64,000 nt of DNA from Streptomyces atratus. Its GTDB lineage: Bacteria; Actinomycetota; Actinomycetes; Streptomycetales; Streptomycetaceae. Position 1 is the stretch's first letter. Every line of letters starts with the position of its first letter. The stretch lies in contig NZ_BMRN01000017.1 in assembly GCF_014648655.1 (NCBI RefSeq), forward strand, positions 1 to 64,000, read 5' to 3'. The translations under genes and the position numbers were made by a program. A model generated the notes under the pieces. It searched no databases, was not told where the DNA came from, and saw only the letters and a list, made by a program, of their open reading frames with translations. Shown piece by piece: positions 1-64,000 of the stretch.

Positions 1-133
1 CAGCGAGGCCGACCACGCCGAACTGCCCCTGCCCGACGATCTGCACCCGGACCCCGCCACCCACCGGCGCATCGGCGAACGCTTCGCCCACCTCGCCTTC
101 GGCGGCGGCCCTTTCACCATGGAGAACCACTGA
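1..133 (+). CDS. SGNH/GDSL-type hydrolase, C-terminal end (partial)
   Basis: An open frame enters from the left edge in frame with position 2 and stops at TGA 131-133, giving about 43 residues. It contains a DDLHPD block followed by THRRIGERFA, which resembles the Asp-x-x-His end of the SGNH/GDSL esterase fold, where the catalytic Asp and His lie close to the C-terminus. This would make it the last part of a lipase/esterase-like protein. The rest of the gene is outside the window, so substrate and localisation cannot be judged. Confidence 0.55.
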   Translation, partial: SEADHAELPLPDDLHPDPATHRRIGERFAHLAFGGGPFTMENH

Positions 134-564
134 CCGGCTGTCGGACAGGAAGGCCGAGCCAGTGCGCCCCGCAGGCATTCAGAGTGCCGTGTGGATGCCG
201 CAAGCCCCTGGTCCAGTCTGCGATCGGGTGTGGTTGTACAAGCGGGCGACGGCCAGGATGGGGTCAAGGAGGCCGTCGCCGCACTGTGGGCGGTGTCTGA
301 GAGGCGTGCAGCTGGAGTACTGCGCCGCTGCAGGGAGGCCGAGCCGATCCCGAGCGGAAACCCCAACGTGCACCACGCCATGAAAGAACACGGTCTGTCA
401 ATCCCCTCGAACTGTGGAGATCTTCTAAGCGGCCGGCCCCAGAGCGGAGTTGGCGCGGTGGTCGTGTTCGCAGGGGAACAGCCTCCACAGGTCCGGCCTG
501 GCACTGATCCGCACGTCGGCGGTGCGCACGTACCTGATCTTGATCCACGCACGGGAGCGGACGC
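134..564. other. No intact gene seen
   Basis: This stretch follows the hydrolase stop. On the minus strand it has a possible continuation of the transposase remnant at 565-848, but the frame is lost and I recognise no protein. No promoter or hairpin stood out. Confidence 0.4.
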
Positions 565-848
565 CGCGTGAAGCTCGGCGAGCAGGAGGCGGTGCGGCTG
601 GGCGATGACGTCGCCCTCATACCACCGGCCCAGTCCGCGCCAGCAGGTCCGTCCGGATCGGAACCTCTGCTCCAGCGGCAGCAGTTGCCCGCTGATGTCG
701 TTGGAGAGCACGCACAGGATGCCCTGCGGACGCAGCCGATCGAGCACCGGCTTCGGGCCAGACGCCCTCTCAGGCCAGGCCTGCAGCCGAGGCTCGATCA
801 GCTCCCACAACTCGTCGTCCACGATCCGCGGCCGGTTCCCGACACCCC
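565..848 (-). pseudogene. IS5-family transposase remnant, N-terminal part
   Basis: Read on the minus strand from 848, the frame gives a peptide with the order IVDDELWELIEP, then WPERASGPKPV, LRPQGILCVL, and ending LLLAELHAA. This is the N-terminal helical region of Streptomyces IS5-family transposases (usual form: DxLWALIEPLLP...QGILYVL...WQLLP). There is no convincing start codon and the frame degenerates after LAELHAA, before any DDE catalytic motif. It is therefore a decayed fragment. It fits with several other IS fragments in the first 14 kb and marks this flank as prone to insertion. Confidence 0.55.
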
Positions 849-1117
849 ATGAACGGCGGAATCGTCACACCGGTCACACCTCACCAGCGCACCTCGACAT
901 GACCGTGTGACGAGGTCAAGGCGGCGGGACGATCGGCCTTTGCGTGCCCATGGCCAAGGAAGACAGTCCTGGTGCGGTGGCCGTCAAGGGAGCGGAAAGA
1001 GCCAGAACGAAGTGGTGGGGTAGCGGGGAACTTGGCTGTACGCCGACAATGCGGTCACCCTTCACCGTCCGGGGGCCACCGGGCTCCCGGGCCGAACCGA
1101 GAGGACCGACCATCACC

Positions 1118-2032
1118 ATGCGCAAGCCTCTCCTCGCCACCCTCACCGCCGTGGTGCTCGGCGCCGCCGCCTTGGTAGGCACCACGGGCACGGCAGCCGC
1201 AGCACCCGACCGCGCGAACGGGGCGACTCCCACTGCCGCGACGGCCGCCGTGCACCCCGACCGTACGCCCGCCTCGGTGACAGCCACCTCCTTCGCCGGC
1301 ACCGTGGCGCTCAGCAACTGCTCAGGCTCCCTGGTCCGCATGCCGAACTCGCAGGCGACGGACCCGGGGCTGGTCATGACGAACGGCCACTGCCTCGAAA
1401 CTGGCTTCCCGAGCGCGGGTCAGGTCATCACCAACCAATCCTCCACCCGCAGCTTCACGCTGCTCAACGCCTCGGCCGGCACCGCCGGAACACTCAGGGC
1501 GAACAAAGTCGTCTACGCGACGATGACCGACACGGACGTCACGCTCTACCAACTGACCAAGACCTACGCCCAGATACAGCAGTCCACGGGAATCGCACCG
1601 CTGACGCTGTCCGCGGCCCACCCGGTGCAGGGGCACGCGATCGACGTGGTCTCCGGCTACTGGAAGCGGGTCTACTCCTGCTTCGTCGACGGATTCGCGT
1701 ACCGCCTCAAGGAGGGCCAGTGGACATGGAAGGACGCCGTCCGCTACACCCCGGAGTGCCAGGTCATCGGGGGCACCTCGGGCTCCCCGGTCATCGACAC
1801 GACGACCGGGCAGGTCACGGCGATCAACAACACCATCAACGAGAGCGGTGAAAGCTGCACCCTCGACAACCCCTGCGAGGTGAGCGAGCAGGGGGCCGTC
1901 ACCATTCGCAAGGGGATCGGGTACGCCCAGGAGACCTACGGCATTCCCGCCTGCTTCACGACCGGCAACAAGCTCAACCTGTCGGCCACGGGCTGCACGC
2001 TTCCGAAGCCGACAGCGGTATCGGCACGCTGA
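1118..2032 (+). CDS. Secreted trypsin-like serine protease
   Basis: A 304-residue protein. The frame opens earlier (from 944), but ATG 1118 is chosen because it follows a GAGAGGA-like ribosome binding site and begins a clear Sec signal peptide: MRKP, a hydrophobic stretch, then an Ala-rich cleavage region near residue 30. The S1 (chymotrypsin) triad can be read: His in TNGHC, Asp in TDTDVTLY, and Ser in GGTSGSPV. Several cysteines suggest disulfides. It is probably an exported endopeptidase. It stands alone: the hydrolase end lies upstream and a non-coding stretch with a repeated element lies downstream. The natural substrate is unknown. Confidence 0.85.
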   Translation: MRKPLLATLTAVVLGAAALVGTTGTAAAAPDRANGATPTAATAAVHPDRTPASVTATSFAGTVALSNCSGSLVRMPNSQATDPGLVMTNGHCLETGFPSAGQVITNQSSTRSFTLLNASAGTAGTLRANKVVYATMTDTDVTLYQLTKTYAQIQQSTGIAPLTLSAAHPVQGHAIDVVSGYWKRVYSCFVDGFAYRLKEGQWTWKDAVRYTPECQVIGGTSGSPVIDTTTGQVTAINNTINESGESCTLDNPCEVSEQGAVTIRKGIGYAQETYGIPACFTTGNKLNLSATGCTLPKPTAVSAR

Positions 2033-2444
2033 GTTGACGCCTGAGGGGCAAGGGAAGCTCGTCCACACCCCCGCACTCCGGGGCCCCTCGCCTCGAACGG
2101 CCCCCACAACTCATCTGGCACCAAACGCTCAACGATCCCCACGACCGACTACCGAACGCCCCAAATGAGATGACGTCTTAATGGCCCTGCGGGTGTTCTC
2201 CTCAGAACCATGGCCAACACGATTCCTGCCCCTCAACCCGTGCGGGGAATGTCTCAGGATCGACACGGGCGGCCAAGTGTGTGCAACCCATGCGTACCGC
2301 TGAAGTTCGACCACACGCCTGAAGGGCCAGGCCGAAGGGCGCTCCGGTCGCTCATTGAGGTTTTCGGGGTGGGGTCGGTGTTGTGAGCGTCAGTCCGGTC
2401 CCAGCCAGGCATCCGTCGACCCGTTTTGCGCTGCCGGGCTCGCG
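2033..2444. other. Intergenic stretch holding a dispersed repeat
   Basis: This lies between the protease stop and the convergent stop of the LuxR gene. Its main content is the ~130-bp element at 2180-2311 that recurs at 13804-13940. A weak GAGGGGC/GCCCCTC pair (2043-2049 and 2083-2089) just after the protease could form a hairpin but has a 33-base loop. No gene is supported here. Confidence 0.4.
2180..2311. repeat. Dispersed ~130-bp repeat, copy 1
   Basis: This segment matches 13804-13940 over its whole length with scattered substitutions and two small indels. Shared blocks include CAGAACCATGG, ATTCCTGCCCCTCAACCC, GAATGTCTCAGGAT and GTGCAACCCAT. Both copies are in the same orientation. Copy 2 lies just upstream of a secreted-protein gene and runs into a LacI-like remnant; copy 1 has no such neighbour. 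It could be a duplicated promoter/leader region or a piece of mobile DNA. Confidence 0.75.
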
Positions 2445-3233
2445 TCAGCGGGAGGGTTCGATTCCCCAGGCGGCGGCTCGGGCGGCGGCGGCCGCGCGGT
2501 TGGGGAGGTCGAGCTTGGCGAGGATGTGCTCGACGTGGGTCCCTACGGTGCGCGGCGTGATGTACAGCCGCTCCGCGATCTCCCGGTTGGTGCGGCCGGC
2601 GGTCAGTTCGGCCAGCACCTGGAGCTCCCGTGGCGAGAGTCCGCCAGGCCGCCGCGCGTCCGAGTGCCGCGCGTCCGCGGCGGGGTCGGCCGCGGCAATC
2701 TCCTCGGGCGGCAGGCCTGCGCGGGGGTCGACGGCCGCGGCGAGGGCCTCGGTGAGCAGGGTGACCGCGGCGCGCGCCGGATCGGGCGTGCGCCGCGGCC
2801 GGCGGGTGCTGACGTTCAGCATGCCGACGTACCGGCCGTCGGCGGCGAAAAGGCACTGGGCCACGCCGTCCTCGATGCCGAGGGGACACAGCACCTCCTG
2901 GAAGCCCGGGGATGCCGCCAGGAGCTGCCAGGGGACGTCCCTGAGCCAGAGACCGCCTCGGGCCGGGCTGCGGAGCACGGCGAACACCGGGTCGTGGTGG
3001 AGGCGGGTCTCGATGTAGGCCGTGGCGTCGTCCGGGTAGCTCCCGGCCAGGGTGGTGTGGCGCCGGCGCAGCGGATCCCACCGGGCCAAGGAGGCGTGGT
3101 CGTACTCCAACACCTCCGCCAGCGCCGCCAGGACCGTGTCGACGCCGGTCGCGCCGCTCGTGGCGCTCCTGGCGGCCTCACGGACGCAGACGGCCGCGTC
3201 CAGGATGTCCGCCTTGCTCCGCTCCGCTGTCAT
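2445..3233 (-). CDS. LuxR-family transcriptional regulator
   Basis: A 262-residue protein starting at ATG 3233. The C-terminal ~60 residues form a LuxR/GerE helix-turn-helix: LSPRELQVL, then TNREIAERL, then TVGTHVEHILAKL. The N-terminal ~180 residues look like a GAF-type sensory region and have no receiver Asp pattern, so it is probably not a classical response regulator. The amidohydrolase gene ends 31 bp upstream on the same strand, so the two may form an operon. A 7-bp inverted repeat (3230-3246) overlaps the start codon and could serve autoregulation. The ligand and target genes are unknown. Confidence 0.85.
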   Translation of the reverse strand: MTAERSKADILDAAVCVREAARSATSGATGVDTVLAALAEVLEYDHASLARWDPLRRRHTTLAGSYPDDATAYIETRLHHDPVFAVLRSPARGGLWLRDVPWQLLAASPGFQEVLCPLGIEDGVAQCLFAADGRYVGMLNVSTRRPRRTPDPARAAVTLLTEALAAAVDPRAGLPPEEIAAADPAADARHSDARRPGGLSPRELQVLAELTAGRTNREIAERLYITPRTVGTHVEHILAKLDLPNRAAAAARAAAWGIEPSR

Positions 3234-3246
3234 CCTACAAGGATGA
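3230..3246. promoter_or_regulatory. Inverted repeat over the LuxR-gene start codon
   Basis: The plus-strand sequence TCATCCT-ACA-AGGATGA is a perfect 7-bp inverted repeat with a 3-base spacer. It covers the ATG of the LuxR-type gene and the short gap to the amidohydrolase gene. It could be an operator or an RNA structure controlling translation; I cannot tell which. Confidence 0.35.
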
Positions 3247-3264
3247 TCATGTGCCCGGAATACG

Positions 3265-4968
3265 TCAATCGCGAAGGGTGTCGTGCACGACCTGCCCGTC
3301 CACGACGGTGAGGACGACGGGCATCTCCGGGATGTCGTGGGGGTCGGCGGTGAGCAGGTCCCCGTCGAGCACGCAGAGGTCGGCGACCTTGCCCGGCTCC
3401 AGGGAGCCCTTCCAGTCGTCGGCGAAGTCCTGCCAGGCCGCATCGATCGTGTACGTACGGATCGCCTCGGCCAGGCCGATGCACTGCTCGGGGCCACTGA
3501 CCCGGCCGGCGGCCTTCGACTCGCGCAGCATCATGGTGGCGACGCCCTGGCGCCAGTCCGGGGACGTGACGGGGGCGTCGGACCCGCTCGCGACCCGCAC
3601 GCCGGCGTCGATGGCATCGCGGTAGGGCCATGCGTACGCGGCCCGCTCGGCGCCGACGAACTCCTCCTCCATGTCGGCGACGGTCCACTTGATGGTGGGG
3701 TTCATGTTGACGCCGAAGCCGTGCGCGGCCAGCACCTTCATGCTGTGCGCGGTGAGGAAGTCGCCGTGGATGACGTAGTGGCGGGCGTCGGGCCGCGGAT
3801 GCTCGGCCATGGCTGCGGCGAAGGCGTCCGCGACGGTGTCGCAGGCCCGGTCGCCGGTGACGTGGACGCCCAACTGGTGCCCGGCGGCGTGGGCGTGCCG
3901 GATCATGGCGTCGATCTCGGCGGTCCGCTCGGTGTCGGTCTCGCCGCCGACGCAGAGGGAGCCGCAGCCGCCGCCTATGTACGGCTCGTGCATCCAGGAC
4001 GTCTTGTTGGGGACGATGCCGTCGGCGAAGATCTTGACCCCGAGGATCGCGAGGCGGCGCGGATCGGCGTCGCCGGGCTTGCCGAGTGCGGTGAGGGTGC
4101 GGGCGAACTCCTCGGCGGTGCTGGCCATACCGGTGGGCAGGAGCAGGACGCCGAGGCGGGCGGTCAGTTCGCCGTCGGCCAGCAGCCGGCGGTAGACGTC
4201 GAGGGTTTCCGCACCCAGCGCGCCCCGCATGATGCCGTCGCCGCCGGGGCCGAGTCCGGGCTCCGTGTAGCTGGTCACGCCGAGCCGGGCGAGCGTGGCG
4301 AGGTTCGACCTGATCGCGTCGGTCCGCTCCTGCCTGCTGAGCGGCGGCAGCGCGTTCTGGACGAGGGCCTGGGCCCCCTCGTGGAGCAGCCCGGTCGGCT
4401 CCCCGGCTTCGTCCACGACGATGGCCCCGCCGGGCGGCGCGACGGTGTCCCGGTCTACCCCGATGAGCTCCAGTGCCTTGGAGTTGACCCAGGTGGCGTG
4501 CCCGGAGAAGGAGTAAAGGACGACGGGGTGGTCCGGGCTCACGGCGTCGAGGTCACGCCGCGAGGGCAGCCGCGACGGATCGGAGACGCACTCGTCGAGG
4601 TAACCGGTGTCCCAGCCGTGCCCCGTGATCCACTGCCCGCCCGGAACCCGCCCGACCGCCTCCCGTACCGCCTCGGCCACATCCGTGAGGGAGGCCACGG
4701 CGGGATGGCCGAGGTCGAGGGAGAGCGGCGGCGTCGCCATGCCGAAGGCGCATCCGTGCAGATGGGAATCGTTGATACCGGGAAGCAGCGTCGCCCCCCG
4801 CAGGTCGACGACGCGGGTGCCGGGTCCGACGAGCGGCGCGACGTCGTCCCGCCCGCCGACGGCGCTGATGACCCCGCCGGTCACCGCCAGCGCCGAGGCG
4901 ACGGAGAACTCCGCATCGACCGTGACCACCCGCCCGCCGAGAAACACCAGATCCGCATACGTGTCCAC
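3265..4968 (-). CDS. YtcJ-like amidohydrolase
   Basis: A 567-residue protein. GTG 4968 is supported by an AGAGGAACTT ribosome binding site. It has the layout of the amidohydrolase 3 (YtcJ-type) family: an N-terminal beta-sandwich strand (LVFLGGRVVTVD), the metal-binding HxH in INDSHLHG near residue 70, later metal/substrate positions (GVHVTGDRA, HYVIHGDF), and the C-terminal catalytic Asp in ASGSDAPVTSPDW. These are cytoplasmic metal-dependent hydrolases of amide or imide bonds; the substrate cannot be read from sequence. It is followed at 31 bp by the LuxR-type regulator and is probably co-transcribed with it. Confidence 0.85.
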   Translation of the reverse strand: MDTYADLVFLGGRVVTVDAEFSVASALAVTGGVISAVGGRDDVAPLVGPGTRVVDLRGATLLPGINDSHLHGCAFGMATPPLSLDLGHPAVASLTDVAEAVREAVGRVPGGQWITGHGWDTGYLDECVSDPSRLPSRRDLDAVSPDHPVVLYSFSGHATWVNSKALELIGVDRDTVAPPGGAIVVDEAGEPTGLLHEGAQALVQNALPPLSRQERTDAIRSNLATLARLGVTSYTEPGLGPGGDGIMRGALGAETLDVYRRLLADGELTARLGVLLLPTGMASTAEEFARTLTALGKPGDADPRRLAILGVKIFADGIVPNKTSWMHEPYIGGGCGSLCVGGETDTERTAEIDAMIRHAHAAGHQLGVHVTGDRACDTVADAFAAAMAEHPRPDARHYVIHGDFLTAHSMKVLAAHGFGVNMNPTIKWTVADMEEEFVGAERAAYAWPYRDAIDAGVRVASGSDAPVTSPDWRQGVATMMLRESKAAGRVSGPEQCIGLAEAIRTYTIDAAWQDFADDWKGSLEPGKVADLCVLDGDLLTADPHDIPEMPVVLTVVDGQVVHDTLRD

Positions 4969-5613
4969 AGAAGTTCCTCTCGAAAACCGGGCGCACCACT
5001 GCTACCCGCGAACGATCTCCTGAGGACTATGGCCACGCCCCCACCCCCCGCACATCGGTCATCCCACCGATACACGCTCTCGCGGTGGCAGGCTGACGCC
5101 TCGTGCACCGCCTGGCGCCACCCGTGCGCCGACCGTGGGGCACGGGGCCACCGCCCGGCTAGCCCACCCGCCCTTCCGGGGGCATCGGCGCCACCGTCAG
5201 CCCCGAAACCCCCGTGGCGCCGCATTGACCCAGGTCGACAACAGCATATTTCCGCAGGTCAGGGCGGTCACCCTAGATCCCGGCACAGAGAAGCCACCTC
5301 ACAGGGTTGCACGAGGCGCCATTATGGTTCCACAACTCCCGCACTCCCCCTGCCACTTCATCCTTCGAACGGGAGGACTCCATGCCTTCTTCTGTCATGC
5401 CCAAGTCCAGGTGAGGTGACGGTCACCCGTCGTCGGCCGCCGTCTCCACCGCCGTTCTGCGCAAGTCCTACGGCCGACCACTAGAACTCAAGCCTCGCCC
5501 GGGGTTTCGTGCCGGCGGCTGCAGGTGGCTACCGCTCCCGGCGGACTATGGCGGGGGCGTGTGCGGCGGTCCCGGTGGGGCTGCCACTGTCATGCGGGGT
5601 GCCCAGTCCTGCG
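4969..5613. other. 645-bp stretch without an intact gene
   Basis: The left end carries the ribosome binding site and presumably the promoter of the amidohydrolase gene. The right part holds the short ABC-ATPase remnant at 5382-5500. I see nothing else. Confidence 0.4.
5382..5500 (+). pseudogene. ABC-transporter ATPase remnant (start region only)
   Basis: A strong GGGAGGACTCC ribosome binding site precedes ATG 5382, but that frame stops after ten codons. In a neighbouring frame the DNA then reads AAVSTAVLRKSYGR, which is the usual opening of DrrA-type ABC ATPases (LRKSYG...). No Walker A motif follows. The best explanation is the 5' end of an ABC-transporter gene left after a frameshift and deletion. 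A leader peptide is an alternative but less likely. Confidence 0.35.
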
Positions 5614-6231
5614 TTACTCGCTCAGCCCCACGACGCCCCAGCCCCGCCGGGTGGCCTCGGTCAAGACGCACCCCCAGTCCTCCATCAGGTCGGTGAACTC
5701 GTCGAAGTGCCCGACCCGTGCACCGGGTACGGCTGCGTGCTCGGTGAAGGCCCCGCGCAGACCGCCGAGCCGGGGCCGTACCTGTTCCCAGGTCGCGGCC
5801 AGCTCCCGCACGCTGTCAGGCGACCGCGCGAGCAGCACGCCGTAGAAGAGGGTGGGGTCGTCGGTGAAGAAGCCCGGGTCCGTGTGCGGTGCCTCACCGT
5901 CCGGCCCATCCCAGATCAGCCCGCACAGCAAGGTGTCCAGCCCGGTCCGGACCTCCGGGTCGGCATGTTCGCGGACTCGTTCCCAGCGGTGCCCCGCCCA
6001 GAAGTGCGCCTTGAACGAGCCGCAGGTGCCACGGAATTCGTAGATGTCGAAGAACGCGCCGTCGGGTCCGCCGGGCTGCTCCCATTCGCCCTCTACGGCG
6101 GACTCTTCGCGGCGCCACAGCCCTGTCTCATCGGCGTACCAGGCGTCCCTCAGCCGTTCCAGCCGCTCCCGGGGGTGAACCTCGCCCAGCCATGACCAGT
6201 CGGCGATCATCACACTTATGTCCAGTCCCAT
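5614..6231 (-). CDS. Conserved hypothetical protein
   Basis: A 205-residue protein. The open frame extends further upstream, but ATG 6231 (MGLDISVMIADW) is chosen because the upstream codons give low-complexity sequence. The protein is rich in Trp, Phe and acidic residues (WSWLGEV, WYADET, FFDIYEF, WAGHRW, DLMEDWG), with no signal peptide or membrane segment, so it is probably a soluble cytoplasmic protein. I do not recognise a catalytic motif and assign no function. It stands alone between remnants. Confidence 0.65.
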   Translation of the reverse strand: MGLDISVMIADWSWLGEVHPRERLERLRDAWYADETGLWRREESAVEGEWEQPGGPDGAFFDIYEFRGTCGSFKAHFWAGHRWERVREHADPEVRTGLDTLLCGLIWDGPDGEAPHTDPGFFTDDPTLFYGVLLARSPDSVRELAATWEQVRPRLGGLRGAFTEHAAVPGARVGHFDEFTDLMEDWGCVLTEATRRGWGVVGLSE

Positions 6232-6350
6232 GGCAGTGAGCGTACTGACGGCCGCCTGCTTTCCACGGGGCCGGCTGTACCCAGCCGTTGCGCCGGAGTG
6301 CGGCCGCACAACGTCCCGTCACGCGAGCCGGGTCCTGTCCCGCACACTCT

Positions 6351-6623
6351 TCAGTGGAACCGGACCAGGACCGGGACACGGATCTCCTCGGCGTCCCGTA
6401 TGACCATGTACTCGATGATGACCGGCTCGCCCGGGACTTCGAGGGAGTGCCGAACCTCGAAGTCGTCCATCGCATCGCCGGGCGGCTGCCTGCCGAGATC
6501 GATCGCGCCACCGACCTCGATGGCCAGGGCGCGCAGGAAGTTCGCGGTCTTCCCGCGGAGACCGACGGGCATGCCGAGTACGGTCCGTGCCGGGATCTCC
6601 TCGGTCCAGACGGTCCAGCTCAC
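6351..6623 (-). CDS. Small hypothetical protein, 90 aa
   Basis: It starts at GTG 6623, which overlaps the TGA of the upstream minus-strand frame (6620-6817) as GTGA; this suggests translational coupling and supports both frames. The protein has good codon bias and a soluble composition (LRALAIEVGGAIDLG, VIIEYMVI). No domain is recognised. It sits in an area of gene remnants and could be a leftover of a mobile or plasmid-type region. Confidence 0.5.
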   Translation of the reverse strand: MSWTVWTEEIPARTVLGMPVGLRGKTANFLRALAIEVGGAIDLGRQPPGDAMDDFEVRHSLEVPGEPVIIEYMVIRDAEEIRVPVLVRFH

Positions 6624-6817
6624 TGAACTCCGTCCACGAGCAGATCGTCAACGGGTACGAGAGAGCGGCCGGTTGCGGCATTGGCCCGGCTCTGGTCGGC
6701 AGCGGGGGCACGGTGGAGCATGGCTACCTTCCACCACTGGTGCATCACAGCCAGTCCCGCACTCTCCTCGGCAGCCAGGACCTCGGTGTAGAAACGGGCA
6801 CGCTCGGAACCGGTCAA
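6620..6817 (-). CDS. Small hypothetical protein, possibly 5'-truncated
   Basis: A 65-residue frame from a possible TTG start at 6817 (LTGSERARFYTEVLAAEE) to TGA 6620-6622. Its C-terminal part (HQWWKVAMLHRAP) looks like real coding sequence. The frame continues upstream without a good start, and an ABC-transporter remnant on the other strand begins there, so the 5' end may be lost. The GTGA overlap with the next gene argues that both were once expressed together. Function unknown. Confidence 0.4.
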   Translation of the reverse strand: MTGSERARFYTEVLAAEESAGLAVMHQWWKVAMLHRAPAADQSRANAATGRSLVPVDDLLVDGVQ

Positions 6818-7002
6818 CGCGTCACCTGGGCGTTCCACGGCGCGGTGCGCCGCATGTTCCCGGAGTCGGCTCCGTCGGCCTTCCCGTCGGTGCTCGCATC
6901 GGCGCTCGGGCAGGGCGCGACAGCCGCGGCGGCCGGCGTGCCGGCCGTCCCGGCGTCGTCGGTCGGCTGCGGGAGCGGCCGGCGGACGCAACGGGCGGTG
7001 GT

Positions 7003-7386
7003 ATGAGCGTCTGGGCGGCGCTCGCGGCCCGGCGCGGGGAGCTGACCGTCGGGGACGTTTCGGTGTTCGTCGCTGCCGTAGCAGGGGTGCAGACCGCGCT
7101 GTCCGGCCTGGTGAAGTCCCTGACCGACATGCACCACCTGCTCCTGATGATGCGCCAACTTCTCGCGATCGTCGGGGCCGGCGAGGACTCGGACGACTCC
7201 CCGGCAGACGCGCTTCCGCTCCCGTCACTGAGCTGCGGCATCGAGTTCCGGCACCTATGGTTCCGCTACGACGAGGAGCACCCCTGGGTGCTGCGCGGTG
7301 TGAACCTGTTCCTGCCGCACAGCCAGGCCGTGGCTCTGGTGGGGGCCAACGGGGCGGGCAAGAGCACTCTGGTGAAACTTCTGTTG
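7003..7386 (+). pseudogene. ABC exporter fragment (end of TMD plus start of NBD)
   Basis: The frame shows the last helix of a transmembrane domain followed by the N-terminal part of an ATP-binding domain: IEFRHLWFRYDEEHPWVLRGVNL and then Walker A, GANGAGKST, near 7350. The reading stops being ABC-like at about 7386, where an antisense transposase end begins. The signature motif, Walker B and the rest are missing, so the gene was probably cut by an insertion. The order of domains is that of a fused TMD-NBD exporter half-transporter. Confidence 0.6.
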
Positions 7387-7429
7387 ACTGAGTGTTTGGT
7401 TCGCTGGTTCCTGTCTGGTTCCGGTTGGT

Positions 7430-7545
7430 CAGGTGCCGCGCCAGTTGGGGTGACGTCGCCGGTGAGGCGGCGGGCCATGAGGTCGATCACCGCGAGGTGG
7501 ATCACGGCCTCGGAGCGGTGCGGGTGTCGTTCGTAGTCAGGTGTC
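7430..7545 (-). pseudogene. IS5-family transposase remnant, C-terminal end
   Basis: On the minus strand the DNA encodes a DYERHPH block followed by SEAVIHLAVIDLMARRL, the usual C-terminal end of an IS5-type transposase. Only this tail remains. It abuts the point at which the ABC exporter fragment is broken, so it probably marks the insertion that destroyed that gene. Confidence 0.5.
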
Positions 7546-7884
7546 GTGCCAGGTACCCAGGACGTGCTTACCGCGCGTGCCCTACGAGCTGTCACCTGAG
7601 ACAGCCGAAAGGTCCGCAAGCGCCTACCGCTGGACGACGCCCCCTTCTTGCTGTTTGCGATATCGGAGCGCTCAGGTCAGCGGGCTACCGTTCCCAAGAA
7701 GTGATTTGACGGCTGTTGGTGGGACCTTGCACTGGTTAGCGGGTTATGTCGTGAATTTGTAACGGCGTCGGGTGGGGAGCAACGCGCGGGGCAGCCGGCT
7801 CATCTGGATGGTCAGCGAGGCGCACCGGGCGCCTTCGCGAAGGGGTGGGTCTCACCAAGTGGGGGATCCGCGGGAGGGAAGTCC
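7546..7884. other. Intergenic, upstream of a small secreted protein gene
   Basis: There is no gene-like frame. The right end carries a GGGAGGGA ribosome binding site for the gene at 7885. The region around 7700-7760 is comparatively AT-rich and probably contains the promoter, but I cannot name -35 and -10 boxes with confidence. Confidence 0.35.
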
Positions 7885-8307
7885 ATGACCAGGACGAAGA
7901 AGACCGGGGTAAAGACGCGGGGCGGCCGCATGGCTGTGATCGGTGCGCTGGGTCTGGCCTCAGTCACCCTGGCCGCCGCGCCGGCGTTCGCCAAAGGTGC
8001 TGTGGACATCACGGCGCCGCACACGGCGCATGTCGGCAAGACCATCACGGTCAAGGCGCACGGCGGCGATGACAGCGCCGGCTACCTGCATCAGCTGTGC
8101 CTGGAGGTGAACGGCTTCGGCGAAGGGTGGCACCAGGAGAATTGCAGCGCCGCGGTCAAGGGCGACGCGCGGGTCACTGCACACGGCACGTCCGCGCGCC
8201 GCGGCAACCTGGAATTCCGTGCGGTGCTGTACGGCCTGACCAGCCCGCACGACCAGAATCCCGTGCGCTTGCACGCCTCTGACGTGGTGACGGTGCACGT
8301 CCGCTGA
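7885..8307 (+). CDS. Small secreted protein, unknown function
   Basis: A 140-residue protein with a GGGAGGGA ribosome binding site 5-6 bases before ATG 7885. It has a Lys/Arg-rich start, a hydrophobic core (VIGALGLASVTLAA) and a likely cleavage after AFA near residue 36, so it is exported. The mature ~104 residues look like a beta-rich Ig-like fold (DITAPHTAHVGKTITVKAHG) with two cysteines (LCLEVN, ENCSA) that may pair. No enzyme motif is present. It is a single-gene unit. Confidence 0.75.
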   Translation: MTRTKKTGVKTRGGRMAVIGALGLASVTLAAAPAFAKGAVDITAPHTAHVGKTITVKAHGGDDSAGYLHQLCLEVNGFGEGWHQENCSAAVKGDARVTAHGTSARRGNLEFRAVLYGLTSPHDQNPVRLHASDVVTVHVR

Positions 8308-8922
8308 ACCAGCAGCGCGGCCGTCAAGGACGCTCCTGCCTCCGCCTGCGCCGGCAGGGGGCAGGTTGTCCCGCGGTTCCTCACACCGGCTGCCGGTCTC
8401 GCTGTGTTCGCCACCGCCGGCTTCGTTCATTCGTTGCGTCAGCAGTTGTCGATGAGTTTGGACAGCGCTTGCCGATCTGCGGCGCGTCCGTTGTTCAGCA
8501 GTTTTGACGGCAGCCGAGACTGAGTGGGTCGGCCCGCCCTGTAGCCCGGCTCCGGTAGTCACCAGTAGTACTTCGTTACCTCTACCGATCTTGCCCGGTA
8601 GGGGCCCCTCCTCGACGATCTGCGACTCGACGTCGTGCTGTACTTCGCCGTGGCGAAGGGGGCGACGACCGAGGTTACGGTGGCACAGGCGGCCGGAAGG
8701 CGACGGACGCGGAGGCGACCACTCTCGACGGGGTGATGAGCACCCGGCGCGGAACGTGGCCGGCCTTCCGCTCTCTGCTGCCGACCGGACGTGGGACCTC
8801 GCGCTGCCGGACACCGAGACGACCCGGGCCCTCTTCACGGAGGGGAAGATAAAGTCCTTCTGGGCCTCACCTTCTCGGGTCGCCAGCCGGACTGGCCCGC
8901 TTCCTGAACTCCCGAGGCGCGC
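8308..8922. other. 615-bp stretch without a supported gene
   Basis: This lies between the secreted protein and the convergent stop of the SARP-type gene. A possible CCTGCC/GGCAGG hairpin (8335-8358) may end transcription from the left. Short frames further right read like eroded coding sequence, but I recognise nothing. Confidence 0.35.
8335..8358 (+). terminator. Possible hairpin terminator after the secreted protein gene
   Basis: CCTGCC at 8335-8340 pairs with GGCAGG at 8353-8358 around a 12-base loop, 27 bases after the stop codon. The stem is short and there is no T-run, so this is weak. Confidence 0.3.
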
Positions 8923-11900
8923 TCAGGCCCTCCGCAGCTCCGCGGCCTCGTCGCGGGCCCGGGTCGCGGCCGGGTGGTCGCCGGCCTGGGTGTGCGCGGT
9001 GGCCAGGGTATCGAGGGCAACGGCGAGCCAGGTGTGGGAGCCGATCTGTCGCCAGAGCCTGATCGCGGCTTCGGCGCGTCCGCGGGCGAGCGCCGGGCGG
9101 CCGGACGCGAGTTGCGCCTCCGCGAGGGCGTACAGCGTGGCCGCCTCTCCCCAGAGGTTGCCGAACTCCCGGTACGTCCACAGACTCTGCGCGAGCAGAC
9201 GGCGCCCTTTCCGATGCTCGCCCTGGCGGACCAGGACGTCCCCGAGCCAGCAGGCGGCGTGAGTGGCGGTGAGGCGGTCGCCGAGGTCCGCACTGATCGC
9301 GACCGCCTGCCGGTAGGCGTCGGCAGCGGCCGGGTAGGCGCCGAGCGCGCGGTGGCTCTGGCCCAGACAGCGCAGGGCCTGGGCCTCCCCGGGCCGGTAG
9401 CCCGCGACCCTGCTGGCCCGCAGGCACTCCGTGAATCGCTCCACGGCGGCCTCGACACGGCCTTGCTCGAGGTCGATGACGCCAAGGCCGTTGGTGGCGT
9501 ACACGAGACAGTTGACGTTGCCCGCCTGCCTGGCCAACTCGGCGGCCTTCTCAAAGTGGAGCACGGCCGAGGAGTACTGGCCGAGGAGCCGGTGCACGTA
9601 CGCCAACCCGGCGGTCGCCCCCGCCCGGTAGGTCGGCCCCTGTCCTTCGGCGAGCAGCAGCGCCTGCTCGAAGTGGTTCAGCGCCTCCGGATACCGGTCG
9701 AGGATGGTGGTGAGTTCGCCGAGGCAGCGGTGGAGCTTCGCGGCGCTGTGCCGGTCGCCGCTGCTCAACGCCGCCTTGAGCGCCCGGTTCTGCAGCCGCT
9801 CCCAGTCGTCGAAGTGGCCGCCGACCTGGAACAGGGTCGTGAGGGCGGTGGCCAGCCCGGCGGCGGGTGCGGCTTCCGTCCTGTCCAGCGCCTGCTCCGC
9901 CACGTCGATGAGGAACTGACGCTCGTCGGTGAACCAGGCCAGCGGGTCGGCGAGCAGATGACCGGTGTCCGCCGGGGAGACCCGCCAGGAAACCAGCTCC
10001 GTCTGCGAAATGCCCTGGAAGTCGACGCTGAGGGTGTCCGCGGCGAGGTCGGCGAGGTGGAGGCTGGCCGCGAGCAGGCGGGTGAGTGCGGCCGTGCGGT
10101 CCCGGTGTCGGACGGCACGATCCGCGCGCTCCCGACCGAACAGCCTTACCAAGTCGTGCAGTTGATAGCGGATTCCAGTGGCGCCGACCGATCCGGCCTG
10201 CACCAGGTGCACCTCGACCAGATCATCGAGAACGGCCTCCGCCTCGGACAGGTCCACGTCCAGCAGCGCGGCCAGCGCCCAGGCGGCGAAGTCGGGGCCG
10301 GGCAGCAGGGCGAGCATCCGCAGCGCGTGCTGGGTCGGCGCGGCCATCTGCTGGTAGGTGAGTTCGAGGCTGGCCCGTACGGCGATGTGGCCGACGGCCA
10401 GCTCGTCGAGCTTGCGCTCCTCGTCGGCGAGGGCGCGGGCCACGTTGGCCAGGGGCCAGTACGGTCGTGCGGCCAGTCGCGCGCCGGCCACCCACACCGC
10501 GAGCGGAAGGCCACCGCAGGTCTCCACGATGGAGCGGGCCGAGTCGGGCTCCGCGTCGGTCCGGTCCGGGCCCAGCATCTCGCGCAGCAGGGCGAGCCCG
10601 GTCGGGGAGTCCAGCACGTCCAGGGGGAGCCGACGGCAGCCCAGCTCCGCCATCGTCGTGCGGCTGGTGACGACGGCGGCGCACCGCACGCCGCTCGGCA
10701 GCAGGTCGCGCACCTGCTGGGACCCGGCCGCGTTGTCCAGGACGACGAGCACCTGCCGTTGGGCCAGCAGGGAGCGGTAGAGATGGATGCGTTCGGTCAG
10801 TTCCGCGGGCACCGTCCCGCCGCGGACGCCGAGCGCGCGGAGGAAGGTGCCCAGGACCGTGAACGGATCGGCCGGCTCGTCGCCGAAGCCGCGCAGGTCC
10901 GCATGCAGCTGACCGTCCGGGAAGCGGGAGGCGAGCCGGTGGCCCGTGCGTACGGCGAAGGCCGTCTTGCCGACCCCGGCGGGGCCGGTGACCAGCAAGG
11001 TGAGCGGCCCCGGGCCGTCCCCGTCGAGGAGCCGGCAGGCCTCGTCCACCTCGGCGTCGCGGCCGACGAACAGGGAGAGGTCCGCCGGCAGGAGCCGGGG
11101 GACGAGCTGTCGACCCGTCACGGGGTTCACGGCAGCGCCGCTGTCGTCTTCCGCTTCCTCGTCGGCGGACGGCGCGTCGACGAGGGCGGCGGCCGGATCG
11201 GGATCGCCGGACAGATCCGGATCCCCGGCCAGGATCCGCCCGTACAGCCGCCGCAACGCCGCGCCGGGGTCGACCCCCAGCTCGTCGGCGAGTCGCCGCC
11301 GGGCGCGCTCGTACTCCTCCAACGCCTCAGCCTGCCGCCCGCACCGGCACAGGGCGAGGACCAGTTGCCCGATCACCCGCTCGTCGAGCGGATGTGCCTC
11401 GGCCCGGGCCACCAGTTCGCTCACCATCCGATCATGCTGTGCCCGGCGTAATCGGACGTCGACCAGCTCCAGTTGGGCGGCCAACCGCTCGCCGTCGAGG
11501 AGCTGGCGCTGCGCGTTGAACCACGGGGTGTCCACTCCGGCGAAAGCGCTGCCCCGCCACAGCCCCAGCGCCTCCCGCCACAGCGCCTCCGCCTGCTCGT
11601 CCCCAGCCGCCCGTCGGGCCCGGTCCGACAGGTCCCGGAAGCGGTGCGCGTCCACCAGCGAGGGATCGGCCGTGAGCCGGTAGCCACCGCCCCGCTCGCG
11701 TGCGATGGTCGTGCCGTCACCGGCCAGTACGGTGCGCAGCCGGGAGATGTAGCCGTACAGTCTCCGGCGGCCGTGCGACGGTTCGACGTCCCCCCACACC
11801 CGGTCCACCAGCGCATCGAGCGACACGGCGCGGTCCGCGTCGACGAGCAGCGCCGCCAGCACGCGCTGTTGCATCGCGTGCCCGACATCGACCGGGACCC

Positions 11901-11952
11901 CGTCGCGCCGAACCTCGATGCTCCCCAGGATCTCGAAGCGCGTGTCCATCAC
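8923..11952 (-). CDS. SARP-type regulator with BTAD, NB-ARC and TPR domains (AfsR-like)
   Basis: A 1009-residue protein with GAGGGGGT just before GTG 11952/ATG 11949. Domains in order: an OmpR-type winged helix (residues ~1-95, FEILGSIEVRRDG ... VDRVWG), a BTAD bacterial activation domain (~100-250), an NB-ARC ATPase with P-loop GPAGVGKT (Lys329) and VLVVLDNA Walker B, then a TPR array to the C-terminus. This is the AfsR/SARP architecture; such proteins activate secondary-metabolite operons by binding direct heptameric repeats. It lies 2.5 kb from the NRPS cluster edge and is the only large pathway-type activator in the window, so it is a candidate regulator of the cluster, though that link is inference. 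Confidence 0.9.
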   Translation of the reverse strand: MMDTRFEILGSIEVRRDGVPVDVGHAMQQRVLAALLVDADRAVSLDALVDRVWGDVEPSHGRRRLYGYISRLRTVLAGDGTTIARERGGGYRLTADPSLVDAHRFRDLSDRARRAAGDEQAEALWREALGLWRGSAFAGVDTPWFNAQRQLLDGERLAAQLELVDVRLRRAQHDRMVSELVARAEAHPLDERVIGQLVLALCRCGRQAEALEEYERARRRLADELGVDPGAALRRLYGRILAGDPDLSGDPDPAAALVDAPSADEEAEDDSGAAVNPVTGRQLVPRLLPADLSLFVGRDAEVDEACRLLDGDGPGPLTLLVTGPAGVGKTAFAVRTGHRLASRFPDGQLHADLRGFGDEPADPFTVLGTFLRALGVRGGTVPAELTERIHLYRSLLAQRQVLVVLDNAAGSQQVRDLLPSGVRCAAVVTSRTTMAELGCRRLPLDVLDSPTGLALLREMLGPDRTDAEPDSARSIVETCGGLPLAVWVAGARLAARPYWPLANVARALADEERKLDELAVGHIAVRASLELTYQQMAAPTQHALRMLALLPGPDFAAWALAALLDVDLSEAEAVLDDLVEVHLVQAGSVGATGIRYQLHDLVRLFGRERADRAVRHRDRTAALTRLLAASLHLADLAADTLSVDFQGISQTELVSWRVSPADTGHLLADPLAWFTDERQFLIDVAEQALDRTEAAPAAGLATALTTLFQVGGHFDDWERLQNRALKAALSSGDRHSAAKLHRCLGELTTILDRYPEALNHFEQALLLAEGQGPTYRAGATAGLAYVHRLLGQYSSAVLHFEKAAELARQAGNVNCLVYATNGLGVIDLEQGRVEAAVERFTECLRASRVAGYRPGEAQALRCLGQSHRALGAYPAAADAYRQAVAISADLGDRLTATHAACWLGDVLVRQGEHRKGRRLLAQSLWTYREFGNLWGEAATLYALAEAQLASGRPALARGRAEAAIRLWRQIGSHTWLAVALDTLATAHTQAGDHPAATRARDEAAELRRA

Positions 11953-12112
11953 ACCCCCTCGTCATGCCCGCACCCGCACGTACGCCACACCCTGAGCGCC
12001 ACCAACCAGTGATTCAAGGCGCATTCAAGCTTTTCCGAAGGCTTCCCGATGCCCGTCCCGGCACGGTGAATGCGCCGGCACAGAGGTGGCCCATTCACCG
12101 AGGGAGAAAAGC

Positions 12113-12465
12113 ATGGCAAGACGCATCGTCCAGGCGCTTCCGGTCTCCGCATCGGCCGTCGGAGCGCTGATCACCGCCCCCGCCCAGTCCAACGCGGCGG
12201 CCTCCGCCTGTCCGTCTCCGCCCACGTGGACGGGGTCTGCGGATACCAGGGAACCGTGAAGAGCGGCACGCCGCTGCGGACCGGACCCTCGAGCACCTGC
12301 AGCGGCCGCTACATCAGTGGGGCCGTGGCGGTGAGCTGCTGGTACGCGAACAGCGCCGGCAACATCTGGTACGCCACCCCGCACTACGGGACGCTCCAGG
12401 ATGGCTGGACCTATGGCGGCAACTTCACCGAACTGAGCATGACCCTCGACGACGAGAACTACTGA
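12113..12465 (+). pseudogene. Frameshifted small secreted protein
   Basis: A GGGAGAAAAGC ribosome binding site precedes ATG 12113, which opens a signal peptide (MARRIVQALPVSASAVGALI, then APAQSNAAAS). That frame stops after ~48 codons. The expected mature domain is in the next frame: LSVSAHVDGVCGYQGTVKSG onward, with the motif VSCWYANSAGN, ending at TGA 12463-12465. The two frames overlap around 12200-12225, which places a single-base shift there. The halves together would make one ~115-residue exported Cys-containing protein. It is either a real frameshift mutation or a base error. Confidence 0.7.
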
Positions 12466-12482
12466 GACGGTTGGTGATTCGC

Positions 12483-12842
12483 ATGATGCGCAACGTTTCC
12501 CGGTTCGCGGTGGCCGCCGTCGGCGCGGCCGCGACGGTCCTCTGGTTCGCCACGTCGGCGCAGGCCGATGCGGTGGTGGACAACGGATACGCCAGGGGCG
12601 GATTCATCGGCTACGGCGACAAGATCTGGGTCGAGCACTACGAGGGCCGCACCAGTTCCGTCGAGTGGTACACGGACTACGGGCGCTCGGGCTCGTGCAG
12701 CGTGACCGTCCCGGATGTCAGCAAGACCTGCAACTACGACATGCGTGAGGACGGCACCATCACCCTCTGGATCTGCACGACGGGCCCGGGGATCGGTTCG
12801 GACGAGTGCAGCATCGCTGTGACCGACCGGATCAACAGCTGA
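12483..12842 (+). CDS. Small secreted protein, unknown function
   Basis: A 119-residue protein starting at ATG 12483 (MMRNVSRF), 17 bases after the frameshifted gene. A signal peptide is clear: Arg near the start, a hydrophobic stretch (AVAAVGAAATVLWFA) and AQA as the likely cleavage site near residue 29. The mature part is acidic and aromatic and has four cysteines (SCSV, TCNY, WICTT, DECSI), suggesting two disulfides. It is followed by a strong hairpin terminator. I recognise no family. Confidence 0.75.
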   Translation: MMRNVSRFAVAAVGAAATVLWFATSAQADAVVDNGYARGGFIGYGDKIWVEHYEGRTSSVEWYTDYGRSGSCSVTVPDVSKTCNYDMREDGTITLWICTTGPGIGSDECSIAVTDRINS

Positions 12843-12868
12843 GCCCAGCGGTCGGACGCCGGCGAGGG

Positions 12869-12896
12869 GCCCCGGTGTCACGGGGGGCACCGGGGC
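12869..12896 (+). terminator. Hairpin terminator after the secreted protein gene
   Basis: GCCCCGGTG (12869-12877) and CACCGGGGC (12888-12896) are perfect 9-bp complements around a 10-base loop, 27 bases after the stop at 12842. There is no T-run, which is usual for actinomycete terminators. Confidence 0.65.
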
Positions 12897-12902
12897 TGCC
12901 CA

Positions 12903-12998
12903 ATGCGGGGTGCGATCGAAGACGACCCATGTCTGTGGCTGGAAGACGTCTCGGGTCAGGCCGCGCTCGCCCGGGTGGCCGAGCGGAATGCCGAGACA
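12903..12998 (+). pseudogene. Prolyl-oligopeptidase (S9) N-terminal fragment
   Basis: The frame from ATG 12903 reads an acidic DDP block, then LWLEDVSGQAALARVAERNA. This is the conserved opening of S9 prolyl oligopeptidases (DPYLWLEDVxGEKALxWVxxRN). After ~30 residues the similarity ends and no propeller or alpha/beta-hydrolase part follows. It is a leftover piece of a deleted gene. Confidence 0.5.
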
Positions 12999-13061
12999 GC
13001 GCAAGCCCCGCCCGGTTGGGCCGCTATGGACCTGCGCGCCCGAAACAGCGAGGCCGGCAGG

Positions 13062-13107
13062 GTCGGGGACTGGCGCGGTGGCTGTCGCTCCGTTTCCAGT
13101 CCCCGAC
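13062..13107. repeat. 12-bp perfect inverted repeat
   Basis: GTCGGGGACTGG (13062-13073) and CCAGTCCCCGAC (13096-13107) are exact complements separated by 22 bases. No gene lies inside. It could be a terminator or the trace of a small mobile element in this remnant-rich region. Confidence 0.5.
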
Positions 13108-13273
13108 GCTATCAGGGCGCTTCTTCTGCATCACCTCGCCGACCAGATGAAGATGCCCACTTACGAGAAGACGTTACGTTTGAGGCCGTTCGGCGGTGCG
13201 CCGCACACGAAAGACCCGATGTGTCCCGCCGCCGTGACACTGTCGCGGGACGCACCGGAGCTGTGCGAGGAGG

Positions 13274-13780
13274 TCAGGCGCCGCGCTCGACCGGACCGAT
13301 GAGGGTACCTGTGGCCACCTTGAGCTTGCCCTGGGCGAAGGACGTGCCGGGGATCTCCCCGTCCGGAGCCTGGAGCGTGAACGACGCCTCCCCCGCGGAG
13401 GTGCTGCGGCCGCTGCTGGGGACCTGGATATCGAAGTGCACCGGGTGACCCGGACCGAAGGTCACCACGGTTGCCTGGTTGCCGTAGTGGCCGGCGGCGA
13501 CCCCGATATCCGAACCGCGGTCCGAGAAGCGCACGTTGGTGGGCGAACCGGCCAGCTTGCACGGGTCGTACCCGCGCGGCGCGATCAGCGTCACGCGGTA
13601 GTGGTGGTGCCCTGCGCTGGCGGGCGCCTCGGTGATCTTCGCGGTGTGGTTGGCCGGCCGGCAGGCCGAAGGGGCGACGCTGCCGGCCGTTGCGGGCGAA
13701 GCCTGCGCGACTCCCGCACCAGCAGCACCCGTCAGCACAGTGGCGGCGACGGTGACGGCGAACTTCCAGTTCATACGCAT
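13274..13780 (-). CDS. Secreted DUF4232-like protein
   Basis: A 168-residue protein. The start is set at ATG 13780 because AAGGAG lies 8 bases upstream; GTG 13789 and ATG 13774 are the alternatives. A signal peptide (NWKFAVTVAATVLTGAAGAG, then AQA) is followed by a mature region with the DUF4232 pattern: an N-terminal Cys (APSACRP), YRVTLIAPRGYDPCKL with the second Cys, then a beta-rich segment. The two cysteines probably form a disulfide. DUF4232 proteins are exported and of unknown role. Upstream lies the second copy of the ~130-bp repeat, which may carry its promoter. Confidence 0.75.
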   Translation of the reverse strand: MRMNWKFAVTVAATVLTGAAGAGVAQASPATAGSVAPSACRPANHTAKITEAPASAGHHHYRVTLIAPRGYDPCKLAGSPTNVRFSDRGSDIGVAAGHYGNQATVVTFGPGHPVHFDIQVPSSGRSTSAGEASFTLQAPDGEIPGTSFAQGKLKVATGTLIGPVERGA

Positions 13781-13803
13781 CCTGAACACTCCTTGCCTTG
13801 CTC

Positions 13804-13940
13804 AATGGTCCTGCGGGTGCTCTCCATCAGAACCATGGTCAACACAATTCCTGCCCCTCAACCCTCGCGGAGAATGTCTCAGGATTGACACGGCCGTGCG
13901 GCCAGGTGCGTGCAACCCATACATACTGTTGAAGTTCGAC
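13804..13940. repeat. Dispersed ~130-bp repeat, copy 2
   Basis: This is the partner of 2180-2311 in the same orientation, ~11.6 kb apart. It fills the space between the DUF4232-like gene (starting at 13780 and reading away) and a LacI-type remnant. The high identity over a non-coding segment suggests a fairly recent duplication or a conserved function. Confidence 0.75.
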
Positions 13941-14035
13941 TGCGATGGCGAGTTCAACTCGTACTCGCACGTCTTCCCTCACGCGGTCGCGGTGGTTGAA
14001 GACGTTGGACACCGTGCCCGCCGAGGCAGCCCTGC
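13915..14035 (-). pseudogene. LacI-family DNA-binding domain remnant
   Basis: On the minus strand the DNA encodes a block reading SAGTVSNVFNH followed by RDRVREDVRVRVELAI. This matches the second helix and hinge approach of LacI/GalR regulators (SxGTVSxVLNxxxxVxxxTRxRVxxAI). There is no start and no effector-binding domain. It borders the repeat at 13804-13940 and a transposase remnant, so it is another broken gene. Confidence 0.45.
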
Positions 14036-14039
14036 GCGG

Positions 14040-14372
14040 CCAGGCGGCCTCTCCCTGGTCGGCGTGGACTCCCACCACGACCCTCCCCGCGCCAACCTCG
14101 CTCATCTGCGCCGCCGCCGCATCGAGGCGGTCATCCCGGAAAAGGAGGACCAGGCAGCGAACCGCAAGAAGACGGGCCGCCGCAGCGGACGGCCCGTCTC
14201 CCACGACGCCGAGCTCCACCGCGATCGCAACACTGTGGAGCGCCGCATCAACAAGATCAAGGCGTGGCGCGGGCCGGCCACTCGCTACGACAAGACCCTC
14301 GAGAGCTACCTCGCCGGACTCCACCCGCGCGACGCGATCATCTCGCTGCGCAGCCTCCGGCCTCCCACCTGA
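14040..14372 (+). pseudogene. IS5-family transposase remnant, C-terminal part
   Basis: The frame ending at TGA 14370-14372 encodes LRRRRIEAVIPEKEDQ, a basic stretch, then RDRNTVERRINKIKAWRG and ATRYDKT. This is the C-terminal part of IS5/IS4-type transposases, including the catalytic-Glu region (NTVERxINxxK). The N-terminal part and the first catalytic Asp are absent. It sits immediately outside the NRPS cluster edge. Confidence 0.65.
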
Positions 14373-14421
14373 TCAAGACCGGCAACAGGCCCTAACGACC
14401 TTTCGAACAGGATGAGTCACC

Positions 14422-14456
14422 CGTTTCTGCCCAGTAACAGCCACTGGGCAGAAACG
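14422..14456 (-). terminator. Strong hairpin terminator at the cluster edge
   Basis: CGTTTCTGCCCAGT (14422-14435) and ACTGGGCAGAAACG (14443-14456) are perfect 14-bp complements around a 7-base loop, 15 bases past the end of the aminotransferase gene on its downstream side. It should end the minus-strand transcript of 14471-21869 and marks the left boundary of the biosynthetic region. Confidence 0.8.
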
Positions 14457-14470
14457 AGCAGCGGCACGCC

Positions 14471-15592
14471 TCACAGGAGCCGGTGCATCCAGCCGTACCG
14501 GTCCTCGACCGCCCCCTCGTGCAGTGCGGTGAGCCGCTCTCGGATGCGCTGTGCAACCGGGCCGGACTCGTTCCCGTTGACGAGGAACTCCCCGGCGGCG
14601 TGCTTGACCGTCCCGACAGGAGTGATCAGTGCCGCGGTACCGCAGGCGAACACCTCGGTGAGTTCGCCGGATGTCGCCGTCTTCTGCCACTCGTCGATGG
14701 AGATGCGCCGCTCATCCACGCCGTAACCGAGGTCACGGGCCAGTGTCAGGATGGAGTCGCGGGTGACTCCGGGCAGCAGCGAACCGCTCAACTGGGGAGT
14801 CACAAGCCGCGCATGGGGGCCTGAGCCGAAGACGAAGAAGAGATTCATCGCCCCCATCTCCTCCACCCAGCGACGCTCCACCGCGTCGAGCCAGACGACT
14901 TGGTCGCATCCGTGCTCCGCCGCCAGCTGCTGCGGGGCCAGCGTCCCGGCGTAGTTGGCCGCGCACTTCACCGCACCCGTCCCGCTGGGCGCCGCTCTGA
15001 CGTAGTCCTCGGACAGCCAAACGCTCACCGGTTTGGCGCCACCGGCGAAGTAGGAGCCGGCGGGCATGGCCACGAGCACGTACAGGTACTCCGTCGCCGC
15101 GGCAACCGTCAGCTCCGTGGAGGTGGCGATCATGAGCGGCCGCAGGTACAGCGACCGTCCTGCGCCCTCGGGCACCCATCGTTCGTCCTGGGCCACCAGC
15201 TCCCGCAGTGAGTCCAGGAACAGCTCCTCGGGCAGTTCCGGCATCGCCAGACGCCGTGCCGACCCACGGAAGCGGCGCGCGTTGACGTCCGGGCGGAAGG
15301 ATGCCACGGAGCCATCGGGCTGCCGGTATGCCTTGAGGCCCTCGAAGACGGACTGACCGTAGTGCAGGACGGACGCGGTGGGGGCGAGCGCCAGCGGCTC
15401 GTACGGGCGAACGACTGCGCTGTGCCAGCCGCGGTCCCGCGTGTGCTCGATGGTCACCATATGGTCGGTGACATACTTGCCGAAGCCCGGGTTGTCGAGC
15501 ACCTCCGCGACGCGCTGGGGGCTTGTCGGATTCGGGTTCCCTGTCCGGTCAAAGGGCAACGTCGTGAGCATGGGGGAAACCTCCACGGTCAT
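14471..15592 (-). CDS. ilvE: Branched-chain amino acid aminotransferase (class IV PLP)
   Basis: A 373-residue protein, the normal size for BCAT/IlvE. The PLP lysine is Lys209 in GAVKCAANYAG. Other class IV marks are GQSVFEGLKAYR near residue 80 and the phosphate-binding GTAALITPVG near the C-terminus. It swaps amino groups between Leu/Ile/Val-type 2-oxo acids and glutamate. Its start overlaps the end of the P450 gene by 4 bases (15589-15592), so the two are translationally coupled. It is likely a cluster-dedicated copy supplying a branched-chain or related non-proteinogenic residue; the Val-like code of the neighbouring loading protein agrees with that. Confidence 0.9.
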   Translation of the reverse strand: MTVEVSPMLTTLPFDRTGNPNPTSPQRVAEVLDNPGFGKYVTDHMVTIEHTRDRGWHSAVVRPYEPLALAPTASVLHYGQSVFEGLKAYRQPDGSVASFRPDVNARRFRGSARRLAMPELPEELFLDSLRELVAQDERWVPEGAGRSLYLRPLMIATSTELTVAAATEYLYVLVAMPAGSYFAGGAKPVSVWLSEDYVRAAPSGTGAVKCAANYAGTLAPQQLAAEHGCDQVVWLDAVERRWVEEMGAMNLFFVFGSGPHARLVTPQLSGSLLPGVTRDSILTLARDLGYGVDERRISIDEWQKTATSGELTEVFACGTAALITPVGTVKHAAGEFLVNGNESGPVAQRIRERLTALHEGAVEDRYGWMHRLL

Positions 15593-16848
15593 ACTCGTGC
15601 TCGCCCCTCGGTGCGTCTGGTGGCGACGAGCGGCAGATGCTTCATGCCGGCGATGAAGTTCGAGTGCAGGTGCTGCGGCTCGCCCGTCGGCTCGAAACCG
15701 GAGAACTGATCGAGGAGTTCCTGGAACAGCTCGTGAAGCGCGATCCTGGCGACCGCGTGGCCGACGCAGTAGTGCGGTCCGACGCCGAACGCCAGGTGAT
15801 TGCGGGGATCACGCCGGATATCGAACTCGTAGGGATCGGGAAACACACTGCTGTCACGGTTCGCCGAGCCGATCCAGGCAGCCACGGGCTCACCCTGGCG
15901 GATGGTCACACCGCTCAGTTCGACGTCTGTCTTGGCGTAGCGAAGGAAGTGGCTGGCTGGAGAAGACCACCGCAGCGCCTCGTTGATGCCGCTCTCGAAG
16001 AGCTCGGGGTGAGCCGCCCAGTCGGCGTACTTGTCGTCCTTCGCCAGCTCCCCCATGGCCGCATTCGGAACGTGCGGTGTCGTGACATTCGCACCGAGGA
16101 GCAGGCTGTAGCAATTGGAGACGATCTCACTCGGACGCAGCTTGCGGCCGTCGTCCATCTCCATGGTGCGCAGGACGTCGATCAGATCGCCGTTCCCCTC
16201 ACCCTTGCGTCGGCTCATTGACTGCTCGAAGGCGGCGAAGAGTTCACGATGTGCACGCTGGAGGGTCGCCTCACCGCCCTCCGGCATGATGAATTCCGGG
16301 TCGTCCGGGGCGATTGCCTGGCTCGTCAGATAGGTCAGCTGCGGCCAGTCGTCACGGTCGAGGCCCATCAGAGTTCCGGTGACTGCCATCGGCAGCGCCC
16401 CGACGACCTCGGCGAAGTCGAAAGCCTCGCCGTCCGGCACGCCGTCGAGCAGGCGCTTCACCTCATCGTGGATCTGCGGGCGGTGCCTCTCCAGAACCTT
16501 GCTGTTGAGCGCACGCTGCACCGGGGAGCGCATCTTCGTGTGCCGAGGCGGGTCCGTCGCCGGGAGCTGTTTGCGACTTGCGGGATCCTTCTTGCCGAGA
16601 AGGTTCAGCAGGGTCCCATGCTCGGAAGTGAAGACGCGATGGTCCTTCAGCACCCTCGCCACGTCGTCGTACGTGGTTGCCGACCAGTAGCCGAGACGCT
16701 CGTCGACCTGCTGCCAGTGCACCGGCTCCCGTTCGCGCATGGCGTGCCAGATGGCGTGCGGATCGCCCTCGCCGTGCACGGCGGGGTCGACGAGGTCGAC
16801 CTTCTCCAGGTCGACGGGCTCCTGTTCGGCCGGCCGCGTCAGTTTCAT
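15589..16848 (-). CDS. Cytochrome P450, candidate hydroxylase of a carrier-bound amino acid
   Basis: A 419-residue P450. The heme-binding loop is FGVGPHYCVGHAVAR with Cys361 as ligand, and the ExxR motif is in NEALRWS. The I-helix reads LLLGANVTTPH, so the usual acidic residue of the (A/G)Gx(D/E)T motif is replaced by Val while the Thr is kept. It lies between the MbtH-A-PCP gene (62 bp upstream) and the aminotransferase (4-bp overlap). The pairing of P450 with a stand-alone A-PCP protein is that of NikQ/NikP1 and NovI/NovH, where the P450 beta-hydroxylates the aminoacyl-PCP; that role is inferred here from context. Confidence 0.8.
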   Translation of the reverse strand: MKLTRPAEQEPVDLEKVDLVDPAVHGEGDPHAIWHAMREREPVHWQQVDERLGYWSATTYDDVARVLKDHRVFTSEHGTLLNLLGKKDPASRKQLPATDPPRHTKMRSPVQRALNSKVLERHRPQIHDEVKRLLDGVPDGEAFDFAEVVGALPMAVTGTLMGLDRDDWPQLTYLTSQAIAPDDPEFIMPEGGEATLQRAHRELFAAFEQSMSRRKGEGNGDLIDVLRTMEMDDGRKLRPSEIVSNCYSLLLGANVTTPHVPNAAMGELAKDDKYADWAAHPELFESGINEALRWSSPASHFLRYAKTDVELSGVTIRQGEPVAAWIGSANRDSSVFPDPYEFDIRRDPRNHLAFGVGPHYCVGHAVARIALHELFQELLDQFSGFEPTGEPQHLHSNFIAGMKHLPLVATRRTEGRARV

Positions 16849-16909
16849 CGGTCATCCCTTTCTGAATCGGGTTCGCGGTGCCATGGCATACGGGAGGCGG
16901 GGACGGCGC

Positions 16910-18961
16910 TCACGTGGCCGCCTGCTCGTTCTCCGCCGCGTTTTCGGCAGGCGCTGCCGCCGTGGTCGTCTCGACGAGCTCTGCGAGCCCGGCCACCGTG
17001 GGATTCTCAAAAAACAGCCGGGTCGCCGGCACGTCGACCGCCAGAGCCTTGCGGATCTGGCTGAGCAGGTCGGTGGCGATCAGCGAGTTGCCACCCAGTT
17101 CGAAAAAGTCGTCGTGCACGCCGACCTGCTCGACACCGAGCGCGTCGGCGACCAGGTCGGCCAGCAGGCCCTCGACGGGGGTGCGAGGCGCCTCGTACTC
17201 GGAGTCCACCTCCCGAGGGACCAGGTCCGGCGCGGGCAGGGCGGCCCGGTCGATCTTGCCGTTGCGGGTGAGGGGGAAGCGACCCATAACCACGATCGCG
17301 GCGGGGTTCATGTGCCGCGGGAGCCGCTCTCGCAGGGCGACGCGCAGGTCGGGCACCAGGGTCTCGTCATCCCCTTCCGGTACGACGTACGCGACAAGAG
17401 CCTTCTCACCCCCTGGGCCGTCCTGACGGATGATCACCACCGCTTCCTTGACGCCCGGCTGACCGGCCAACGCGGCGACGATCTCACCGAGTTCCACCCG
17501 GTAACCGCCCACCTTGACTTGGTCATCGGAGCGCCCGCGGAATTCCAGGGCGCCGTCGGCACCCACGCGCACCACGTCTCCGACGCTGTACATACGCTCC
17601 CCGCACCGGCTCAGGTCGGGAAGGAACTGCTGTGCCGTCTTCCGGGCATCTCCCAGATAGCCGCGGGCGAGCCCCTCACCGGCCGTGTACAACTGGCCCC
17701 ACTCGCCGTCGGGGACGGGCCGCAGCTTCTCGTCGAGGACATAGACGCGTGTGCCTGTGATCGCCCGACCGATCGGGACGGTTTCCCCGACCGGTTCCTG
17801 CACGTTGTGGCAGGTCGTGAAGCAGGTGTTCTCCGTGGGCCCGTACCCGTTGACGAGTCGCACGTGCGGGTGGGCCTGCCGGACCCTGTTGATGTGAGCG
17901 GGCGACAGAACGTCCCCGCCGGCGAGGAGCTGCCGCAGTCCGACGAGGTCGTCGAGGTGGCCATCGACCATGCGGTGGAAGAGGCCGGTGGTGAGCCAGA
18001 GGGTGGTCACCCCCTCACGCTTGATGCACTCCGCGAGGTCGGGCAGGGACAGCGTTCCGGGCTCGTGGATGACCAGGCGGCCGCCGTTGAGCAACGCTCC
18101 CCAGATCTCGAAGGTCGCCGGGTCGAAGGTGAGGGCGCACAGCTGCAGGAATGTCTCGTCGGGACCGAAGTCGGCGTAGTCGCCGTCCCGGACGAGTCGG
18201 CACACGCCCTGGTGCGTCACACTGACGCCCTTGGGCTGTCCGGTCGAGCCGGAGGTGTAGCACACGTACGCCAGGCTGTCGGCCGCGGCACGCGGTGCGG
18301 GCAGGTCGGCGTCGATCGGCGTCGGTTCCGCAGGGTCGTCGACGTTCACCACGGTGGCGTCGACCTCGGGTATCCGGTCGATCAGCGGCCCGTGGGTGAG
18401 CAGCACCTGCGCGTCGGCCCGGCCCAGCATGTAGCAGAAACGCTCCTGCGGCTCGGTCGGATGCACCGGCAGATAGGCACCGCCGGCCTTCAGGATGGCG
18501 ACCAGCGCGATCACCATCTCGAAGGAGCGCTCGAAGCAGACGCCGACGACACTCTCCTCGCCCACGCCGAGGCCACGCAGTCGGCGCGCCAACCGGTCCG
18601 CGCGCTCGTCGAGTTCGGCGTACGTCAGGCCTTCGCCGCGGAACCGCAGGGCCGTCGCGTCAGCGCGGCGGCGGACCTGTTCCGCGAACTGTTCGGTGAT
18701 CGTGTCGTTCAGCCGGGTGGTCGCGTTGTCCTTCGTCGCTCGCCCCCGGTCGGCCTGGTCCAGCTGCGCTGCCAGCGAAGTCGGAGTCATGGTCGACCAG
18801 TTGACTTCAACGTAGTCGAGGCACTCGGCCCGTCCTGCGGGGCCGAACGCAGTGTCCCACCCGGCCGGCACGTCGGCGAACTCGGGCCACAGCGCGTGCT
18901 GGTTCTCGGCGTTGACGACGACGCGGTACGTGCCGTCCTGATCTTCCAAAAGGTTGCTCAT
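16910..18961 (-). CDS. MbtH-A-PCP aminoacyl loading protein (NikP1-like layout)
   Basis: A 683-residue protein from ATG 18961 (MSNLLEDQDGTYRVV), preceded by AGAGGACGG; a longer frame upstream lacks such support. Domains: a fused MbtH-like domain (1-~65, NAENQHALWPEF, PAGWDTAFG), an adenylation domain (~85-590, A3 TSGSTGQPKG, A5 NGYGPTEN, A10 NGKIDR), and a PCP (~605-675, phosphopantetheine Ser in FFELGGNSL). The residues lining the pocket, read by eye, give DPFWLGGCFK, close to the Val code DAFWIGGTFK. With no condensation domain, it probably presents one amino acid to the adjacent P450. Confidence 0.9.
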   Translation of the reverse strand: MSNLLEDQDGTYRVVVNAENQHALWPEFADVPAGWDTAFGPAGRAECLDYVEVNWSTMTPTSLAAQLDQADRGRATKDNATTRLNDTITEQFAEQVRRRADATALRFRGEGLTYAELDERADRLARRLRGLGVGEESVVGVCFERSFEMVIALVAILKAGGAYLPVHPTEPQERFCYMLGRADAQVLLTHGPLIDRIPEVDATVVNVDDPAEPTPIDADLPAPRAAADSLAYVCYTSGSTGQPKGVSVTHQGVCRLVRDGDYADFGPDETFLQLCALTFDPATFEIWGALLNGGRLVIHEPGTLSLPDLAECIKREGVTTLWLTTGLFHRMVDGHLDDLVGLRQLLAGGDVLSPAHINRVRQAHPHVRLVNGYGPTENTCFTTCHNVQEPVGETVPIGRAITGTRVYVLDEKLRPVPDGEWGQLYTAGEGLARGYLGDARKTAQQFLPDLSRCGERMYSVGDVVRVGADGALEFRGRSDDQVKVGGYRVELGEIVAALAGQPGVKEAVVIIRQDGPGGEKALVAYVVPEGDDETLVPDLRVALRERLPRHMNPAAIVVMGRFPLTRNGKIDRAALPAPDLVPREVDSEYEAPRTPVEGLLADLVADALGVEQVGVHDDFFELGGNSLIATDLLSQIRKALAVDVPATRLFFENPTVAGLAELVETTTAAAPAENAAENEQAAT

Positions 18962-19233
18962 TGTCCGTCCTCTGAAAGTCTCTGCGGGCCACTGCGTGCC
19001 CCCTGCCTCAGTTGGGGCCTTGAGGAGAGGTCGTAGGCGCTGACCGGCGGTCCCGCGTCGGGCCTGCGACAGATTTGCCGGCGCTCCAGGTCGCTCTTGG
19101 TGAACACCACGAGCCACTGTGCATGGCCAACTGGAATGTCTTGCCCGGTCAGTACGTGAATGAGGTAGAAGTCGTCGTCGTTGCCCCGCGTGTCGAAACG
19201 GATCTCCGAACCGGGATTGGCGTCGCCCGGCGC
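18958..19233 (-). CDS. Open frame continuing past the TOPRIM gene stop; possible small gene or lost extension
   Basis: Directly after the TOPRIM gene's TGA (19234-19236) the same frame stays open for 91 codons and ends at a TGA that overlaps the ATG of the MbtH-A-PCP gene (ATGA), the arrangement typical of coupled genes. The first ~60 residues have real-looking composition (IRFDTRGNDDDFYLIHVL, then HAQWLVVFTKSDLERR). No ATG lies near the beginning; GTG codons near 19100 are the first usual starts. It may be a small protein using a rare start, or a C-terminal extension separated by a stop mutation. No family is recognised. Confidence 0.35.
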   Translation of the reverse strand, partial: APGDANPGSEIRFDTRGNDDDFYLIHVLTGQDIPVGHAQWLVVFTKSDLERRQICRRPDAGPPVSAYDLSSRPQLRQGARSGPQRLSEDGQ

Positions 19234-19866
19234 TCAGAGGATGGCGAACAGGCCGGAAAGTGGCGGAGGTACGCGGTCGGGAGTGAGGGCCTCGACGAGG
19301 ACACGGCCGTAGTGGATCTTGCGTCCCTTCTTCGTGCCGAAAAAGCGCCGCAGCTGCTGCTGTGCGGTGCGGTTCCGCTGTGCGGGCTGGCGCAGGAAGG
19401 TCTCCAGCGGGCGCAGGTCGCCCTCCACCCGGATGAGCTCCTTCACCAGATCCACGCCAAGGGCGCGGATGAGCTCGTCCTCCAGGTCCACCGCGCAGAC
19501 GAAGAAGTCCTGCTGGTCAGCACCGGCCCGCTCCCAGCCGCGGACATAGTAGTCACGCTCCCGCTCATCGCACAGTCCCGTCAGACGCAGGCCCAAGCCG
19601 GGTGGTCCGAAGAACTGGGCGAAACGGCCGACGCTCATCGCACCGCCCATGGCCAGGACGCAGACTCCCTCGGCCGCCAGGTCCCGGCCGTGGCTCGCGG
19701 CCAGCGCGTTGACCGCGTTCACGTCGCTCGGCCCTTCGAGCAGGACGGCTGTCCGGACGGGCAACTGTTCGGCCAGCTCGGACGCCAACCCGCGCGCCAG
19801 ATCGCCGCCGGGGCCACCGGCCGCCCACGCCGTGACCGCCTCACGGAACGACGTCATGTCAGCCAT
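19234..19866 (-). CDS. TOPRIM-domain protein (OLD-nuclease-like)
   Basis: A 210-residue protein from ATG 19866, which has a perfect AAGGAGTTCC ribosome binding site. The central region has TOPRIM features: VLLEGPSDVNAVNAL (the Glu of motif 1), LAMGGAMSVGRF, and then LCDERERDYY with FFVCAVDLEDELIRALG carrying the acidic positions. Such proteins resemble the TOPRIM half of OLD-family nucleases without the ATPase. Possible roles include nucleic-acid cleavage or nucleotidyl transfer. It sits inside the NRPS operon, 272 bp before the MbtH-A-PCP gene; whether it serves biosynthesis or resistance cannot be read. Confidence 0.75.
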   Translation of the reverse strand: MADMTSFREAVTAWAAGGPGGDLARGLASELAEQLPVRTAVLLEGPSDVNAVNALAASHGRDLAAEGVCVLAMGGAMSVGRFAQFFGPPGLGLRLTGLCDERERDYYVRGWERAGADQQDFFVCAVDLEDELIRALGVDLVKELIRVEGDLRPLETFLRQPAQRNRTAQQQLRRFFGTKKGRKIHYGRVLVEALTPDRVPPPLSGLFAIL

Positions 19867-20132
19867 GGAACTCCTTCGCTGTGGAAAGCGACGATTCGAC
19901 GTTCCGAGCGGTCGCCAAGTAGGCAGGCTCACTCAACGAGCCGCGGCTACCCGCCGATCCCGCGTGATCGTACGCCCCGCGGACAGCCGAGGTCGTGAAA
20001 CGGGAACCTGTCACCACAGCACCCTTTCTTCCGCCTCAGTCGCCTCCGTGCGCACGAATGGTTCCTTCCTGTCCCGGCAACGCCGTGGATTGTTGATCTG
20101 CTCGGCACGGGCCGACGCACGACCAAACACTT

Positions 20133-21869
20133 TCATAGACCGGCCAGTTCGTCCTGGAGATCGTCGAGTCCGAGTGGGCCGAGCGACAACGCGGCCGTGT
20201 GCCAGGACTTCATGTCCAGCTCCTCACCGCGAGCCGCGTGCGCCGCCCTGGCCGCGGCCCGGCCGTCCAACCAGGCCCGCTCACCGAGCTTGTAGGAGAT
20301 CGCCTGCCCGGGCAGTCCGAGGTATCGCCCGATCTCGCTGTCCACGAACTCGGCCGTCTGTCCACTGTGGATGGCAAGGAACTCCTTTGCCAGCTCGGGA
20401 GTCCATGCCTGGCCCGCGCCGACGGGGGCGTCCTCCGGGATGTCGAGCGCCAGGTGCATGCCGATGTCGATGAGGACCCGGATGGCGCGCAGCATCTGCC
20501 AGTCGAGAAAGCCGAGGCGATCGCCGGGGGTGGGCAGGTAGCCGAGCTCGTCCATCAGCCGCTCCGCGTACATGGCCCAGCCCTCGGTGCAGGCGTCGAT
20601 GCCGCCGAGGGTGGTCTGGTACGTCGACAACTGGTCGGCGAGGTGCCGCCACTGGGCAAGTTGCAGGTGGTGGCCGGGCACGCCCTCGTGGTACCAGACG
20701 CTGCGCAGGCTCCACAGCGGGAACCGCGTGCGTCCCTGGGTCGGCAGCCACGTCCGGCCGGGGCGCGAGAAGTCCACGCTCGGCGGGGTGTAGTACGCCG
20801 CTGCGCCACTGCCCGCCGGCGCGATCGCGGCCTCCACCACCCGCACCGGCGGCGCCAGCTCGAAGTACTTCCCGTCGAGGTCGTCGAGCGCTTCGTCCAT
20901 CCACCCCTGCAGCCGCATCCGGATCTCTTCCACCCCCTCGACCGTCTCGCCGTGTTGGTCGAGGTGGCGCATCGCCTCGCGCACCGTGGCCCCGGGCCGC
21001 ACGCGCTCCGCCTCGGTACGCATCTCGGTCCGGATCCTGCGGTACTCCCCCCAGCCCCACGCGTAGGTCTCTCGCAGATCGAGTTCGGCGCCCGTCCAGA
21101 ACCGGGCCCAGGTGCGGTACCGGTCGGCGCCCACGCCGTCGGGCCTGGCCTGGACCTTGGGGAGATAGTCACCGCGCAGCCAGTCCCGCAACTCAGCCAC
21201 TGCGGCGCCGGCCACGCTCGCCGACTTGTCCAGTTGGGACCGCAGCGGCGGCGGCACGTCGGCGTTCGCGCAGAAGCCTGCGTACCAGCCCCGACCGCCG
21301 CTGTCGCGGGCCCATGCGTCGAGCTGGTCGGCGACGACGCGGACCTGTGTCGGCGCCGCGACGAAACAGTCCTTCTCCAGCGCCCTCGTCAGGGCTTCCC
21401 GGTGGCCGCCGAGCGTCTCGGGCACGCGGCTCATCCGCTTCGCGACCGAGGCCCAGTCGTCCGCGGTGTCCGTCGACATCATCTGGAAGATGTCCTGGAC
21501 GCGTTGCTGCAGGCCGTAGACGTTGACGATCTCACGCAGGTACTCGTCGTCGGTGCTGATGGCCAGGTCCGCCTCGAGACGCTCGCGCAGCAGCCTCCCG
21601 CATCGACGTTCCACGTTGCTCAAGGGACCTGTGGTCCGCTCGGCTCGGTCGAGGTCGAGGAGGGTCGCGCGGGACAGGTCGTCCAGCGCGGCGCGACCTT
21701 CCGGCGACAAGTCGGGCATCTCGTCCTGCCCCACCGGTACACCCAAGTAGGTGGCTGTATCCGGGTCCAGGCGGGCGAGCCCTTCGACGTAGGCGTCAGC
21801 CACATCACGCACCACGCGGAATCCGGCTGGTATGTCGTCGCGAATGGTCCCCACCTCACCATGCGTCAA
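20133..21869 (-). CDS. DUF885 protein (putative metallohydrolase), first copy
   Basis: A 578-residue DUF885 protein. The hallmark HEGVPGHHLQ (a gluzincin-like HExxxxHH metal site) lies near residue 393 and is followed by DACTEGWAMYAERLM, which supplies the downstream Glu. There is no signal peptide. The start is uncertain: TTG 21869 gives the longest frame, GTG 21854 is possible, and neither has a clear ribosome binding site. It is the promoter-proximal gene of the minus-strand block ending at 14471. A second DUF885 gene (45678-47291) lies in the other minus-strand operon, so the pathway may use two such enzymes, possibly for peptide trimming, amide hydrolysis or self-protection. Confidence 0.8.
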   Translation of the reverse strand: MTHGEVGTIRDDIPAGFRVVRDVADAYVEGLARLDPDTATYLGVPVGQDEMPDLSPEGRAALDDLSRATLLDLDRAERTTGPLSNVERRCGRLLRERLEADLAISTDDEYLREIVNVYGLQQRVQDIFQMMSTDTADDWASVAKRMSRVPETLGGHREALTRALEKDCFVAAPTQVRVVADQLDAWARDSGGRGWYAGFCANADVPPPLRSQLDKSASVAGAAVAELRDWLRGDYLPKVQARPDGVGADRYRTWARFWTGAELDLRETYAWGWGEYRRIRTEMRTEAERVRPGATVREAMRHLDQHGETVEGVEEIRMRLQGWMDEALDDLDGKYFELAPPVRVVEAAIAPAGSGAAAYYTPPSVDFSRPGRTWLPTQGRTRFPLWSLRSVWYHEGVPGHHLQLAQWRHLADQLSTYQTTLGGIDACTEGWAMYAERLMDELGYLPTPGDRLGFLDWQMLRAIRVLIDIGMHLALDIPEDAPVGAGQAWTPELAKEFLAIHSGQTAEFVDSEIGRYLGLPGQAISYKLGERAWLDGRAAARAAHAARGEELDMKSWHTAALSLGPLGLDDLQDELAGL

Positions 21870-22404
21870 TCAGTCACTGGCTCCGTTCGGGCCACGGCGT
21901 CACACCCCGGACCTTGCGGCGGGCCCCCTGGCTGCGGCAGATGGAACGCTGTGCACTCAACTGCCGACGAACGGATCATGGCGTAGAGGACATGGCCTCG
22001 TCAATCATCACGTGGACGCTGACGTGGCCGCGTCGCCGCGGCCATCGACCATCCGCTTGCCGCTGGCCTCGACCCGCCACACGCCACCTCGACGGGCCGA
22101 ACTTCCTTGCGTTTCTGCGGAATTAGCCGATTGTTCGGTGCGGAAGAGACGTCCTCACCGGTTTCGGTGCACCGCGATTCACTCGGGCGACAGGGACATC
22201 GACGGCGCGAAGTCCACCTCATGTGGCCCACAGTGATGGTGTGTCACATGACGACCGTGGTGCGAGGCGACTGCCGCCGAGCTGCCAACCACTGGTGCCG
22301 GCCCACTCGTTCGGGGCGCCCACGGGCACCGTGATCCGCACCCGCCGACAGCGGGCGCGGATCAGTCCGGGCCGGACGCCCTTGCCGTGCGGTGGCGGCA
22401 GTGG
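21870..22404. other. 535-bp intergenic region between two minus-strand units
   Basis: The right half contains the terminator hairpin of the SbnB-like gene (22333-22363). The left half should contain the promoter for the DUF885 gene. No further gene is seen. Confidence 0.4.
22333..22363 (-). terminator. Hairpin terminator after the SbnB-like gene
   Basis: GATCCGCACCCGC (22333-22345) pairs with GCGGGCGCGGATC (22351-22363) with one mismatch around a 5-base loop, 42 bases past the SbnB-like stop. It separates that gene from the downstream DUF885 operon. Confidence 0.65.
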
Positions 22405-23427
22405 TCAGCGAGGCAGGAGCACGCCGGTGTCCGCGTCGCGGGCGGTGGCGTAGACGCGGGTTGCGAGCGCCACGTCATGGACGCCCATGCCGAACGGGTT
22501 GATGACCGTCCGGTCGGTGGCGGTGATCGTGCGGGAATAGGTGCCGGACAGGAGCGTGGCAAGGTCCGCGTCCACCTGACGGGCGCCCGGGGCCGTGGTG
22601 CCCGGGGCCGTGGCGCGGCCTGCTTGGGCCAGGCGGCCCAGGAGTCGGGTGTCGTCCTCGCTGACCAGGTGCCAGTCGTCGACGAACAGGTGCTCGGCGC
22701 CCAGGAGTACGTCTTCGGCGGCGTCGTCCAGTGACACGTTGAGGAAGACGGAGCCCCCCGGCAGCCAGGCCAGCGGGACGTAGGAGGTCGTGGTCGTCGT
22801 GGTGGCCAGAGTGACCGGGGCCGACCGGACCGCCAGCTCTGGTTCGGCGACGGTCTCGACCTCGATCTCCGGCAGCGATTCACGCAGCTCCTCGGCGAAG
22901 GCCGCTGCCCGGGAAGGCGACAGGTCGTAGGCGATCACCGACTTCACCGCACCCCGGGCCGCCAACAGGTCCAGGTGCGTACGCGCCTGACGACCGCACC
23001 CCAGCAGGGCCATCCGGTCAACCGTGGACAGCGGGCGGACCGCGCGCAACGCTGCCAAGGAGACCGCCGCGGTGCGCAGGGCGCTGATGTGCGCTCCCTC
23101 CATGATGCACACCGGTGCGGCGGTTTCCCGGTCGTACAACAGGATCAGGCCGGCGGCACGGGGCAGGCCGCGGTCCAGGTTGCCGAGGCAGGCGTTGATG
23201 ATCTTGCATCCGTACGTGCCCTCGTGCCGGGCGGGCAGGATGAGGCTGCGGGCCGCGGTTCCGTCCGGGGCGGTCCAGCGCAACGCCGTCTCGGGCGCCA
23301 CTGCGGACCGGCCCGCACGAACACCCAGGAACGCCTCGGTGACCACTTCGAGCGGGTCGATCCGCGCACACAACGACGCGACGGTGGCACCGTCGAGGTA
23401 CCGCAGAGGCGTGGACAAGTCCTGCAT
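22405..23427 (-). CDS. SbnB-like dehydrogenase of the ornithine cyclodeaminase/mu-crystallin family
   Basis: A 340-residue protein from ATG 23427, with AAAGGA 7 bases upstream. It has the OCD/mu-crystallin layout: an N-terminal substrate domain with GCKIINACLGN, EGAHISALRTAAVS before the dinucleotide fold, and a Rossmann motif ALLGCGRQARTHL near residue 130. In siderophore and antibiotic clusters such proteins paired with an SbnA-type synthase act as N-(2-amino-2-carboxyethyl)-glutamate dehydrogenase, releasing L-2,3-diaminopropionate and 2-oxoglutarate. An SbnA-like gene is present at 43796-44839, which favours this over ornithine-to-proline conversion. It is divergent from the thioesterase gene with a 78-bp shared promoter region. 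Confidence 0.75.
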   Translation of the reverse strand: MQDLSTPLRYLDGATVASLCARIDPLEVVTEAFLGVRAGRSAVAPETALRWTAPDGTAARSLILPARHEGTYGCKIINACLGNLDRGLPRAAGLILLYDRETAAPVCIMEGAHISALRTAAVSLAALRAVRPLSTVDRMALLGCGRQARTHLDLLAARGAVKSVIAYDLSPSRAAAFAEELRESLPEIEVETVAEPELAVRSAPVTLATTTTTTSYVPLAWLPGGSVFLNVSLDDAAEDVLLGAEHLFVDDWHLVSEDDTRLLGRLAQAGRATAPGTTAPGARQVDADLATLLSGTYSRTITATDRTVINPFGMGVHDVALATRVYATARDADTGVLLPR

Positions 23428-23505
23428 GAATACATCCTTTCTCGGTACGGAACAAGGAGATTGCGACCTTGAAGTGCTCAGTCGACTTCGCTTACGGTCG
23501 TCCGC

Positions 23506-24291
23506 ATGACCGATCCGCAGCCCCGTCCCAAGCGGCCGCCGCGTTGGCTCCTGCGCCGCCCGGATCCAAACGCACCGGCCCGCCTGTTCCTGTTCCCCTA
23601 TTCGGGCTGCGGCGCCTCGATGTACCAGGCGTGGCCGCGCCGCATCGGCGCGATCGACGTCTGCCTGATCCAGCCGCCCGCGCGGCAGAACCGGATCGCC
23701 GACCCGCACTACGGGACCTACGAGAACATGGCGCAGGGGCTCGTCGAGTACCTGCGGCCGTACTTGGACAGGCCGTTCGCATTCTTCGGGCACTGCGGTG
23801 GAGCGCTCCCGGGTGTCGAGGTGACCCGGCAACTCGCTGCGGCCGGACTTCCGTTGCCCTCAAGGGTTTTCGTCTCGGCGCAGGTGGCGCCGCACGACGG
23901 ACCGTATGGGCGGCTCCTTGAACTGGACAGGTACGGGCTGCGCACCGAGCTGGAACATATCATCACCAATCTTGGTGGCGAGCCGAGCGGGCCGCTCATC
24001 GAGACGGGGCTCGAGGTACTCGTCAACGACATCGAGGCCAACAAGCGCTACTCGCCAGGACACATCACCATTCCCGCGGGTGTCACCGCGATCGGATGGA
24101 GCGAGGACCCCGAGATCCCCATGAAGCTCATGGGCGGCTGGCAGAACACCTCGGCCGACTGCCGCTTCGTCGAACTGAGCGGCGGACACTTCGAGTTCCT
24201 CTCCGCGCCGGAGGCACTGCTCGCCGAGTTCCGCCGGGACTTCGGCGAAGCAGCCGAAGTCCCGGCGGAACAGGGCGAGTCGATCAGCTGA
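23506..24291 (+). CDS. Stand-alone thioesterase with Cys nucleophile
   Basis: A 261-residue alpha/beta hydrolase of the type II thioesterase family: LFLFPYSGCGAS near residue 30, the nucleophile elbow FGHCGGA with Cys97 where most have Ser (GHSxG), and the catalytic His in LSGGHFEFL. Type II enzymes remove misloaded groups from carrier domains; NikP2-type members release a modified amino acid. Cys nucleophiles are known from thioesterase domains that make strained rings (ObiF beta-lactone, SulM beta-lactam), so an unusual release step is possible. It is a one-gene unit divergent from the SbnB-like gene. Confidence 0.85.
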   Translation: MTDPQPRPKRPPRWLLRRPDPNAPARLFLFPYSGCGASMYQAWPRRIGAIDVCLIQPPARQNRIADPHYGTYENMAQGLVEYLRPYLDRPFAFFGHCGGALPGVEVTRQLAAAGLPLPSRVFVSAQVAPHDGPYGRLLELDRYGLRTELEHIITNLGGEPSGPLIETGLEVLVNDIEANKRYSPGHITIPAGVTAIGWSEDPEIPMKLMGGWQNTSADCRFVELSGGHFEFLSAPEALLAEFRRDFGEAAEVPAEQGESIS

Positions 24292-24320
24292 ACAGGCACA
24301 GCGGCTAGTTGGGATCGACT
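24278..24320. terminator. Possible bidirectional hairpin between convergent genes
   Basis: AGTCGATC (24278-24285) and GATCGACT (24313-24320) are perfect 8-bp complements. They overlap the stop region of the thioesterase gene and the end of the convergent acylase gene, leaving only 13 bases between the genes. The loop is long (27 bases), so the terminator role is tentative. Confidence 0.3.
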
Positions 24321-26638
24321 TCCCGCAAAGTAGTCAGGTGGGGGCGGAGTTCGTGGTCGCAGCCGGTACGGCGTGCCCGTGGTCGGGAGGATGAGGGCAG
24401 GCTCGCCCAGCGGGCGTGGCGGTCCGCGTAGTGCGGGCTCAGCGGGTGCCCGGACTGGCCGGCGGGCAGTTCGGCGGTGACGAGGTCACCTGCCGTGACC
24501 ACGACCCGCCCGGCCGCGCCGAACCCCGGGACGGCGGTGCGGACGCTGTGCAGCATCCCGGCCTGCGGGCGTGGGCGGAGGCCGAGCACGGCGTTCGCCC
24601 ACGGCGCGAGCGCGGCGAAGGGGTGTCCGAGGCCGACCCGGTTCAAGCGACCCCATTTCGCCGGGCGTTCGCGCACCACCGCCCTGACGCAATCCGCGAC
24701 GAAGCCGTCGACGTCGGTGGTCCCGGCGGGCAGCAGCGCACAGTCACGGGCGTGCAGGATCGCGAGCAGCGGTCGGTCGAGGTCACGGAACGGGAAGCGG
24801 AACGCGGGTTCGTGCTCGCGGCAGACGGCGAGATACGGGGCGAGGACGCGCTGGGCGAGGGCTTCGCGCAGTCGCACGAGGACGCCGAAGGCGCGGGAGT
24901 CGGTCGCGGCCGTGCCGTCCCACTCCCTGAGCAGGGATCGGACGGGGTCCGTGGGCCGGAGCGCGGCGATCGCGAGGTCCCGGTAGGGCAGGTACAGCTC
25001 GGCGGTGACGTCGTGCTGGAGTGCGTGCATGCCGGCCGCGTCGTGCCGTTCGGCCGCACTGAGGACGGTACGGATACGGCGGGCTCGATGGCCGGGGTCG
25101 AGGTCGAGGCCGATTCGGAACTCGTCCTCGGGCAGGGCGGCTTCGTTGGCGGAGACGAGGATCCCGTCGGCGGGGTCCACGACCCGCGGGCGTTCCGGGC
25201 CGGTGAGGTGGCCGTCGGCCGGTTCGGTGCGCGAGGTGCCGGCCGGACGACGGGGCAGCAGACCCGTCGCCAGGTGCGCCATCCGCTTCCGGTCCGTGAC
25301 GAGGACGTTGAGGGCGACGCCGTGTGCGTCGTCGAGGACCGCGACGGCCTCATCGAGGTTCCTGGCGTGGGCGAGGCGGTGGAACCGGAGGTCGGCGGCA
25401 CGGGGGTCGTGGCCCGTCCAGCGGATGGCGACCTTCTCGCCGCACAGCGGGCTTTCCGACACAGGCATCGTGCCGTCGGTGGTGATGTCCACGGTGACCG
25501 GTTGCCCGCCGCGGACGCGGATACGTTCCGTCCTGGTGTGCAGGCCGTCCTGGCCGGCGGGAACGAGGTCGAGCACGTCGGCAGTGAGGTTTGTGACGCC
25601 CCAGGCGATCCGCCCGTTGGTGCCGGTGAGCACGACCGGCAGACCGGGGCTGGCGAGACCGCGCAATCGAGTGCCGGGCCAGGCGAGGTCGACCTCGTAG
25701 AGGACGTTGGGCAGGCCGAGCGCCAGGTGAAGGTCGCAGGCGAGCAGCGGCTCGTCCCCTTTGGCGATCCAGCAGTTGGAGCCGGCGACGGCGCGGTCGA
25801 GAGCGATGAGGTCGGCCGCGCCCGCCTCGCCACGATGGCGGGCCAGGTCGGCGGGCCGGGCCGAAGTCGCGTCGCCGGGCAGGAAGAAGTCGGCGACGGA
25901 TGCGGGCAGAGCACGGCGCACGACCGCCTCCGCCCGCTTGGCCTGCTCGTTCCAGGACAGCGAGTGGAACAGCAGGAGCGAGGTGAGCACGCTGTCCTCC
26001 ACCCGCCACGGCTGCGGTCGGTAGGACAGGAACCGGCACTCGAACGGAGTCGCTTGCGCGAAGGCGGCGTTGACTCCGTCGGCGAACGCGGTCAACAGCT
26101 CGCGCTCCGGCTCGGCAAGCTGCTCGGTCGCGGTACGGGCGGCCTCGGCGAGCCCGAGCCGACGGTACTCCGTGTCCGACGCCACGGCGGCGCGGCCCCA
26201 CACCTCCGCGAGTCGGCCGCTTCCGGTGCGGCGCATGAGGTCCAGTTGGAAGCCGCGGTCACGGCCCATCGCGTGGCCGAGCGCGCAGACCGCGTCGTGG
26301 TAGGTCTGCGCGGTGATCCGGGTGACGCCGTCGTCACCGCTCCCGACCCGCACCGGTGCGGTCAGCGTGGGCACCTCGACATCATCGGGACAGCGTGGCG
26401 CCGAGTCCTTGAGGGCGCGCAGCATCCGTAGCTCGACCGCGACCCGGCCACGGTTGCGGTGCACGTAGCCGGCGATTCCGGCCGCACCCGCGGCGACCAC
26501 GGCCGCCGACACCCACGGCCACGCGAGCAGACCACCCGCGAGTACCACGGTGGCCACGCTCGCGGCGCCCACCACCCGCGCCGTGGGCAGCAGCCACAGG
26601 CGGCGCATGCGTGGACGGTGAGCCGGGCAAGCCGTCAC
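24305..26638 (-). CDS. Membrane-anchored penicillin acylase-type (S45 Ntn) hydrolase
   Basis: A 777-residue protein whose GTG 26638 overlaps the upstream NRPS stop (GTGA); ATG 26608 is an alternative start. Two adjacent hydrophobic segments (~residues 20-60) should anchor it in the membrane with the catalytic part outside. The S45 beta-chain begins at Ser287 in VAGSNCWIAKG (normally GSNNW), the residue freed by self-cleavage to become the nucleophile; CDLHLALGLPNVLYEV and TGTNGRIAWGVTN are further family marks. S45 enzymes cut N-acyl amides. With a FAAL-initiated assembly line in the same operon, removal of an N-terminal acyl chain (as PvdQ does for pyoverdine) is the likely role. Confidence 0.85.
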   Translation of the reverse strand: MTACPAHRPRMRRLWLLPTARVVGAASVATVVLAGGLLAWPWVSAAVVAAGAAGIAGYVHRNRGRVAVELRMLRALKDSAPRCPDDVEVPTLTAPVRVGSGDDGVTRITAQTYHDAVCALGHAMGRDRGFQLDLMRRTGSGRLAEVWGRAAVASDTEYRRLGLAEAARTATEQLAEPERELLTAFADGVNAAFAQATPFECRFLSYRPQPWRVEDSVLTSLLLFHSLSWNEQAKRAEAVVRRALPASVADFFLPGDATSARPADLARHRGEAGAADLIALDRAVAGSNCWIAKGDEPLLACDLHLALGLPNVLYEVDLAWPGTRLRGLASPGLPVVLTGTNGRIAWGVTNLTADVLDLVPAGQDGLHTRTERIRVRGGQPVTVDITTDGTMPVSESPLCGEKVAIRWTGHDPRAADLRFHRLAHARNLDEAVAVLDDAHGVALNVLVTDRKRMAHLATGLLPRRPAGTSRTEPADGHLTGPERPRVVDPADGILVSANEAALPEDEFRIGLDLDPGHRARRIRTVLSAAERHDAAGMHALQHDVTAELYLPYRDLAIAALRPTDPVRSLLREWDGTAATDSRAFGVLVRLREALAQRVLAPYLAVCREHEPAFRFPFRDLDRPLLAILHARDCALLPAGTTDVDGFVADCVRAVVRERPAKWGRLNRVGLGHPFAALAPWANAVLGLRPRPQAGMLHSVRTAVPGFGAAGRVVVTAGDLVTAELPAGQSGHPLSPHYADRHARWASLPSSSRPRARRTGCDHELRPHLTTLREVDPN

Positions 26639-29600
26639 GAGGTCTCCAGGAGGGCTGCCGCGGTGGCCCGTACGGCGGTCGTGATCGCGGTGAGCAGTTC
26701 GGTGGCCAGCTCCTTCGACGTGGTCGCAGGCTTGTAGCGCAGCTCGAACAGCAGCTCACCGCCGACGGGCGCGATCCCGACGACGAAGTCGGACGCGGTG
26801 GCCACGACCCGGGCGCCGAGCACGTCGCGTTCGGACTGGTACGGCGCGAAGACGAGGCCGTCCTCGGGTGTGACGGCGGCGGTCTCCTCCTGTGCGACGA
26901 GCATCGCCTCGAACACCGGGCCCGCGTCCGGGTGCCGCTCGCGGATCTCGGCGAGGACCTCCTCGAACGGCAACTCCTGGTTGTCGAGCGCGGCGACGCA
27001 GACCTCGCGGGCCTGCCGGCTGACCGCGACCGGATCGGCGTCGTCCAACTGCATGCGCAGCACGACTGTGTTGGCGACGAGCCCCACGACCTCGTCCAGA
27101 CCCGGCTCGACGCGGTTGGCGAGCATGGTGGCGACGCGGATGTCGTCCTGGCCGCTCCACGCGCGCAGCGTCGCCGCGTACGCGCCCAGCACGAGCATGA
27201 AGTCGGTCATGCCGTGCTTGCGCGCAGCCGCACGGACTGTGCGCATGTCGTCGGCCGGGAGCGTCGCCCTGGTCGACGCCGACCGCAGGCGCTGCACGAA
27301 CGACGCCGTGCCCAGCTCGGCGAAGCGGCTGTCGGGCTCGTCGGCGAGTGCGGGCCACGGCGGGGTGAGCCGGTCGAGCCAGAACTCCCGCTGCCGCGCC
27401 GCCTCCCCGGTGGCGAGCCAGTCGGCCCGGTCCTTAGCGAGCCGGCCGCTGCCGCGTGGGACCTGCCGGGGCGCGGGTGCGCCGTCGGCGGCCAGCTCAC
27501 GGTAGATCCGGGCGGCGTCGGACAGCAGTAGCGTGAGCGACCATCCGTCGCACACGATGTGGTGGATGTTCAGGTAGATCACATGCCGGTCGACGGCGAG
27601 CCGGTGCACGACGACGCGCATGAGTGGCGCCTGGTCGAGCGGCAGCGGCTCCCGCGCGGCGGCGGCCATGAGCTTCTCGCAGCGGCGGGCCGGGTGCTCG
27701 TCGGCGGTGAGGTCCTCGACGTCGACGGTGATCGTGACGTGTGGTTCGACCACCTGGACAGGGCCGTCGCCGGTGTCCTCGATCCGGGTGCGCAGCGCCT
27801 CGTGCCGAGTAGCAAGCTCGGCGAAGGTCCGCTCGAGGAGGGCGCGGTCGAGCGGGCCGTCGGCGCGCAGCGCGCCCGCCATGCCGAACAACCCGACGCC
27901 GGGAAGCTGGTTGGCGATCTCCCACATCTGGCGTTGTGCGAGGGAGAGCGGATGGCGGGTCACCGTCTCGGGCGGGGTCGGGACCACGGCCGACGGCGCC
28001 GGCGCGGCGGCGCCGTCGAGGGCGTTCGCCAGGCCCGCGATCGTGGGCGCCGCCATGAAGGCCCGCATCGACAGGGTGCCGTGGCGGGCGCGGAGCCGGC
28101 TTACCACCTGCATGGCGGTGAGCGAGTCACCGCCCGCGTCGAAGAACGACGTTGTCGCGTCGATGTCCGTGATGCCCAGGACCTCGGTCCACACCTCGCG
28201 GACACTCGTCTCCAGCGGTGAGCCCGACGGCGCCGGAGCCGGGGCGACCGGAGCCACGGCGTCCGGAACGGCCGCCGGAGCCGCTGCGACCGCAGCGGCC
28301 GCCGGAGCCGGTGGCCGACCGGACCCCATCAGCCGGGCCAGGTCGGCAATGCCGGGCAGCGGGGTGTCGCGGAAGGGGCGCTCGGGGGCGGCGACGATCG
28401 CGGCGAGCGCCCTGCGGTGGACCTCCGCTGCCAGCACCAGCGTGGTCTCCGGCAGCGCCGAAGCGTCGTACTCCATCAACAACCGCAGCTCGTGAGCGCG
28501 GACGTCGACGGTGAAGGCCGAGCTGTAGGCGTAGTGGGTGGACTCGAGCTCGTCCACGTCGAGCAGCTCCAGGCTGCCGTCGCGGACCATCCGGCGGGTG
28601 TTGTGGTAGTCGGTGAAGTTGAAGCTGGAGTCGAACATCGGCACCGCACCGTACGCGGCCTGGATCGCGGCGTTCGGGTACCAGCGGTGCCGCATCATCG
28701 CCTGTTCCTCCTCGTGCGCGCGCACCGCCAGCTCCGCCCACGTCTGACCGGCCAGCGCGACCCGCAGGGGCAGCTGGTTGAGGAACAGGCCGAGAACGCG
28801 GTCGGAGTCCTGGGTCTCCGGCCGACAGGCGACCACCGAGCTGCTGGCCACGTCGTCGGCGCCGGTCAGCCACGACACGACCCGCAGATGCGACGCGCAC
28901 AGCAGCGCCTTCACCGGCACGCCAAGCCGTGCGGCGGTGGCACGCAGGGCGTCGAGCTGTCCCGTGAAGTCCGCATGGAACTGGCGCATCACGGGCGCAC
29001 CCGACCGCTCGGGGGCGATCAGCCGAGCCTGCGCGGCCGTACGTGCCGTCCAGAACTCCCGGTGCCCCTCGTCGGCCGCGGCGTGCTGTTCCAGCGCCAC
29101 GTAGTCGCCGAACGTGGTGCGCGGGCGCGGCAGTGGCGGCGCCGTGCCCGCGGCGAGCAGCGCGCGGTACTGGGCCTGCAGATCCTCGAAGAAGATGTTC
29201 ACCGACCAGCCGTCGAGGATGGCGTGGTGGTGAGTGAAGATCAGCTGGTAGTCCGCCGCGGACGTCGTGAGCACGACGAGCCGGAACAGCGGCGGCGCGG
29301 ACAGGTCGAAGTCCGTGGCGGTCTCGCGCGCCACGACCTGCCGGATCCGCTCCTGCTGCTCGTCGGCGCCGAGCCGGGTGAGGTCCTCGAACTCGATCGG
29401 CACGGTGATGCCGGTATGCACCCGCTGCACCGGGCCCAGCTCGTTGGCGAGGTCGAAGCTGGTGCGCAGCACGGGATGCGCGTCGGTGACGGCCTGCGCG
29501 GCCGCGCGGAACGCGGCCGGATCCATCACGCCACGCACCCGGTAGCTCAGCATGATGTGGTAGATGCGGGCGCCGGGCGCCATCTCCTGGTGGTAGATCA

Positions 29601-32600
29601 TCCCGGACTGCAGGGCGGTCATCGGGAACGCGTCGACGACATCCGGCGGGAAGGTGCTTTCCGTCGGCAGCAACGTGAACGGTTCGTGGCCGACGGCGGT
29701 TCCACCGGCCTCGTCGGCCCGCAGCGCGAGTGCGGTGACCGTCCGCGCAGCGTAGACGTCCTGCACGGTCAGGCCCAGGCCCCGGTCCTTCGCGAGGCCC
29801 ACCAGGCGGATGGCGCGCATGGAGTCGCCGCCGCCGTCGAAGAAGTCGGTGGTGGTGGTGACGACGGGGTCGGCGAGTACTTCACGGAACACGTCCAGCA
29901 GCACGGCCTCACGCACGCCGGTCGGGACGGCACCACCTTCGGACACCGTCGCGGTCGCTGTGGCCGCGGCTGCGACCACGGCCGCGCGGTCGAGCTTTCC
30001 GTTCGTGGTCAGGGGAAGTGCGTCCACCGCCACGACCGTGCGCGGCACCATGTAGCGGGGCAGCGTCGAGCGCACCGCCGCCAGCAGCTCCGCCGGCTCG
30101 GGCGTGGCATCGGTGGCCGGGACGACGACGGCCACGAGGTGCGCGCCGCTGTCGTCCGTGGTGACGGCCGCTCCGGCCGCGGCGACGCCGGGCTGGGTGG
30201 ACAGGGCCCGCTCGATCTCGGCCAGCTCCACCCGGAAGCCGTTGACCTGCACCTGCCGGTCGCGACGGCCGAGGTAGGCCAGCGTGGTGCCGTTGCGCCG
30301 CGCGAGATCGCCGGAGCGGTACATGCGGGCACCCGGTACGTGGCTGAAGGGGTCCGGCAGGAACCGCAGTGCGGTCTCCCGGGGCCGGCCGAGGTAGCCG
30401 TCGCTCACCTGCGGGCCGCCGACGTAGATCTCACCGACGCACCGGTCGGCGACCGGAGTGCCGTCGTCGTGCAGCACATGCAGCGCGGTGCCGGGCAGCG
30501 GCGTCCCGATGTCCGACTCGGCGGTCCGTGCGTCGTCGGGGCGCAGCCACCGCCACGACGCGTGCACCGTCGTCTCGGTGATCCCGTACATGTTCACGAG
30601 CTGGGTCCGGTCCCCGACCGCCTCGTACCAGCGCTCGACCAACCGCCGGTCCAGTGCCTCGCCCGCGAACAGCACATACCGGATGTGCTCGGTGGAGTCG
30701 GGCCGCGCGGCGAGCGCGGGGAGCATCACGGTCAGCGCGGACGGCGTCTGGCTGAGCACGGTCACCCGCTCGCGGGCACACAGCTCGGCGAACTCCTCCG
30801 GCTCCCAGGTGGTCAGCTGCGGGACCACGACGAGCCGCCCGCCGTGCAGCAGGCAGCCGAACATCTCGTACATGGACACGTCGAACGAGCAGGCGTGGAA
30901 GAGGGTCCACACGTCGTCCGGGCCGAGGCCGTACCCACCCGCGGTCGCGTCGAGCAGGCTGAGCACGTTGTGATGCGTGACGCGCACGCCTTTGGGCCGG
31001 CCGGTGGAGCCGGACGTGTAGATCACGTAGGCGGCGGCGTGCGCGGGCACGGGGACGAGGGGCGCCCTGCCCGAGGCGAGCTCGGCGAGGGTGGCGCGCT
31101 CCCTGGGCACCGTGTCGTCCTCGGTGATGGTGAGCCGGGCGCCCGAGTCGGTCAGTACGTCGCTCACGCGCGCCGTGGGCCAGGACTCGTGGAGCACGAG
31201 GCACGCGCCGCCCGAGGCCATCACGCCGAGGATGGCGACGACGAGATCCAGCCCGCGCGGCAACGAGATGGCGACGACGTCCCCGGCCTGGACACCGCGG
31301 GCGCGCAACCCGCCCGCGGTCTCCTCGACCCGGGCCTGGAGGTCCGTGTAGGACAGAGCGCCGTCCGGTGCGGTGACGGCCACCGCGTCCGAGCGTGTGC
31401 GGGCCGTCTCCGCGAGGCGCCCGGTCAGCGACTCGTCGGCGCGCGGCACTCGGTCGGGCTCGGCGACCGCACCGGGTGCGGCCGTCCCGAACGAACCGAC
31501 GGCGAGCGCCGTGACCGGGACGGCCGGGTCGGCGACGGCGGCCGTCAGCACGGAGACGGCGGTGGCGGCGATGGCGGCGACGTCCGCATCGGCCACGGCA
31601 CCCCGGTCGGCCTCGATGTCCACGGTGAGGGTGTCGCCGTTGTCGCGGACCAGGAAATTCAGGCTGTACTTGGCGCCGACCTGCTCCACTTCGACATGCT
31701 CGATCGCCAGCCCGGGGAACACCGGCGCGGGCAGCTTGGCGCCGAGGTCGGTGAGAATGACGTTGAACGGCACGCCGGAGCCCGCGACGTCGGCCGGTAC
31801 GGGTGCGTTGCGGACGGCGCCCAGCACGGCCGTCCTGGTCCGCCGGACGAGGTCGGCGAACGGGGCGCTGCTGACGTCGAGCCGTACCGGCACCATGTCG
31901 AGCAGCAGGCCGACGACCCGTTCGAGGCCGGCGCGATCGCGGCGGGAGGTCGGCATGCCGACCACGAGGTCGTCGCGCCCGGTGTAGCGGGACAGTGCGA
32001 CCGCGACCGCGGTGGAGACGACGGTGAAGAGGCCGGATCGGGTCTTCTCGGCAAGCCGCCGCAGGGCGGTGGTGGTGTCGGCCGGTACGACAACGTGATG
32101 TGCGTGGCCGCGCTCTGCGGCCGCGCCGTCGAGTGGCGGGGGCAGCGGGAGCGCGCCCAGTGACGCGTCGTCAAGCCGTTCGCGCCAGTAGCGGCGGGTG
32201 GCGGACAGGTCGGCGTGGGCGAGGCGTTCGGTCTCCCAGCGGGCGTAGCCGACCATGTCGACGGTCGCGCCGGCAGCCGGTGGCTCCTGTCCCGCGACCC
32301 GGCTTCCGTAGCAGCTCGCCAGGTCGTCGAGCATCGGGCCGAACGACGGGCCGTCGGCGATCACGTGATGGAGCACGAAGAAGAAGACGTGATCCTCTGC
32401 CGCCAACCGGAACAGGTGCATCGCCACCGGTGGTGCCGTGTCCAGGGCCAGGGGCCGGTCGGCGAGCCGGGCGCACTCGGCCACGCACTCGTCCAGACCG
32501 GCTGCCTCGGTCACCGTCAGCGGGGGCTCCACCGTCGGCAGGATTCGCTGCTGCGGCTCTCCGCCCGTCACCGGGAATACGGTGCGCAGCGACGGGTGCC

Positions 32601-32949
32601 GCTCGTGGATGTCCCGCAGCGCCGTGACGAACGCGTCGGTGTCGAGCGGGCCGCGCAGTCGCAGCGCCCCGCACAGGTTGTACGTGCCGTCCTCGGCGAA
32701 GTACGTGGTGGCCCACAGCGACCGCTGCGGGGCGGTCAGCGGCCCGGTGTCCCCCGCGGACACCGGGGGCCACGTCAGCCGCTCGCGCCGGCCGACCAGG
32801 TCGACCAGTTCGTCGCGGTGCCGCTTCATCTCCGCCAGCAGCTCGGGCGGCAGCGCGTCGCCCCGGACGCGGTAGCGGATGCGGTCGTCGGCGAGAGTGA
32901 GCGCCACGCCGAGATCATCCAGGCGTCGCAACAGGTCCTGCGCGGTCAC
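26635..32949 (-). CDS. NRPS: docking-C-A-PCP-C-PCP-C
   Basis: A 2104-residue protein whose GTG 32949 overlaps the stop of the PCP gene. Domains: a TubC-type docking domain (1-~52), C1 (~70-480, HHVIADG), A (~500-960, A3 YTSGSTGRPKG, A10 NGKLDR, code by eye DVYSLAMVHK, unassigned), PCP1 (~985-1055, FFDGGGDSM), C2 (~1075-1510, HHAILDGWS), PCP2 (~1555-1625, FFDAGGDSL), and C3 (~1650-2095, HHIVCDGWS). The second module has no A domain, so its PCP must be loaded in trans, and the protein ends in a C domain that needs a further acceptor or nucleophile. There is no TE domain. The docking domain implies an ordered contact with an upstream partner. Confidence 0.95.
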   Translation of the reverse strand: MTAQDLLRRLDDLGVALTLADDRIRYRVRGDALPPELLAEMKRHRDELVDLVGRRERLTWPPVSAGDTGPLTAPQRSLWATTYFAEDGTYNLCGALRLRGPLDTDAFVTALRDIHERHPSLRTVFPVTGGEPQQRILPTVEPPLTVTEAAGLDECVAECARLADRPLALDTAPPVAMHLFRLAAEDHVFFFVLHHVIADGPSFGPMLDDLASCYGSRVAGQEPPAAGATVDMVGYARWETERLAHADLSATRRYWRERLDDASLGALPLPPPLDGAAAERGHAHHVVVPADTTTALRRLAEKTRSGLFTVVSTAVAVALSRYTGRDDLVVGMPTSRRDRAGLERVVGLLLDMVPVRLDVSSAPFADLVRRTRTAVLGAVRNAPVPADVAGSGVPFNVILTDLGAKLPAPVFPGLAIEHVEVEQVGAKYSLNFLVRDNGDTLTVDIEADRGAVADADVAAIAATAVSVLTAAVADPAVPVTALAVGSFGTAAPGAVAEPDRVPRADESLTGRLAETARTRSDAVAVTAPDGALSYTDLQARVEETAGGLRARGVQAGDVVAISLPRGLDLVVAILGVMASGGACLVLHESWPTARVSDVLTDSGARLTITEDDTVPRERATLAELASGRAPLVPVPAHAAAYVIYTSGSTGRPKGVRVTHHNVLSLLDATAGGYGLGPDDVWTLFHACSFDVSMYEMFGCLLHGGRLVVVPQLTTWEPEEFAELCARERVTVLSQTPSALTVMLPALAARPDSTEHIRYVLFAGEALDRRLVERWYEAVGDRTQLVNMYGITETTVHASWRWLRPDDARTAESDIGTPLPGTALHVLHDDGTPVADRCVGEIYVGGPQVSDGYLGRPRETALRFLPDPFSHVPGARMYRSGDLARRNGTTLAYLGRRDRQVQVNGFRVELAEIERALSTQPGVAAAGAAVTTDDSGAHLVAVVVPATDATPEPAELLAAVRSTLPRYMVPRTVVAVDALPLTTNGKLDRAAVVAAAATATATVSEGGAVPTGVREAVLLDVFREVLADPVVTTTTDFFDGGGDSMRAIRLVGLAKDRGLGLTVQDVYAARTVTALALRADEAGGTAVGHEPFTLLPTESTFPPDVVDAFPMTALQSGMIYHQEMAPGARIYHIMLSYRVRGVMDPAAFRAAAQAVTDAHPVLRTSFDLANELGPVQRVHTGITVPIEFEDLTRLGADEQQERIRQVVARETATDFDLSAPPLFRLVVLTTSAADYQLIFTHHHAILDGWSVNIFFEDLQAQYRALLAAGTAPPLPRPRTTFGDYVALEQHAAADEGHREFWTARTAAQARLIAPERSGAPVMRQFHADFTGQLDALRATAARLGVPVKALLCASHLRVVSWLTGADDVASSSVVACRPETQDSDRVLGLFLNQLPLRVALAGQTWAELAVRAHEEEQAMMRHRWYPNAAIQAAYGAVPMFDSSFNFTDYHNTRRMVRDGSLELLDVDELESTHYAYSSAFTVDVRAHELRLLMEYDASALPETTLVLAAEVHRRALAAIVAAPERPFRDTPLPGIADLARLMGSGRPPAPAAAAVAAAPAAVPDAVAPVAPAPAPSGSPLETSVREVWTEVLGITDIDATTSFFDAGGDSLTAMQVVSRLRARHGTLSMRAFMAAPTIAGLANALDGAAAPAPSAVVPTPPETVTRHPLSLAQRQMWEIANQLPGVGLFGMAGALRADGPLDRALLERTFAELATRHEALRTRIEDTGDGPVQVVEPHVTITVDVEDLTADEHPARRCEKLMAAAAREPLPLDQAPLMRVVVHRLAVDRHVIYLNIHHIVCDGWSLTLLLSDAARIYRELAADGAPAPRQVPRGSGRLAKDRADWLATGEAARQREFWLDRLTPPWPALADEPDSRFAELGTASFVQRLRSASTRATLPADDMRTVRAAARKHGMTDFMLVLGAYAATLRAWSGQDDIRVATMLANRVEPGLDEVVGLVANTVVLRMQLDDADPVAVSRQAREVCVAALDNQELPFEEVLAEIRERHPDAGPVFEAMLVAQEETAAVTPEDGLVFAPYQSERDVLGARVVATASDFVVGIAPVGGELLFELRYKPATTSKELATELLTAITTAVRATAAALLETS

Positions 32950-33215
32950 AGCTCTCCCTCGAAGACCGGCTCGGCGGCCGGCCGGCCGGCACGGAGGCGA
33001 TCCAGTTCGGCGGCGACCTCGGCGACCGTCCCCAACTCGAAGAAGTCCTCCAGCTCCAGCTCGACGCCGGTCAGCTCGGTGAGCCGGTAGAGCACCTGCA
33101 CGGCGAGCATCGAGTGGCCGCCCAGCTCGAAGAAGTCCTCGTCGACGGCCACCGTGTCCACCTCCAGCAGTTCACGCCAGACCGCGGCGACCTGATCCTG
33201 AGTCGACACCTTCAT
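32946..33215 (-). CDS. Free-standing peptidyl carrier protein
   Basis: An 89-residue PCP. The phosphopantetheine Ser is in DFFELGGHSMLAV near residue 36. ATG 33215 overlaps the upstream NRPS stop as TGATG, and the PCP stop overlaps the next NRPS start as GTGA, so it is coupled on both sides. It lies between A-PCP-C and docking-C-A-PCP. It could carry a residue activated in trans (for example by the PZS-A fusion protein) that the flanking C domains then use. Confidence 0.9.
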   Translation of the reverse strand: MKVSTQDQVAAVWRELLEVDTVAVDEDFFELGGHSMLAVQVLYRLTELTGVELELEDFFELGTVAEVAAELDRLRAGRPAAEPVFEGEL

Positions 33216-36200
33216 CACCTTTCACCAAGGGCCAGTACGGCGTGGGGGTTCGCCGCGCCGGCACGCAGCACGTCGGCCAGCGCCCGCGCCCAACCCGTGA
33301 CCGTCGCGCTGTCGAGCACCTCCGGCCAGAACAGGACCTCCAGGCGCAGCCGGTCACTCTCGCCGGAGACGTCGATCATCAGGTCCAGGTCCATCACGGG
33401 GTCCGCCAGCTCGCGCGGCACGACCTCCAGGTCCGCCAGCGACACCCCGGTACGCCACGCGCCCTGGTGGGTGATCTTGACCTGGAACAGCGGGAACCGG
33501 CCGGCCTTGCGCGGCGGGTTCACCGCCGCGACAAGCTTGTGGAACGGCAGCCGGTCGTGCTCCTGCGCGCCGAGTACCTGCCGCCTGGCCAGGTCGAGCA
33601 GCTCACCGAACGTCGGTGCGGCACCCGGCGCGAGCCGGACCGGCAGCTGGTTGACGAACGTGCCGATCAGCTCCTCGCTGCCGGGCCACGAGCGGTTGAC
33701 CGAGTCGACGCCGAGCACCAGGTCGGTGGCCGAGGTCGCGTCCCGCAGCACCACGTACGAGGCGGCGAGCACCGCCATGAACGGGGTCGCGCCGCGGGCA
33801 CGGGCGGCCTCGGCGACGGCCCTGGTCTCCGCCGGCGTGAGATGGGTGACCACGTGGTCGGTGACGAACGCCGGCTTGGCCGGCCGCGGGCGGTCAAGTG
33901 GCAGGTCGATCGCCGGTGGCGCGCCGTCCAGTTGCTCGGTCCAGTACCGCGCGCACTCCTCGGCCTCCGCGCCCGCCAGCCACTCCCGCTCCGCGGCCAC
34001 GTACCCGGAGAACGACGTGCGTGGCAACGGCACGTCGGTGGCGCCGGCGAGCCACCGCTCGTAGTGCTCGGCGATATCGCGCTTGAGCACCTCCAGGGAC
34101 CAGCCGTCGGCGACCAGGTGGTGCATGGCGAACGTGAGCACGTGGTGGTCGTCGGCGACACGCGCCAGCCGCACCGTCGTCAGCGGCGGTTCGGGCGTGC
34201 GGGCGGAGATCTCGAAGTCGCCCAGAGTGCCCGTCTCCAGAACCATCTCGGCCTTGGGCCACACGACGGCCTTGGGGACTCCGCGCTCCTGGGTGAAGAC
34301 GGTGCGCAGCGGCTCGTGCCGGGCGGCGACCGCGGCCAGTGCGTGCCGAAGCGCGTCTAGGTCGAGCCGCCCGCGCAGGTCGAGCGACAGGATCAGCAGG
34401 TTGGGCGCCTTCTTGCGGTGCAGCTGCTCGAAGAACCACAGCCGCTCCTGGCCGGAGGACAGCGCGCCGACCGCCCGCGGTTCCTCCTCCGTGACAGCGG
34501 GTTCCGCGGCCTCGATCGCGGCGAGGAGGCCACGCGGGGTCGGCCGGGACAAGAACGCCCGCAGGGACGTGCCTTCCGCGTCGAACCGGGCGCGTGCCGT
34601 GGAGACCAGCGTCATCGCCAGCAGCGAGTCGCCGCCCGAGGTGAAGAAGTCGTCGTCCGGGCCGGCCGAGGCCGCGCCCAGCGTCTCGGCGACCACGGCG
34701 CACACCGCGTCCAGGGTGGTGGCCTCGGCCGGGGCCGGCGCCACGTCCTCGGTGCGCATGCCCTCCAGTGCCCGGTGGTCGACCTTTCCGGAGGTGTTGA
34801 CCGGCAACCGGTCGAGCACGGTCACCTCGTGCGGCACGAGGTACTGCGGGGCGGCGGCACGCATGGCCAGGAGCACGTCGGCCTGCGCGTTCAACGTCAC
34901 GAACGCCCGCAGCCGGCCTGCCGTGTGCACGCAGGCAGCCGACCGCACCTCGGGCACCCGCAGCAGCTCGGCCTCCACGTCACCCAGCTCGACACGGTGG
35001 CCGCGGATCTTCACCTGCCGGTCGCGGCGGCCGTGGAAGTCGATCGTGCCGTCGGCGGCGCGGCTCGCGCGGTCGGCGGTGCGGTAGAGCCGCGCGCCCG
35101 GTGTGCCGGACAGCGCGTCCGGGACGAACGCGAGCGCGGTGCGCACCGGGTCGCCGATGTAGCCACGGCCGACGCCGTCACCGCCGACCAGCAGCTCACC
35201 CTCGGTGCCGGTCGGCACCTCTCGGCCATCCGCGTCCACCACGTACAGGCGGGTGTTGAGGATCTCCCTGCCGATCGACGGCCACGGCCGAGCGGCGCTC
35301 TGCGCCGCGGTCACCACGTGGTGGGTGACGTCGTCGGAGCACTCGGTCGGGCCGTACGCGTTGACGATCGGAATGTCCGGGCAGTGCTCGTACCAGCGTC
35401 GTGCGACCGCGCCGGGCAGCGCCTCCCCGGTGGCGACGAGGTAACGCAGCGACGAGAGCCCGGCCCGCAGGTCGTCGTCGAGCTGCGCGGTGAGCACGGC
35501 GAGGAACGACGGGACGATCTCCAGCACGGTCACCCCGTGCCGACGGACCCACGCCACCAGCTCGGCGGGCTCGGCGATGTTGCGTGGCGAAGCGACCGCG
35601 ACCCGGGCGCCGACGGTGAGCGCGGTGAGCGTCTGCCACACCGAGATGTCGAACGACAGCGGCGCGGTGAGGCCGATGGCGTCGGCCGGCCCGAGGTCGA
35701 GGTCCGCGAGCTTGGCCGCGATGTGGTTGTCCATGCCGCCGTCGGCGACCATCGCGCCCTTGGGGGTGCCGGTCGACCCGGACGTGAAGATCACGTACGC
35801 GAGCCCGTCCCTCGGCCGGTCCGGCACCGGTGCCGGTTCCCCGGGTCCTGCCGCGTCGACGAGCACCTTCGGCACCGGGTCCAGCCCCTTGGCAACCTGG
35901 GCGGCGAACTCCTCGTGCCCCGGAGCGACAAGCAGGGCCCGCACGCCGGCTGCGGCGCACATCTGGTGCGCACGCCGAACCGGCACACTCGGCTCCACCG
36001 GGACGAACGCGGCGCCGGCGAGCAGCACGCCGAGCACCATCGCGACGTAGCCGGGGCCGCGGTCGGCGACCAGCGCCACCACGGTCTCGCGGCCGGCGCC
36101 GGTGGCCCGCAACGCTGCCGCGTGCCCGCGGGCCACCGTGTCCAGCTCGGCGTAGGTGGTGGTCACGCCGTCGGCCACCACGGCGGGCGCGCCGGGATTC

Positions 36201-36256
36201 TCCTTGTGGCACGAGGCGAACCGCGACAGCACGGGACTCACGACCGACTCGGTCAT
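33215..36256 (-). CDS. NRPS: A-PCP-C
   Basis: A 1013-residue protein. The start is ATG 36256 (MTESVVSPVLSRF), with GGAGAGGAGCTGGTC upstream and an ATGA overlap with the previous NRPS gene; the longer open frame upstream is only a shadow of that gene. Domains: A (~10-490, A3 FTSGSTGTPKG, A5 NAYGPTECSDD, A10 TSGKVDH), PCP (~510-580, FFTSGGDSL), and C (~600-1005, HHLVADGWS). The pocket read by eye is DIWEVTADDK, one residue different from the A domain of the upstream FAAL protein. The three acidic pocket residues suggest a basic amino acid such as a diamino acid. Confidence 0.95.
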   Translation of the reverse strand: MTESVVSPVLSRFASCHKENPGAPAVVADGVTTTYAELDTVARGHAAALRATGAGRETVVALVADRGPGYVAMVLGVLLAGAAFVPVEPSVPVRRAHQMCAAAGVRALLVAPGHEEFAAQVAKGLDPVPKVLVDAAGPGEPAPVPDRPRDGLAYVIFTSGSTGTPKGAMVADGGMDNHIAAKLADLDLGPADAIGLTAPLSFDISVWQTLTALTVGARVAVASPRNIAEPAELVAWVRRHGVTVLEIVPSFLAVLTAQLDDDLRAGLSSLRYLVATGEALPGAVARRWYEHCPDIPIVNAYGPTECSDDVTHHVVTAAQSAARPWPSIGREILNTRLYVVDADGREVPTGTEGELLVGGDGVGRGYIGDPVRTALAFVPDALSGTPGARLYRTADRASRAADGTIDFHGRRDRQVKIRGHRVELGDVEAELLRVPEVRSAACVHTAGRLRAFVTLNAQADVLLAMRAAAPQYLVPHEVTVLDRLPVNTSGKVDHRALEGMRTEDVAPAPAEATTLDAVCAVVAETLGAASAGPDDDFFTSGGDSLLAMTLVSTARARFDAEGTSLRAFLSRPTPRGLLAAIEAAEPAVTEEEPRAVGALSSGQERLWFFEQLHRKKAPNLLILSLDLRGRLDLDALRHALAAVAARHEPLRTVFTQERGVPKAVVWPKAEMVLETGTLGDFEISARTPEPPLTTVRLARVADDHHVLTFAMHHLVADGWSLEVLKRDIAEHYERWLAGATDVPLPRTSFSGYVAAEREWLAGAEAEECARYWTEQLDGAPPAIDLPLDRPRPAKPAFVTDHVVTHLTPAETRAVAEAARARGATPFMAVLAASYVVLRDATSATDLVLGVDSVNRSWPGSEELIGTFVNQLPVRLAPGAAPTFGELLDLARRQVLGAQEHDRLPFHKLVAAVNPPRKAGRFPLFQVKITHQGAWRTGVSLADLEVVPRELADPVMDLDLMIDVSGESDRLRLEVLFWPEVLDSATVTGWARALADVLRAGAANPHAVLALGER

Positions 36257-39200
36257 GACCAGCTCCTCTCCACCCCGTTGCTCACGGGAACCAGCTCGGC
36301 CAGTGGGGCGATGTCGGCCGGGACCAGCGCGCGAACCGCGGCGTGCACCCGGCGGGCGAGCTCCGCGATGCCCGCCGCGTCGAACCTGTTCGTCCGGTAG
36401 CGGTAGGACACCCTGTAGCCGCCGTCCCACTCCTCGATGTCGACGAGCAGCGGGTACGGGGCGGCGACGGCGTCCAGGTCGGTCGGCTCGACTTCCAGAC
36501 CGGCCAGCTCGACCGGTTTGCCGGGCGGCTGCATCACGAGCATCACGTCGAACGGGGACCCGTCCCCGCCCGGCGTCGGTGTCAGCAGCGGTACCAGCTC
36601 CTGGAACGGCACGTTCGCGCACCGGTAGGCACGCAGCGCGCCCGCGCGGACGGCGGCCAGCGCGTCGGCCACCGAGTCGGCCGGGGACAGGTCCACGGCC
36701 AGGACCGAGACGTTCAGGAGCGGGCCGACGACCTGCCGCCACTCGGGCCGGTCGCGCTGGGCAATGAGCGTGCCGAGCATGACCAGCTCCCGCTCGGCCG
36801 ACCCGCTGTGGGTGAGCGCGGCCAGTGCGGTCGCGAACACCATGTAGGGAGTGACGCCGGTGCGGCCGGCCAGGTCGCGCACCGAGGCGGCGAGGCCGGC
36901 GTCGAGCCAGTCGGTGTGCTTGGCCGCCTCCTCCTCGGCCGATGCGGGTGGCACGGCCCGGTCCGGCAGCGGGGACCTCGCCGCCTGGCGACCCGTGACG
37001 TCCTGCCACAGTGCGGCCAGCTCGCCGCGGTCGTGGTTGTCCCACCATGACCGTTCGTCGTGGCAGTAGTCCGCGAACCCGTAGCCCGCCTCCGGGGGCG
37101 TCAGCCGGTTGTAGCGGTCGGCGAGGTCGCTCAGGAACACCGTGAGGGACCAGCCGTCGCACACGATGTGGTCGATGTTGACGAACAGGCCCCAGTCACG
37201 TTCCCCGAGCCGCGCCAGCAACGCGCGGAACGGCAGCTCCCGGCGCAGGTCCGCGACCACCGCCGCCTCGTCGGCGACCAGTTGGTCGAACACCTCGTCG
37301 CCCAGCTCGGCCACCGGGCCGCGCAGGTCCAGACGGGTGAGCTCGAACTCCTCGGCCGGGCGCGCGGTCCAGGTCAGCTCGCCGCCGTCGGTGGCAAACC
37401 TGGCCAGCAGCACGGGATGCGCGGCCAGCGTCGCGCGGAGCGCCGTCTCCAACACCTGCTCGTCCAGCTCGCCGCGCAGGCGCAGCACACCGGGCATGTT
37501 GTACGTCGGCCGGCCGGGGTCGATCTCGCGCAGGAACCAGAACCGTTGCTGCGCGGCGCTCGCGGGCACCGGTTGTGTCGGGTCGGCGGGTGTCCGCTGC
37601 GGTGCGCGGTTCGCGGTCGCCGGGTCGGCTGCGCGCACGGAGGCGACGAAGTCGCGCAGGCGCGGGTTGGTGAACACGACGTCGACCACCAGCTGTACGC
37701 CGAGCAGCGCGTTGACACGGTCGATCATGGCGAGCGCGAGCAGGGAGTGGCCACCCAGCTGGAAGAAGCTGTCGTCCCAGCCGACCGTGTCCTGTTCCAG
37801 CAGGTCCGCCCAGAGCGACCGGACGGTCGCGGCGAGGGGGTCGTCCAGTTCGGTTGTCGCCCTCGTGGTCACCGGTGCCGTGAACTCCAGCGACCGGTAG
37901 TCGACCTTCCCGTTCTTGGACCGGGGCAGGCGGCCGAGCTCGGCGATGATCGTCGGGATCATGTGCCGGGGCAGCAGATCGGCGAGCACGGCGCGGAACC
38001 GCTCGTCCTCGTCGAGGCCGAGCACCGTCGCCGGCCCGTCCGGCGCGCCGGGACGGGCCAGGTAGCCGACGAGCGAGGCACCCGCCGGTCCATGGTGGAC
38101 CTTCACCGCAGCCTCGACGACGCCGGGGCAGTGTCGCAGCGCGGCCTCGACCTCGCCGACCTCGATCCGCTGGCCGCGGATCTTGATCTGGGTGTCGGCA
38201 CGGCCGAGGAACTCCAGGTCGCCGTCCGCGTTCACGCGGCCGAGGTCGCCGGTTCGGTAGAGCCGTCCGCCAGGCACGGCCGCGTACGGGTCCGGCACGA
38301 ACATCTCGGCGGTGCGCCTCGGGTTGCCCCGGTAGCCGCGGCCGACCACTCCCCCGCCGACGTGCAGGAGGCCGACCACGCCGGGCGGCACGGGCTGAAG
38401 GTTCTCGTCCAAGACGTGCACGGTGGTGTTGGCGAGCGGCCGGCCGGCCGAGGTGGTCATCGGCGCGTCCGGTCCGGTCGCGCACAGCCCCGCGGTGACG
38501 TCGTCGGTGCACTCGGCCGGCCCGTAGGCGTTGTGCACGGGGATGCCGGGCAACTCCCGCACCCAGCGCCGCAGCACGTCGTGGGTCAGTGTCTCGCCCG
38601 TGGACAGCATCACGCGCAACGCACCCGGTGCCGCGGCGAGGCCGGCGTCGAGCAACGCCACGATGTTGGACGGCACCAGCTCCAGCATGGTCACGCCACC
38701 GTCCGCGACGGCCTTCAGCAGGCTCGCGGGCGACTGCGAGTCCGGCTCGGGCACGATCCGCACCCGGCCACCGGTCATCAGCTGGGTCAGCAGCTGCCAC
38801 ACGGAGATGTCGAACGACACGGGCGCGGTCTGGGCCACGCAGTCGTGCTCGGTGAGCCCGAAGTGCTCGACCATCTGCCACATGTGGTTCGTGACGCCGT
38901 AGTTCGTGGAGACGGCCGCCTTCGGCACTCCGGTGGAGCCGGAGGTGTGGATGATCGTCGACGCGGCGTGGTCGTGGCAGAGCCGCGGCGGCCGCGTGGT
39001 GCTGCTGCCCGAGGCAAGCTCGGCGAGGTCGAACACCTGACGGTCACCGAACAGGTGACGGCCCGACGGGGTGGCGATGATCGCGGCCGGCTCGACCGCT
39101 TCGACCATCGCCTCGGCGCGGCGGGGCGCCTCGCGCGGGCTGATGGGCACGTAGGCGCCGTCGGCCTTGTGCAGGCCGAGCAGCGCGACAAGGTAGTCGG

Positions 39201-42200
39201 CCGACCGGTCCGCGCTCATCACGACGGTGCGGTCGGTGCACACGCCGGCCGCCCGCAGCTTCTCGGCCACGTGGTTGGCACGGGCGTCCAGCTCGGCGTA
39301 GGTCAACCGCACCCGGCCGTCGTCGACCGCAACGCTGTCGGGCGTGCGGTCGACCCATCGCTCGAACGAGTCGAGGTAGTTCTCCGGCCGCGGCACATCG
39401 GGGCCGATGGCACGCTCGACGAGCACCGCGGCCTCGTCCGGGGTCAGCAGCGGCAGCGGGGTGGTCTGTCCCGCGCCGATCGCGGCGAGCAGCGTCGGCA
39501 ACGTGCGCACCACCAGCTCGGCCTGCTCGCGGGAGACCGTGGCGGAGTCGTACTGGAGCTGGAAGTCCAGCACGTCGTCCCGTACCGCCACGTTCAGGCC
39601 GAGGCCGGACTGCGTGGTGTGGTCGGGGACCGGGTAGCCGTGCAGGGTGGCGGCGCCCGCTCGCAGCTCGGCCTTCTCATCACCCATCACGACGGCCGCC
39701 GCGCCGGGCAGCGCCGTGGTGTAGCAGCTGAACATGGCCTGGAAGATCGTGGCCGTCGCGGTGTCGCGGTCGGGGTTGACCAGCCGCACGATGTCGGACA
39801 ACGGCTGGTCCGCGTGATCCAGCACGTCAAGGACGTGACGGTGCGTGCCGACGGCAAAATCGGTGAACGGCACCTCGGCGCGGTAGGTCGAGCGGACGGG
39901 TACCACGTTGACGAGGTAGCCGACCCACTCGGCGAGTGCCCGGTCGGTGCGTCCCGCGGTGGGGACGCCGACGATCAGGTCGGTCTGGCCGGACAGGCGG
40001 TGCAGCAGCACCTGGTAGGCGGCGAGCAGCAGGTTGTGCAGGGTCAGCCCGTGCTCGCGGGCGAACGCGGTCAGCGGTGCGGCGGGCACGGAGAACGCGA
40101 GCGACTCGCGGGGCGCGCCGGGATCGGGCGTGCCGAGGCCGGGGAGGGTGAGCGTGGGCAGCTCGCCGACCAGTTCGGCGCGCCAGAAGTCGCTGTGATC
40201 TCGTGCCGGGGCCGGGGCGGACGCCGGACGTGGTGCGGGTGGCTCGCCGGCCAGTTCGGCGCCCAGATCGGCCATGACGATCGCGAAGGACGACACGTCG
40301 CACACGATGTGGTGCAGTGACAACACGAAGAGCCAATCGGCGTCCCGCCGCAGCAGTGCGGCCCGCAGCGGCCTGCCGGTGGCGAGGTCGAACGGACGGG
40401 TCGCGAAGTCGCGGTACCAATCGGCTTCCTGCTGCGGATGCCACGTACGCGCGTCGACGGCCTCGATGTCCACGGTGGACGTGTCGCGCAGCTCGGCATG
40501 CGGAGCACTGTCGCGGGTGGTGATCGCCAGGCGCAGGCTCGGGTGGCGGGCGGCCATGGCCCTGAGCGCGGTGCGGAACGCGTCGGGATCGACGGTCCCG
40601 GTGACGCGGAACGCGCGTGTCACGTTGTAGTCGCCGCCGGGCGCGGCGCGGTGCAGGAACCACAGGGCGCGCTGGGAGGCGTTCAGCTCGTAGCCGTTGC
40701 CGGTGCCACCGATGGGGGTGGCCGGGAGGGTCGCGGTGGCAGCTTCGGCGAGATCGGCGAGATCGGCGATCGATTCCGCCCGCAGCACCGCCGTCGGCGC
40801 CAGCTCGACACCGAGCGCGTCCTCCAGGGCCTGGCGTATCCGCACGGCGGTGAGTGAGTCGGCTCCCAGGTCGGCGAGCGACGAGTCGGCCGACGGTGGC
40901 TCGGGCAGGCCGAGCAAGTCCCCGATGTGGGCGCACAGCGCCGCCGTCAGCGAGTCGGTGGCCAGGCGCTCCGTGAGCGACGACGTGCGGCCGGTGAGGG
41001 TGTCGTCGAGCAGCACGGGCAGTTCGCCGTCGAGGTGGCGCCGCCGTGCGGCGTACCGCTGGACCTTGCCGCTGGAGGTCTTGGTGATCGTGCCGGGCGG
41101 CACGATCAGGACCGTGCGTGCGGTGACGCCGTGGATGCGGGACAGCGTGGCCCGCACCCGCCCGGCGATCTCGCGGTACCGCGCGGGCAGCGTCCGCGCG
41201 TGTACTTCCTGGCACACCACGACCGCCTCGTCGCCGTCGTCCGCGACGCCGAACACCGCGCAGCGGCCGGGCCTGACGTCCGGGTCGCAGGTTCCGGCGT
41301 CCGCCTCCAGGTCCTCCGGGTAGATGTTGCGGCCGCGCTGGACGATCAGGTCCTTGCTCCGGCCCACGACGAACAGCTCGTCACCGTCACAAAAGCCGAG
41401 GTCGCCGGTGCGCAGGAAGGCCCCGAAGGCTGCCCCGCCCCAGTACCCCGCCCCGTTGCTGCCCCCCGAGACGGCGATCTCGCCGACCTGCCCGGCGCCG
41501 AGTTCGGTGCCGCTCTCGCGGTCGAGCACCCGCACGTCGGCGTGGTCGGGCATCCGGTAGGCGGTCAGCTCCCGACCGTCGTCGAACGTCCGGGAGACAG
41601 CGGGTGCGCCGGTCGTCACGAGCAGCGTCGCCTCGGCGAGGCCATAGCAGGGCAGGTGCGCCTCGTGCCGGAATCCGGTGTCGCGGAAGGCTTTTGTGAA
41701 CGCCCGCAGGGTGCGCGGGTAGACCTGGGCCGCACCGTTGAACGCCACGCGCCAGCCGGACAGGTCGAGCCCGGCCTTCTCCTCGTCGGTGACCTTGCGG
41801 ACGCACAGGTCGTACGCGAAGTTGGGGCCGCCGCTGATGTCCGCGCGCTCGTCGCTGATCACCTGGAGCCAGCTCGCGGGGCTCCGCAGGAACGACAACG
41901 GGTCGAGGATGACGCCCTTGGCACCGGCGTACAGCGGTTGCAGCATCGCGCCGATGAGGCCCATGTCGTGGTGCAGCGGCAGCCAGCTGACGATCGTGGA
42001 GTCCTGCGTGACGCCGAACGACCGCTGGATGGCGTTCTCGTTGTGCACGAGCGCACCGTGGGTCACGACGACGCCGCGCGGCGTACTGGTGGAGCCCGAG
42101 GTGTACTGAAGGAACGCGACGTCGTCGGCGACCGCGACCGGCAGTCCCGCGCCGTCGTCGGCGGCGGCCTCGATCCGGTCGGCAAGCAGCCAGTCGTGTG

Positions 42201-42618
42201 CCGCGGCGAATCCGCGCAGTTCCGGGTCCTCGCTCGCGGCGACCAGGTCCCGCACGAAGGACGGCGACACGACGAGCGAGACGTCACAGTCCCGCGCCAC
42301 GTTCAGCACCCGCCGTCGCGCGCCCTCGTCCATCGGCAGCGGCACGGGCACGGCGATCACGCCTGCGGCGAGGCAACCGAGGAACGCGGGTGCGAACTCC
42401 GGTGCCGTCGGGAACAGCAGCAGCACCCGCGCGCCGGGCCGCACCTTCGCCGTGAGCGCACGGGCCACGGCGAGCGACCGGGCGCTCAGCGCCGCATAGG
42501 ACAGATCCACTCGCGGGCCACCACCGACGGGGGCGACCGACAGCGCCACCTTCTCGGGCGAGCGTTGTGCGTGCTCGGCGAGCCGTGCGACCAGCCCACC
42601 GGGAATGAACCCGGTCAT
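36253..42618 (-). CDS. NRPS initiation protein: FAAL-ACP-C-A-PCP-C
   Basis: A 2121-residue protein; ATG 42618 overlaps the P450 stop. The first ~570 residues are a fatty acyl-AMP ligase: YTSGSTSTPRGVVV and PLHHDMGLIG are FAAL marks. Then come ACP (~585-660, LADLGADSL), C1 (~675-1090, HHIVCDVSS, where the usual Gly after Asp is Val), A (~1110-1590, HTSGSTGVPKA, AYGPAECTDD, code by eye DIWELTADDK), PCP (~1600-1670, FFQLGGHSL), and C2 (~1690-2110, DHIVCDGWS, which keeps the catalytic second His). It activates a fatty or other acyl chain, moves it to the ACP, and acylates the first amino acid, so the product is made as an N-acyl peptide. Confidence 0.95.
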   Translation of the reverse strand: MTGFIPGGLVARLAEHAQRSPEKVALSVAPVGGGPRVDLSYAALSARSLAVARALTAKVRPGARVLLLFPTAPEFAPAFLGCLAAGVIAVPVPLPMDEGARRRVLNVARDCDVSLVVSPSFVRDLVAASEDPELRGFAAAHDWLLADRIEAAADDGAGLPVAVADDVAFLQYTSGSTSTPRGVVVTHGALVHNENAIQRSFGVTQDSTIVSWLPLHHDMGLIGAMLQPLYAGAKGVILDPLSFLRSPASWLQVISDERADISGGPNFAYDLCVRKVTDEEKAGLDLSGWRVAFNGAAQVYPRTLRAFTKAFRDTGFRHEAHLPCYGLAEATLLVTTGAPAVSRTFDDGRELTAYRMPDHADVRVLDRESGTELGAGQVGEIAVSGGSNGAGYWGGAAFGAFLRTGDLGFCDGDELFVVGRSKDLIVQRGRNIYPEDLEADAGTCDPDVRPGRCAVFGVADDGDEAVVVCQEVHARTLPARYREIAGRVRATLSRIHGVTARTVLIVPPGTITKTSSGKVQRYAARRRHLDGELPVLLDDTLTGRTSSLTERLATDSLTAALCAHIGDLLGLPEPPSADSSLADLGADSLTAVRIRQALEDALGVELAPTAVLRAESIADLADLAEAATATLPATPIGGTGNGYELNASQRALWFLHRAAPGGDYNVTRAFRVTGTVDPDAFRTALRAMAARHPSLRLAITTRDSAPHAELRDTSTVDIEAVDARTWHPQQEADWYRDFATRPFDLATGRPLRAALLRRDADWLFVLSLHHIVCDVSSFAIVMADLGAELAGEPPAPRPASAPAPARDHSDFWRAELVGELPTLTLPGLGTPDPGAPRESLAFSVPAAPLTAFAREHGLTLHNLLLAAYQVLLHRLSGQTDLIVGVPTAGRTDRALAEWVGYLVNVVPVRSTYRAEVPFTDFAVGTHRHVLDVLDHADQPLSDIVRLVNPDRDTATATIFQAMFSCYTTALPGAAAVVMGDEKAELRAGAATLHGYPVPDHTTQSGLGLNVAVRDDVLDFQLQYDSATVSREQAELVVRTLPTLLAAIGAGQTTPLPLLTPDEAAVLVERAIGPDVPRPENYLDSFERWVDRTPDSVAVDDGRVRLTYAELDARANHVAEKLRAAGVCTDRTVVMSADRSADYLVALLGLHKADGAYVPISPREAPRRAEAMVEAVEPAAIIATPSGRHLFGDRQVFDLAELASGSSTTRPPRLCHDHAASTIIHTSGSTGVPKAAVSTNYGVTNHMWQMVEHFGLTEHDCVAQTAPVSFDISVWQLLTQLMTGGRVRIVPEPDSQSPASLLKAVADGGVTMLELVPSNIVALLDAGLAAAPGALRVMLSTGETLTHDVLRRWVRELPGIPVHNAYGPAECTDDVTAGLCATGPDAPMTTSAGRPLANTTVHVLDENLQPVPPGVVGLLHVGGGVVGRGYRGNPRRTAEMFVPDPYAAVPGGRLYRTGDLGRVNADGDLEFLGRADTQIKIRGQRIEVGEVEAALRHCPGVVEAAVKVHHGPAGASLVGYLARPGAPDGPATVLGLDEDERFRAVLADLLPRHMIPTIIAELGRLPRSKNGKVDYRSLEFTAPVTTRATTELDDPLAATVRSLWADLLEQDTVGWDDSFFQLGGHSLLALAMIDRVNALLGVQLVVDVVFTNPRLRDFVASVRAADPATANRAPQRTPADPTQPVPASAAQQRFWFLREIDPGRPTYNMPGVLRLRGELDEQVLETALRATLAAHPVLLARFATDGGELTWTARPAEEFELTRLDLRGPVAELGDEVFDQLVADEAAVVADLRRELPFRALLARLGERDWGLFVNIDHIVCDGWSLTVFLSDLADRYNRLTPPEAGYGFADYCHDERSWWDNHDRGELAALWQDVTGRQAARSPLPDRAVPPASAEEEAAKHTDWLDAGLAASVRDLAGRTGVTPYMVFATALAALTHSGSAERELVMLGTLIAQRDRPEWRQVVGPLLNVSVLAVDLSPADSVADALAAVRAGALRAYRCANVPFQELVPLLTPTPGGDGSPFDVMLVMQPPGKPVELAGLEVEPTDLDAVAAPYPLLVDIEEWDGGYRVSYRYRTNRFDAAGIAELARRVHAAVRALVPADIAPLAELVPVSNGVERSWS

Positions 42619-43799
42619 TGCTCTTCCTTCCAGTCGAAGCGGACGGCCGCCTCACTCGCGCCGAACATGAGTCGTGGGTCGAGCAGGCGCGTGCCCGCCG
42701 GGTCGACCGCGAAGTCCACCGTGGAGTCGAGCAGCCTGCGCAACGCGATACGGATCTCCACGCGCGCGAGCGGCGCGCCCAGGCAGTAGTGGATGCCGTG
42801 GCCGAAGGCGATGTGCGGGTTGGTCGAGCGCTCGATGTCGAAGACGTCCGGGCCGTCGAAGACCCGCGGGTCCCGGTTGGCGGCCGCGATCCACACGGAC
42901 ACCGTCTGGCCGGCGGGTATCTCGTGCCCGCCGACCACGACGTCCCGCGTGGTCTTGCGCTCCACTCTCGTGGTCTCCGACCGGTACCGCATGACCTCGT
43001 CGATGGCCGAGTTGAGCAGTTCGGGCCGGGTCTGCAGCATGGCCAGCGACTGCGGGTGCCGCGCGAGGACGATGATCGCGTTCACGAGCGTGAGGGTCGC
43101 AGCCTGCCCGGTGGACATCAGCAGGGCGACCAGGCCGGCGATCTCGTCGTCACCGAGGCGCTCACCGTCCACTTCGGCCGCGATGAGCCCGCTCGTCAGG
43201 TCGTCGGCCGGTGCGGCTCGCCGCTTGGCGATGAACCGGTGCAGGAACGCCTCGGCGATCTGGGTCTTGGTGAGCACCGCCTGCAGGCCGTTCTGCTCGG
43301 CGCCCGGGTCGGCGAGCGCGAGCAGGGCCTGCGACCACTCCTGGAACAGCCGGAGCCCGTTGCCGGGAATGCCGACCATCCGCGCGATGACGGTGGCCAC
43401 GACCGGTGAGGCGAACTCCCGCACGAAAGACACCTCGGCGTTGCGCCGGATGCCGGTGAGGAACGTCTCGACCGTCTCGTGGATCATCGGCTCGAGCCCG
43501 GCGACATAGCGTGGCGTGAAGACCTGGCTCACCAGTGCCCGTAGCTGCCGGTGCCGAGGTGGGTCCATCCACGTCAGGTTGCCCTCGCGGTACAGGCGCA
43601 TCGGCGAGTCGTCGGGCACCGGCCGCACCACGGCGTTGGAGAACGCGCCATGGTTGGCGAGCACCTCCTTGACCTCCCGATAGCCGAAGACGTGCCAGCC
43701 TCCGCCGCCCGGGGCCCGCTCGATCGGGTCGCGGGCACGCAGCCAGTCGGCCAGCGCCGTCTCGTCGGCGGGCGGTGGTGTCCACACGCTCGTCGTCAC
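42615..43799 (-). CDS. Cytochrome P450 with atypical I-helix
   Basis: A 394-residue P450. The start is put at GTG 43799 because AAGGGAG lies 7 bases upstream, while ATG 43805 would leave only one base; GTG also overlaps the SbnA-like stop as GTGA. The heme loop is FGHGIHYCLGAPLAR (Cys339); ExxR is in DEVMRYR. The I-helix reads LMSTGQAATLT, so both the acidic and the following alcohol residue of the standard (A/G)Gx(D/E)T motif are Ala. The enzyme could use another proton route or do a non-hydroxylating reaction. Its place directly before the FAAL-NRPS suggests action on a building block or on the carrier-bound chain. Confidence 0.85.
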   Translation of the reverse strand: MTTSVWTPPPADETALADWLRARDPIERAPGGGGWHVFGYREVKEVLANHGAFSNAVVRPVPDDSPMRLYREGNLTWMDPPRHRQLRALVSQVFTPRYVAGLEPMIHETVETFLTGIRRNAEVSFVREFASPVVATVIARMVGIPGNGLRLFQEWSQALLALADPGAEQNGLQAVLTKTQIAEAFLHRFIAKRRAAPADDLTSGLIAAEVDGERLGDDEIAGLVALLMSTGQAATLTLVNAIIVLARHPQSLAMLQTRPELLNSAIDEVMRYRSETTRVERKTTRDVVVGGHEIPAGQTVSVWIAAANRDPRVFDGPDVFDIERSTNPHIAFGHGIHYCLGAPLARVEIRIALRRLLDSTVDFAVDPAGTRLLDPRLMFGASEAAVRFDWKEEQ

Positions 43800-44839
43800 G
43801 CACATGCTCCCTTGGTAGCGACCGGTGTCAGGTGTTCGGCGACCCAGTCGTCCGCGTAGACCGTGTCGGCGTACGGTTCGCCGTTGTCGGCGCACAGGAA
43901 CGCCACCACGGGCTCCCGGCCGCTGTGCCCGTCGAAGTGGTGGGTGATCGCGGCGTATACGCAGCCGGTGGAGCCGCCCGCGTAGATGCCGTGGTCGCGC
44001 AGCAGGGCCCGGCAGCCGGCCACCTCGTCCCTCTCGGACAGCACGACCACCTTGCTGATCCACGCGGCGTCGACCAGCGGCGGGCGGATGCTGGAGCCGA
44101 TACCCGGAATGAGCCGGCGGGCCGGCGGGGCGCCGAAGATCGCCGAGCCCTCGACATCGACGGCCACCACGGTGGCGTCCGGCTGCTCCACGCCGAGCCT
44201 GTGCGAAAGGCCGTTGATCGTCGCGCCGGTGCCGACGCCCACGAACAGGTAATCGACACGGCCGACATCGGCGAGCAGCTCCCCCGCTGTCAGCTCGTAG
44301 TGGCCGCGCGCCCCGTCCGGGTTGGTGTACTGATCCGGCCAGTACACGTCCGGCAGCTCCGCGCGCAGCTCGGCGACCCGCGTGAGCCTGCTGAGCAGGT
44401 AGCCGCCCGTGCCGTCCGGCTCGGTGACCTTCTCCACCCGCGCGCACAACCGCCGCAGCGTCCGCTCGGTGGCCGCGTTGACGTTCGGGTCGAGGACCGG
44501 CACGAACGGCACGTTCAGCGCGTTGAGGAACGATGCGAGGGAGAGCGCGAAGTTTCCGGAGGACGATTCGACCACCGTGGTGTTCCTGGTGATCTCGCCG
44601 CGTCGCACGGCCTCTCGGAGGATCCAGATCGCCGCGCGGTCCTTGGCGCTTCCGGTGCGGTTCTCCGACTCCATCTTGGCGTAGAGCCGGATACCCGGGT
44701 AGGGCAGACGCACCACACGGGTCTTCGGCAGGTCGCGCAGCAGCGCGTCCACACGGTCGAGCAACGGCTTGTCGATCCGGACTTCCCGCTGCTGTGTTTC
44801 CGTGTTCTCCCGGCCGCTGCGCTCAGCAGGCGCAGACAC
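43796..44839 (-). CDS. SbnA-like PLP synthase for 2,3-diaminopropionate
   Basis: About 347 residues from GTG 44839, which overlaps the end of the FGE-like gene; the open frame runs further upstream but without support. It belongs to the cysteine-synthase fold: PLP lysine Lys66 in NRTGSAKDRAA, phosphate/substrate loop ESSSGNFALSLA, and VGVGTGATINGL. The phrase RLPYPGIRLYAKMESENRTGS is the SbnA/VioB-type pattern. SbnA joins O-phosphoserine and glutamate to N-(2-amino-2-carboxyethyl)-glutamate, which an SbnB-type enzyme (here 22405-23427) converts to L-2,3-diaminopropionate. Splitting the pair between two operons is unusual, but both lie in the cluster. Confidence 0.85.
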   Translation of the reverse strand: MSAPAERSGRENTETQQREVRIDKPLLDRVDALLRDLPKTRVVRLPYPGIRLYAKMESENRTGSAKDRAAIWILREAVRRGEITRNTTVVESSSGNFALSLASFLNALNVPFVPVLDPNVNAATERTLRRLCARVEKVTEPDGTGGYLLSRLTRVAELRAELPDVYWPDQYTNPDGARGHYELTAGELLADVGRVDYLFVGVGTGATINGLSHRLGVEQPDATVVAVDVEGSAIFGAPPARRLIPGIGSSIRPPLVDAAWISKVVVLSERDEVAGCRALLRDHGIYAGGSTGCVYAAITHHFDGHSGREPVVAFLCADNGEPYADTVYADDWVAEHLTPVATKGACA

Positions 44840-45668
44840 GGAACCCCATGTCGTGGCAGCTGTAATCGGGCAGGTTGTAGATCCGCACCCACGCCAGGCA
44901 GCCACGGGGGTCGCAGTTGTTGTAGAAGGAACCGCCGCGGATCACGCCCAGCTCGATCGTGCCCACCCGCGTCTTGATGACCCGCCGCGGCTTGCTCTCG
45001 TCGAACGGGTAGTGATGGAAGCCGTTGGACATGATCTCCCACACGTTGCCCACGATGTCCTCGACGCCGTACGGGCCGGCCGCCTTCGGGTAGGCGCCGA
45101 CGGGTGTGGTGTCACCGACGCCCATGCTGTGGTTGCAGTGCTCGGAGGTCGGCTCCTCGTTGCCCCACGGGTAGGCACGGCCGTCGGTGCCGCGCGCGGC
45201 CTTCTCCCACTCGGCCTCGTTGGGCAGCCGGGTGCCGGACCACTCACAGTAGGCGAGGCAGTCGTCGTAGCTGACATGGGTGACCGGATGATCGTCCTTG
45301 CCCTCGACGGTGGAGTCCGCACCGCGCGGCGTGCGCCAGGTCGCGCCGTCGATCGCCTTCCACAGGTAGTCCTGGTCCGGGACGACGACGGCCGGGTCAC
45401 CGATCCACACCCAGCTCTTGCCCACCTTCTCGGCGGTGGTCACGTAGCCCGTCGCCTCGACGAACTTCCGGAACTCCCGCACGGTGACCGGGCTCTTGGC
45501 TATGCGGAACTCGGGCACGTCGATCTGGTGCTCGGGCGCGGCCGCCCGCAGCTTGCCGTCGTCCCGGCGCTCGTTGGAACCCATGGTGAACGGTCCACCG
45601 GGGATGGTGGCCCAGTAGTCCGCGGGGAATGCCTCGGCGGGCATGACTTCGGCCGTCACCTCGGTCAC
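44823..45668 (-). CDS. Formylglycine-generating-enzyme-like (SUMF1/PvdO fold) protein
   Basis: A 281-residue protein with the FGE fold: GGPFTMGSNE at the start, SPVTVREFRKF, VSYDDCLAYCEW, RLPNEAEWEKAARG, YPWGNE, VGNVWEIM, and RGGSFYNN near the end. It has Cys252 and Cys257 (C-x4-C) just after RGGSFYNN, where authentic FGE carries its copper-binding active-site pair; EgtB-type relatives use histidines elsewhere instead. The family includes PvdO of pyoverdine maturation. There is no signal peptide, so it acts in the cytoplasm. It lies 9 bp after the DUF885 gene and overlaps the SbnA-like start. Substrate unknown. Confidence 0.85.
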   Translation of the reverse strand: MTEVTAEVMPAEAFPADYWATIPGGPFTMGSNERRDDGKLRAAAPEHQIDVPEFRIAKSPVTVREFRKFVEATGYVTTAEKVGKSWVWIGDPAVVVPDQDYLWKAIDGATWRTPRGADSTVEGKDDHPVTHVSYDDCLAYCEWSGTRLPNEAEWEKAARGTDGRAYPWGNEEPTSEHCNHSMGVGDTTPVGAYPKAAGPYGVEDIVGNVWEIMSNGFHHYPFDESKPRRVIKTRVGTIELGVIRGGSFYNNCDPRGCLAWVRIYNLPDYSCHDMGFRVCAC

Positions 45669-45677
45669 GGATTCTCC

Positions 45678-47291
45678 TTACTTCGTTGTGGATGCGGCCG
45701 GGACGTACCGGCCGTCGAGGTAGTAGCGCCACACAGTGGACAGCGGCGCGCTGCCACAGCGCACCACTCGGTCATGGAAGGCCTTCAGGTCGGCGGCCGA
45801 GTCACTGACGCCGGCCAGCTCGCGCCACCGCCGGATGCGCAGTTTGCCGAGCGTGTACATGGCGCCGGCCGGCTGAGCGGCCACGGCCAGCACCTCGCGG
45901 CCGGCGCGCTCCGGCGACCACGCACACAACGTGGCGGCCTCGGCGGCGGCAGCGCCGAACTTGCTCCGTCCCGAGTGGACGGAGAGGAAGACGAGCAGGC
46001 GGGTGGCAGCCTCCAGGGCGAACCGCAGGGCGGCCACCTCCACGAGCGGGCGGCCCTCGGCAAGGCCGCGCTCGATCGCCAACTCCTCGGTGTAGTGGGC
46101 CCATCCCTCGGTGACCCCGGGGAACCACGGCACACACCGGCGGATCGCGCCCGCGTGCTCAGAAGTGGTCTCGTGGTGCAGGTAGTGTCCGGGGAAGACC
46201 TCGTGCACGGCGATCATCTCGAGCATCGGCTCGTTGAGGTAGTCGCGCAGCGCGGCGGGGTCGCGCGGCTCCGGGACGTGCAGCACGTGTGGCTGCGGTG
46301 CTCTCTCGAGTGGACCGCCGACGTCGAAGACGACCGCCGCTGAGGTCGACGCGTCGCGGACGGGACGGATGTCGAGCCCCTGCCTGCTGGTCATGGTGAC
46401 GACGTCCTGCTCGACCCAGAACCCCTGGAGCCGATCGATGATCCGCGACAGCGTACTTACCACCGAACCCGCTGGGACCCGTGCGCTCAGCAGGTCGTAC
46501 GCCTCCTGCCGGGTGCGCACCCCCAGTCGTGCGGACAGTGCGTCGAGACGGGCGACCAGGCTCTCAACTTCGGCCTCCACCTCCGCGAGCAGCTCAGCCA
46601 CCGGGGTGTCGACCCCCTCGGCCGCCTCGAGGTAGGCGGCGAGCAGGTCAGGACCGAGGACCGCCCGAGCCGGCTGGGTGGCCGCGACCGCGCCCGCGAA
46701 GCCGACGAACGCGGCGCTCGCCCGGCCGGCCAGCTCCATGAGGGAGCTGTCGGCCGACTCCGGCCGCTCAGCGACGAGTTGATCGACCAGGTCCCGAACG
46801 GACACCGCGCGGGCCCTGGCGTTCTCGACGCCACTGATCCGCTCGCCCGCCGGCAGAGTACGGCCGAGCGTCTTCGCCGTGGCCGCGAGAAAGTCCGGCA
46901 GCTGCGCGAGATGATGCGACAACGCCGCGACACGTTCGTCGAGCGATGCGTACTCGCCGCGCAGGTAGATGTGCACGCCGGTCTCGGCGAGCCATTCGTC
47001 GGGCCCGCGGTGGGACCGGCCCAGCTCGGCGATGCGGAACCGCTCATCAGTGAGCACCCGCATCGCCGTACCGAGGTCCGCCCGCACCTCCGGGTCCGCG
47101 TCCTCGGGCAAGGCGTCGAGCTGCCCGGAGACCGCGGCCAGCAAACCGTCCACATCGGACAGAGAGTCGGGCGCGACCTCAGGCAGCTGTCCGTCGAAGT
47201 CGTGACGGCCCGCCCGCCTGGCGACCTGCGGATAGCGGTCGAAAACATAGTCGACGACAGCGGAAACCGAACTCAGAGCACCGGACGTCAT
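45678..47291 (-). CDS. DUF885 protein (putative metallohydrolase), second copy
   Basis: A 537-residue DUF885 protein from ATG 47291 (AGGAAGTGAC upstream). The metal-site motif is IAVHEVFPGHYLHHE, followed ~30 residues later by GVTEGWAHYTEEL. It is only distantly similar to the first copy (20133-21869): the motif regions agree, while most of the rest does not line up by eye. No signal peptide. It is between the extended MbtH gene and the FGE-like gene, at the beginning of the long minus-strand operon. Members are assumed to be metallopeptidases, but reactions are mostly untested. Confidence 0.8.
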   Translation of the reverse strand: MTSGALSSVSAVVDYVFDRYPQVARRAGRHDFDGQLPEVAPDSLSDVDGLLAAVSGQLDALPEDADPEVRADLGTAMRVLTDERFRIAELGRSHRGPDEWLAETGVHIYLRGEYASLDERVAALSHHLAQLPDFLAATAKTLGRTLPAGERISGVENARARAVSVRDLVDQLVAERPESADSSLMELAGRASAAFVGFAGAVAATQPARAVLGPDLLAAYLEAAEGVDTPVAELLAEVEAEVESLVARLDALSARLGVRTRQEAYDLLSARVPAGSVVSTLSRIIDRLQGFWVEQDVVTMTSRQGLDIRPVRDASTSAAVVFDVGGPLERAPQPHVLHVPEPRDPAALRDYLNEPMLEMIAVHEVFPGHYLHHETTSEHAGAIRRCVPWFPGVTEGWAHYTEELAIERGLAEGRPLVEVAALRFALEAATRLLVFLSVHSGRSKFGAAAAEAATLCAWSPERAGREVLAVAAQPAGAMYTLGKLRIRRWRELAGVSDSAADLKAFHDRVVRCGSAPLSTVWRYYLDGRYVPAASTTK

Positions 47292-47426
47292 GTCACTTCC
47301 TGTCGCGCCGCTCCAGGGAGGCGACAATGGCGAATAGTTCAGAGATCAACGAGCTGACGGCGCGCGGAAACACACACGAATTGCGCGTTCGCGGAATGTG
47401 AGACGAGTCCGTCCGGCCAGGACGCC

Positions 47427-47488
47427 TTTCGGCGCCCGCACCGGGCTCGGTCCTCTAAGCCGTTTCGGCGCCCGGATTGGGCTCGATC
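47427..47488. repeat. Short tandem duplication at the 3' end of the MbtH gene
   Basis: A 26-base unit at 47463-47488, which encodes the last residues of the MbtH-like protein, is repeated with a few changes at 47427-47452, just past its stop codon; the period is 36 bases. The second unit is non-coding. It may reflect slippage that moved the stop codon, or form an RNA structure. Confidence 0.45.
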
Positions 47489-47832
47489 ACGTCGCCGTCC
47501 TCGCCGTAGATCACGTCGTCGTCGAGGCTGGCCAGCATGTCGCGGAGCTCCTCCGGCGACATGGCCTTGAGTTCATCGGCGTCCACAAGCTGTGAGAGAA
47601 CCATTCGACTTCCCTGTGCGATAGGAGATCCGGCATTTTCGATGGCCTCGCGCACGCTCTTCGGGCGCATGTCGGTCCAGACCCGTGCGATGTGATCGAG
47701 GCACTCCTTGCGCGAGCGGGGACCGCCCACCGCCGTCCAGCCCGCCGGCAGATCACGTGACGCCGGCCAAATCGAGTACTGGTCCTCGCCGTTGATCACG
47801 ACTAGGTATTCGGCGTTCTCGTCGTCGAACAT
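47455..47832 (-). CDS. MbtH-like protein with long acidic C-terminal extension
   Basis: A 125-residue protein from ATG 47832 (MFDDENAEYLVVINGEDQYS). The first ~65 residues are a typical MbtH: DQYSIWPASRDLPAGW and ECLDHIARVWTDMRP. MbtH proteins bind adenylation domains and make them soluble and active. Normal members end near residue 70; this one continues ~55 residues with a short helix (ADELKAMSPEELRDML) and an acidic tail. The extension could be a docking element. It is the first gene of the minus-strand NRPS operon and probably serves several of its A domains. Confidence 0.9.
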   Translation of the reverse strand: MFDDENAEYLVVINGEDQYSIWPASRDLPAGWTAVGGPRSRKECLDHIARVWTDMRPKSVREAIENAGSPIAQGSRMVLSQLVDADELKAMSPEELRDMLASLDDDVIYGEDGDVIEPNPGAETA

Positions 47833-48637
47833 CAGATCTGAGATCCCCCATACAGTCGTTCCCGACCGGAGCAACGCAGGATGCACCATTGGCAAGTTTC
47901 GCTGCTGGAACTTCGACCGCCAACTCCCCGAGCGATCTGGGCAAACCAACTTCCCCGCAGCTCAACGGGGCTCAAGCTAGATCGCGCGCCAGAGCCTGTC
48001 AAGGCTTTCCGTCGGCCCACCCGGCTAACGGACGGAGTATCCAAGGCACTTGATCGATGACGCATATGCGCTGGCCAGCGGGTGCAGAGGACCACTGAGG
48101 ACAACAAAGCGATCAGCACGGGATCATGAATATTCGTCAGACCACCCGGCGACAGGTAACAGCGGCCGGGACCAACGGCTGTCTCCGTGACCGGCACGCC
48201 CCGGGCGGCCGGTGAACTAGCCCATACGAATGCGGTGTTGACCAAAGACGAGACCGGTGACGCGAAGTCGTTCCCATTGAGCTCACTCAATCAGCCACAA
48301 TCCAGACGCTCACGAGTCCGGCAGAAGATCGCCACTCCCCAACCCGCCGATGAGCAGGTAGGGTCCGACGATGTCAGGGTGGAGGCGAGGGGGCACGCTT
48401 GCGGAGCATTGACATCCATGCAGTGGTGTACCCAGGCTTTGCGCCGTTGTCCGAAGTGAACACCTCAGACCGCGCGACCGGCGCCGCGCTCCACCTCGAC
48501 ATCAGTCGGCCCGGGCCCGTCCGGTCAGACACCACGCCTGACCGGACGCCGACCGATCGCGAGCAGTGACACGCGCGCGGGCGACCTCGGTCTTCCCTGC
48601 CCGCATGCGTCCGGCCGGCGCGGAAGACGATTAGGAG
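47833..48637. other. 805-bp divergent promoter region
   Basis: This lies between the minus-strand NRPS operon (MbtH first) and the plus-strand operon starting with the JmjC gene, and should hold both promoters. Local composition is less GC-rich around 47950-48300. I found no convincing gene, iron box or SARP-type heptamer repeats by eye. Confidence 0.5.
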
Positions 48638-48643
48638 ATGTCA

Positions 48644-49543
48644 GTGACGACGACGGCCCAACCGGTCTCTGTGGACGTGCGGACCAAGCTGAGCCCCGAG
48701 GAGTTCCACGCCGAATACATGGGACGCCGGCCGGTGGTGATGCGCGGCGCGGTCGCCGACATGCCCGCGGTGTCCACCTGGTCGGCCGCCCATCTCGCCG
48801 AGGTGGCGCCCGACCAGCAGGTGCGCGTCAAGGTCGGCACCGTTTCCGCGGGTCGCACCGCCGTCGTTCGCCTCGCCGACTACGCCCGCGAAGTCGCGGA
48901 GTGGGAGACCGGGGTCGCCGGGGACGACGACCCCGGCGACCCACCCGGCTACCTGCACGACGTGCCACTGCTGTCGATGATTCCGGCGCTGCGCCGCGAC
49001 CTGGAGCCGTTCCCCGTCGAGTACTTCCCGCGGTTCTTCCGCGACCAGTGGTGGTCGTTCACGCAGTTCTTCGTCGGGCCCTCGCGCGCGCAGACCCCAC
49101 TGCACTTCGACACACTGCTCACCCACAACCTGTTCTTCCAGATGCAGGGGTCGAAGCGGTTCGTCATGGTGGCCGACGCCGAGCGCGACAAGTGCTACAC
49201 CTACAACTGGCGGTGGGCCGCGGTCGATCCGGAGGCGCCCGACCTCGAACGCTACCCGCTCTTCCGTGACGCGACGGTGCTGACCTGCGACGTCGAGGCA
49301 GGTGACATCTTCTACATGCCACCGGGCACACTGCACAAAGTCACCTCGCCCAGCGCGTCGATCTCGTTCAACATCGACTGGCACGACCGCGCCAGCGCAC
49401 TGCGCGGCATCGCCGCGGTGCGCGAAGGCATGCCGCTGACGAACCTGCGGTACAACCTGCTGTTCGCGCTCGGGGTCGTCGCCGGCGCGCCGCGTGGCCT
49501 GCTGATGCCGGGGCTGCGCTCGTACTACTCCTACATCTCCTAG
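48644..49543 (+). CDS. JmjC/cupin-type Fe(II)/2-oxoglutarate oxygenase
   Basis: About 299 residues. The frame also has ATG 48638, but TAGGAG directly abuts that codon and is 6 bases from GTG 48644, so GTG is favoured. The metal triad is visible: HxD in TPLHFDTLLTHN (around residues 154-156) and the distal His in PPGTLHKVTSP (~231). GRRPVVMRGAV near the N-terminus and FFVGPSRAQTPLH are typical of cupin-8/JmjC hydroxylases. These act on protein or amino-acid side chains. Here a cluster building block or carrier-bound residue is the likely substrate. It begins the plus-strand operon 48644-53126. Confidence 0.8.
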   Translation: MTTTAQPVSVDVRTKLSPEEFHAEYMGRRPVVMRGAVADMPAVSTWSAAHLAEVAPDQQVRVKVGTVSAGRTAVVRLADYAREVAEWETGVAGDDDPGDPPGYLHDVPLLSMIPALRRDLEPFPVEYFPRFFRDQWWSFTQFFVGPSRAQTPLHFDTLLTHNLFFQMQGSKRFVMVADAERDKCYTYNWRWAAVDPEAPDLERYPLFRDATVLTCDVEAGDIFYMPPGTLHKVTSPSASISFNIDWHDRASALRGIAAVREGMPLTNLRYNLLFALGVVAGAPRGLLMPGLRSYYSYIS

Positions 49544-49593
49544 CGAAGGCCGGGCCGCGCTCTTACTACTCCCCCTTTAGGGAAAGGACTTCC

Positions 49594-50844
49594 TTGAGCA
49601 TCTTCGAGCAGCACGAGTCGGGCGTGCGGTCCTACAGCAGGCGCTGGCCGGTCGTCTTCTCCCGCGCCACCGGAAGCCGGCTGCACACCGAGGACGGCCG
49701 GCGTTGGCTCGACTACTTCGCCGGGGCCGGCTCGCTGAACTACGGGCACAACAATCCGGTGCTCAAACGAGCGCTGCTCGACTACGTCGAGAACGACGGC
49801 ATCACCAACGCGCTCGACATGTTCACCAGCGCACGGCGCGACCTGCTCGAGACGCTCGTCGAGGTGGTGCTGCGGCCGCGGAGCATGGACCACAAGGTGG
49901 TCTTTCCGGGCCCGGGGGGCGCCAACGCCGTCGAGGCGGCCCTGAAGCTGGCCCGCACGGTCACCGGCCGCAGCGGGGTCGTGCACTTCACCAACTCCTT
50001 CCACGGCGCGACGCTCGGCGCGCTCGCGGTCACGGGCAATCCCTTGCATCGCCGTTCCGCCGGCGTGCCGCTCACCGGCGCGACCCCGATGCCGTTCGAC
50101 GGCCACGACGAGCACCCCCACCCGGAGCACCTGGCACGGCTCCTGGCCGGCCCGGGCAGCGGCCTCGACCTGCCGGCCGCGGTGATCGTGGAGACCGTGC
50201 AGGCCGAGGGCGGGATGAACGTGGCGAGCACCGAGTGGCTGCGTGCGCTCGCGGAACTGTGCCGGCAGCACGAGATCCTGCTGATCGTCGACGATGTACA
50301 GGTGGGCTGCGGGCGGACCGGCCCGTTCTTCAGCTTCGAGGACGCGGGCATCGTGCCGGACCTGATCTGCCTGTCGAAGTCCATCGGCGGGTACGGGCTG
50401 CCACTCGCGCTCCTCCTGGTCCGGCCGGATCTCGACGTGTGGCCGCCGGGCGCCCACAGCGGCACGTTCCGCGGTGTGAACCCGGCGTTCGTCACCGCGA
50501 CGGAGGCGCTGCGCACCTACTGGCGGGACGACACACTGGAGAAGTCGACGCGCGCCAGGGGCGAGTGGGTCGGGACCGCGCTGCAGGGCATCGTCAATGC
50601 CCACCCCGGCGCAGGCCTGTCCACCCGCGGCCGTGGTCTCGTCCACGGGCTCGTGGTCGGCGCGGAGTTGGCCGACGCGGTGTCCGACGAGGCGTTCGCG
50701 CAGGGCCTGCTGGTGGAGACCTCCGGTCCTCGGGACGAGGTCGTCAAGCTGCTGCCGCCGCTGACGGTCTCCGACGCGGAGCTGGCCGAAGGGCTCGCGA
50801 TCCTCGAGGAGTCCGTGCGCGTGGTGCTCGAACGGGCCGCATGA
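49594..50844 (+). CDS. EctB-like diaminobutyrate-2-oxoglutarate aminotransferase
   Basis: A 416-residue class III PLP aminotransferase starting at TTG 49594 behind GGAAAGGA. The opening SIFEQHESGVRSYSRRWP and DYFAGAGSLNYGHNNP are the EctB signature; the PLP lysine is Lys262 in CLSKSIGGYGLP, and VDDVQVGCGRTG precedes it. EctB makes L-2,4-diaminobutyrate from aspartate semialdehyde and glutamate. No ectA or ectC is present, so diaminobutyrate is probably a peptide building block, not an ectoine precursor. The 74-aa frame overlaps its stop by 4 bases. Confidence 0.9.
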   Translation: MSIFEQHESGVRSYSRRWPVVFSRATGSRLHTEDGRRWLDYFAGAGSLNYGHNNPVLKRALLDYVENDGITNALDMFTSARRDLLETLVEVVLRPRSMDHKVVFPGPGGANAVEAALKLARTVTGRSGVVHFTNSFHGATLGALAVTGNPLHRRSAGVPLTGATPMPFDGHDEHPHPEHLARLLAGPGSGLDLPAAVIVETVQAEGGMNVASTEWLRALAELCRQHEILLIVDDVQVGCGRTGPFFSFEDAGIVPDLICLSKSIGGYGLPLALLLVRPDLDVWPPGAHSGTFRGVNPAFVTATEALRTYWRDDTLEKSTRARGEWVGTALQGIVNAHPGAGLSTRGRGLVHGLVVGAELADAVSDEAFAQGLLVETSGPRDEVVKLLPPLTVSDAELAEGLAILEESVRVVLERAA

Positions 50845-51065
50845 GCGCGATCCCGGCCGTTCCGATGTCAAGTCCGCCAGTGATCCCAGATGGAGAGTTG
50901 TTTGTGACCTCGCAGAACGTCGACCTCATGACGCAACCGGGGGAGGTCGTACGCATCCTGCCCGTGGACCCTTCGCTGCCCGGGCGGACGCCACGGCTCC
51001 ACGGCGACGGTCCTGACCATGTCCGAGTGCCGGCGCAGGCCACAACACCGCTGGGAGAACGCTGA
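50841..51065 (+). CDS. Unrecognised 74-aa protein, coupled on both sides
   Basis: ATG 50841 overlaps the aminotransferase stop (ATGA) and the TGA at 51063-51065 overlaps the MFS start (TGATG), so the frame exactly fills the gap with coupling at each end, which is strong evidence that it is translated. The protein begins MSAIPAVPMSSPPVIPDG, has VTSQNVDLMTQPGEVVRIL in the middle, and a Pro/Arg-rich tail. It has no membrane segment, no Cys, no carrier Ser motif and no match to MbtH that I can see. It could be an accessory binding protein or a very short enzyme partner. Confidence 0.65.
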   Translation: MSAIPAVPMSSPPVIPDGELFVTSQNVDLMTQPGEVVRILPVDPSLPGRTPRLHGDGPDHVRVPAQATTPLGER

Positions 51066-52351
51066 TGGCGCAGGGGAAGGACAGCGGCAGGCGGCGCGCC
51101 CTGGCTGAAGCGCTTGCGCCGTTCTCGATAAGGGAGTTCCGCGTCCTGTGGACAGGGCAGGCCGTGTCGGCCGCCGGTGGCGGGATGACCAAGGTTGCGC
51201 TGCTCTTCGCCGTGCTGGCGGTGGACGGCTCGGTCACCGACATCGGGCTCGTGATGACCGCGCAGGTCACGATGCAGGTCCTCTTCACGCTGGCCGGGGG
51301 GGTGTGGGCGGACCGGCTGCCCCGCCAGTTCCTGATGCTGGCGTCCGACCTGATCCGCGCAGCCGCGCAGCTGGTGCTTGCCACGCTCCTGCTGACCGGC
51401 CACGCCGAGGTGTGGCATCTGATCGTCGGCTCCGCGGTCTTCGGTGCTGCCCAGGCATTCTTCGGTCCGGCGTCCAGCGGACTGATGGCGGAGATCGTGC
51501 CGCCGGAACAACTCCAGCGCAGCAACGCGCTGTTGTCCTTCTGCAACAGCGCCTTCACGGTACTGAGCCCGGCGCTGGCCGGTGTCGTGATCGCGCTGTG
51601 GGGGCCGGGCCTTGTGCTGGCCATCGACGCTGTCACGTTCATCGTGAGCGCGGTGTCCCTCGGGATGCTGCGGCTCGCCCCTCGCACCGTCCCCGCGCCC
51701 GAGTCGTTCCTGGGCGACCTGCGCACCGGTTGGCGCGAGTTCGTCATACGACCGTGGCTGTGGCTCAACCTGATCGCACACATGCTGCAAAACCTCGCCG
51801 TCGCGGCGTACTACGTGCTCGGCCCGGCGATCGCGGACAAGTCTCTGGGCGGGCCGTCCGCCTGGGGCGCCATTGTCGCGGGCTGGGCGGCCGGCGCCAT
51901 CGCGGGCGGGTTCATCGCCCTGAAGCTGGAGCCGCGCCGGCCGTTGATCGTCGGCAACCTCGCACTGATCCTGACCGCGCTGCCGCTGCTGGCACTCGCG
52001 GTGCCCACCCCCCTGTGGACCGTGGTGGGCACGGCGTTCCTGAGCGGGGCGGCGACCATGTTCCTCGACGCGCTGTGGCAGGCGTCGATGCAGCAGATGA
52101 TCCCCGCCGAGGTTCTGTCGCGGGTCGATTCCTACGACTGGATGCTCTCCACGCTGGCCGCCCCGCTCGGCCTCGCCCTGGTGGGCCCGCTGGCCGCCCA
52201 GACCGGTAACGCCCAGACCCTGCTGATCGCCGCCGCGATGATCGTCATCCCGTGCGGCCTCACGCCGCTCGTGCCCGGCATCCGCGCGGTCCGGCGCAGT
52301 CCCGACGGGGTCATCACCGGCCCGCCCGTCAAGCAACCTGCCCAAGTGTGA
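51065..52351 (+). CDS. MFS exporter (EntS-like)
   Basis: A 428-residue membrane protein with about 10-12 hydrophobic segments and no signal peptide. FSIREFRVLWTGQAVSAAGGGM at the N-terminus, and the loop GGVWADRLPRQFLML with the MFS Asp-Arg motif between the second and third segments, fit the EntS/MFS_3 subfamily, which exports siderophores and peptides by proton antiport. It sits between the 74-aa gene and the type II thioesterase and is the only intact exporter in the cluster, so it probably exports the product or its acylated precursor and may provide resistance. Confidence 0.85.
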   Translation: MAQGKDSGRRRALAEALAPFSIREFRVLWTGQAVSAAGGGMTKVALLFAVLAVDGSVTDIGLVMTAQVTMQVLFTLAGGVWADRLPRQFLMLASDLIRAAAQLVLATLLLTGHAEVWHLIVGSAVFGAAQAFFGPASSGLMAEIVPPEQLQRSNALLSFCNSAFTVLSPALAGVVIALWGPGLVLAIDAVTFIVSAVSLGMLRLAPRTVPAPESFLGDLRTGWREFVIRPWLWLNLIAHMLQNLAVAAYYVLGPAIADKSLGGPSAWGAIVAGWAAGAIAGGFIALKLEPRRPLIVGNLALILTALPLLALAVPTPLWTVVGTAFLSGAATMFLDALWQASMQQMIPAEVLSRVDSYDWMLSTLAAPLGLALVGPLAAQTGNAQTLLIAAAMIVIPCGLTPLVPGIRAVRRSPDGVITGPPVKQPAQV

Positions 52352-52370
52352 GACGACGACCGAGGGAACC

Positions 52371-53126
52371 ATGGCCGACGAACAAAGCAGGTGGATCCGC
52401 CGTTACCGGGCCGCGCCCGAGGCGGCGGTCCAGTTGGTGTGCCTCCCGCACGCCGGTGGCTCCGCGAGCTATTACCGGCCGATGGCGATGGCACTGTTCC
52501 CCGCGGTCGAGGTGCTGGCGGTGCAATATCCCGGCAGACAGGATCGCGTCAACGAGCCGTACATCGGCGATTTCGCGGAGCTGACCGAGCGCACGCTCGC
52601 CGCGGTGCGGCCCGAACTGGATCGGCCGGTGGCGTTGTTCGGGCACAGCATGGGAGCGCTGCTGGCGTTCGAGGTGGCCAAGCGCCTGGAGGCCGAGGGG
52701 ATCGAGCCGCTGGCGCTGTTCGCGTCGGGCGGGCGGCCGCCCGGCCGGCCGGTCCGACACGCGCACACGGCAACCGACGAGGAGCTGATCTCGGAGATCG
52801 CCGCCCTTGCCGGCACTGACAAGCGGCTGCTGGACAGCGAGGACATGCGAGTGCTTTTCCTGCCCGCGCTGCGCGGGGACTACCGGATGATGGGGACCTA
52901 CCGATTCGATGGCCCCCGAGTGGCGTGCCCGGTCGTGTCCCTGACCGGCGACAACGACGACCTTGTCTCGGTCGATGACGCGGCCGCGTGGGCGGGCCAC
53001 ACCACCGGCCGGTTCGACCTGCATGTCTTTTCCGGCGGGCACTTCTACCTCGCCGACCAGTGGGCCGGTGTGGGCGAGGTGCTCGCGAAAAGCCTCGGGG
53101 CACACGTGCCGACGGGGACGGGGTGA
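52371..53126 (+). CDS. Type II thioesterase (Ser nucleophile)
   Basis: A 251-residue alpha/beta hydrolase with the normal type II thioesterase pattern: LVCLPHAGGSASYYRP, VQYPGRQDR, the nucleophile FGHSMGALLAFE (Ser93), the Asp in SLTGDNDDLV, and the His in FSGGHFYL. It clears blocked carrier domains of the assembly line. It is the last gene of the plus-strand operon, 19 bp after the MFS gene. The cluster therefore has two stand-alone thioesterases, this one with Ser and the one at 23506 with Cys. Confidence 0.9.
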   Translation: MADEQSRWIRRYRAAPEAAVQLVCLPHAGGSASYYRPMAMALFPAVEVLAVQYPGRQDRVNEPYIGDFAELTERTLAAVRPELDRPVALFGHSMGALLAFEVAKRLEAEGIEPLALFASGGRPPGRPVRHAHTATDEELISEIAALAGTDKRLLDSEDMRVLFLPALRGDYRMMGTYRFDGPRVACPVVSLTGDNDDLVSVDDAAAWAGHTTGRFDLHVFSGGHFYLADQWAGVGEVLAKSLGAHVPTGTG

Positions 53127-53240
53127 CGGTCAGGAACCGGCCTCGGAGGATCGCGTGGTCCCGCGGGCGCGTGCCGCGAGGCTGTCCGCCGGCTCCGGGC
53201 CACCGCCGAAGGACCGCGGCCCGGTAGAACGCTGTGCTCC

Positions 53241-53640
53241 AGGCGGGAGGCGGTGGACAGGCCGCCCGCGGATGACGGCGGATGCCGAGGTGTCGAAGCT
53301 CGCGGTCATGCGGGCCGTTGCCGGCTTCGCCTCCGAGGCACACCCGGCGCGGTTCGTCCGCGCCCATTCAAAAGCCGAGTTCGCCTGCCTGCCCGAGCGG
53401 TCCGGCCACACCAAGCGCCTGCGAGTGTTGGCGGACACGCTGACCGACCGGTTCGTCCGCGCCCTGGCCCGGGACACGGACCCGTGGCACGACGACGTGT
53501 GGCTCGTGGACTCCACGCCGGTGGCACGCGCCCACTCACGGCTCACCGTCAAGCGCTCCGAACCGGCCCCCTGGGCCGGATACGGCGGGTCATGGCTCGG
53601 TCGGCGCACCGCGGTCTCCGCGGTGGACCGCCCCCTCCTG
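53241..53640 (+). pseudogene. IS982-family transposase remnant
   Basis: The frame encodes a GRPRMTADAEVSKLAVM block followed later by HTKRLRVLADTL and WLVDSTPVARAHSRLT. These are the N-terminal helical part and the first catalytic Asp (VVDSTPV) of Streptomyces IS982-type transposases. After about 53600 the similarity is lost, and the other catalytic residues are missing. It separates the 48644-53126 operon from the KAS III gene and is the only clear IS trace inside the cluster. Confidence 0.65.
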
Positions 53641-53749
53641 GCAGAGGTGCCGCTGTCGGGTGACGCGGGCGATTCCACGGGCTCGGGCCCCGATACATGC
53701 CGTCGATGTCCGCATCGACTCGTGGTGCACCGCGACCGGCAGTCCGACC

Positions 53750-54745
53750 TCAGCGGTCGACCTGCCACGCGGGCTTCGCGACGATCTCCAGCACAGCGCA
53801 ACCGAAGGCGAACCCGGCGGAGTCACCGAGCATGACGACCCGGTCCCCAACCGCCGCGGCACCCGTCTCCAGCAGGTGGGTGAGCCCGACGACCGGGTCG
53901 CCGCCGCTGAGGTGGCCGACCGTGCGTCCCAGGTCCCAGGTCGTGCGCTCGTCATCGATCTCGAACTCGGCGCAGAAGTCGCGGTCGACCATGAACCGCC
54001 CGTTGTACGGCAGGAGCCAGTGCCTGATGTCGCCGGCCCCGACCTCGGCGTCGGCGAGCGCGGCCCGCACGCAGTCGTGTTTGGCTTCGGTCATCGTCCG
54101 CATCATCGACACGACCCGTTTACGCTGCGCCTTGCGGAACTCCTGGCGGTCTTCGAACTGACCGGGGTCGAGTGCGGTCAGCCCGCTGAACCTGCCGTCG
54201 CCGATGATCTCGGTGGCGAGGAGCCGGGCGACGCCCTCCTCACGGCCCAGCACCATCGCGGTCGCGCCATCGGCGGGTACGCAGCCCTGGTCGTCGCGGT
54301 AGCGGTCGCCCTCCCCCACGTATTTGTCCGCCGAGGTCAGCACGGCCACACTGCCGGCGGACACATACATCGCGCCGACCTCCAGCGACGCGATCGCGCC
54401 GTTGCAGCCCTGCCGCACCCCGAGGGCGCGAGCCCGGCCGTCGTGGGCCATGCCCTGGACGTAGGAGGCCGGCTCGGCGACACCCTCCGGGCCCTGCTCG
54501 TCCACGTAGGCGTGGATGAACACACCGATGTCGGCCGGGTCGACGGCGGACCGGGCGATCGCGACTCGTGCGGCGTCGACGGCCATGTCAGCGGCGTATC
54601 TGGAGCCCGCGACCGAGATCGACTCGTAGCCGTGCGCGTCACGGATGGCCGGATCGTACCGGCCGGCCGCCACCGCGGCCTCCACCAACTCCCGTTCCCC
54701 CAGGGCCATGGCACAGGACCTGACGTAGACGTCGCCCCATTGCAC
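53750..54745 (-). CDS. KAS III-like (thiolase-fold) enzyme
   Basis: A 331-residue protein. GTG 54745 is chosen because GGGAGG lies 7-8 bases upstream; the open frame runs further but without a ribosome binding site. It has the FabH/KAS III fold with nucleophile Cys114 in GVRQGCNGAIAS. The active-site His is probably that in RHWLLPYNG. The position normally Asn in KAS III (GNTSAAS) reads GHLSGGD, so the classic Cys-His-Asn triad is changed to Cys-His-His. Relatives with altered triads act as acyltransferases (CerJ-type) and not as condensing enzymes. It may make the FAAL starter acid or attach an acyl group to the peptide. It is alone and divergent from the N-hydroxylase gene. Confidence 0.75.
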   Translation of the reverse strand: MQWGDVYVRSCAMALGERELVEAAVAAGRYDPAIRDAHGYESISVAGSRYAADMAVDAARVAIARSAVDPADIGVFIHAYVDEQGPEGVAEPASYVQGMAHDGRARALGVRQGCNGAIASLEVGAMYVSAGSVAVLTSADKYVGEGDRYRDDQGCVPADGATAMVLGREEGVARLLATEIIGDGRFSGLTALDPGQFEDRQEFRKAQRKRVVSMMRTMTEAKHDCVRAALADAEVGAGDIRHWLLPYNGRFMVDRDFCAEFEIDDERTTWDLGRTVGHLSGGDPVVGLTHLLETGAAAVGDRVVMLGDSAGFAFGCAVLEIVAKPAWQVDR

Positions 54746-55121
54746 GAGGCAACCTCCCTGAGCGGTAATGGTGTTGGGGGTGAACGAGTCCGACTCTAAC
54801 GATGTCCGCTCAGCTTTGGCAACGGATAGGCCTGAGGTCAGGCCGTGCGGCCGGCGCTGGCCCAACCCGCCTGGTCGCACCACACCGACCGCGGGTCGAC
54901 GTGGTCGCGCGGCAGTGCGGACAATCACGTCGGTGCGGCCGCCGGCCGGCTGGTCGCCCCTCCTCTCTCCGGTGCGGATGATTCGCAAGTGTGCCTTCAC
55001 GAACCGGCGGCGCTGTGGATACGATCCCCCGGCGGACCCGGGCCGAACGGGACAGGAGTTGATCACACTCTGTCCGATGTGGGCGTCCGAGGGAGACCTG
55101 GGCCGGAGAGGAGCACCGTAG
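54746..55121. other. 376-bp divergent promoter region
   Basis: This lies between the KAS III-like gene and the ornithine N-hydroxylase gene and should hold both promoters. It contains the inverted repeat at 54829-54844. The right end carries GAGGAG, 9 bases before GTG 55122. Confidence 0.45.
54829..54844. promoter_or_regulatory. Inverted repeat in the divergent promoter region
   Basis: GGCCTGA-GG-TCAGGCC is a 7-bp inverted repeat with a 2-base spacer, about 85 bases upstream of the KAS III start. It is of suitable size for a dimeric repressor operator (TetR or MarR type). No such regulator is encoded in the window. Confidence 0.35.
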
Positions 55122-56402
55122 GTGACAGCCGTCGAGCTGCCGAGCGTGAGTACCGTGGACGTCGTGGGGATCGGGTTCGGTCCAGCCAACCTCGCTGTGG
55201 CGATCGCCATCGAGGAGTCCGACGCACCGATCACCATGGCCTTCCACGAGCGACAGGCGGGTTTTGGTTGGCACACCGGGATGCTGATCGAGGGCGCCAC
55301 CATGCAGGTGTCCTTTCTCAAGGACCTCGCGACGATGCGCAACCCCAACAGCCGCTACACGTTTCTCACCTACTTGCACGCCCACGGCAGGATGCCGGCG
55401 TTCATCAACAGCAAGATGCTGTACCCGTACCGAATCGAGTTCCACGACTACCTACGGTGGGCCGCAGCGCAGCTCGACACGCACGTCTCCTACGGCTCGA
55501 CGGTCGTGGGCATCCGCCCGGTCCAGGGCGTGGACGGCCACGTCGACCTCCTCGAGATCGTCACGGAGGGCGCGGACGGCGGCAGGCGTGTCCAGCGGGC
55601 GCGCAACGTCGTGCTCGGCACGGGCATAGCACCCAACCTGCCGCCGGGTGTCACCTCTTCGGCCCGGATCCGGCACAGCTCGGAGCTGCTCACCCGCGAC
55701 TTCGGAACGCCGCGCCACGGGCGGTACCTGGTCGTGGGGGCCGGGCAGAGCGCCGCGGAGTGCGCCGACTATCTCCACCGCACCTACAGCGACGCAGCGG
55801 TGCACACCGTCTTCACGCGCTACGGCTACAGCGTCTCTGACGACAGCCCCTTCACCAACTCCATCTTCGACCCGGCCGCAGTCGACGACTTCTACCGCGC
55901 GCCGGAACAGACCAAGGAGACGCTGCTCGCGTACCACGCCAACACCAACTACTCGGTGGTCGACCTGGACTTGAGCCAGGATCTGTTCCGGCGGGTCTAC
56001 CTGGAGGAGGTCCAGGGCCGCCCGCGGCTGCACGTCCACCGCGCTTCGCGGGTACGTGCCTGCACGGAGACCGTCGACGGCGTCGAGGTGGAGGTGGAAT
56101 CACTGGTCACCGGCGAGGTGACCCGGTTGGTGGTGGACGGCGTCGTCTACGCCACCGGCCACCGGCCCACCGACCCCCTGCCGCTGCTCGGCGACTTGGC
56201 CGACGAGTGCAAGAAGGACGAGGCGGGCGGCCTGTATGTGGACCGCGACTACCGTGTCCGCACCTCGGAGATGCTGCGCTGCGGCATCTATCTGCACGGC
56301 GCCGGCACCGAAAGCAGCCACGGCCTGGGCGCGGGCCTGCTGTCCAACACCGCGGTCCGCGCGGGCGAGATAGCGCGATCGATACTCGGCCAGTCGGCCT
56401 GA
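55122..56402 (+). CDS. L-ornithine N5-monooxygenase (SidA/IucD/KtzI family)
   Basis: A 426-residue flavoprotein; GTG 55122 has GAGGAG 9 bases upstream. It has the FAD motif VGIGFGPANLA, the substrate block SFLKDLATMRNPNSRYTFL, the NADPH motif VVGAGQSAAECADYL, and the C-terminal ATGHRP, all typical of the N-hydroxylating monooxygenases. Such enzymes make N5-hydroxyornithine for hydroxamate siderophores or, when followed by a piperazate synthase (KtzI/KtzT), for piperazic acid. Here the next gene, 12 bp away, starts with a KtzT-like domain, which favours the piperazate route. Confidence 0.92.
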   Translation: MTAVELPSVSTVDVVGIGFGPANLAVAIAIEESDAPITMAFHERQAGFGWHTGMLIEGATMQVSFLKDLATMRNPNSRYTFLTYLHAHGRMPAFINSKMLYPYRIEFHDYLRWAAAQLDTHVSYGSTVVGIRPVQGVDGHVDLLEIVTEGADGGRRVQRARNVVLGTGIAPNLPPGVTSSARIRHSSELLTRDFGTPRHGRYLVVGAGQSAAECADYLHRTYSDAAVHTVFTRYGYSVSDDSPFTNSIFDPAAVDDFYRAPEQTKETLLAYHANTNYSVVDLDLSQDLFRRVYLEEVQGRPRLHVHRASRVRACTETVDGVEVEVESLVTGEVTRLVVDGVVYATGHRPTDPLPLLGDLADECKKDEAGGLYVDRDYRVRTSEMLRCGIYLHGAGTESSHGLGAGLLSNTAVRAGEIARSILGQSA

Positions 56403-56414
56403 GACGGAGAGACA

Positions 56415-58598
56415 GTGTTCGTACCACCGATGTACCGGATCACTGATGCGGGCCTGGTGCACGAGGTCATCCGGCAGCACCCCCTGGCCATGCTGGTGAG
56501 CAACGGGCCGACCACCCCGTACACCACCCATCTGCCGATCATCCACGAGCCGGGAGCCGAGCAGCCGGATTCGTTGACCGGGTTCTCGCTGTTCGGCCAC
56601 CTCAACCGGGCCAACCCGCACTGGCGCGCGCTGGCGGGCGGAGCCCCCGCGACCCTCATGTTCACGGGTCCCACCAGCTACGTCACGCCGGCCCTGTACG
56701 ACACTCCGGTCGCCGCACCCACCTGGAACTTCGTTACCGTCGAGCTGACCGGTGACCTGGTGCCACTGACCGACCGCGAGGAGACGCTGGAGGTCGTCCG
56801 GCGCACGGCCGAGCTGTTCGAGCAGCGGTTCGGCCGGGGCTGGGAGTCCGAGCCGTCGGTGGAGTACTTCCGGAGCATCGTGGACGGGGTCGGCGCCTTC
56901 CGGTTCGACGTGGTCACCGGGCAGGCGATGTTCAAGCTCAGCCAGGAGAAGGAGCCCGCGATCCGCGACCGGGTCGCGAACAGCATGCTCGCCGACGGCG
57001 ACAGGACCCGTCGCGAACTGGGAGTCCACATGCAACAGATCGGGCGGCCGCAGAAGGCGGGACGGCCTGCGCTGTGGGGTGGCGCCGCAAAACCGGAGTG
57101 CCTGCTGCACGGCCTGGCCCGCACGGCAGCCGAGCGGTCCGACGAGCTCGCCCTGGCCGACGGGCCGACACAGCTGACCTATGCGGAGCTGTGGGCGTGG
57201 ACCGCCGACCTCGCCGCGACGCTCACCGGTCACGGCGTCGGACCCGGCAGCCGGGTCGCGGTCACCGGCGAGCGCAGCGCGCGGACCGTGGCGGCCCTTC
57301 TCGCCACCATCGCGGTCGGCGCCACTTACGTGCCGCTGGACTCGTCATACCCGGCGAGCCGGCTCACGTTCATGCTGCAGGACAGCGGCGCCGGCATTCT
57401 GCTGCACGACGGCCCCCGGCCGTCGTTCGCCGGTGACATCCCGACCCATGCCATCGAGGGCCCGTCCGCGGGCGACGTCTCCGGCTTCCAGCCGGTCGCC
57501 TGCCGGCCGGACCTGCCGGTGTACGTCATCTACACCTCGGGGTCGACCGGGCAGCCCAAGGGCGTGACGATCCAGCACAGTTGCCTGGACAACATGGTGA
57601 CGTGGCAGCGCACCGACTCCGTGCGTCCCGGCCTGCGGACCGCGCAGTTCGCGCCGCTCAACTTCGACGTGTGCTTCCAGGAGATCCTGGGCACGCTGTG
57701 CGGCGGCGGCACGCTCGTCATCGTCCCCGAGACGCTGCGGCGCGACCCGTTCCGCTTTCTGGACTGGCTGGCCGGGAATCGCATCGAGCGCCTGTTCCTG
57801 CCCTACGTCGCCCTCCATATGCTCGCGGTGGCGGCGTCGGCGCAGGACGGCGAGCTCGGCCTGTCGCTCGTCGAGGTGAACACGGCCGGGGAACAGATGC
57901 TGTGCACGCCGCCGATCCAGGCGCTGTTCAAGGCACTCCCGGGGGCCAGGCTCGGCAACCACTACGGGCAGAGCGAGTCCGCGATGGTCAGCTCGTACGT
58001 GCTGCCGGCCGACCCCGCCGAGTGGCCCTTGCTCCCGCCCATCGGCAGGCCGCTGCCGGGCTGCGAACTGCTGGTGGACCCCACGGACCCGGACGACCCG
58101 TACCTCGGCGAGCTGCTCGTCGCGGGGTCGCCGGTGTCGCTGGGCTACCTCGACCGGCCGGAGCTGAACGCCGAACGCTTCGTGACGGTCGACCGCACCC
58201 CGCACGGGCACACCAAGGCCTTCCGTACCGGCGACCTGGTGCGACTCGAGGACGGCCTCGTGTACTTCCTCAGCCGGCTGGACCACGACGTCAAGATCCG
58301 TGGTGTCCGGGTGAATCTGCTGGAGGTCGAGGCATGCCTGATGCAGCAGCCCGGCGTCGCCACCGCCGTCTGCGTGGCCTTGGAGCTGGTTCCCGGCTCT
58401 CGCCAGCTCCGCGCCGCGGTGACCCTGAACCCGGACGGGCCGGAGCCCGGCGACCTGCGCGCGACGCTCGCCGAGCTCCTGCCCGCGGCGTCGGTGCCCG
58501 CGTCGGTGGCGGTGCTCGGCGCCCTGCCGCGGACACTGAGCGGCAAGATCGACCGCGAGTCGGTCGCCAAGACCCTCTCCCCCGGCGGTGACCGATGA
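56415..58598 (+). CDS. Fusion of piperazate synthase (KtzT-like) and adenylation domain
   Basis: A 727-residue protein from GTG 56415 behind GGAGAGACA. Residues 1-~215 match the KtzT/PaiB-like heme enzyme that closes the N-N bond of piperazic acid from N5-hydroxyornithine: HPLAMLVSNGP, FGHLNRANPHW (His62, in the block with the family's proposed heme ligand), AAPTWNFVTVEL, VGAFRF and MFKLSQEKEPAIRDRV. Residues ~235-720 are a full A domain (A3 YTSGSTGQPKG, YGQSESAMV in place of YGPTE, A10 LSGKIDR) with pocket DVQFNAHMVK by eye, close to the proline code DVQLIAHVVK and so suited to a cyclic imino acid. It probably makes and activates piperazate, then loads the next-encoded PCP. Confidence 0.88.
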   Translation: MFVPPMYRITDAGLVHEVIRQHPLAMLVSNGPTTPYTTHLPIIHEPGAEQPDSLTGFSLFGHLNRANPHWRALAGGAPATLMFTGPTSYVTPALYDTPVAAPTWNFVTVELTGDLVPLTDREETLEVVRRTAELFEQRFGRGWESEPSVEYFRSIVDGVGAFRFDVVTGQAMFKLSQEKEPAIRDRVANSMLADGDRTRRELGVHMQQIGRPQKAGRPALWGGAAKPECLLHGLARTAAERSDELALADGPTQLTYAELWAWTADLAATLTGHGVGPGSRVAVTGERSARTVAALLATIAVGATYVPLDSSYPASRLTFMLQDSGAGILLHDGPRPSFAGDIPTHAIEGPSAGDVSGFQPVACRPDLPVYVIYTSGSTGQPKGVTIQHSCLDNMVTWQRTDSVRPGLRTAQFAPLNFDVCFQEILGTLCGGGTLVIVPETLRRDPFRFLDWLAGNRIERLFLPYVALHMLAVAASAQDGELGLSLVEVNTAGEQMLCTPPIQALFKALPGARLGNHYGQSESAMVSSYVLPADPAEWPLLPPIGRPLPGCELLVDPTDPDDPYLGELLVAGSPVSLGYLDRPELNAERFVTVDRTPHGHTKAFRTGDLVRLEDGLVYFLSRLDHDVKIRGVRVNLLEVEACLMQQPGVATAVCVALELVPGSRQLRAAVTLNPDGPEPGDLRATLAELLPAASVPASVAVLGALPRTLSGKIDRESVAKTLSPGGDR

Positions 58599-58858
58599 CG
58601 GCCGGGCCGAGGGCGGGTGAGCTGACCGAACCGTACGAACGGCGGATCGCCGAGATCTGGACGGCCGCGCTCGGCGTGCCGGTCACCACGGCCGGCCACG
58701 ACTTCTTCGCGGGCGGCGGCGACTCCTTCCAGGCCGCGCTCGCCACCGCTCAGGTGCGCCGCGAGTGGGGGCTGGAGATCACCGTCCAGCTGCTGATCGA
58801 CCACCCGGTAATGGGTGACTTCGCGGACCGGGTGGCGCAGTTCGTGGAAGAGCGATGA
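58595..58858 (+). CDS. Free-standing peptidyl carrier protein
   Basis: An 87-residue PCP with the phosphopantetheine Ser in DFFAGGGDSFQAAL near residue 50. ATG 58595 overlaps the PZS-A stop, and its own stop overlaps the next NRPS start (ATGA both times). It lacks its own A domain, so loading by the preceding PZS-A protein is the simplest reading. Confidence 0.9.
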   Translation: MTAGPRAGELTEPYERRIAEIWTAALGVPVTTAGHDFFAGGGDSFQAALATAQVRREWGLEITVQLLIDHPVMGDFADRVAQFVEER

Positions 58859-61539
58859 GGGATCGCCTCGATCTCGTCGTCGCCGAGTGGGCACGTCGCA
58901 CCCCCGATGCCACGGCCGTACTGCGCGACGGCATCGGCATCGGCTACGCCGAGCTGGTGGAGCGGGCCGAGGTGGTCGCCACCGCGTTGCGGCACGAGGG
59001 AATCGGGTCCGGGGACGTGGTCGCGGTCGCGTCGGACCGGTCCGTGGAGTTGGTCGTGGCTCTGCTCGGCTGCCTGCGTGCGGAGGCCACCACGATCGTG
59101 CTCGACCCGGCCTGGCCGTCGTGGTGCACCGAGGACGTGCTCGATCGCGCGGCCGTCCGTGCCGTGGTCCACGACGACGCCCGGGTGGAGGTTCTGCGGT
59201 CCCGTTCGGACGGGAGCGCGGACGCGGCGTGCCTCGTCTTCCTGCCCGGTGCCCGTCCCCACGGCGTGGCCGTCTCCCACCAGGAGCTCGTGGCGGCCCT
59301 GACCGACGCCGAATCCCTTGCTCCCCGGTTCCTGCAAGCGGCTGTGCCGGGCAGTTGGGACTTCACGTACGAAGTGTGGGCGGCGCTCCTCAACGGCGGG
59401 TGCGTGGTGTTCGGCCCACCCGCGGACGCCGACCACATACGACTGTCCACGACGCAGTTCCACACACTCGCCGATAACCCGGAGTCCTTGCAGGGTTTGC
59501 GTGGGCTGGTGGTCGCCGGCGCGTCACCCGACTCGTCGGCGATGCTCGCCGTGCTGCGCAAGAACCCAAAGCTGCGACTGCGGCATGTCTATGGGTCCGC
59601 CGCGACCGCCCTGGTGAGCCGCGTGGTGCGTCAGCAGGACATAGACGGCGAGTCGCTCCCGCTGGTACCGGACGACCGGATCGTGCTGGGCGAGGACGGC
59701 GAGGTGACCGTCGCCGCTGTGGCGACCGGCGACATCGGCCGGGCGGACGAGCACGGCATGATCCGAGTGCTGGGGCGCCGGGACGACCTGCTCCGAATCG
59801 GTGACCGGTGGGTCGACCCCCACCGGATCGAGACCGTGTTGAAGGCGGAGCACCGGATTGCCGAGTGCGTCGTCTTCCCGGCCGACGATGCGCTGGCCTG
59901 CGCGTACACCACGCATGACGGGCAGCCGCGACCCGAACTGCCCGGAATATCGGTCCACCTGCACCTGCCCAGCCTGCCCGCCGAGGCGACGCTGCGGGTG
60001 AGCTACTCGTCTCTGGTCGAGAAGCTGCGCACCCACGAGCCGGACTCCCTGCTCGCCGAGGTCCGCAGCCTTTTGGGCGTCACCGCCCTGACGCCGGATG
60101 ACGACCTCCTCGACGCGGGCATGACCTCGCTGGACGCCATGCGGCTCGCGACCGTGCTCAGTGTGCGCGGCCGTAGGAAGGTCACCGTCGCAGACATCTA
60201 CCGGGAGCGGCGGCTGAGCGCCCTCGCCGACGCCGCGACCGCGGCACCCGGATCGGTCGCGCCGGTGGTCCACGACACCCGGGACCGCCCCTTGGCCCAC
60301 GCCCAGAAGCGGTTCCTGTTCGCGGAGGCCTACGCGCCGGGCAGCGCGGACAACCTGGTCATCGAGGCATACGAGCTGACCGGTCCCCTGCGTCCCGACG
60401 TGCTGCGCACGGCGCTCGGCGACGTGGTGGCCCGCCACGAGGCCCTGCGCACCGTCTATGTCTGGGAGCGCGGTCAACCCATTCAGCGCGTGCTCGCCGA
60501 CAAGGCCGTGCCGTGGACCGACGTGCCGCCGCCAAAGGGCCGGCTGTCGGTCCGGGAGATCGCCGAGCGCATCACCGCGGATCTGTGGGACACGCCGTTC
60601 CGGCTCGATCGCGAGCTGCCGATCCGCGCCCGCCTGTGCCGGCTCGCGCCGGACCGCGCGCTGCTGTGCCTGCAGTTCCATCACATCGCCTTCGACGGCT
60701 CGTCGGAACTGCCACTGCTCGAAGACCTCCGACACGCCTACGTCGCGCGTGCCGAGGGTCGCGTCCCACGGTTCCCGCCCGCACCCGGCTATCCCCTGCT
60801 CGGCCGACAGGAGGCGCGCGACCTCGCGTCCTGGTCCGCCGACGACATCCCGTACTGGCGCGAGACGCTCGCCTGCTGCCCGCCGTCCTGCTTGCCGCCC
60901 GCGGACAAGGGCGGCGACGCCGAGGCAACCGCCCACGAGACGGTCCGCCGCCTCGAGGCCACCACGGTGCGGCGGCTGGAGGCCGCGGCGGCCCGGTGCG
61001 GCGGTCCTGCGCTGGCCGCGCTCTCGGCGGGCACCGCGATGGCCGTCGCCCGCCGGTTCGGCGCGGACGACGTATGCGTCGGCACCCTGACCGCGGGCCG
61101 GTTCGACCCCGCCATGGACCAGCTGGTCGGGTACCTCGTCAACCCGTTCGCCGTGCCCCTGCACGGTCTGCGACGGGAGGCGGGGACCGTGCTGGCCGCG
61201 GCGGCCCGGCAGGTCGTCGACGGGCTGGAACACGCACGGACGCCGTTCGACGAGGTGGTCCGCGAGCTGCGCGCCGAGCGCGGCGCGCACCCGTGGTTCG
61301 AGGCGTGGGTGGTGCTGCAGCACCCACCGCCCGCCGTCTCGTTCGGCCCCATCGCGCTGCGTCCGGTGCGGGTCCGGCCACCGCGGACGTCGCGCAGCTG
61401 GATGGTCGAGGCGTTCCCCGTGGCCGACGGCGGCTGGGACCTGGTCACCACATGGCGCGCGGATGTCATGACCTGCGAAACCGGTGCGGCTCTGGCCGAC
61501 GACGTAGCCGCGGCGCTGGCGGAACTGGTGGACGCGTGA
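58855..61539 (+). CDS. NRPS: degenerate A-PCP-C
   Basis: An 894-residue protein. Residues 1-~390 have an A-domain outline, but the catalytic motifs are eroded: A3 (normally TSGSTGxPKG) reads LPGARPHGVAVSH, A5 (YGPTE) reads YGSAATALVS, A7 keeps only VATGDIGRADEHG, and the A10 NGK lysine is missing; the domain is also shorter. It should not form acyl-adenylates. A PCP (~400-470, LLDAGMTSLDAM) and a full C domain (~485-890, HHIAFDGSS) follow and look functional. The pseudo-A may be structural, with its PCP loaded by another A domain. Coupled to the genes on both sides. Confidence 0.9.
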   Translation: MRDRLDLVVAEWARRTPDATAVLRDGIGIGYAELVERAEVVATALRHEGIGSGDVVAVASDRSVELVVALLGCLRAEATTIVLDPAWPSWCTEDVLDRAAVRAVVHDDARVEVLRSRSDGSADAACLVFLPGARPHGVAVSHQELVAALTDAESLAPRFLQAAVPGSWDFTYEVWAALLNGGCVVFGPPADADHIRLSTTQFHTLADNPESLQGLRGLVVAGASPDSSAMLAVLRKNPKLRLRHVYGSAATALVSRVVRQQDIDGESLPLVPDDRIVLGEDGEVTVAAVATGDIGRADEHGMIRVLGRRDDLLRIGDRWVDPHRIETVLKAEHRIAECVVFPADDALACAYTTHDGQPRPELPGISVHLHLPSLPAEATLRVSYSSLVEKLRTHEPDSLLAEVRSLLGVTALTPDDDLLDAGMTSLDAMRLATVLSVRGRRKVTVADIYRERRLSALADAATAAPGSVAPVVHDTRDRPLAHAQKRFLFAEAYAPGSADNLVIEAYELTGPLRPDVLRTALGDVVARHEALRTVYVWERGQPIQRVLADKAVPWTDVPPPKGRLSVREIAERITADLWDTPFRLDRELPIRARLCRLAPDRALLCLQFHHIAFDGSSELPLLEDLRHAYVARAEGRVPRFPPAPGYPLLGRQEARDLASWSADDIPYWRETLACCPPSCLPPADKGGDAEATAHETVRRLEATTVRRLEAAAARCGGPALAALSAGTAMAVARRFGADDVCVGTLTAGRFDPAMDQLVGYLVNPFAVPLHGLRREAGTVLAAAARQVVDGLEHARTPFDEVVRELRAERGAHPWFEAWVVLQHPPPAVSFGPIALRPVRVRPPRTSRSWMVEAFPVADGGWDLVTTWRADVMTCETGAALADDVAAALAELVDA

Positions 61540-61553
61540 TGGAGGTACGAAGC

Positions 61554-62252
61554 ATGGTCGCGGTCCTGGACTACCCGGGGCGCAGGCCGGAGGCCCCGGT
61601 CACCGCGCTGGGTCTCGATGGCATGGTTCCCCTGCTGACCGACCCGCTTCCCGTCGAGGTCACCGGTCCCGCGTACGCGGCACGGCTCGACGGCTTCCCC
61701 GGTCCGGTCCTGGCCTACTGCGCCGCGTCGGCACTCGCGGTCCACCTCGCGCACCGGTTGGAACGCCCACGGGCCCTGGTCTTCTTCGATCCGATGCCGG
61801 CCACCGCCGCCGATGTCGCCCGGGCCTACACCATCGCGAGGGACCAGGTGCCGGGGAGCAGCGAGCAGGCGGTGCCGGTCGGCGAACTGCCCGATGAGCC
61901 GGACCTGTTCCTGAAGGCCGTGCACGAGGACCTGACACAGCGTACGGAGACGGCTCTTCGGGCGCAGGGGCTGGGCGATGACGCGATCGCCGAACCGGTC
62001 GCGCACTTCGTCCGACAGCATGTGGCGTACCTCGCCTACCTGCTGGCGGCACAGGGCCCGCTACCGCGGGAGCCGGTCGGGCCGATGCTCCAGATCCTCT
62101 CCCGCGACCACCCCGACCACCGCGACTGGCTCCCCGAAGGGGAGCTGACCACGATACGCATCGACAGCGACCGGGCCGGGCTCACAGCCCACGAGTCGGC
62201 CAGGAACGTCGTTCTGTCGTTCCTCTCCGCGACAACGAGGAGGCCACACTGA
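61554..62252 (+). CDS. Putative alpha/beta-hydrolase-like protein, degenerate
   Basis: A 232-residue protein. The upstream ATG 61539 overlaps the previous stop, but ATG 61554 has GGAGG 8 bases before it and is preferred. A segment reading FPGPVLAYCAASALAVHLA followed by RALVFFDP resembles the strand-nucleophile-helix elbow and next strand of a thioesterase, but the GxSxG motif is replaced by AYCAAS, so activity is doubtful or uses the Cys. The C-terminal HESARNVVLSFL resembles the helix of the catalytic-His region. It sits between the A-PCP-C and a stand-alone PCP and may bind carrier-bound chains. Confidence 0.55.
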   Translation: MVAVLDYPGRRPEAPVTALGLDGMVPLLTDPLPVEVTGPAYAARLDGFPGPVLAYCAASALAVHLAHRLERPRALVFFDPMPATAADVARAYTIARDQVPGSSEQAVPVGELPDEPDLFLKAVHEDLTQRTETALRAQGLGDDAIAEPVAHFVRQHVAYLAYLLAAQGPLPREPVGPMLQILSRDHPDHRDWLPEGELTTIRIDSDRAGLTAHESARNVVLSFLSATTRRPH

Positions 62253-62497
62253 TGACCGGCGAAGGACTGCGTGCCACGATCGAGGAGATCTGGCGAGAGG
62301 TACTCGGGGCGGATGTCGGCGACGACACCGACTTCTTCGACGAGGGCGGGCACTCGTTCGCCGCGCTGCGCATCATCGCGATGCTCAACGACCGCTACGA
62401 CAAGCCGACGCCGGTGAAGGTGCTGTTCGACAACCCCCGGTTCGGCGACTTCGTCGCGGCGCTGGAGAAGGAGACGGGCCTCAGCCCGCAGCGCTAG
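62252..62497 (+). CDS. Free-standing peptidyl carrier protein
   Basis: An 81-residue PCP with the Ser in DFFDEGGHSFAAL near residue 35. ATG 62252 overlaps the preceding stop (TGATG). Its last 17 bases overlap the end of the convergent NRPS gene at 62481. That gene ends in an A domain without a PCP, so this carrier is a natural partner for it in trans. Confidence 0.9.
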   Translation: MTGEGLRATIEEIWREVLGADVGDDTDFFDEGGHSFAALRIIAMLNDRYDKPTPVKVLFDNPRFGDFVAALEKETGLSPQR

Positions 62498-64000
62498 CCG
62501 CCAGGCGCGCGCGGTCGACCTTCCCGCTGACCGTCACCGGGAAGGCCGCCAGCCGGTGCACGGCGGCGGGAACCATGTACGCGGGCAGCACCTCTCGCAG
62601 CCGCCGCAACACGTCATCGGAGTGCGGCGGCTGCGCGCCGGTCACGTACGCCACCAGCCTCCGGTCCCGCGTGGACCCGCCGGTGGCGACGACGATCGCG
62701 TCATCCACTCCCGGGCAGGCCCGCAGCTGATGCTCGATCTCGCCCGGCTCGACCCGGTAGCCCCTCACCTTGACCTGCTGGTCGATCCGGCCGAGGAACT
62801 CCAGCGTCCCGTCGTCGAGGCGACGACACAGGTCGCCGGTGCGGTAAACCCTTGCCTCGCCGAGGAATGGCGCGGGCACGAAGCGTTCCGCGGTGAGGTC
62901 AGGACGATTCAGGTAGCCGCGGGCCAGTGAGTCCCCCGCGACGCACAGCTCGCCGGGCACACCGGCCGCCTGTGGCCTGAGCAGACGGTCCACGACATGC
63001 AGCCGCGTGTTGTCGAGTGGTCCGCCGATCGGCACCCGCTCACCGGCGACGTCGCCGACGGCGAAGTGCGTGACCTGCACCGTCGCCTCGGTGGGGCCGT
63101 AGAAGTTGACGAGCCGGGTCTGCCGCAACGCCCGGCGGAACCGTCGCACATGGTCCGGGGTGAGTTCGTCGCTTCCGCTCGAGACCAGCCGCAGCGTGCG
63201 CATCCGGTCGATGGCGTTCCGCGCCACGACCACGTCCGCCAAGGCGCCCAGCATCTGCGGGACGAGGTCCATGGCGGTGACCTCGTACCGCTCGACGGCG
63301 TCGATGACGGCATCCGGGTCGCGTTCGGCGCCGGGCGGGAGCAGCGCCAGAGCGCCGCCTCCGGCCAGCCACCCGAACAGCTCCCACACCGACGCGTCGA
63401 AGGAGATCGACGTCTTGTGCAGGATCACGTCGTCGGGGCCGAGCGGGTACGCACGCTGGGTGCCGACGAGCAGGTTCGCCACGGACCGGTGCTCGACGAC
63501 GACGCCCTTGGGCTCGCCCGTCGATCCCGAGGTGTAGATGACGTAGGCCGGATCCTCCGGGCGGACGGTGACCGCGGGCAGCGGCCGGCTGGGCACCTCC
63601 GTGTCCCCTCGCAGCACCATGGACGCGCCGCTGTCCCGCAGCACGAAGTCGATCCGTTCGGCGGGCAGCGACGGGTCGATCGGCACATACGCCGCGCCGG
63701 CCTTCAGCACGGCCAGAATCGCGATGACCAGCCCGGGCGAGCGCTCGGCGATGACTGCCACCCGGCCGGCGCCTCGCTCCAGGATCGCCGCCGCCAGCGA
63801 GTCGGTGCGCTCGTCCAGTTCGCGGTAGGTGAGGACACCGTCAGGTGACAGCAGCGCCCGCGCGTCCGGGCGCGTGGCGACCGCGTGGGCGAACATCGCC
63901 GGCACGGTCCGGTGGGGGCCGATCGGCCGTGCCGTGTCGTTGCACCGCTCCCACAGGCGGATGTCCGCCTCGGTGAGCAGGTCCACCTCGTCGAGCACGA
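62481..64000 (-). CDS. NRPS, C-terminal adenylation domain (partial, runs off the right edge)
   Basis: At least 505 residues ending at 62481. The visible start (DEVDLLTEADIRLWERCNDTA) is the usual linker after a condensation domain, so the gene very probably continues beyond 64000 with a C domain upstream. The A domain is complete: A3 YTSGSTGEPKG, A4 SFDASVWELFG, A5 NFYGPTEAT, A7 YRTGDL, A10 VSGKVDR. The pocket by eye is DAWDVSFVQK, which I do not assign. The protein stops right after the A domain with no PCP. It overlaps tail to tail with the free PCP gene, suggesting trans loading. Confidence 0.92.
   Translation of the reverse strand, partial: VLDEVDLLTEADIRLWERCNDTARPIGPHRTVPAMFAHAVATRPDARALLSPDGVLTYRELDERTDSLAAAILERGAGRVAVIAERSPGLVIAILAVLKAGAAYVPIDPSLPAERIDFVLRDSGASMVLRGDTEVPSRPLPAVTVRPEDPAYVIYTSGSTGEPKGVVVEHRSVANLLVGTQRAYPLGPDDVILHKTSISFDASVWELFGWLAGGGALALLPPGAERDPDAVIDAVERYEVTAMDLVPQMLGALADVVVARNAIDRMRTLRLVSSGSDELTPDHVRRFRRALRQTRLVNFYGPTEATVQVTHFAVGDVAGERVPIGGPLDNTRLHVVDRLLRPQAAGVPGELCVAGDSLARGYLNRPDLTAERFVPAPFLGEARVYRTGDLCRRLDDGTLEFLGRIDQQVKVRGYRVEPGEIEHQLRACPGVDDAIVVATGGSTRDRRLVAYVTGAQPPHSDDVLRRLREVLPAYMVPAAVHRLAAFPVTVSGKVDRARLAASAAG

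Follow-up and report, generated by a model that had tools for sequence, protein, structure and literature searches.

A KtzT-type piperazate synthase domain fused in frame to an adenylation domain in a non-ribosomal peptide synthetase gene cluster of Streptomyces atratus

The gene at positions 56415–58598 (forward strand) of the window, the 64,000-nucleotide stretch of Streptomyces atratus DNA analysed here, encodes a single intact polypeptide in which a KtzT-type piperazate synthase (PZS) is followed by a complete adenylation (A) domain. This PZS-A fusion is a real, conserved and rare union of two known enzyme types for neighbouring steps, and its novelty lies in the fusion itself, both halves coming from known families. 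We consider it probable (about 0.78) that the gene encodes a bifunctional piperazate synthase-adenylation enzyme that supplies piperazate to a non-ribosomal peptide synthetase (NRPS).

The open reading frame (727 aa) runs in a single frame without internal stops from a GTG codon at 56415; this start gives the same N-terminus, MFVP, as in PipS and KtzT. Pfam matches on the whole protein were FMN_bind_2 (PF04299, aa 1–166, E = 6.7e-36), AMP-binding (aa 235–579, E = 1.2e-60) and AMP-binding_C (aa 637–711, E = 5.3e-7). The PZS domain was placed at 56415–57050 (aa 1–212; PF04299, PDB matches, tree and model) and the A domain at 57072–58598 including the stop codon (aa 220–727; Pfam, code DVQFNAHMVK and tree), both on the forward strand. 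The union of a KtzT-type synthase with a complete A domain had been proposed in a sequence-only reading of this DNA, and Pfam, scores against PDB chains, tree and the single open frame all agree with it. A search for the same two-domain order recovered the in-frame fusion in the window and in two further genomes, S. albiflavescens (L028 = G251) and G301 (L066), at 82% identity. Among the three fusions, dN/dS was 0.35–0.42 for the PZS and 0.24–0.29 for the A domain; because L028 and L066 carry the same in-frame fusion and these values are low, a sequencing artefact, frameshift or assembly error was ruled out as its origin. Structure prediction, which the same reading had suggested as a check, gave a good AlphaFold model of the PZS domain (pLDDT 90.3) and a poor one of the whole fusion (pLDDT 60).

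Compared with solved chains, aa 1–212 scored 236 bits against 9qlk, 201 against 9ebk, 196 against 9jn4 and 168 against 9kea, which are SbPZS, PipS, KtzT and LnzB, respectively (PMC13274692 and entry titles), 114–136 bits against NohD variants and 75–76 bits against PaiB. In a tree of 62 rows (L114 entered twice; with a long-branch warning among the distant rows), the window PZS fell within a 45-row clade (100/95) that holds SbPZS, PipS, KtzT and LnzB, with the distant PF04299 rows outside it; "PaiB-like" is our label for those rows, true PaiB having been left out, and the position of the NohD row, an engineered mutant (9or1), was disregarded. The three fused PZS domains formed one clade (100/100), sister to L035 and SbPZS of Streptomyces sp. 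B93 (99/94), the latter a free-standing enzyme and the closest solved PZS. Moreover, the PZS-domain model aligned with 9qlk over 209 residues (Z 27.6, rmsd 1.9), against Z 21.1 and 19.9 for the two PaiB entries listed. All six residues named for SbPZS, T38, H61, N63, N66, T102 and K173 (PMC13274692), are present in the fused domain (THNNTK in the alignment), and the distant PF04299 rows carry A at position 63 (SbPZS numbering); since PaiB also has His61, Asn66, Thr102 and Lys173 (PMC13274692), four of the six, these residues alone are no proof of a PZS. Two PZS-like genes inside the PZS clade (L042:12482–13111 and L044:12503–13132) have T at the N63 site (THTNTK).

That the N-terminal domain might instead be a PaiB-type FMN/heme regulator or an N-hydroxylamine dehydratase of the NohD type is suggested by the shared Pfam family PF04299, and the earlier reading had named a grouping with PaiB as the result that would speak against its proposal. 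Scores, tree and fold comparison showed no such grouping and rejected both identities; in addition, the changes A59N, V96A and R144Y, which appear in the titles of engineered NohD structures, correspond in the alignment to N64, A101 and Y151, residues that the fused domain already has. We regard this alternative as extremely improbable and, from its sequence relationships, assign the N-terminal half to the PZSs of the KtzT type, not to PaiB.

The A-domain code proposed earlier by eye, DVQFNAHMVK, was reproduced identically by alignment (D418, V419, Q422, F461, N489, A491, H516, M524, V525 and K711, fusion numbering). Across 25 aligned rows, in which two species occur twice, this code was found 21 times, including MatJ (L033) and LydK (L076), DVQFNGHMVK three times (L067, L069 and L073) and DVQFNAHVVK once (L065). 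A tree built from 69 A domains placed the window domain in a 23-row clade (100/100) with MatJ and LydK, within which the three fused A domains formed a subclade (99/94). The pocket motif around A5, NHYGQSESAMV (57957–57989, forward strand; aa 515–525), is identical from HYGQ to SAMV (aa 516–525) in 22 clade rows. Among the best 20 A domains outside the clade, 15 carry DVQF or DVQY codes such as DVQFIAQVVK and DVQYAAHVVK, which we take to denote proline, and the clade is thus set apart from them at N299 and M330. Such outgroup codes, together with the match of eight of the ten code residues to DVQFIAHVVK (L024), favour a reading in which the A domain activates proline, or proline and piperazate with relaxed specificity, with the fused PZS supplying a different part of the pathway; the code and clade shared with MatJ and LydK speak against it.

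Both of these proteins have been assigned to piperazate in print (PMC5719088, PMC12130866). For MatJ, encoded in the record given for the matlystatin cluster (L033), piperazate was predicted, the protein is 59% identical to the marformycin protein MfnK, and deletion of matJ abolished matlystatin (PMC5719088); the codes of LydK and MatJ are identical (PMC12130866). No assayed A domain with the code DVQFNAHMVK was found in the literature consulted; the piperazate assignment of such domains is one of prediction, gene deletion and product structure. Other piperazate A domains carry DVFSVAAYAK-like codes (PMC9866976, PMC10888640), among them KtzH-A1, HmtL-A1 and ArtF-A1, which are likewise assigned to piperazate but have codes of the form DVFSV..YAK and are numbered as domains of larger NRPS proteins (PMC9866976). 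A separate lineage of piperazate-specific A domains had been suspected from the sequence alone; the difference from the DVFSVAAYAK type holds, but the lineage is already known, MatJ and LydK having the same code. MatJ and LydK stand alone, whereas the A domain of the window is fused to a PZS; because standing alone is a matter of architecture and not a catalytic feature, we describe the window domain as one of the same clade that works like them, in a new architecture.

Two relatives of the window cluster bear on the substrate. In G313 (L065) and G900 (L132) the N-hydroxylase and the body of the PZS are absent from the locus, and a PZS tail stands in frame before the A domain, so that the ancestor was probably fused. 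The cluster is otherwise recognisable, with genes mostly 61–88% identical to those of the window in G313 and the same cluster over the 19.9 kb compared in G900. The DNA match between G313 and L066 breaks off about 80 bases upstream of where the hydroxylase gene starts and picks up again at PZS residue 181, so that some 1.8 kb net is missing; as G900 has the same deletion and shares 93% identity with G313 in this stretch, the two were counted as one event. Nothing in the G313 genome matched PF04299, and the PZS domain found no counterpart in the G900 genome at E ≤ 1e-10. An N-hydroxylase outside the cluster is retained in G313 (L084, G313:C12:273542–274831; 55% identical to that of the window).

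Both genomes read HYGPSETHVV for HYGQSESAMV, and both carry V330 where the clade has M330; PSETHV also occurs in several outgroup domains of the proline type. Among 167 clade-invariant columns G313 departs at nine, four of which lie within the 10 motif columns (hypergeometric P = 0.0007, for a region picked after inspection). In a leave-one-out control G313 departed at 7 of the 135 columns invariant in the rest, close to the 0 to 5 of other members, so that the clustering stands out and the total does not. When 16 clade genomes were scanned whole, a PZS match was present in all 14 with QSESAM and in neither of the two with PSETHV; for scale, any PF04299 match, PaiB-like ones included, was found in 76 of 150 genomes of the genus. 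In the A tree L065 was placed, weakly (87/68), outside the fused and unfused rows, and a constraint joining it to the three fusions was not rejected (p-AU 0.46), the tree thus neither showing nor rejecting a single clade of fusions and remnant. These comparisons suggest that G313 and G900 lost their piperazate supply and that the substrate shifted towards proline, in one evolutionary event. Because the loss of the PZS coincides with PSETHV, piperazate is favoured over proline as the substrate of the window A domain; a change towards a proline-type motif in two PZS-less relatives would have been needless had the domain already taken proline, which argues against the proline reading, and we hold that reading to be unlikely. 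Strict proline specificity, which the earlier reading had listed as a possible refutation, is likewise disfavoured by these sequence comparisons.

The fusion is rare even within its clade. In frame fusion of the PZS was found in 3 of 25 distinct clade members (window, L028 and L066) and a PZS tail alone in two (L065 and L132), leaving 20 with neither fusion nor remnant. In five members (L029, L030, L031, L035 and L052), N-hydroxylase, PZS and A follow one another as three separate genes, and except in L029 a start codon of the A frame overlaps the PZS stop; the remaining 15 have another arrangement or do not have all the genes within the available DNA. The 25 members are the window, L028 (= G251), L066 (G301), L065 (G313), L132 (G900), L029, L030, L031 (= G1046), L032, L033, L034, L035 (= G207), L037 (= G368), L042, L044, L052 (G070), L067, L068, L069, L070, L071, L073, L074, L076 and L134 (G972). 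Near-whole-query matches had made L029, L030, L031 and L035 candidate fusions, and their frames show separate neighbouring genes. In genome scans (E ≤ 1e-100; the draws of genus, order, class and phylum overlap), matches were obtained in 13 of 392 genomes of the genus, three of them fused including the window's own, and in 7 of 391 of the order, where the one fusion was the window's own; the single matches in the class (394 genomes) and phylum (396) scans were also the window's own. A pattern scan of GTDB, a non-exhaustive search that relies on exact matches to short peptides, returned 23 loci, 11 of which had a clade A domain, one of these fused. In a plasmid search (15 of 2023 records listed), no fusion was recognised among the matches listed, in which LydK was the closest A domain. 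A literature search weighted to open-access papers found no report of a PZS-A fusion, and mention elsewhere is possible. Most likely, the fusion has a single origin, in Streptomyces, and came from adjacent genes like the overlapping ones of its relatives.

The gene lies in a tight run on the forward strand. An L-ornithine N5-hydroxylase of the KtzI type (55122–56402; PF13434, E = 2e-101) ends 12 bases before it and has counterparts of 84–85% identity in the same position in L028 and L066. The fusion stop overlaps the start of a free-standing carrier protein, PCP1 (58595–58858; 87 aa; PF00550, E = 8.8e-10), retained throughout the five genomes with fusion or remnant (window, G251, G301, G313 and G900). 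The PCP1 stop in turn overlaps the start of a protein (58855–61539) read by motifs and Pfam as A-PCP-C, in which the A domain is degenerate and lacks SGSTG and the C domain has HHIAFDG; its L028 counterpart has an intact and different A domain, and the gene is absent from the locus in three of the five genomes (G301, G313 and G900). Further downstream are a thioesterase-like protein (61554–62252; 232 aa), with DYPGRR and YCA invariant in seven aligned sequences and a profile match to the Dieckmann cyclase NcmC (6e6t, E = 4.1e-15), and a second free-standing carrier protein, PCP2 (62252–62497; PF00550, E = 4.1e-15). In L030, L031 and L035, too, such a thioesterase-like gene lies close to that for the A domain. 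On the reverse strand, an NRPS of the same cluster (26635–32949) reads C-A-PCP-C-PCP-C by motifs, with a second module that lacks an A domain and no carrier motif after the last C domain, and a free-standing carrier protein of this line is encoded at 32946–33215 (reverse strand; PF00550, E = 8.7e-16).

Elsewhere in the window there are a single protein combining an MbtH-like domain with A-PCP (16910–18961) and, in the conserved cluster, a penicillin amidase-family protein with two DUF885 proteins (24305–26608, 20133–21734 and 45678–47153), also present in G251, G301 and G313. Ornithine cyclodeaminase-like and PLP-dependent (PALP) genes are present at 22405–23427 and 43796–44839, a pair that we take to make 2,3-diaminopropionate elsewhere; two NRPS A domains have the codes DIWEVTADVK and DIWELTADDK. 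Antrimycin or cirratiomycin as the product would be a guess, for which a literature search yielded nothing decisive.

From these features we propose the following route. The upstream N-hydroxylase, judged by its family, would convert L-ornithine to N5-hydroxyornithine, and the N-terminal heme domain, given its fold, clade and active-site residues, would close the N-N bond to give L-piperazate. The A domain would adenylate piperazate, as its clade, its code and the loss-and-switch case suggest, and load it in trans on PCP1, a partner indicated by position and conservation; PCP1 could then hand it over to the NRPS, whose motifs show one module lacking an A domain and a last C domain that no carrier follows. 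Cyclisation, release or shuttling are candidate roles for the thioesterase-like neighbour. Likely gains of the fusion would be a fixed 1:1 supply and proximity. Channelling of a reactive cyclic hydrazine to the carrier, which the earlier reading had proposed, would be a more speculative gain: free piperazate is reportedly a precursor (title of Wei 2022), and the 20 clade members mentioned above do without fusion or remnant.

In a different order of steps, the A domain would activate N5-hydroxyornithine, or the PZS would act on a carrier-bound substrate, so that cyclisation takes place on the assembly line. The sequence gives no step order and both activities lie in one chain, as such a scheme would have it, but the proline-like pocket would fit a cyclic secondary amino acid, and MatF, KtzT and other PZSs act on free N5-hydroxyornithine in vitro (PMC11705231), leaving on-line cyclisation very improbable beside synthesis of free piperazate before its activation.

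Whether the tether itself matters is a separate question. Solved PZSs are homodimers with active sites built from both chains (PMC13274692), so the fusion is probably a dimer carrying two A domains. Tethering to a neighbouring enzyme is not required, as stand-alone relatives exist, and both halves may work while their fusion is neutral, coupled genes having merged by loss of a stop codon, perhaps with an A-only product made from an internal start at M206. This account is compatible with the bifunctional enzyme that we favour, save for the benefit of tethering, and is a tenable one to which we give somewhat less than even odds. It draws on the probable single origin, on unfused relatives that work, and on the junction (29 codons), which is less constrained in two of the three pairs (dN/dS 0.64–0.73; 0.21 in the third). 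The sequence at M206, GGGAG 5 bases before ATG (57020–57032, forward strand), is also in its favour, being identical in all five genomes (window, L028, L066, L065 and L132). Persistence of the fusion in three species with both halves constrained argues against neutrality. Of 50 conserved Gly codons, that in the GGGAG-ATG stretch alone reads GGA in all three fusions; however, the window gene has 38 start-like codons in frame, and M206 is one of 4 among them that score −6.8 or lower by the same energy measure, which makes the evidence for this start weak. An A-only protein from M206 is possible on sequence grounds, and the A proteins of G313 and G900 may begin there. A bolder version of the tethered enzyme, in which a dimeric heme synthase bound to its own A domain makes and charges piperazate without mixing with the free pool, M206 provides extra A domain, and QSESAM is a piperazate/proline switch that reverted to PSETHV on deletion of the synthase, giving a proline peptide in the sister species, appears doubtful to us.

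Known systems contain the same parts in other arrangements. In the matlystatin cluster of Actinomadura atramentaria (L033), N-hydroxylase, PZS and A are also present but as separate genes, with some 3 kb between those for PZS and A; MatJ is 58% identical to the window A domain, with an identical code, and MatF is 47–48% identical to the fused PZS. LydK of the lydiamycin cluster on Rhodococcus fascians pFiD188 (L076) is a stand-alone A protein, 52% identical and with an identical code, which unlike that of the window has no fused PZS; it stands there side by side with a free carrier protein and a C protein, in a trio resembling that of the window. MfnK of the marformycin cluster, a piperazate adenylation protein, can be likened by description, via MatJ (PMC5719088). 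The earlier reading had mentioned PZSs fused to the N-hydroxylase, and these do exist: in the chimeric enzymes of Hu et al. (via PMC11705231) the PZS is also fused to a pathway neighbour, but the partner is the upstream hydroxylase, which in the window is a separate gene. Among the PF04299 loci compared, L095, L096 and L115 join an N-hydroxylase in frame to a PZS-like domain that has D at the N63 site and lies outside the PZS clade of the window; these three may be chimeras like those of Hu et al. The enzyme in PMC12154649 belongs to a different family.

A single chain that contains both the heme enzyme making a monomer and the domain activating it offers a clean test of tethering synthesis to loading, and the relatives from which the synthase has been deleted point to a few residues on which the choice of piperazate or proline may depend. 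If these residues do decide the substrate, they would aid the prediction of piperazate peptides from genomes and the engineering of A domains. For annotation the finding carries a warning, as the proline-like code DVQFNAHMVK probably denotes piperazate. Its main use would lie in the possible piperazate/proline switch and in a direct test of tethering.
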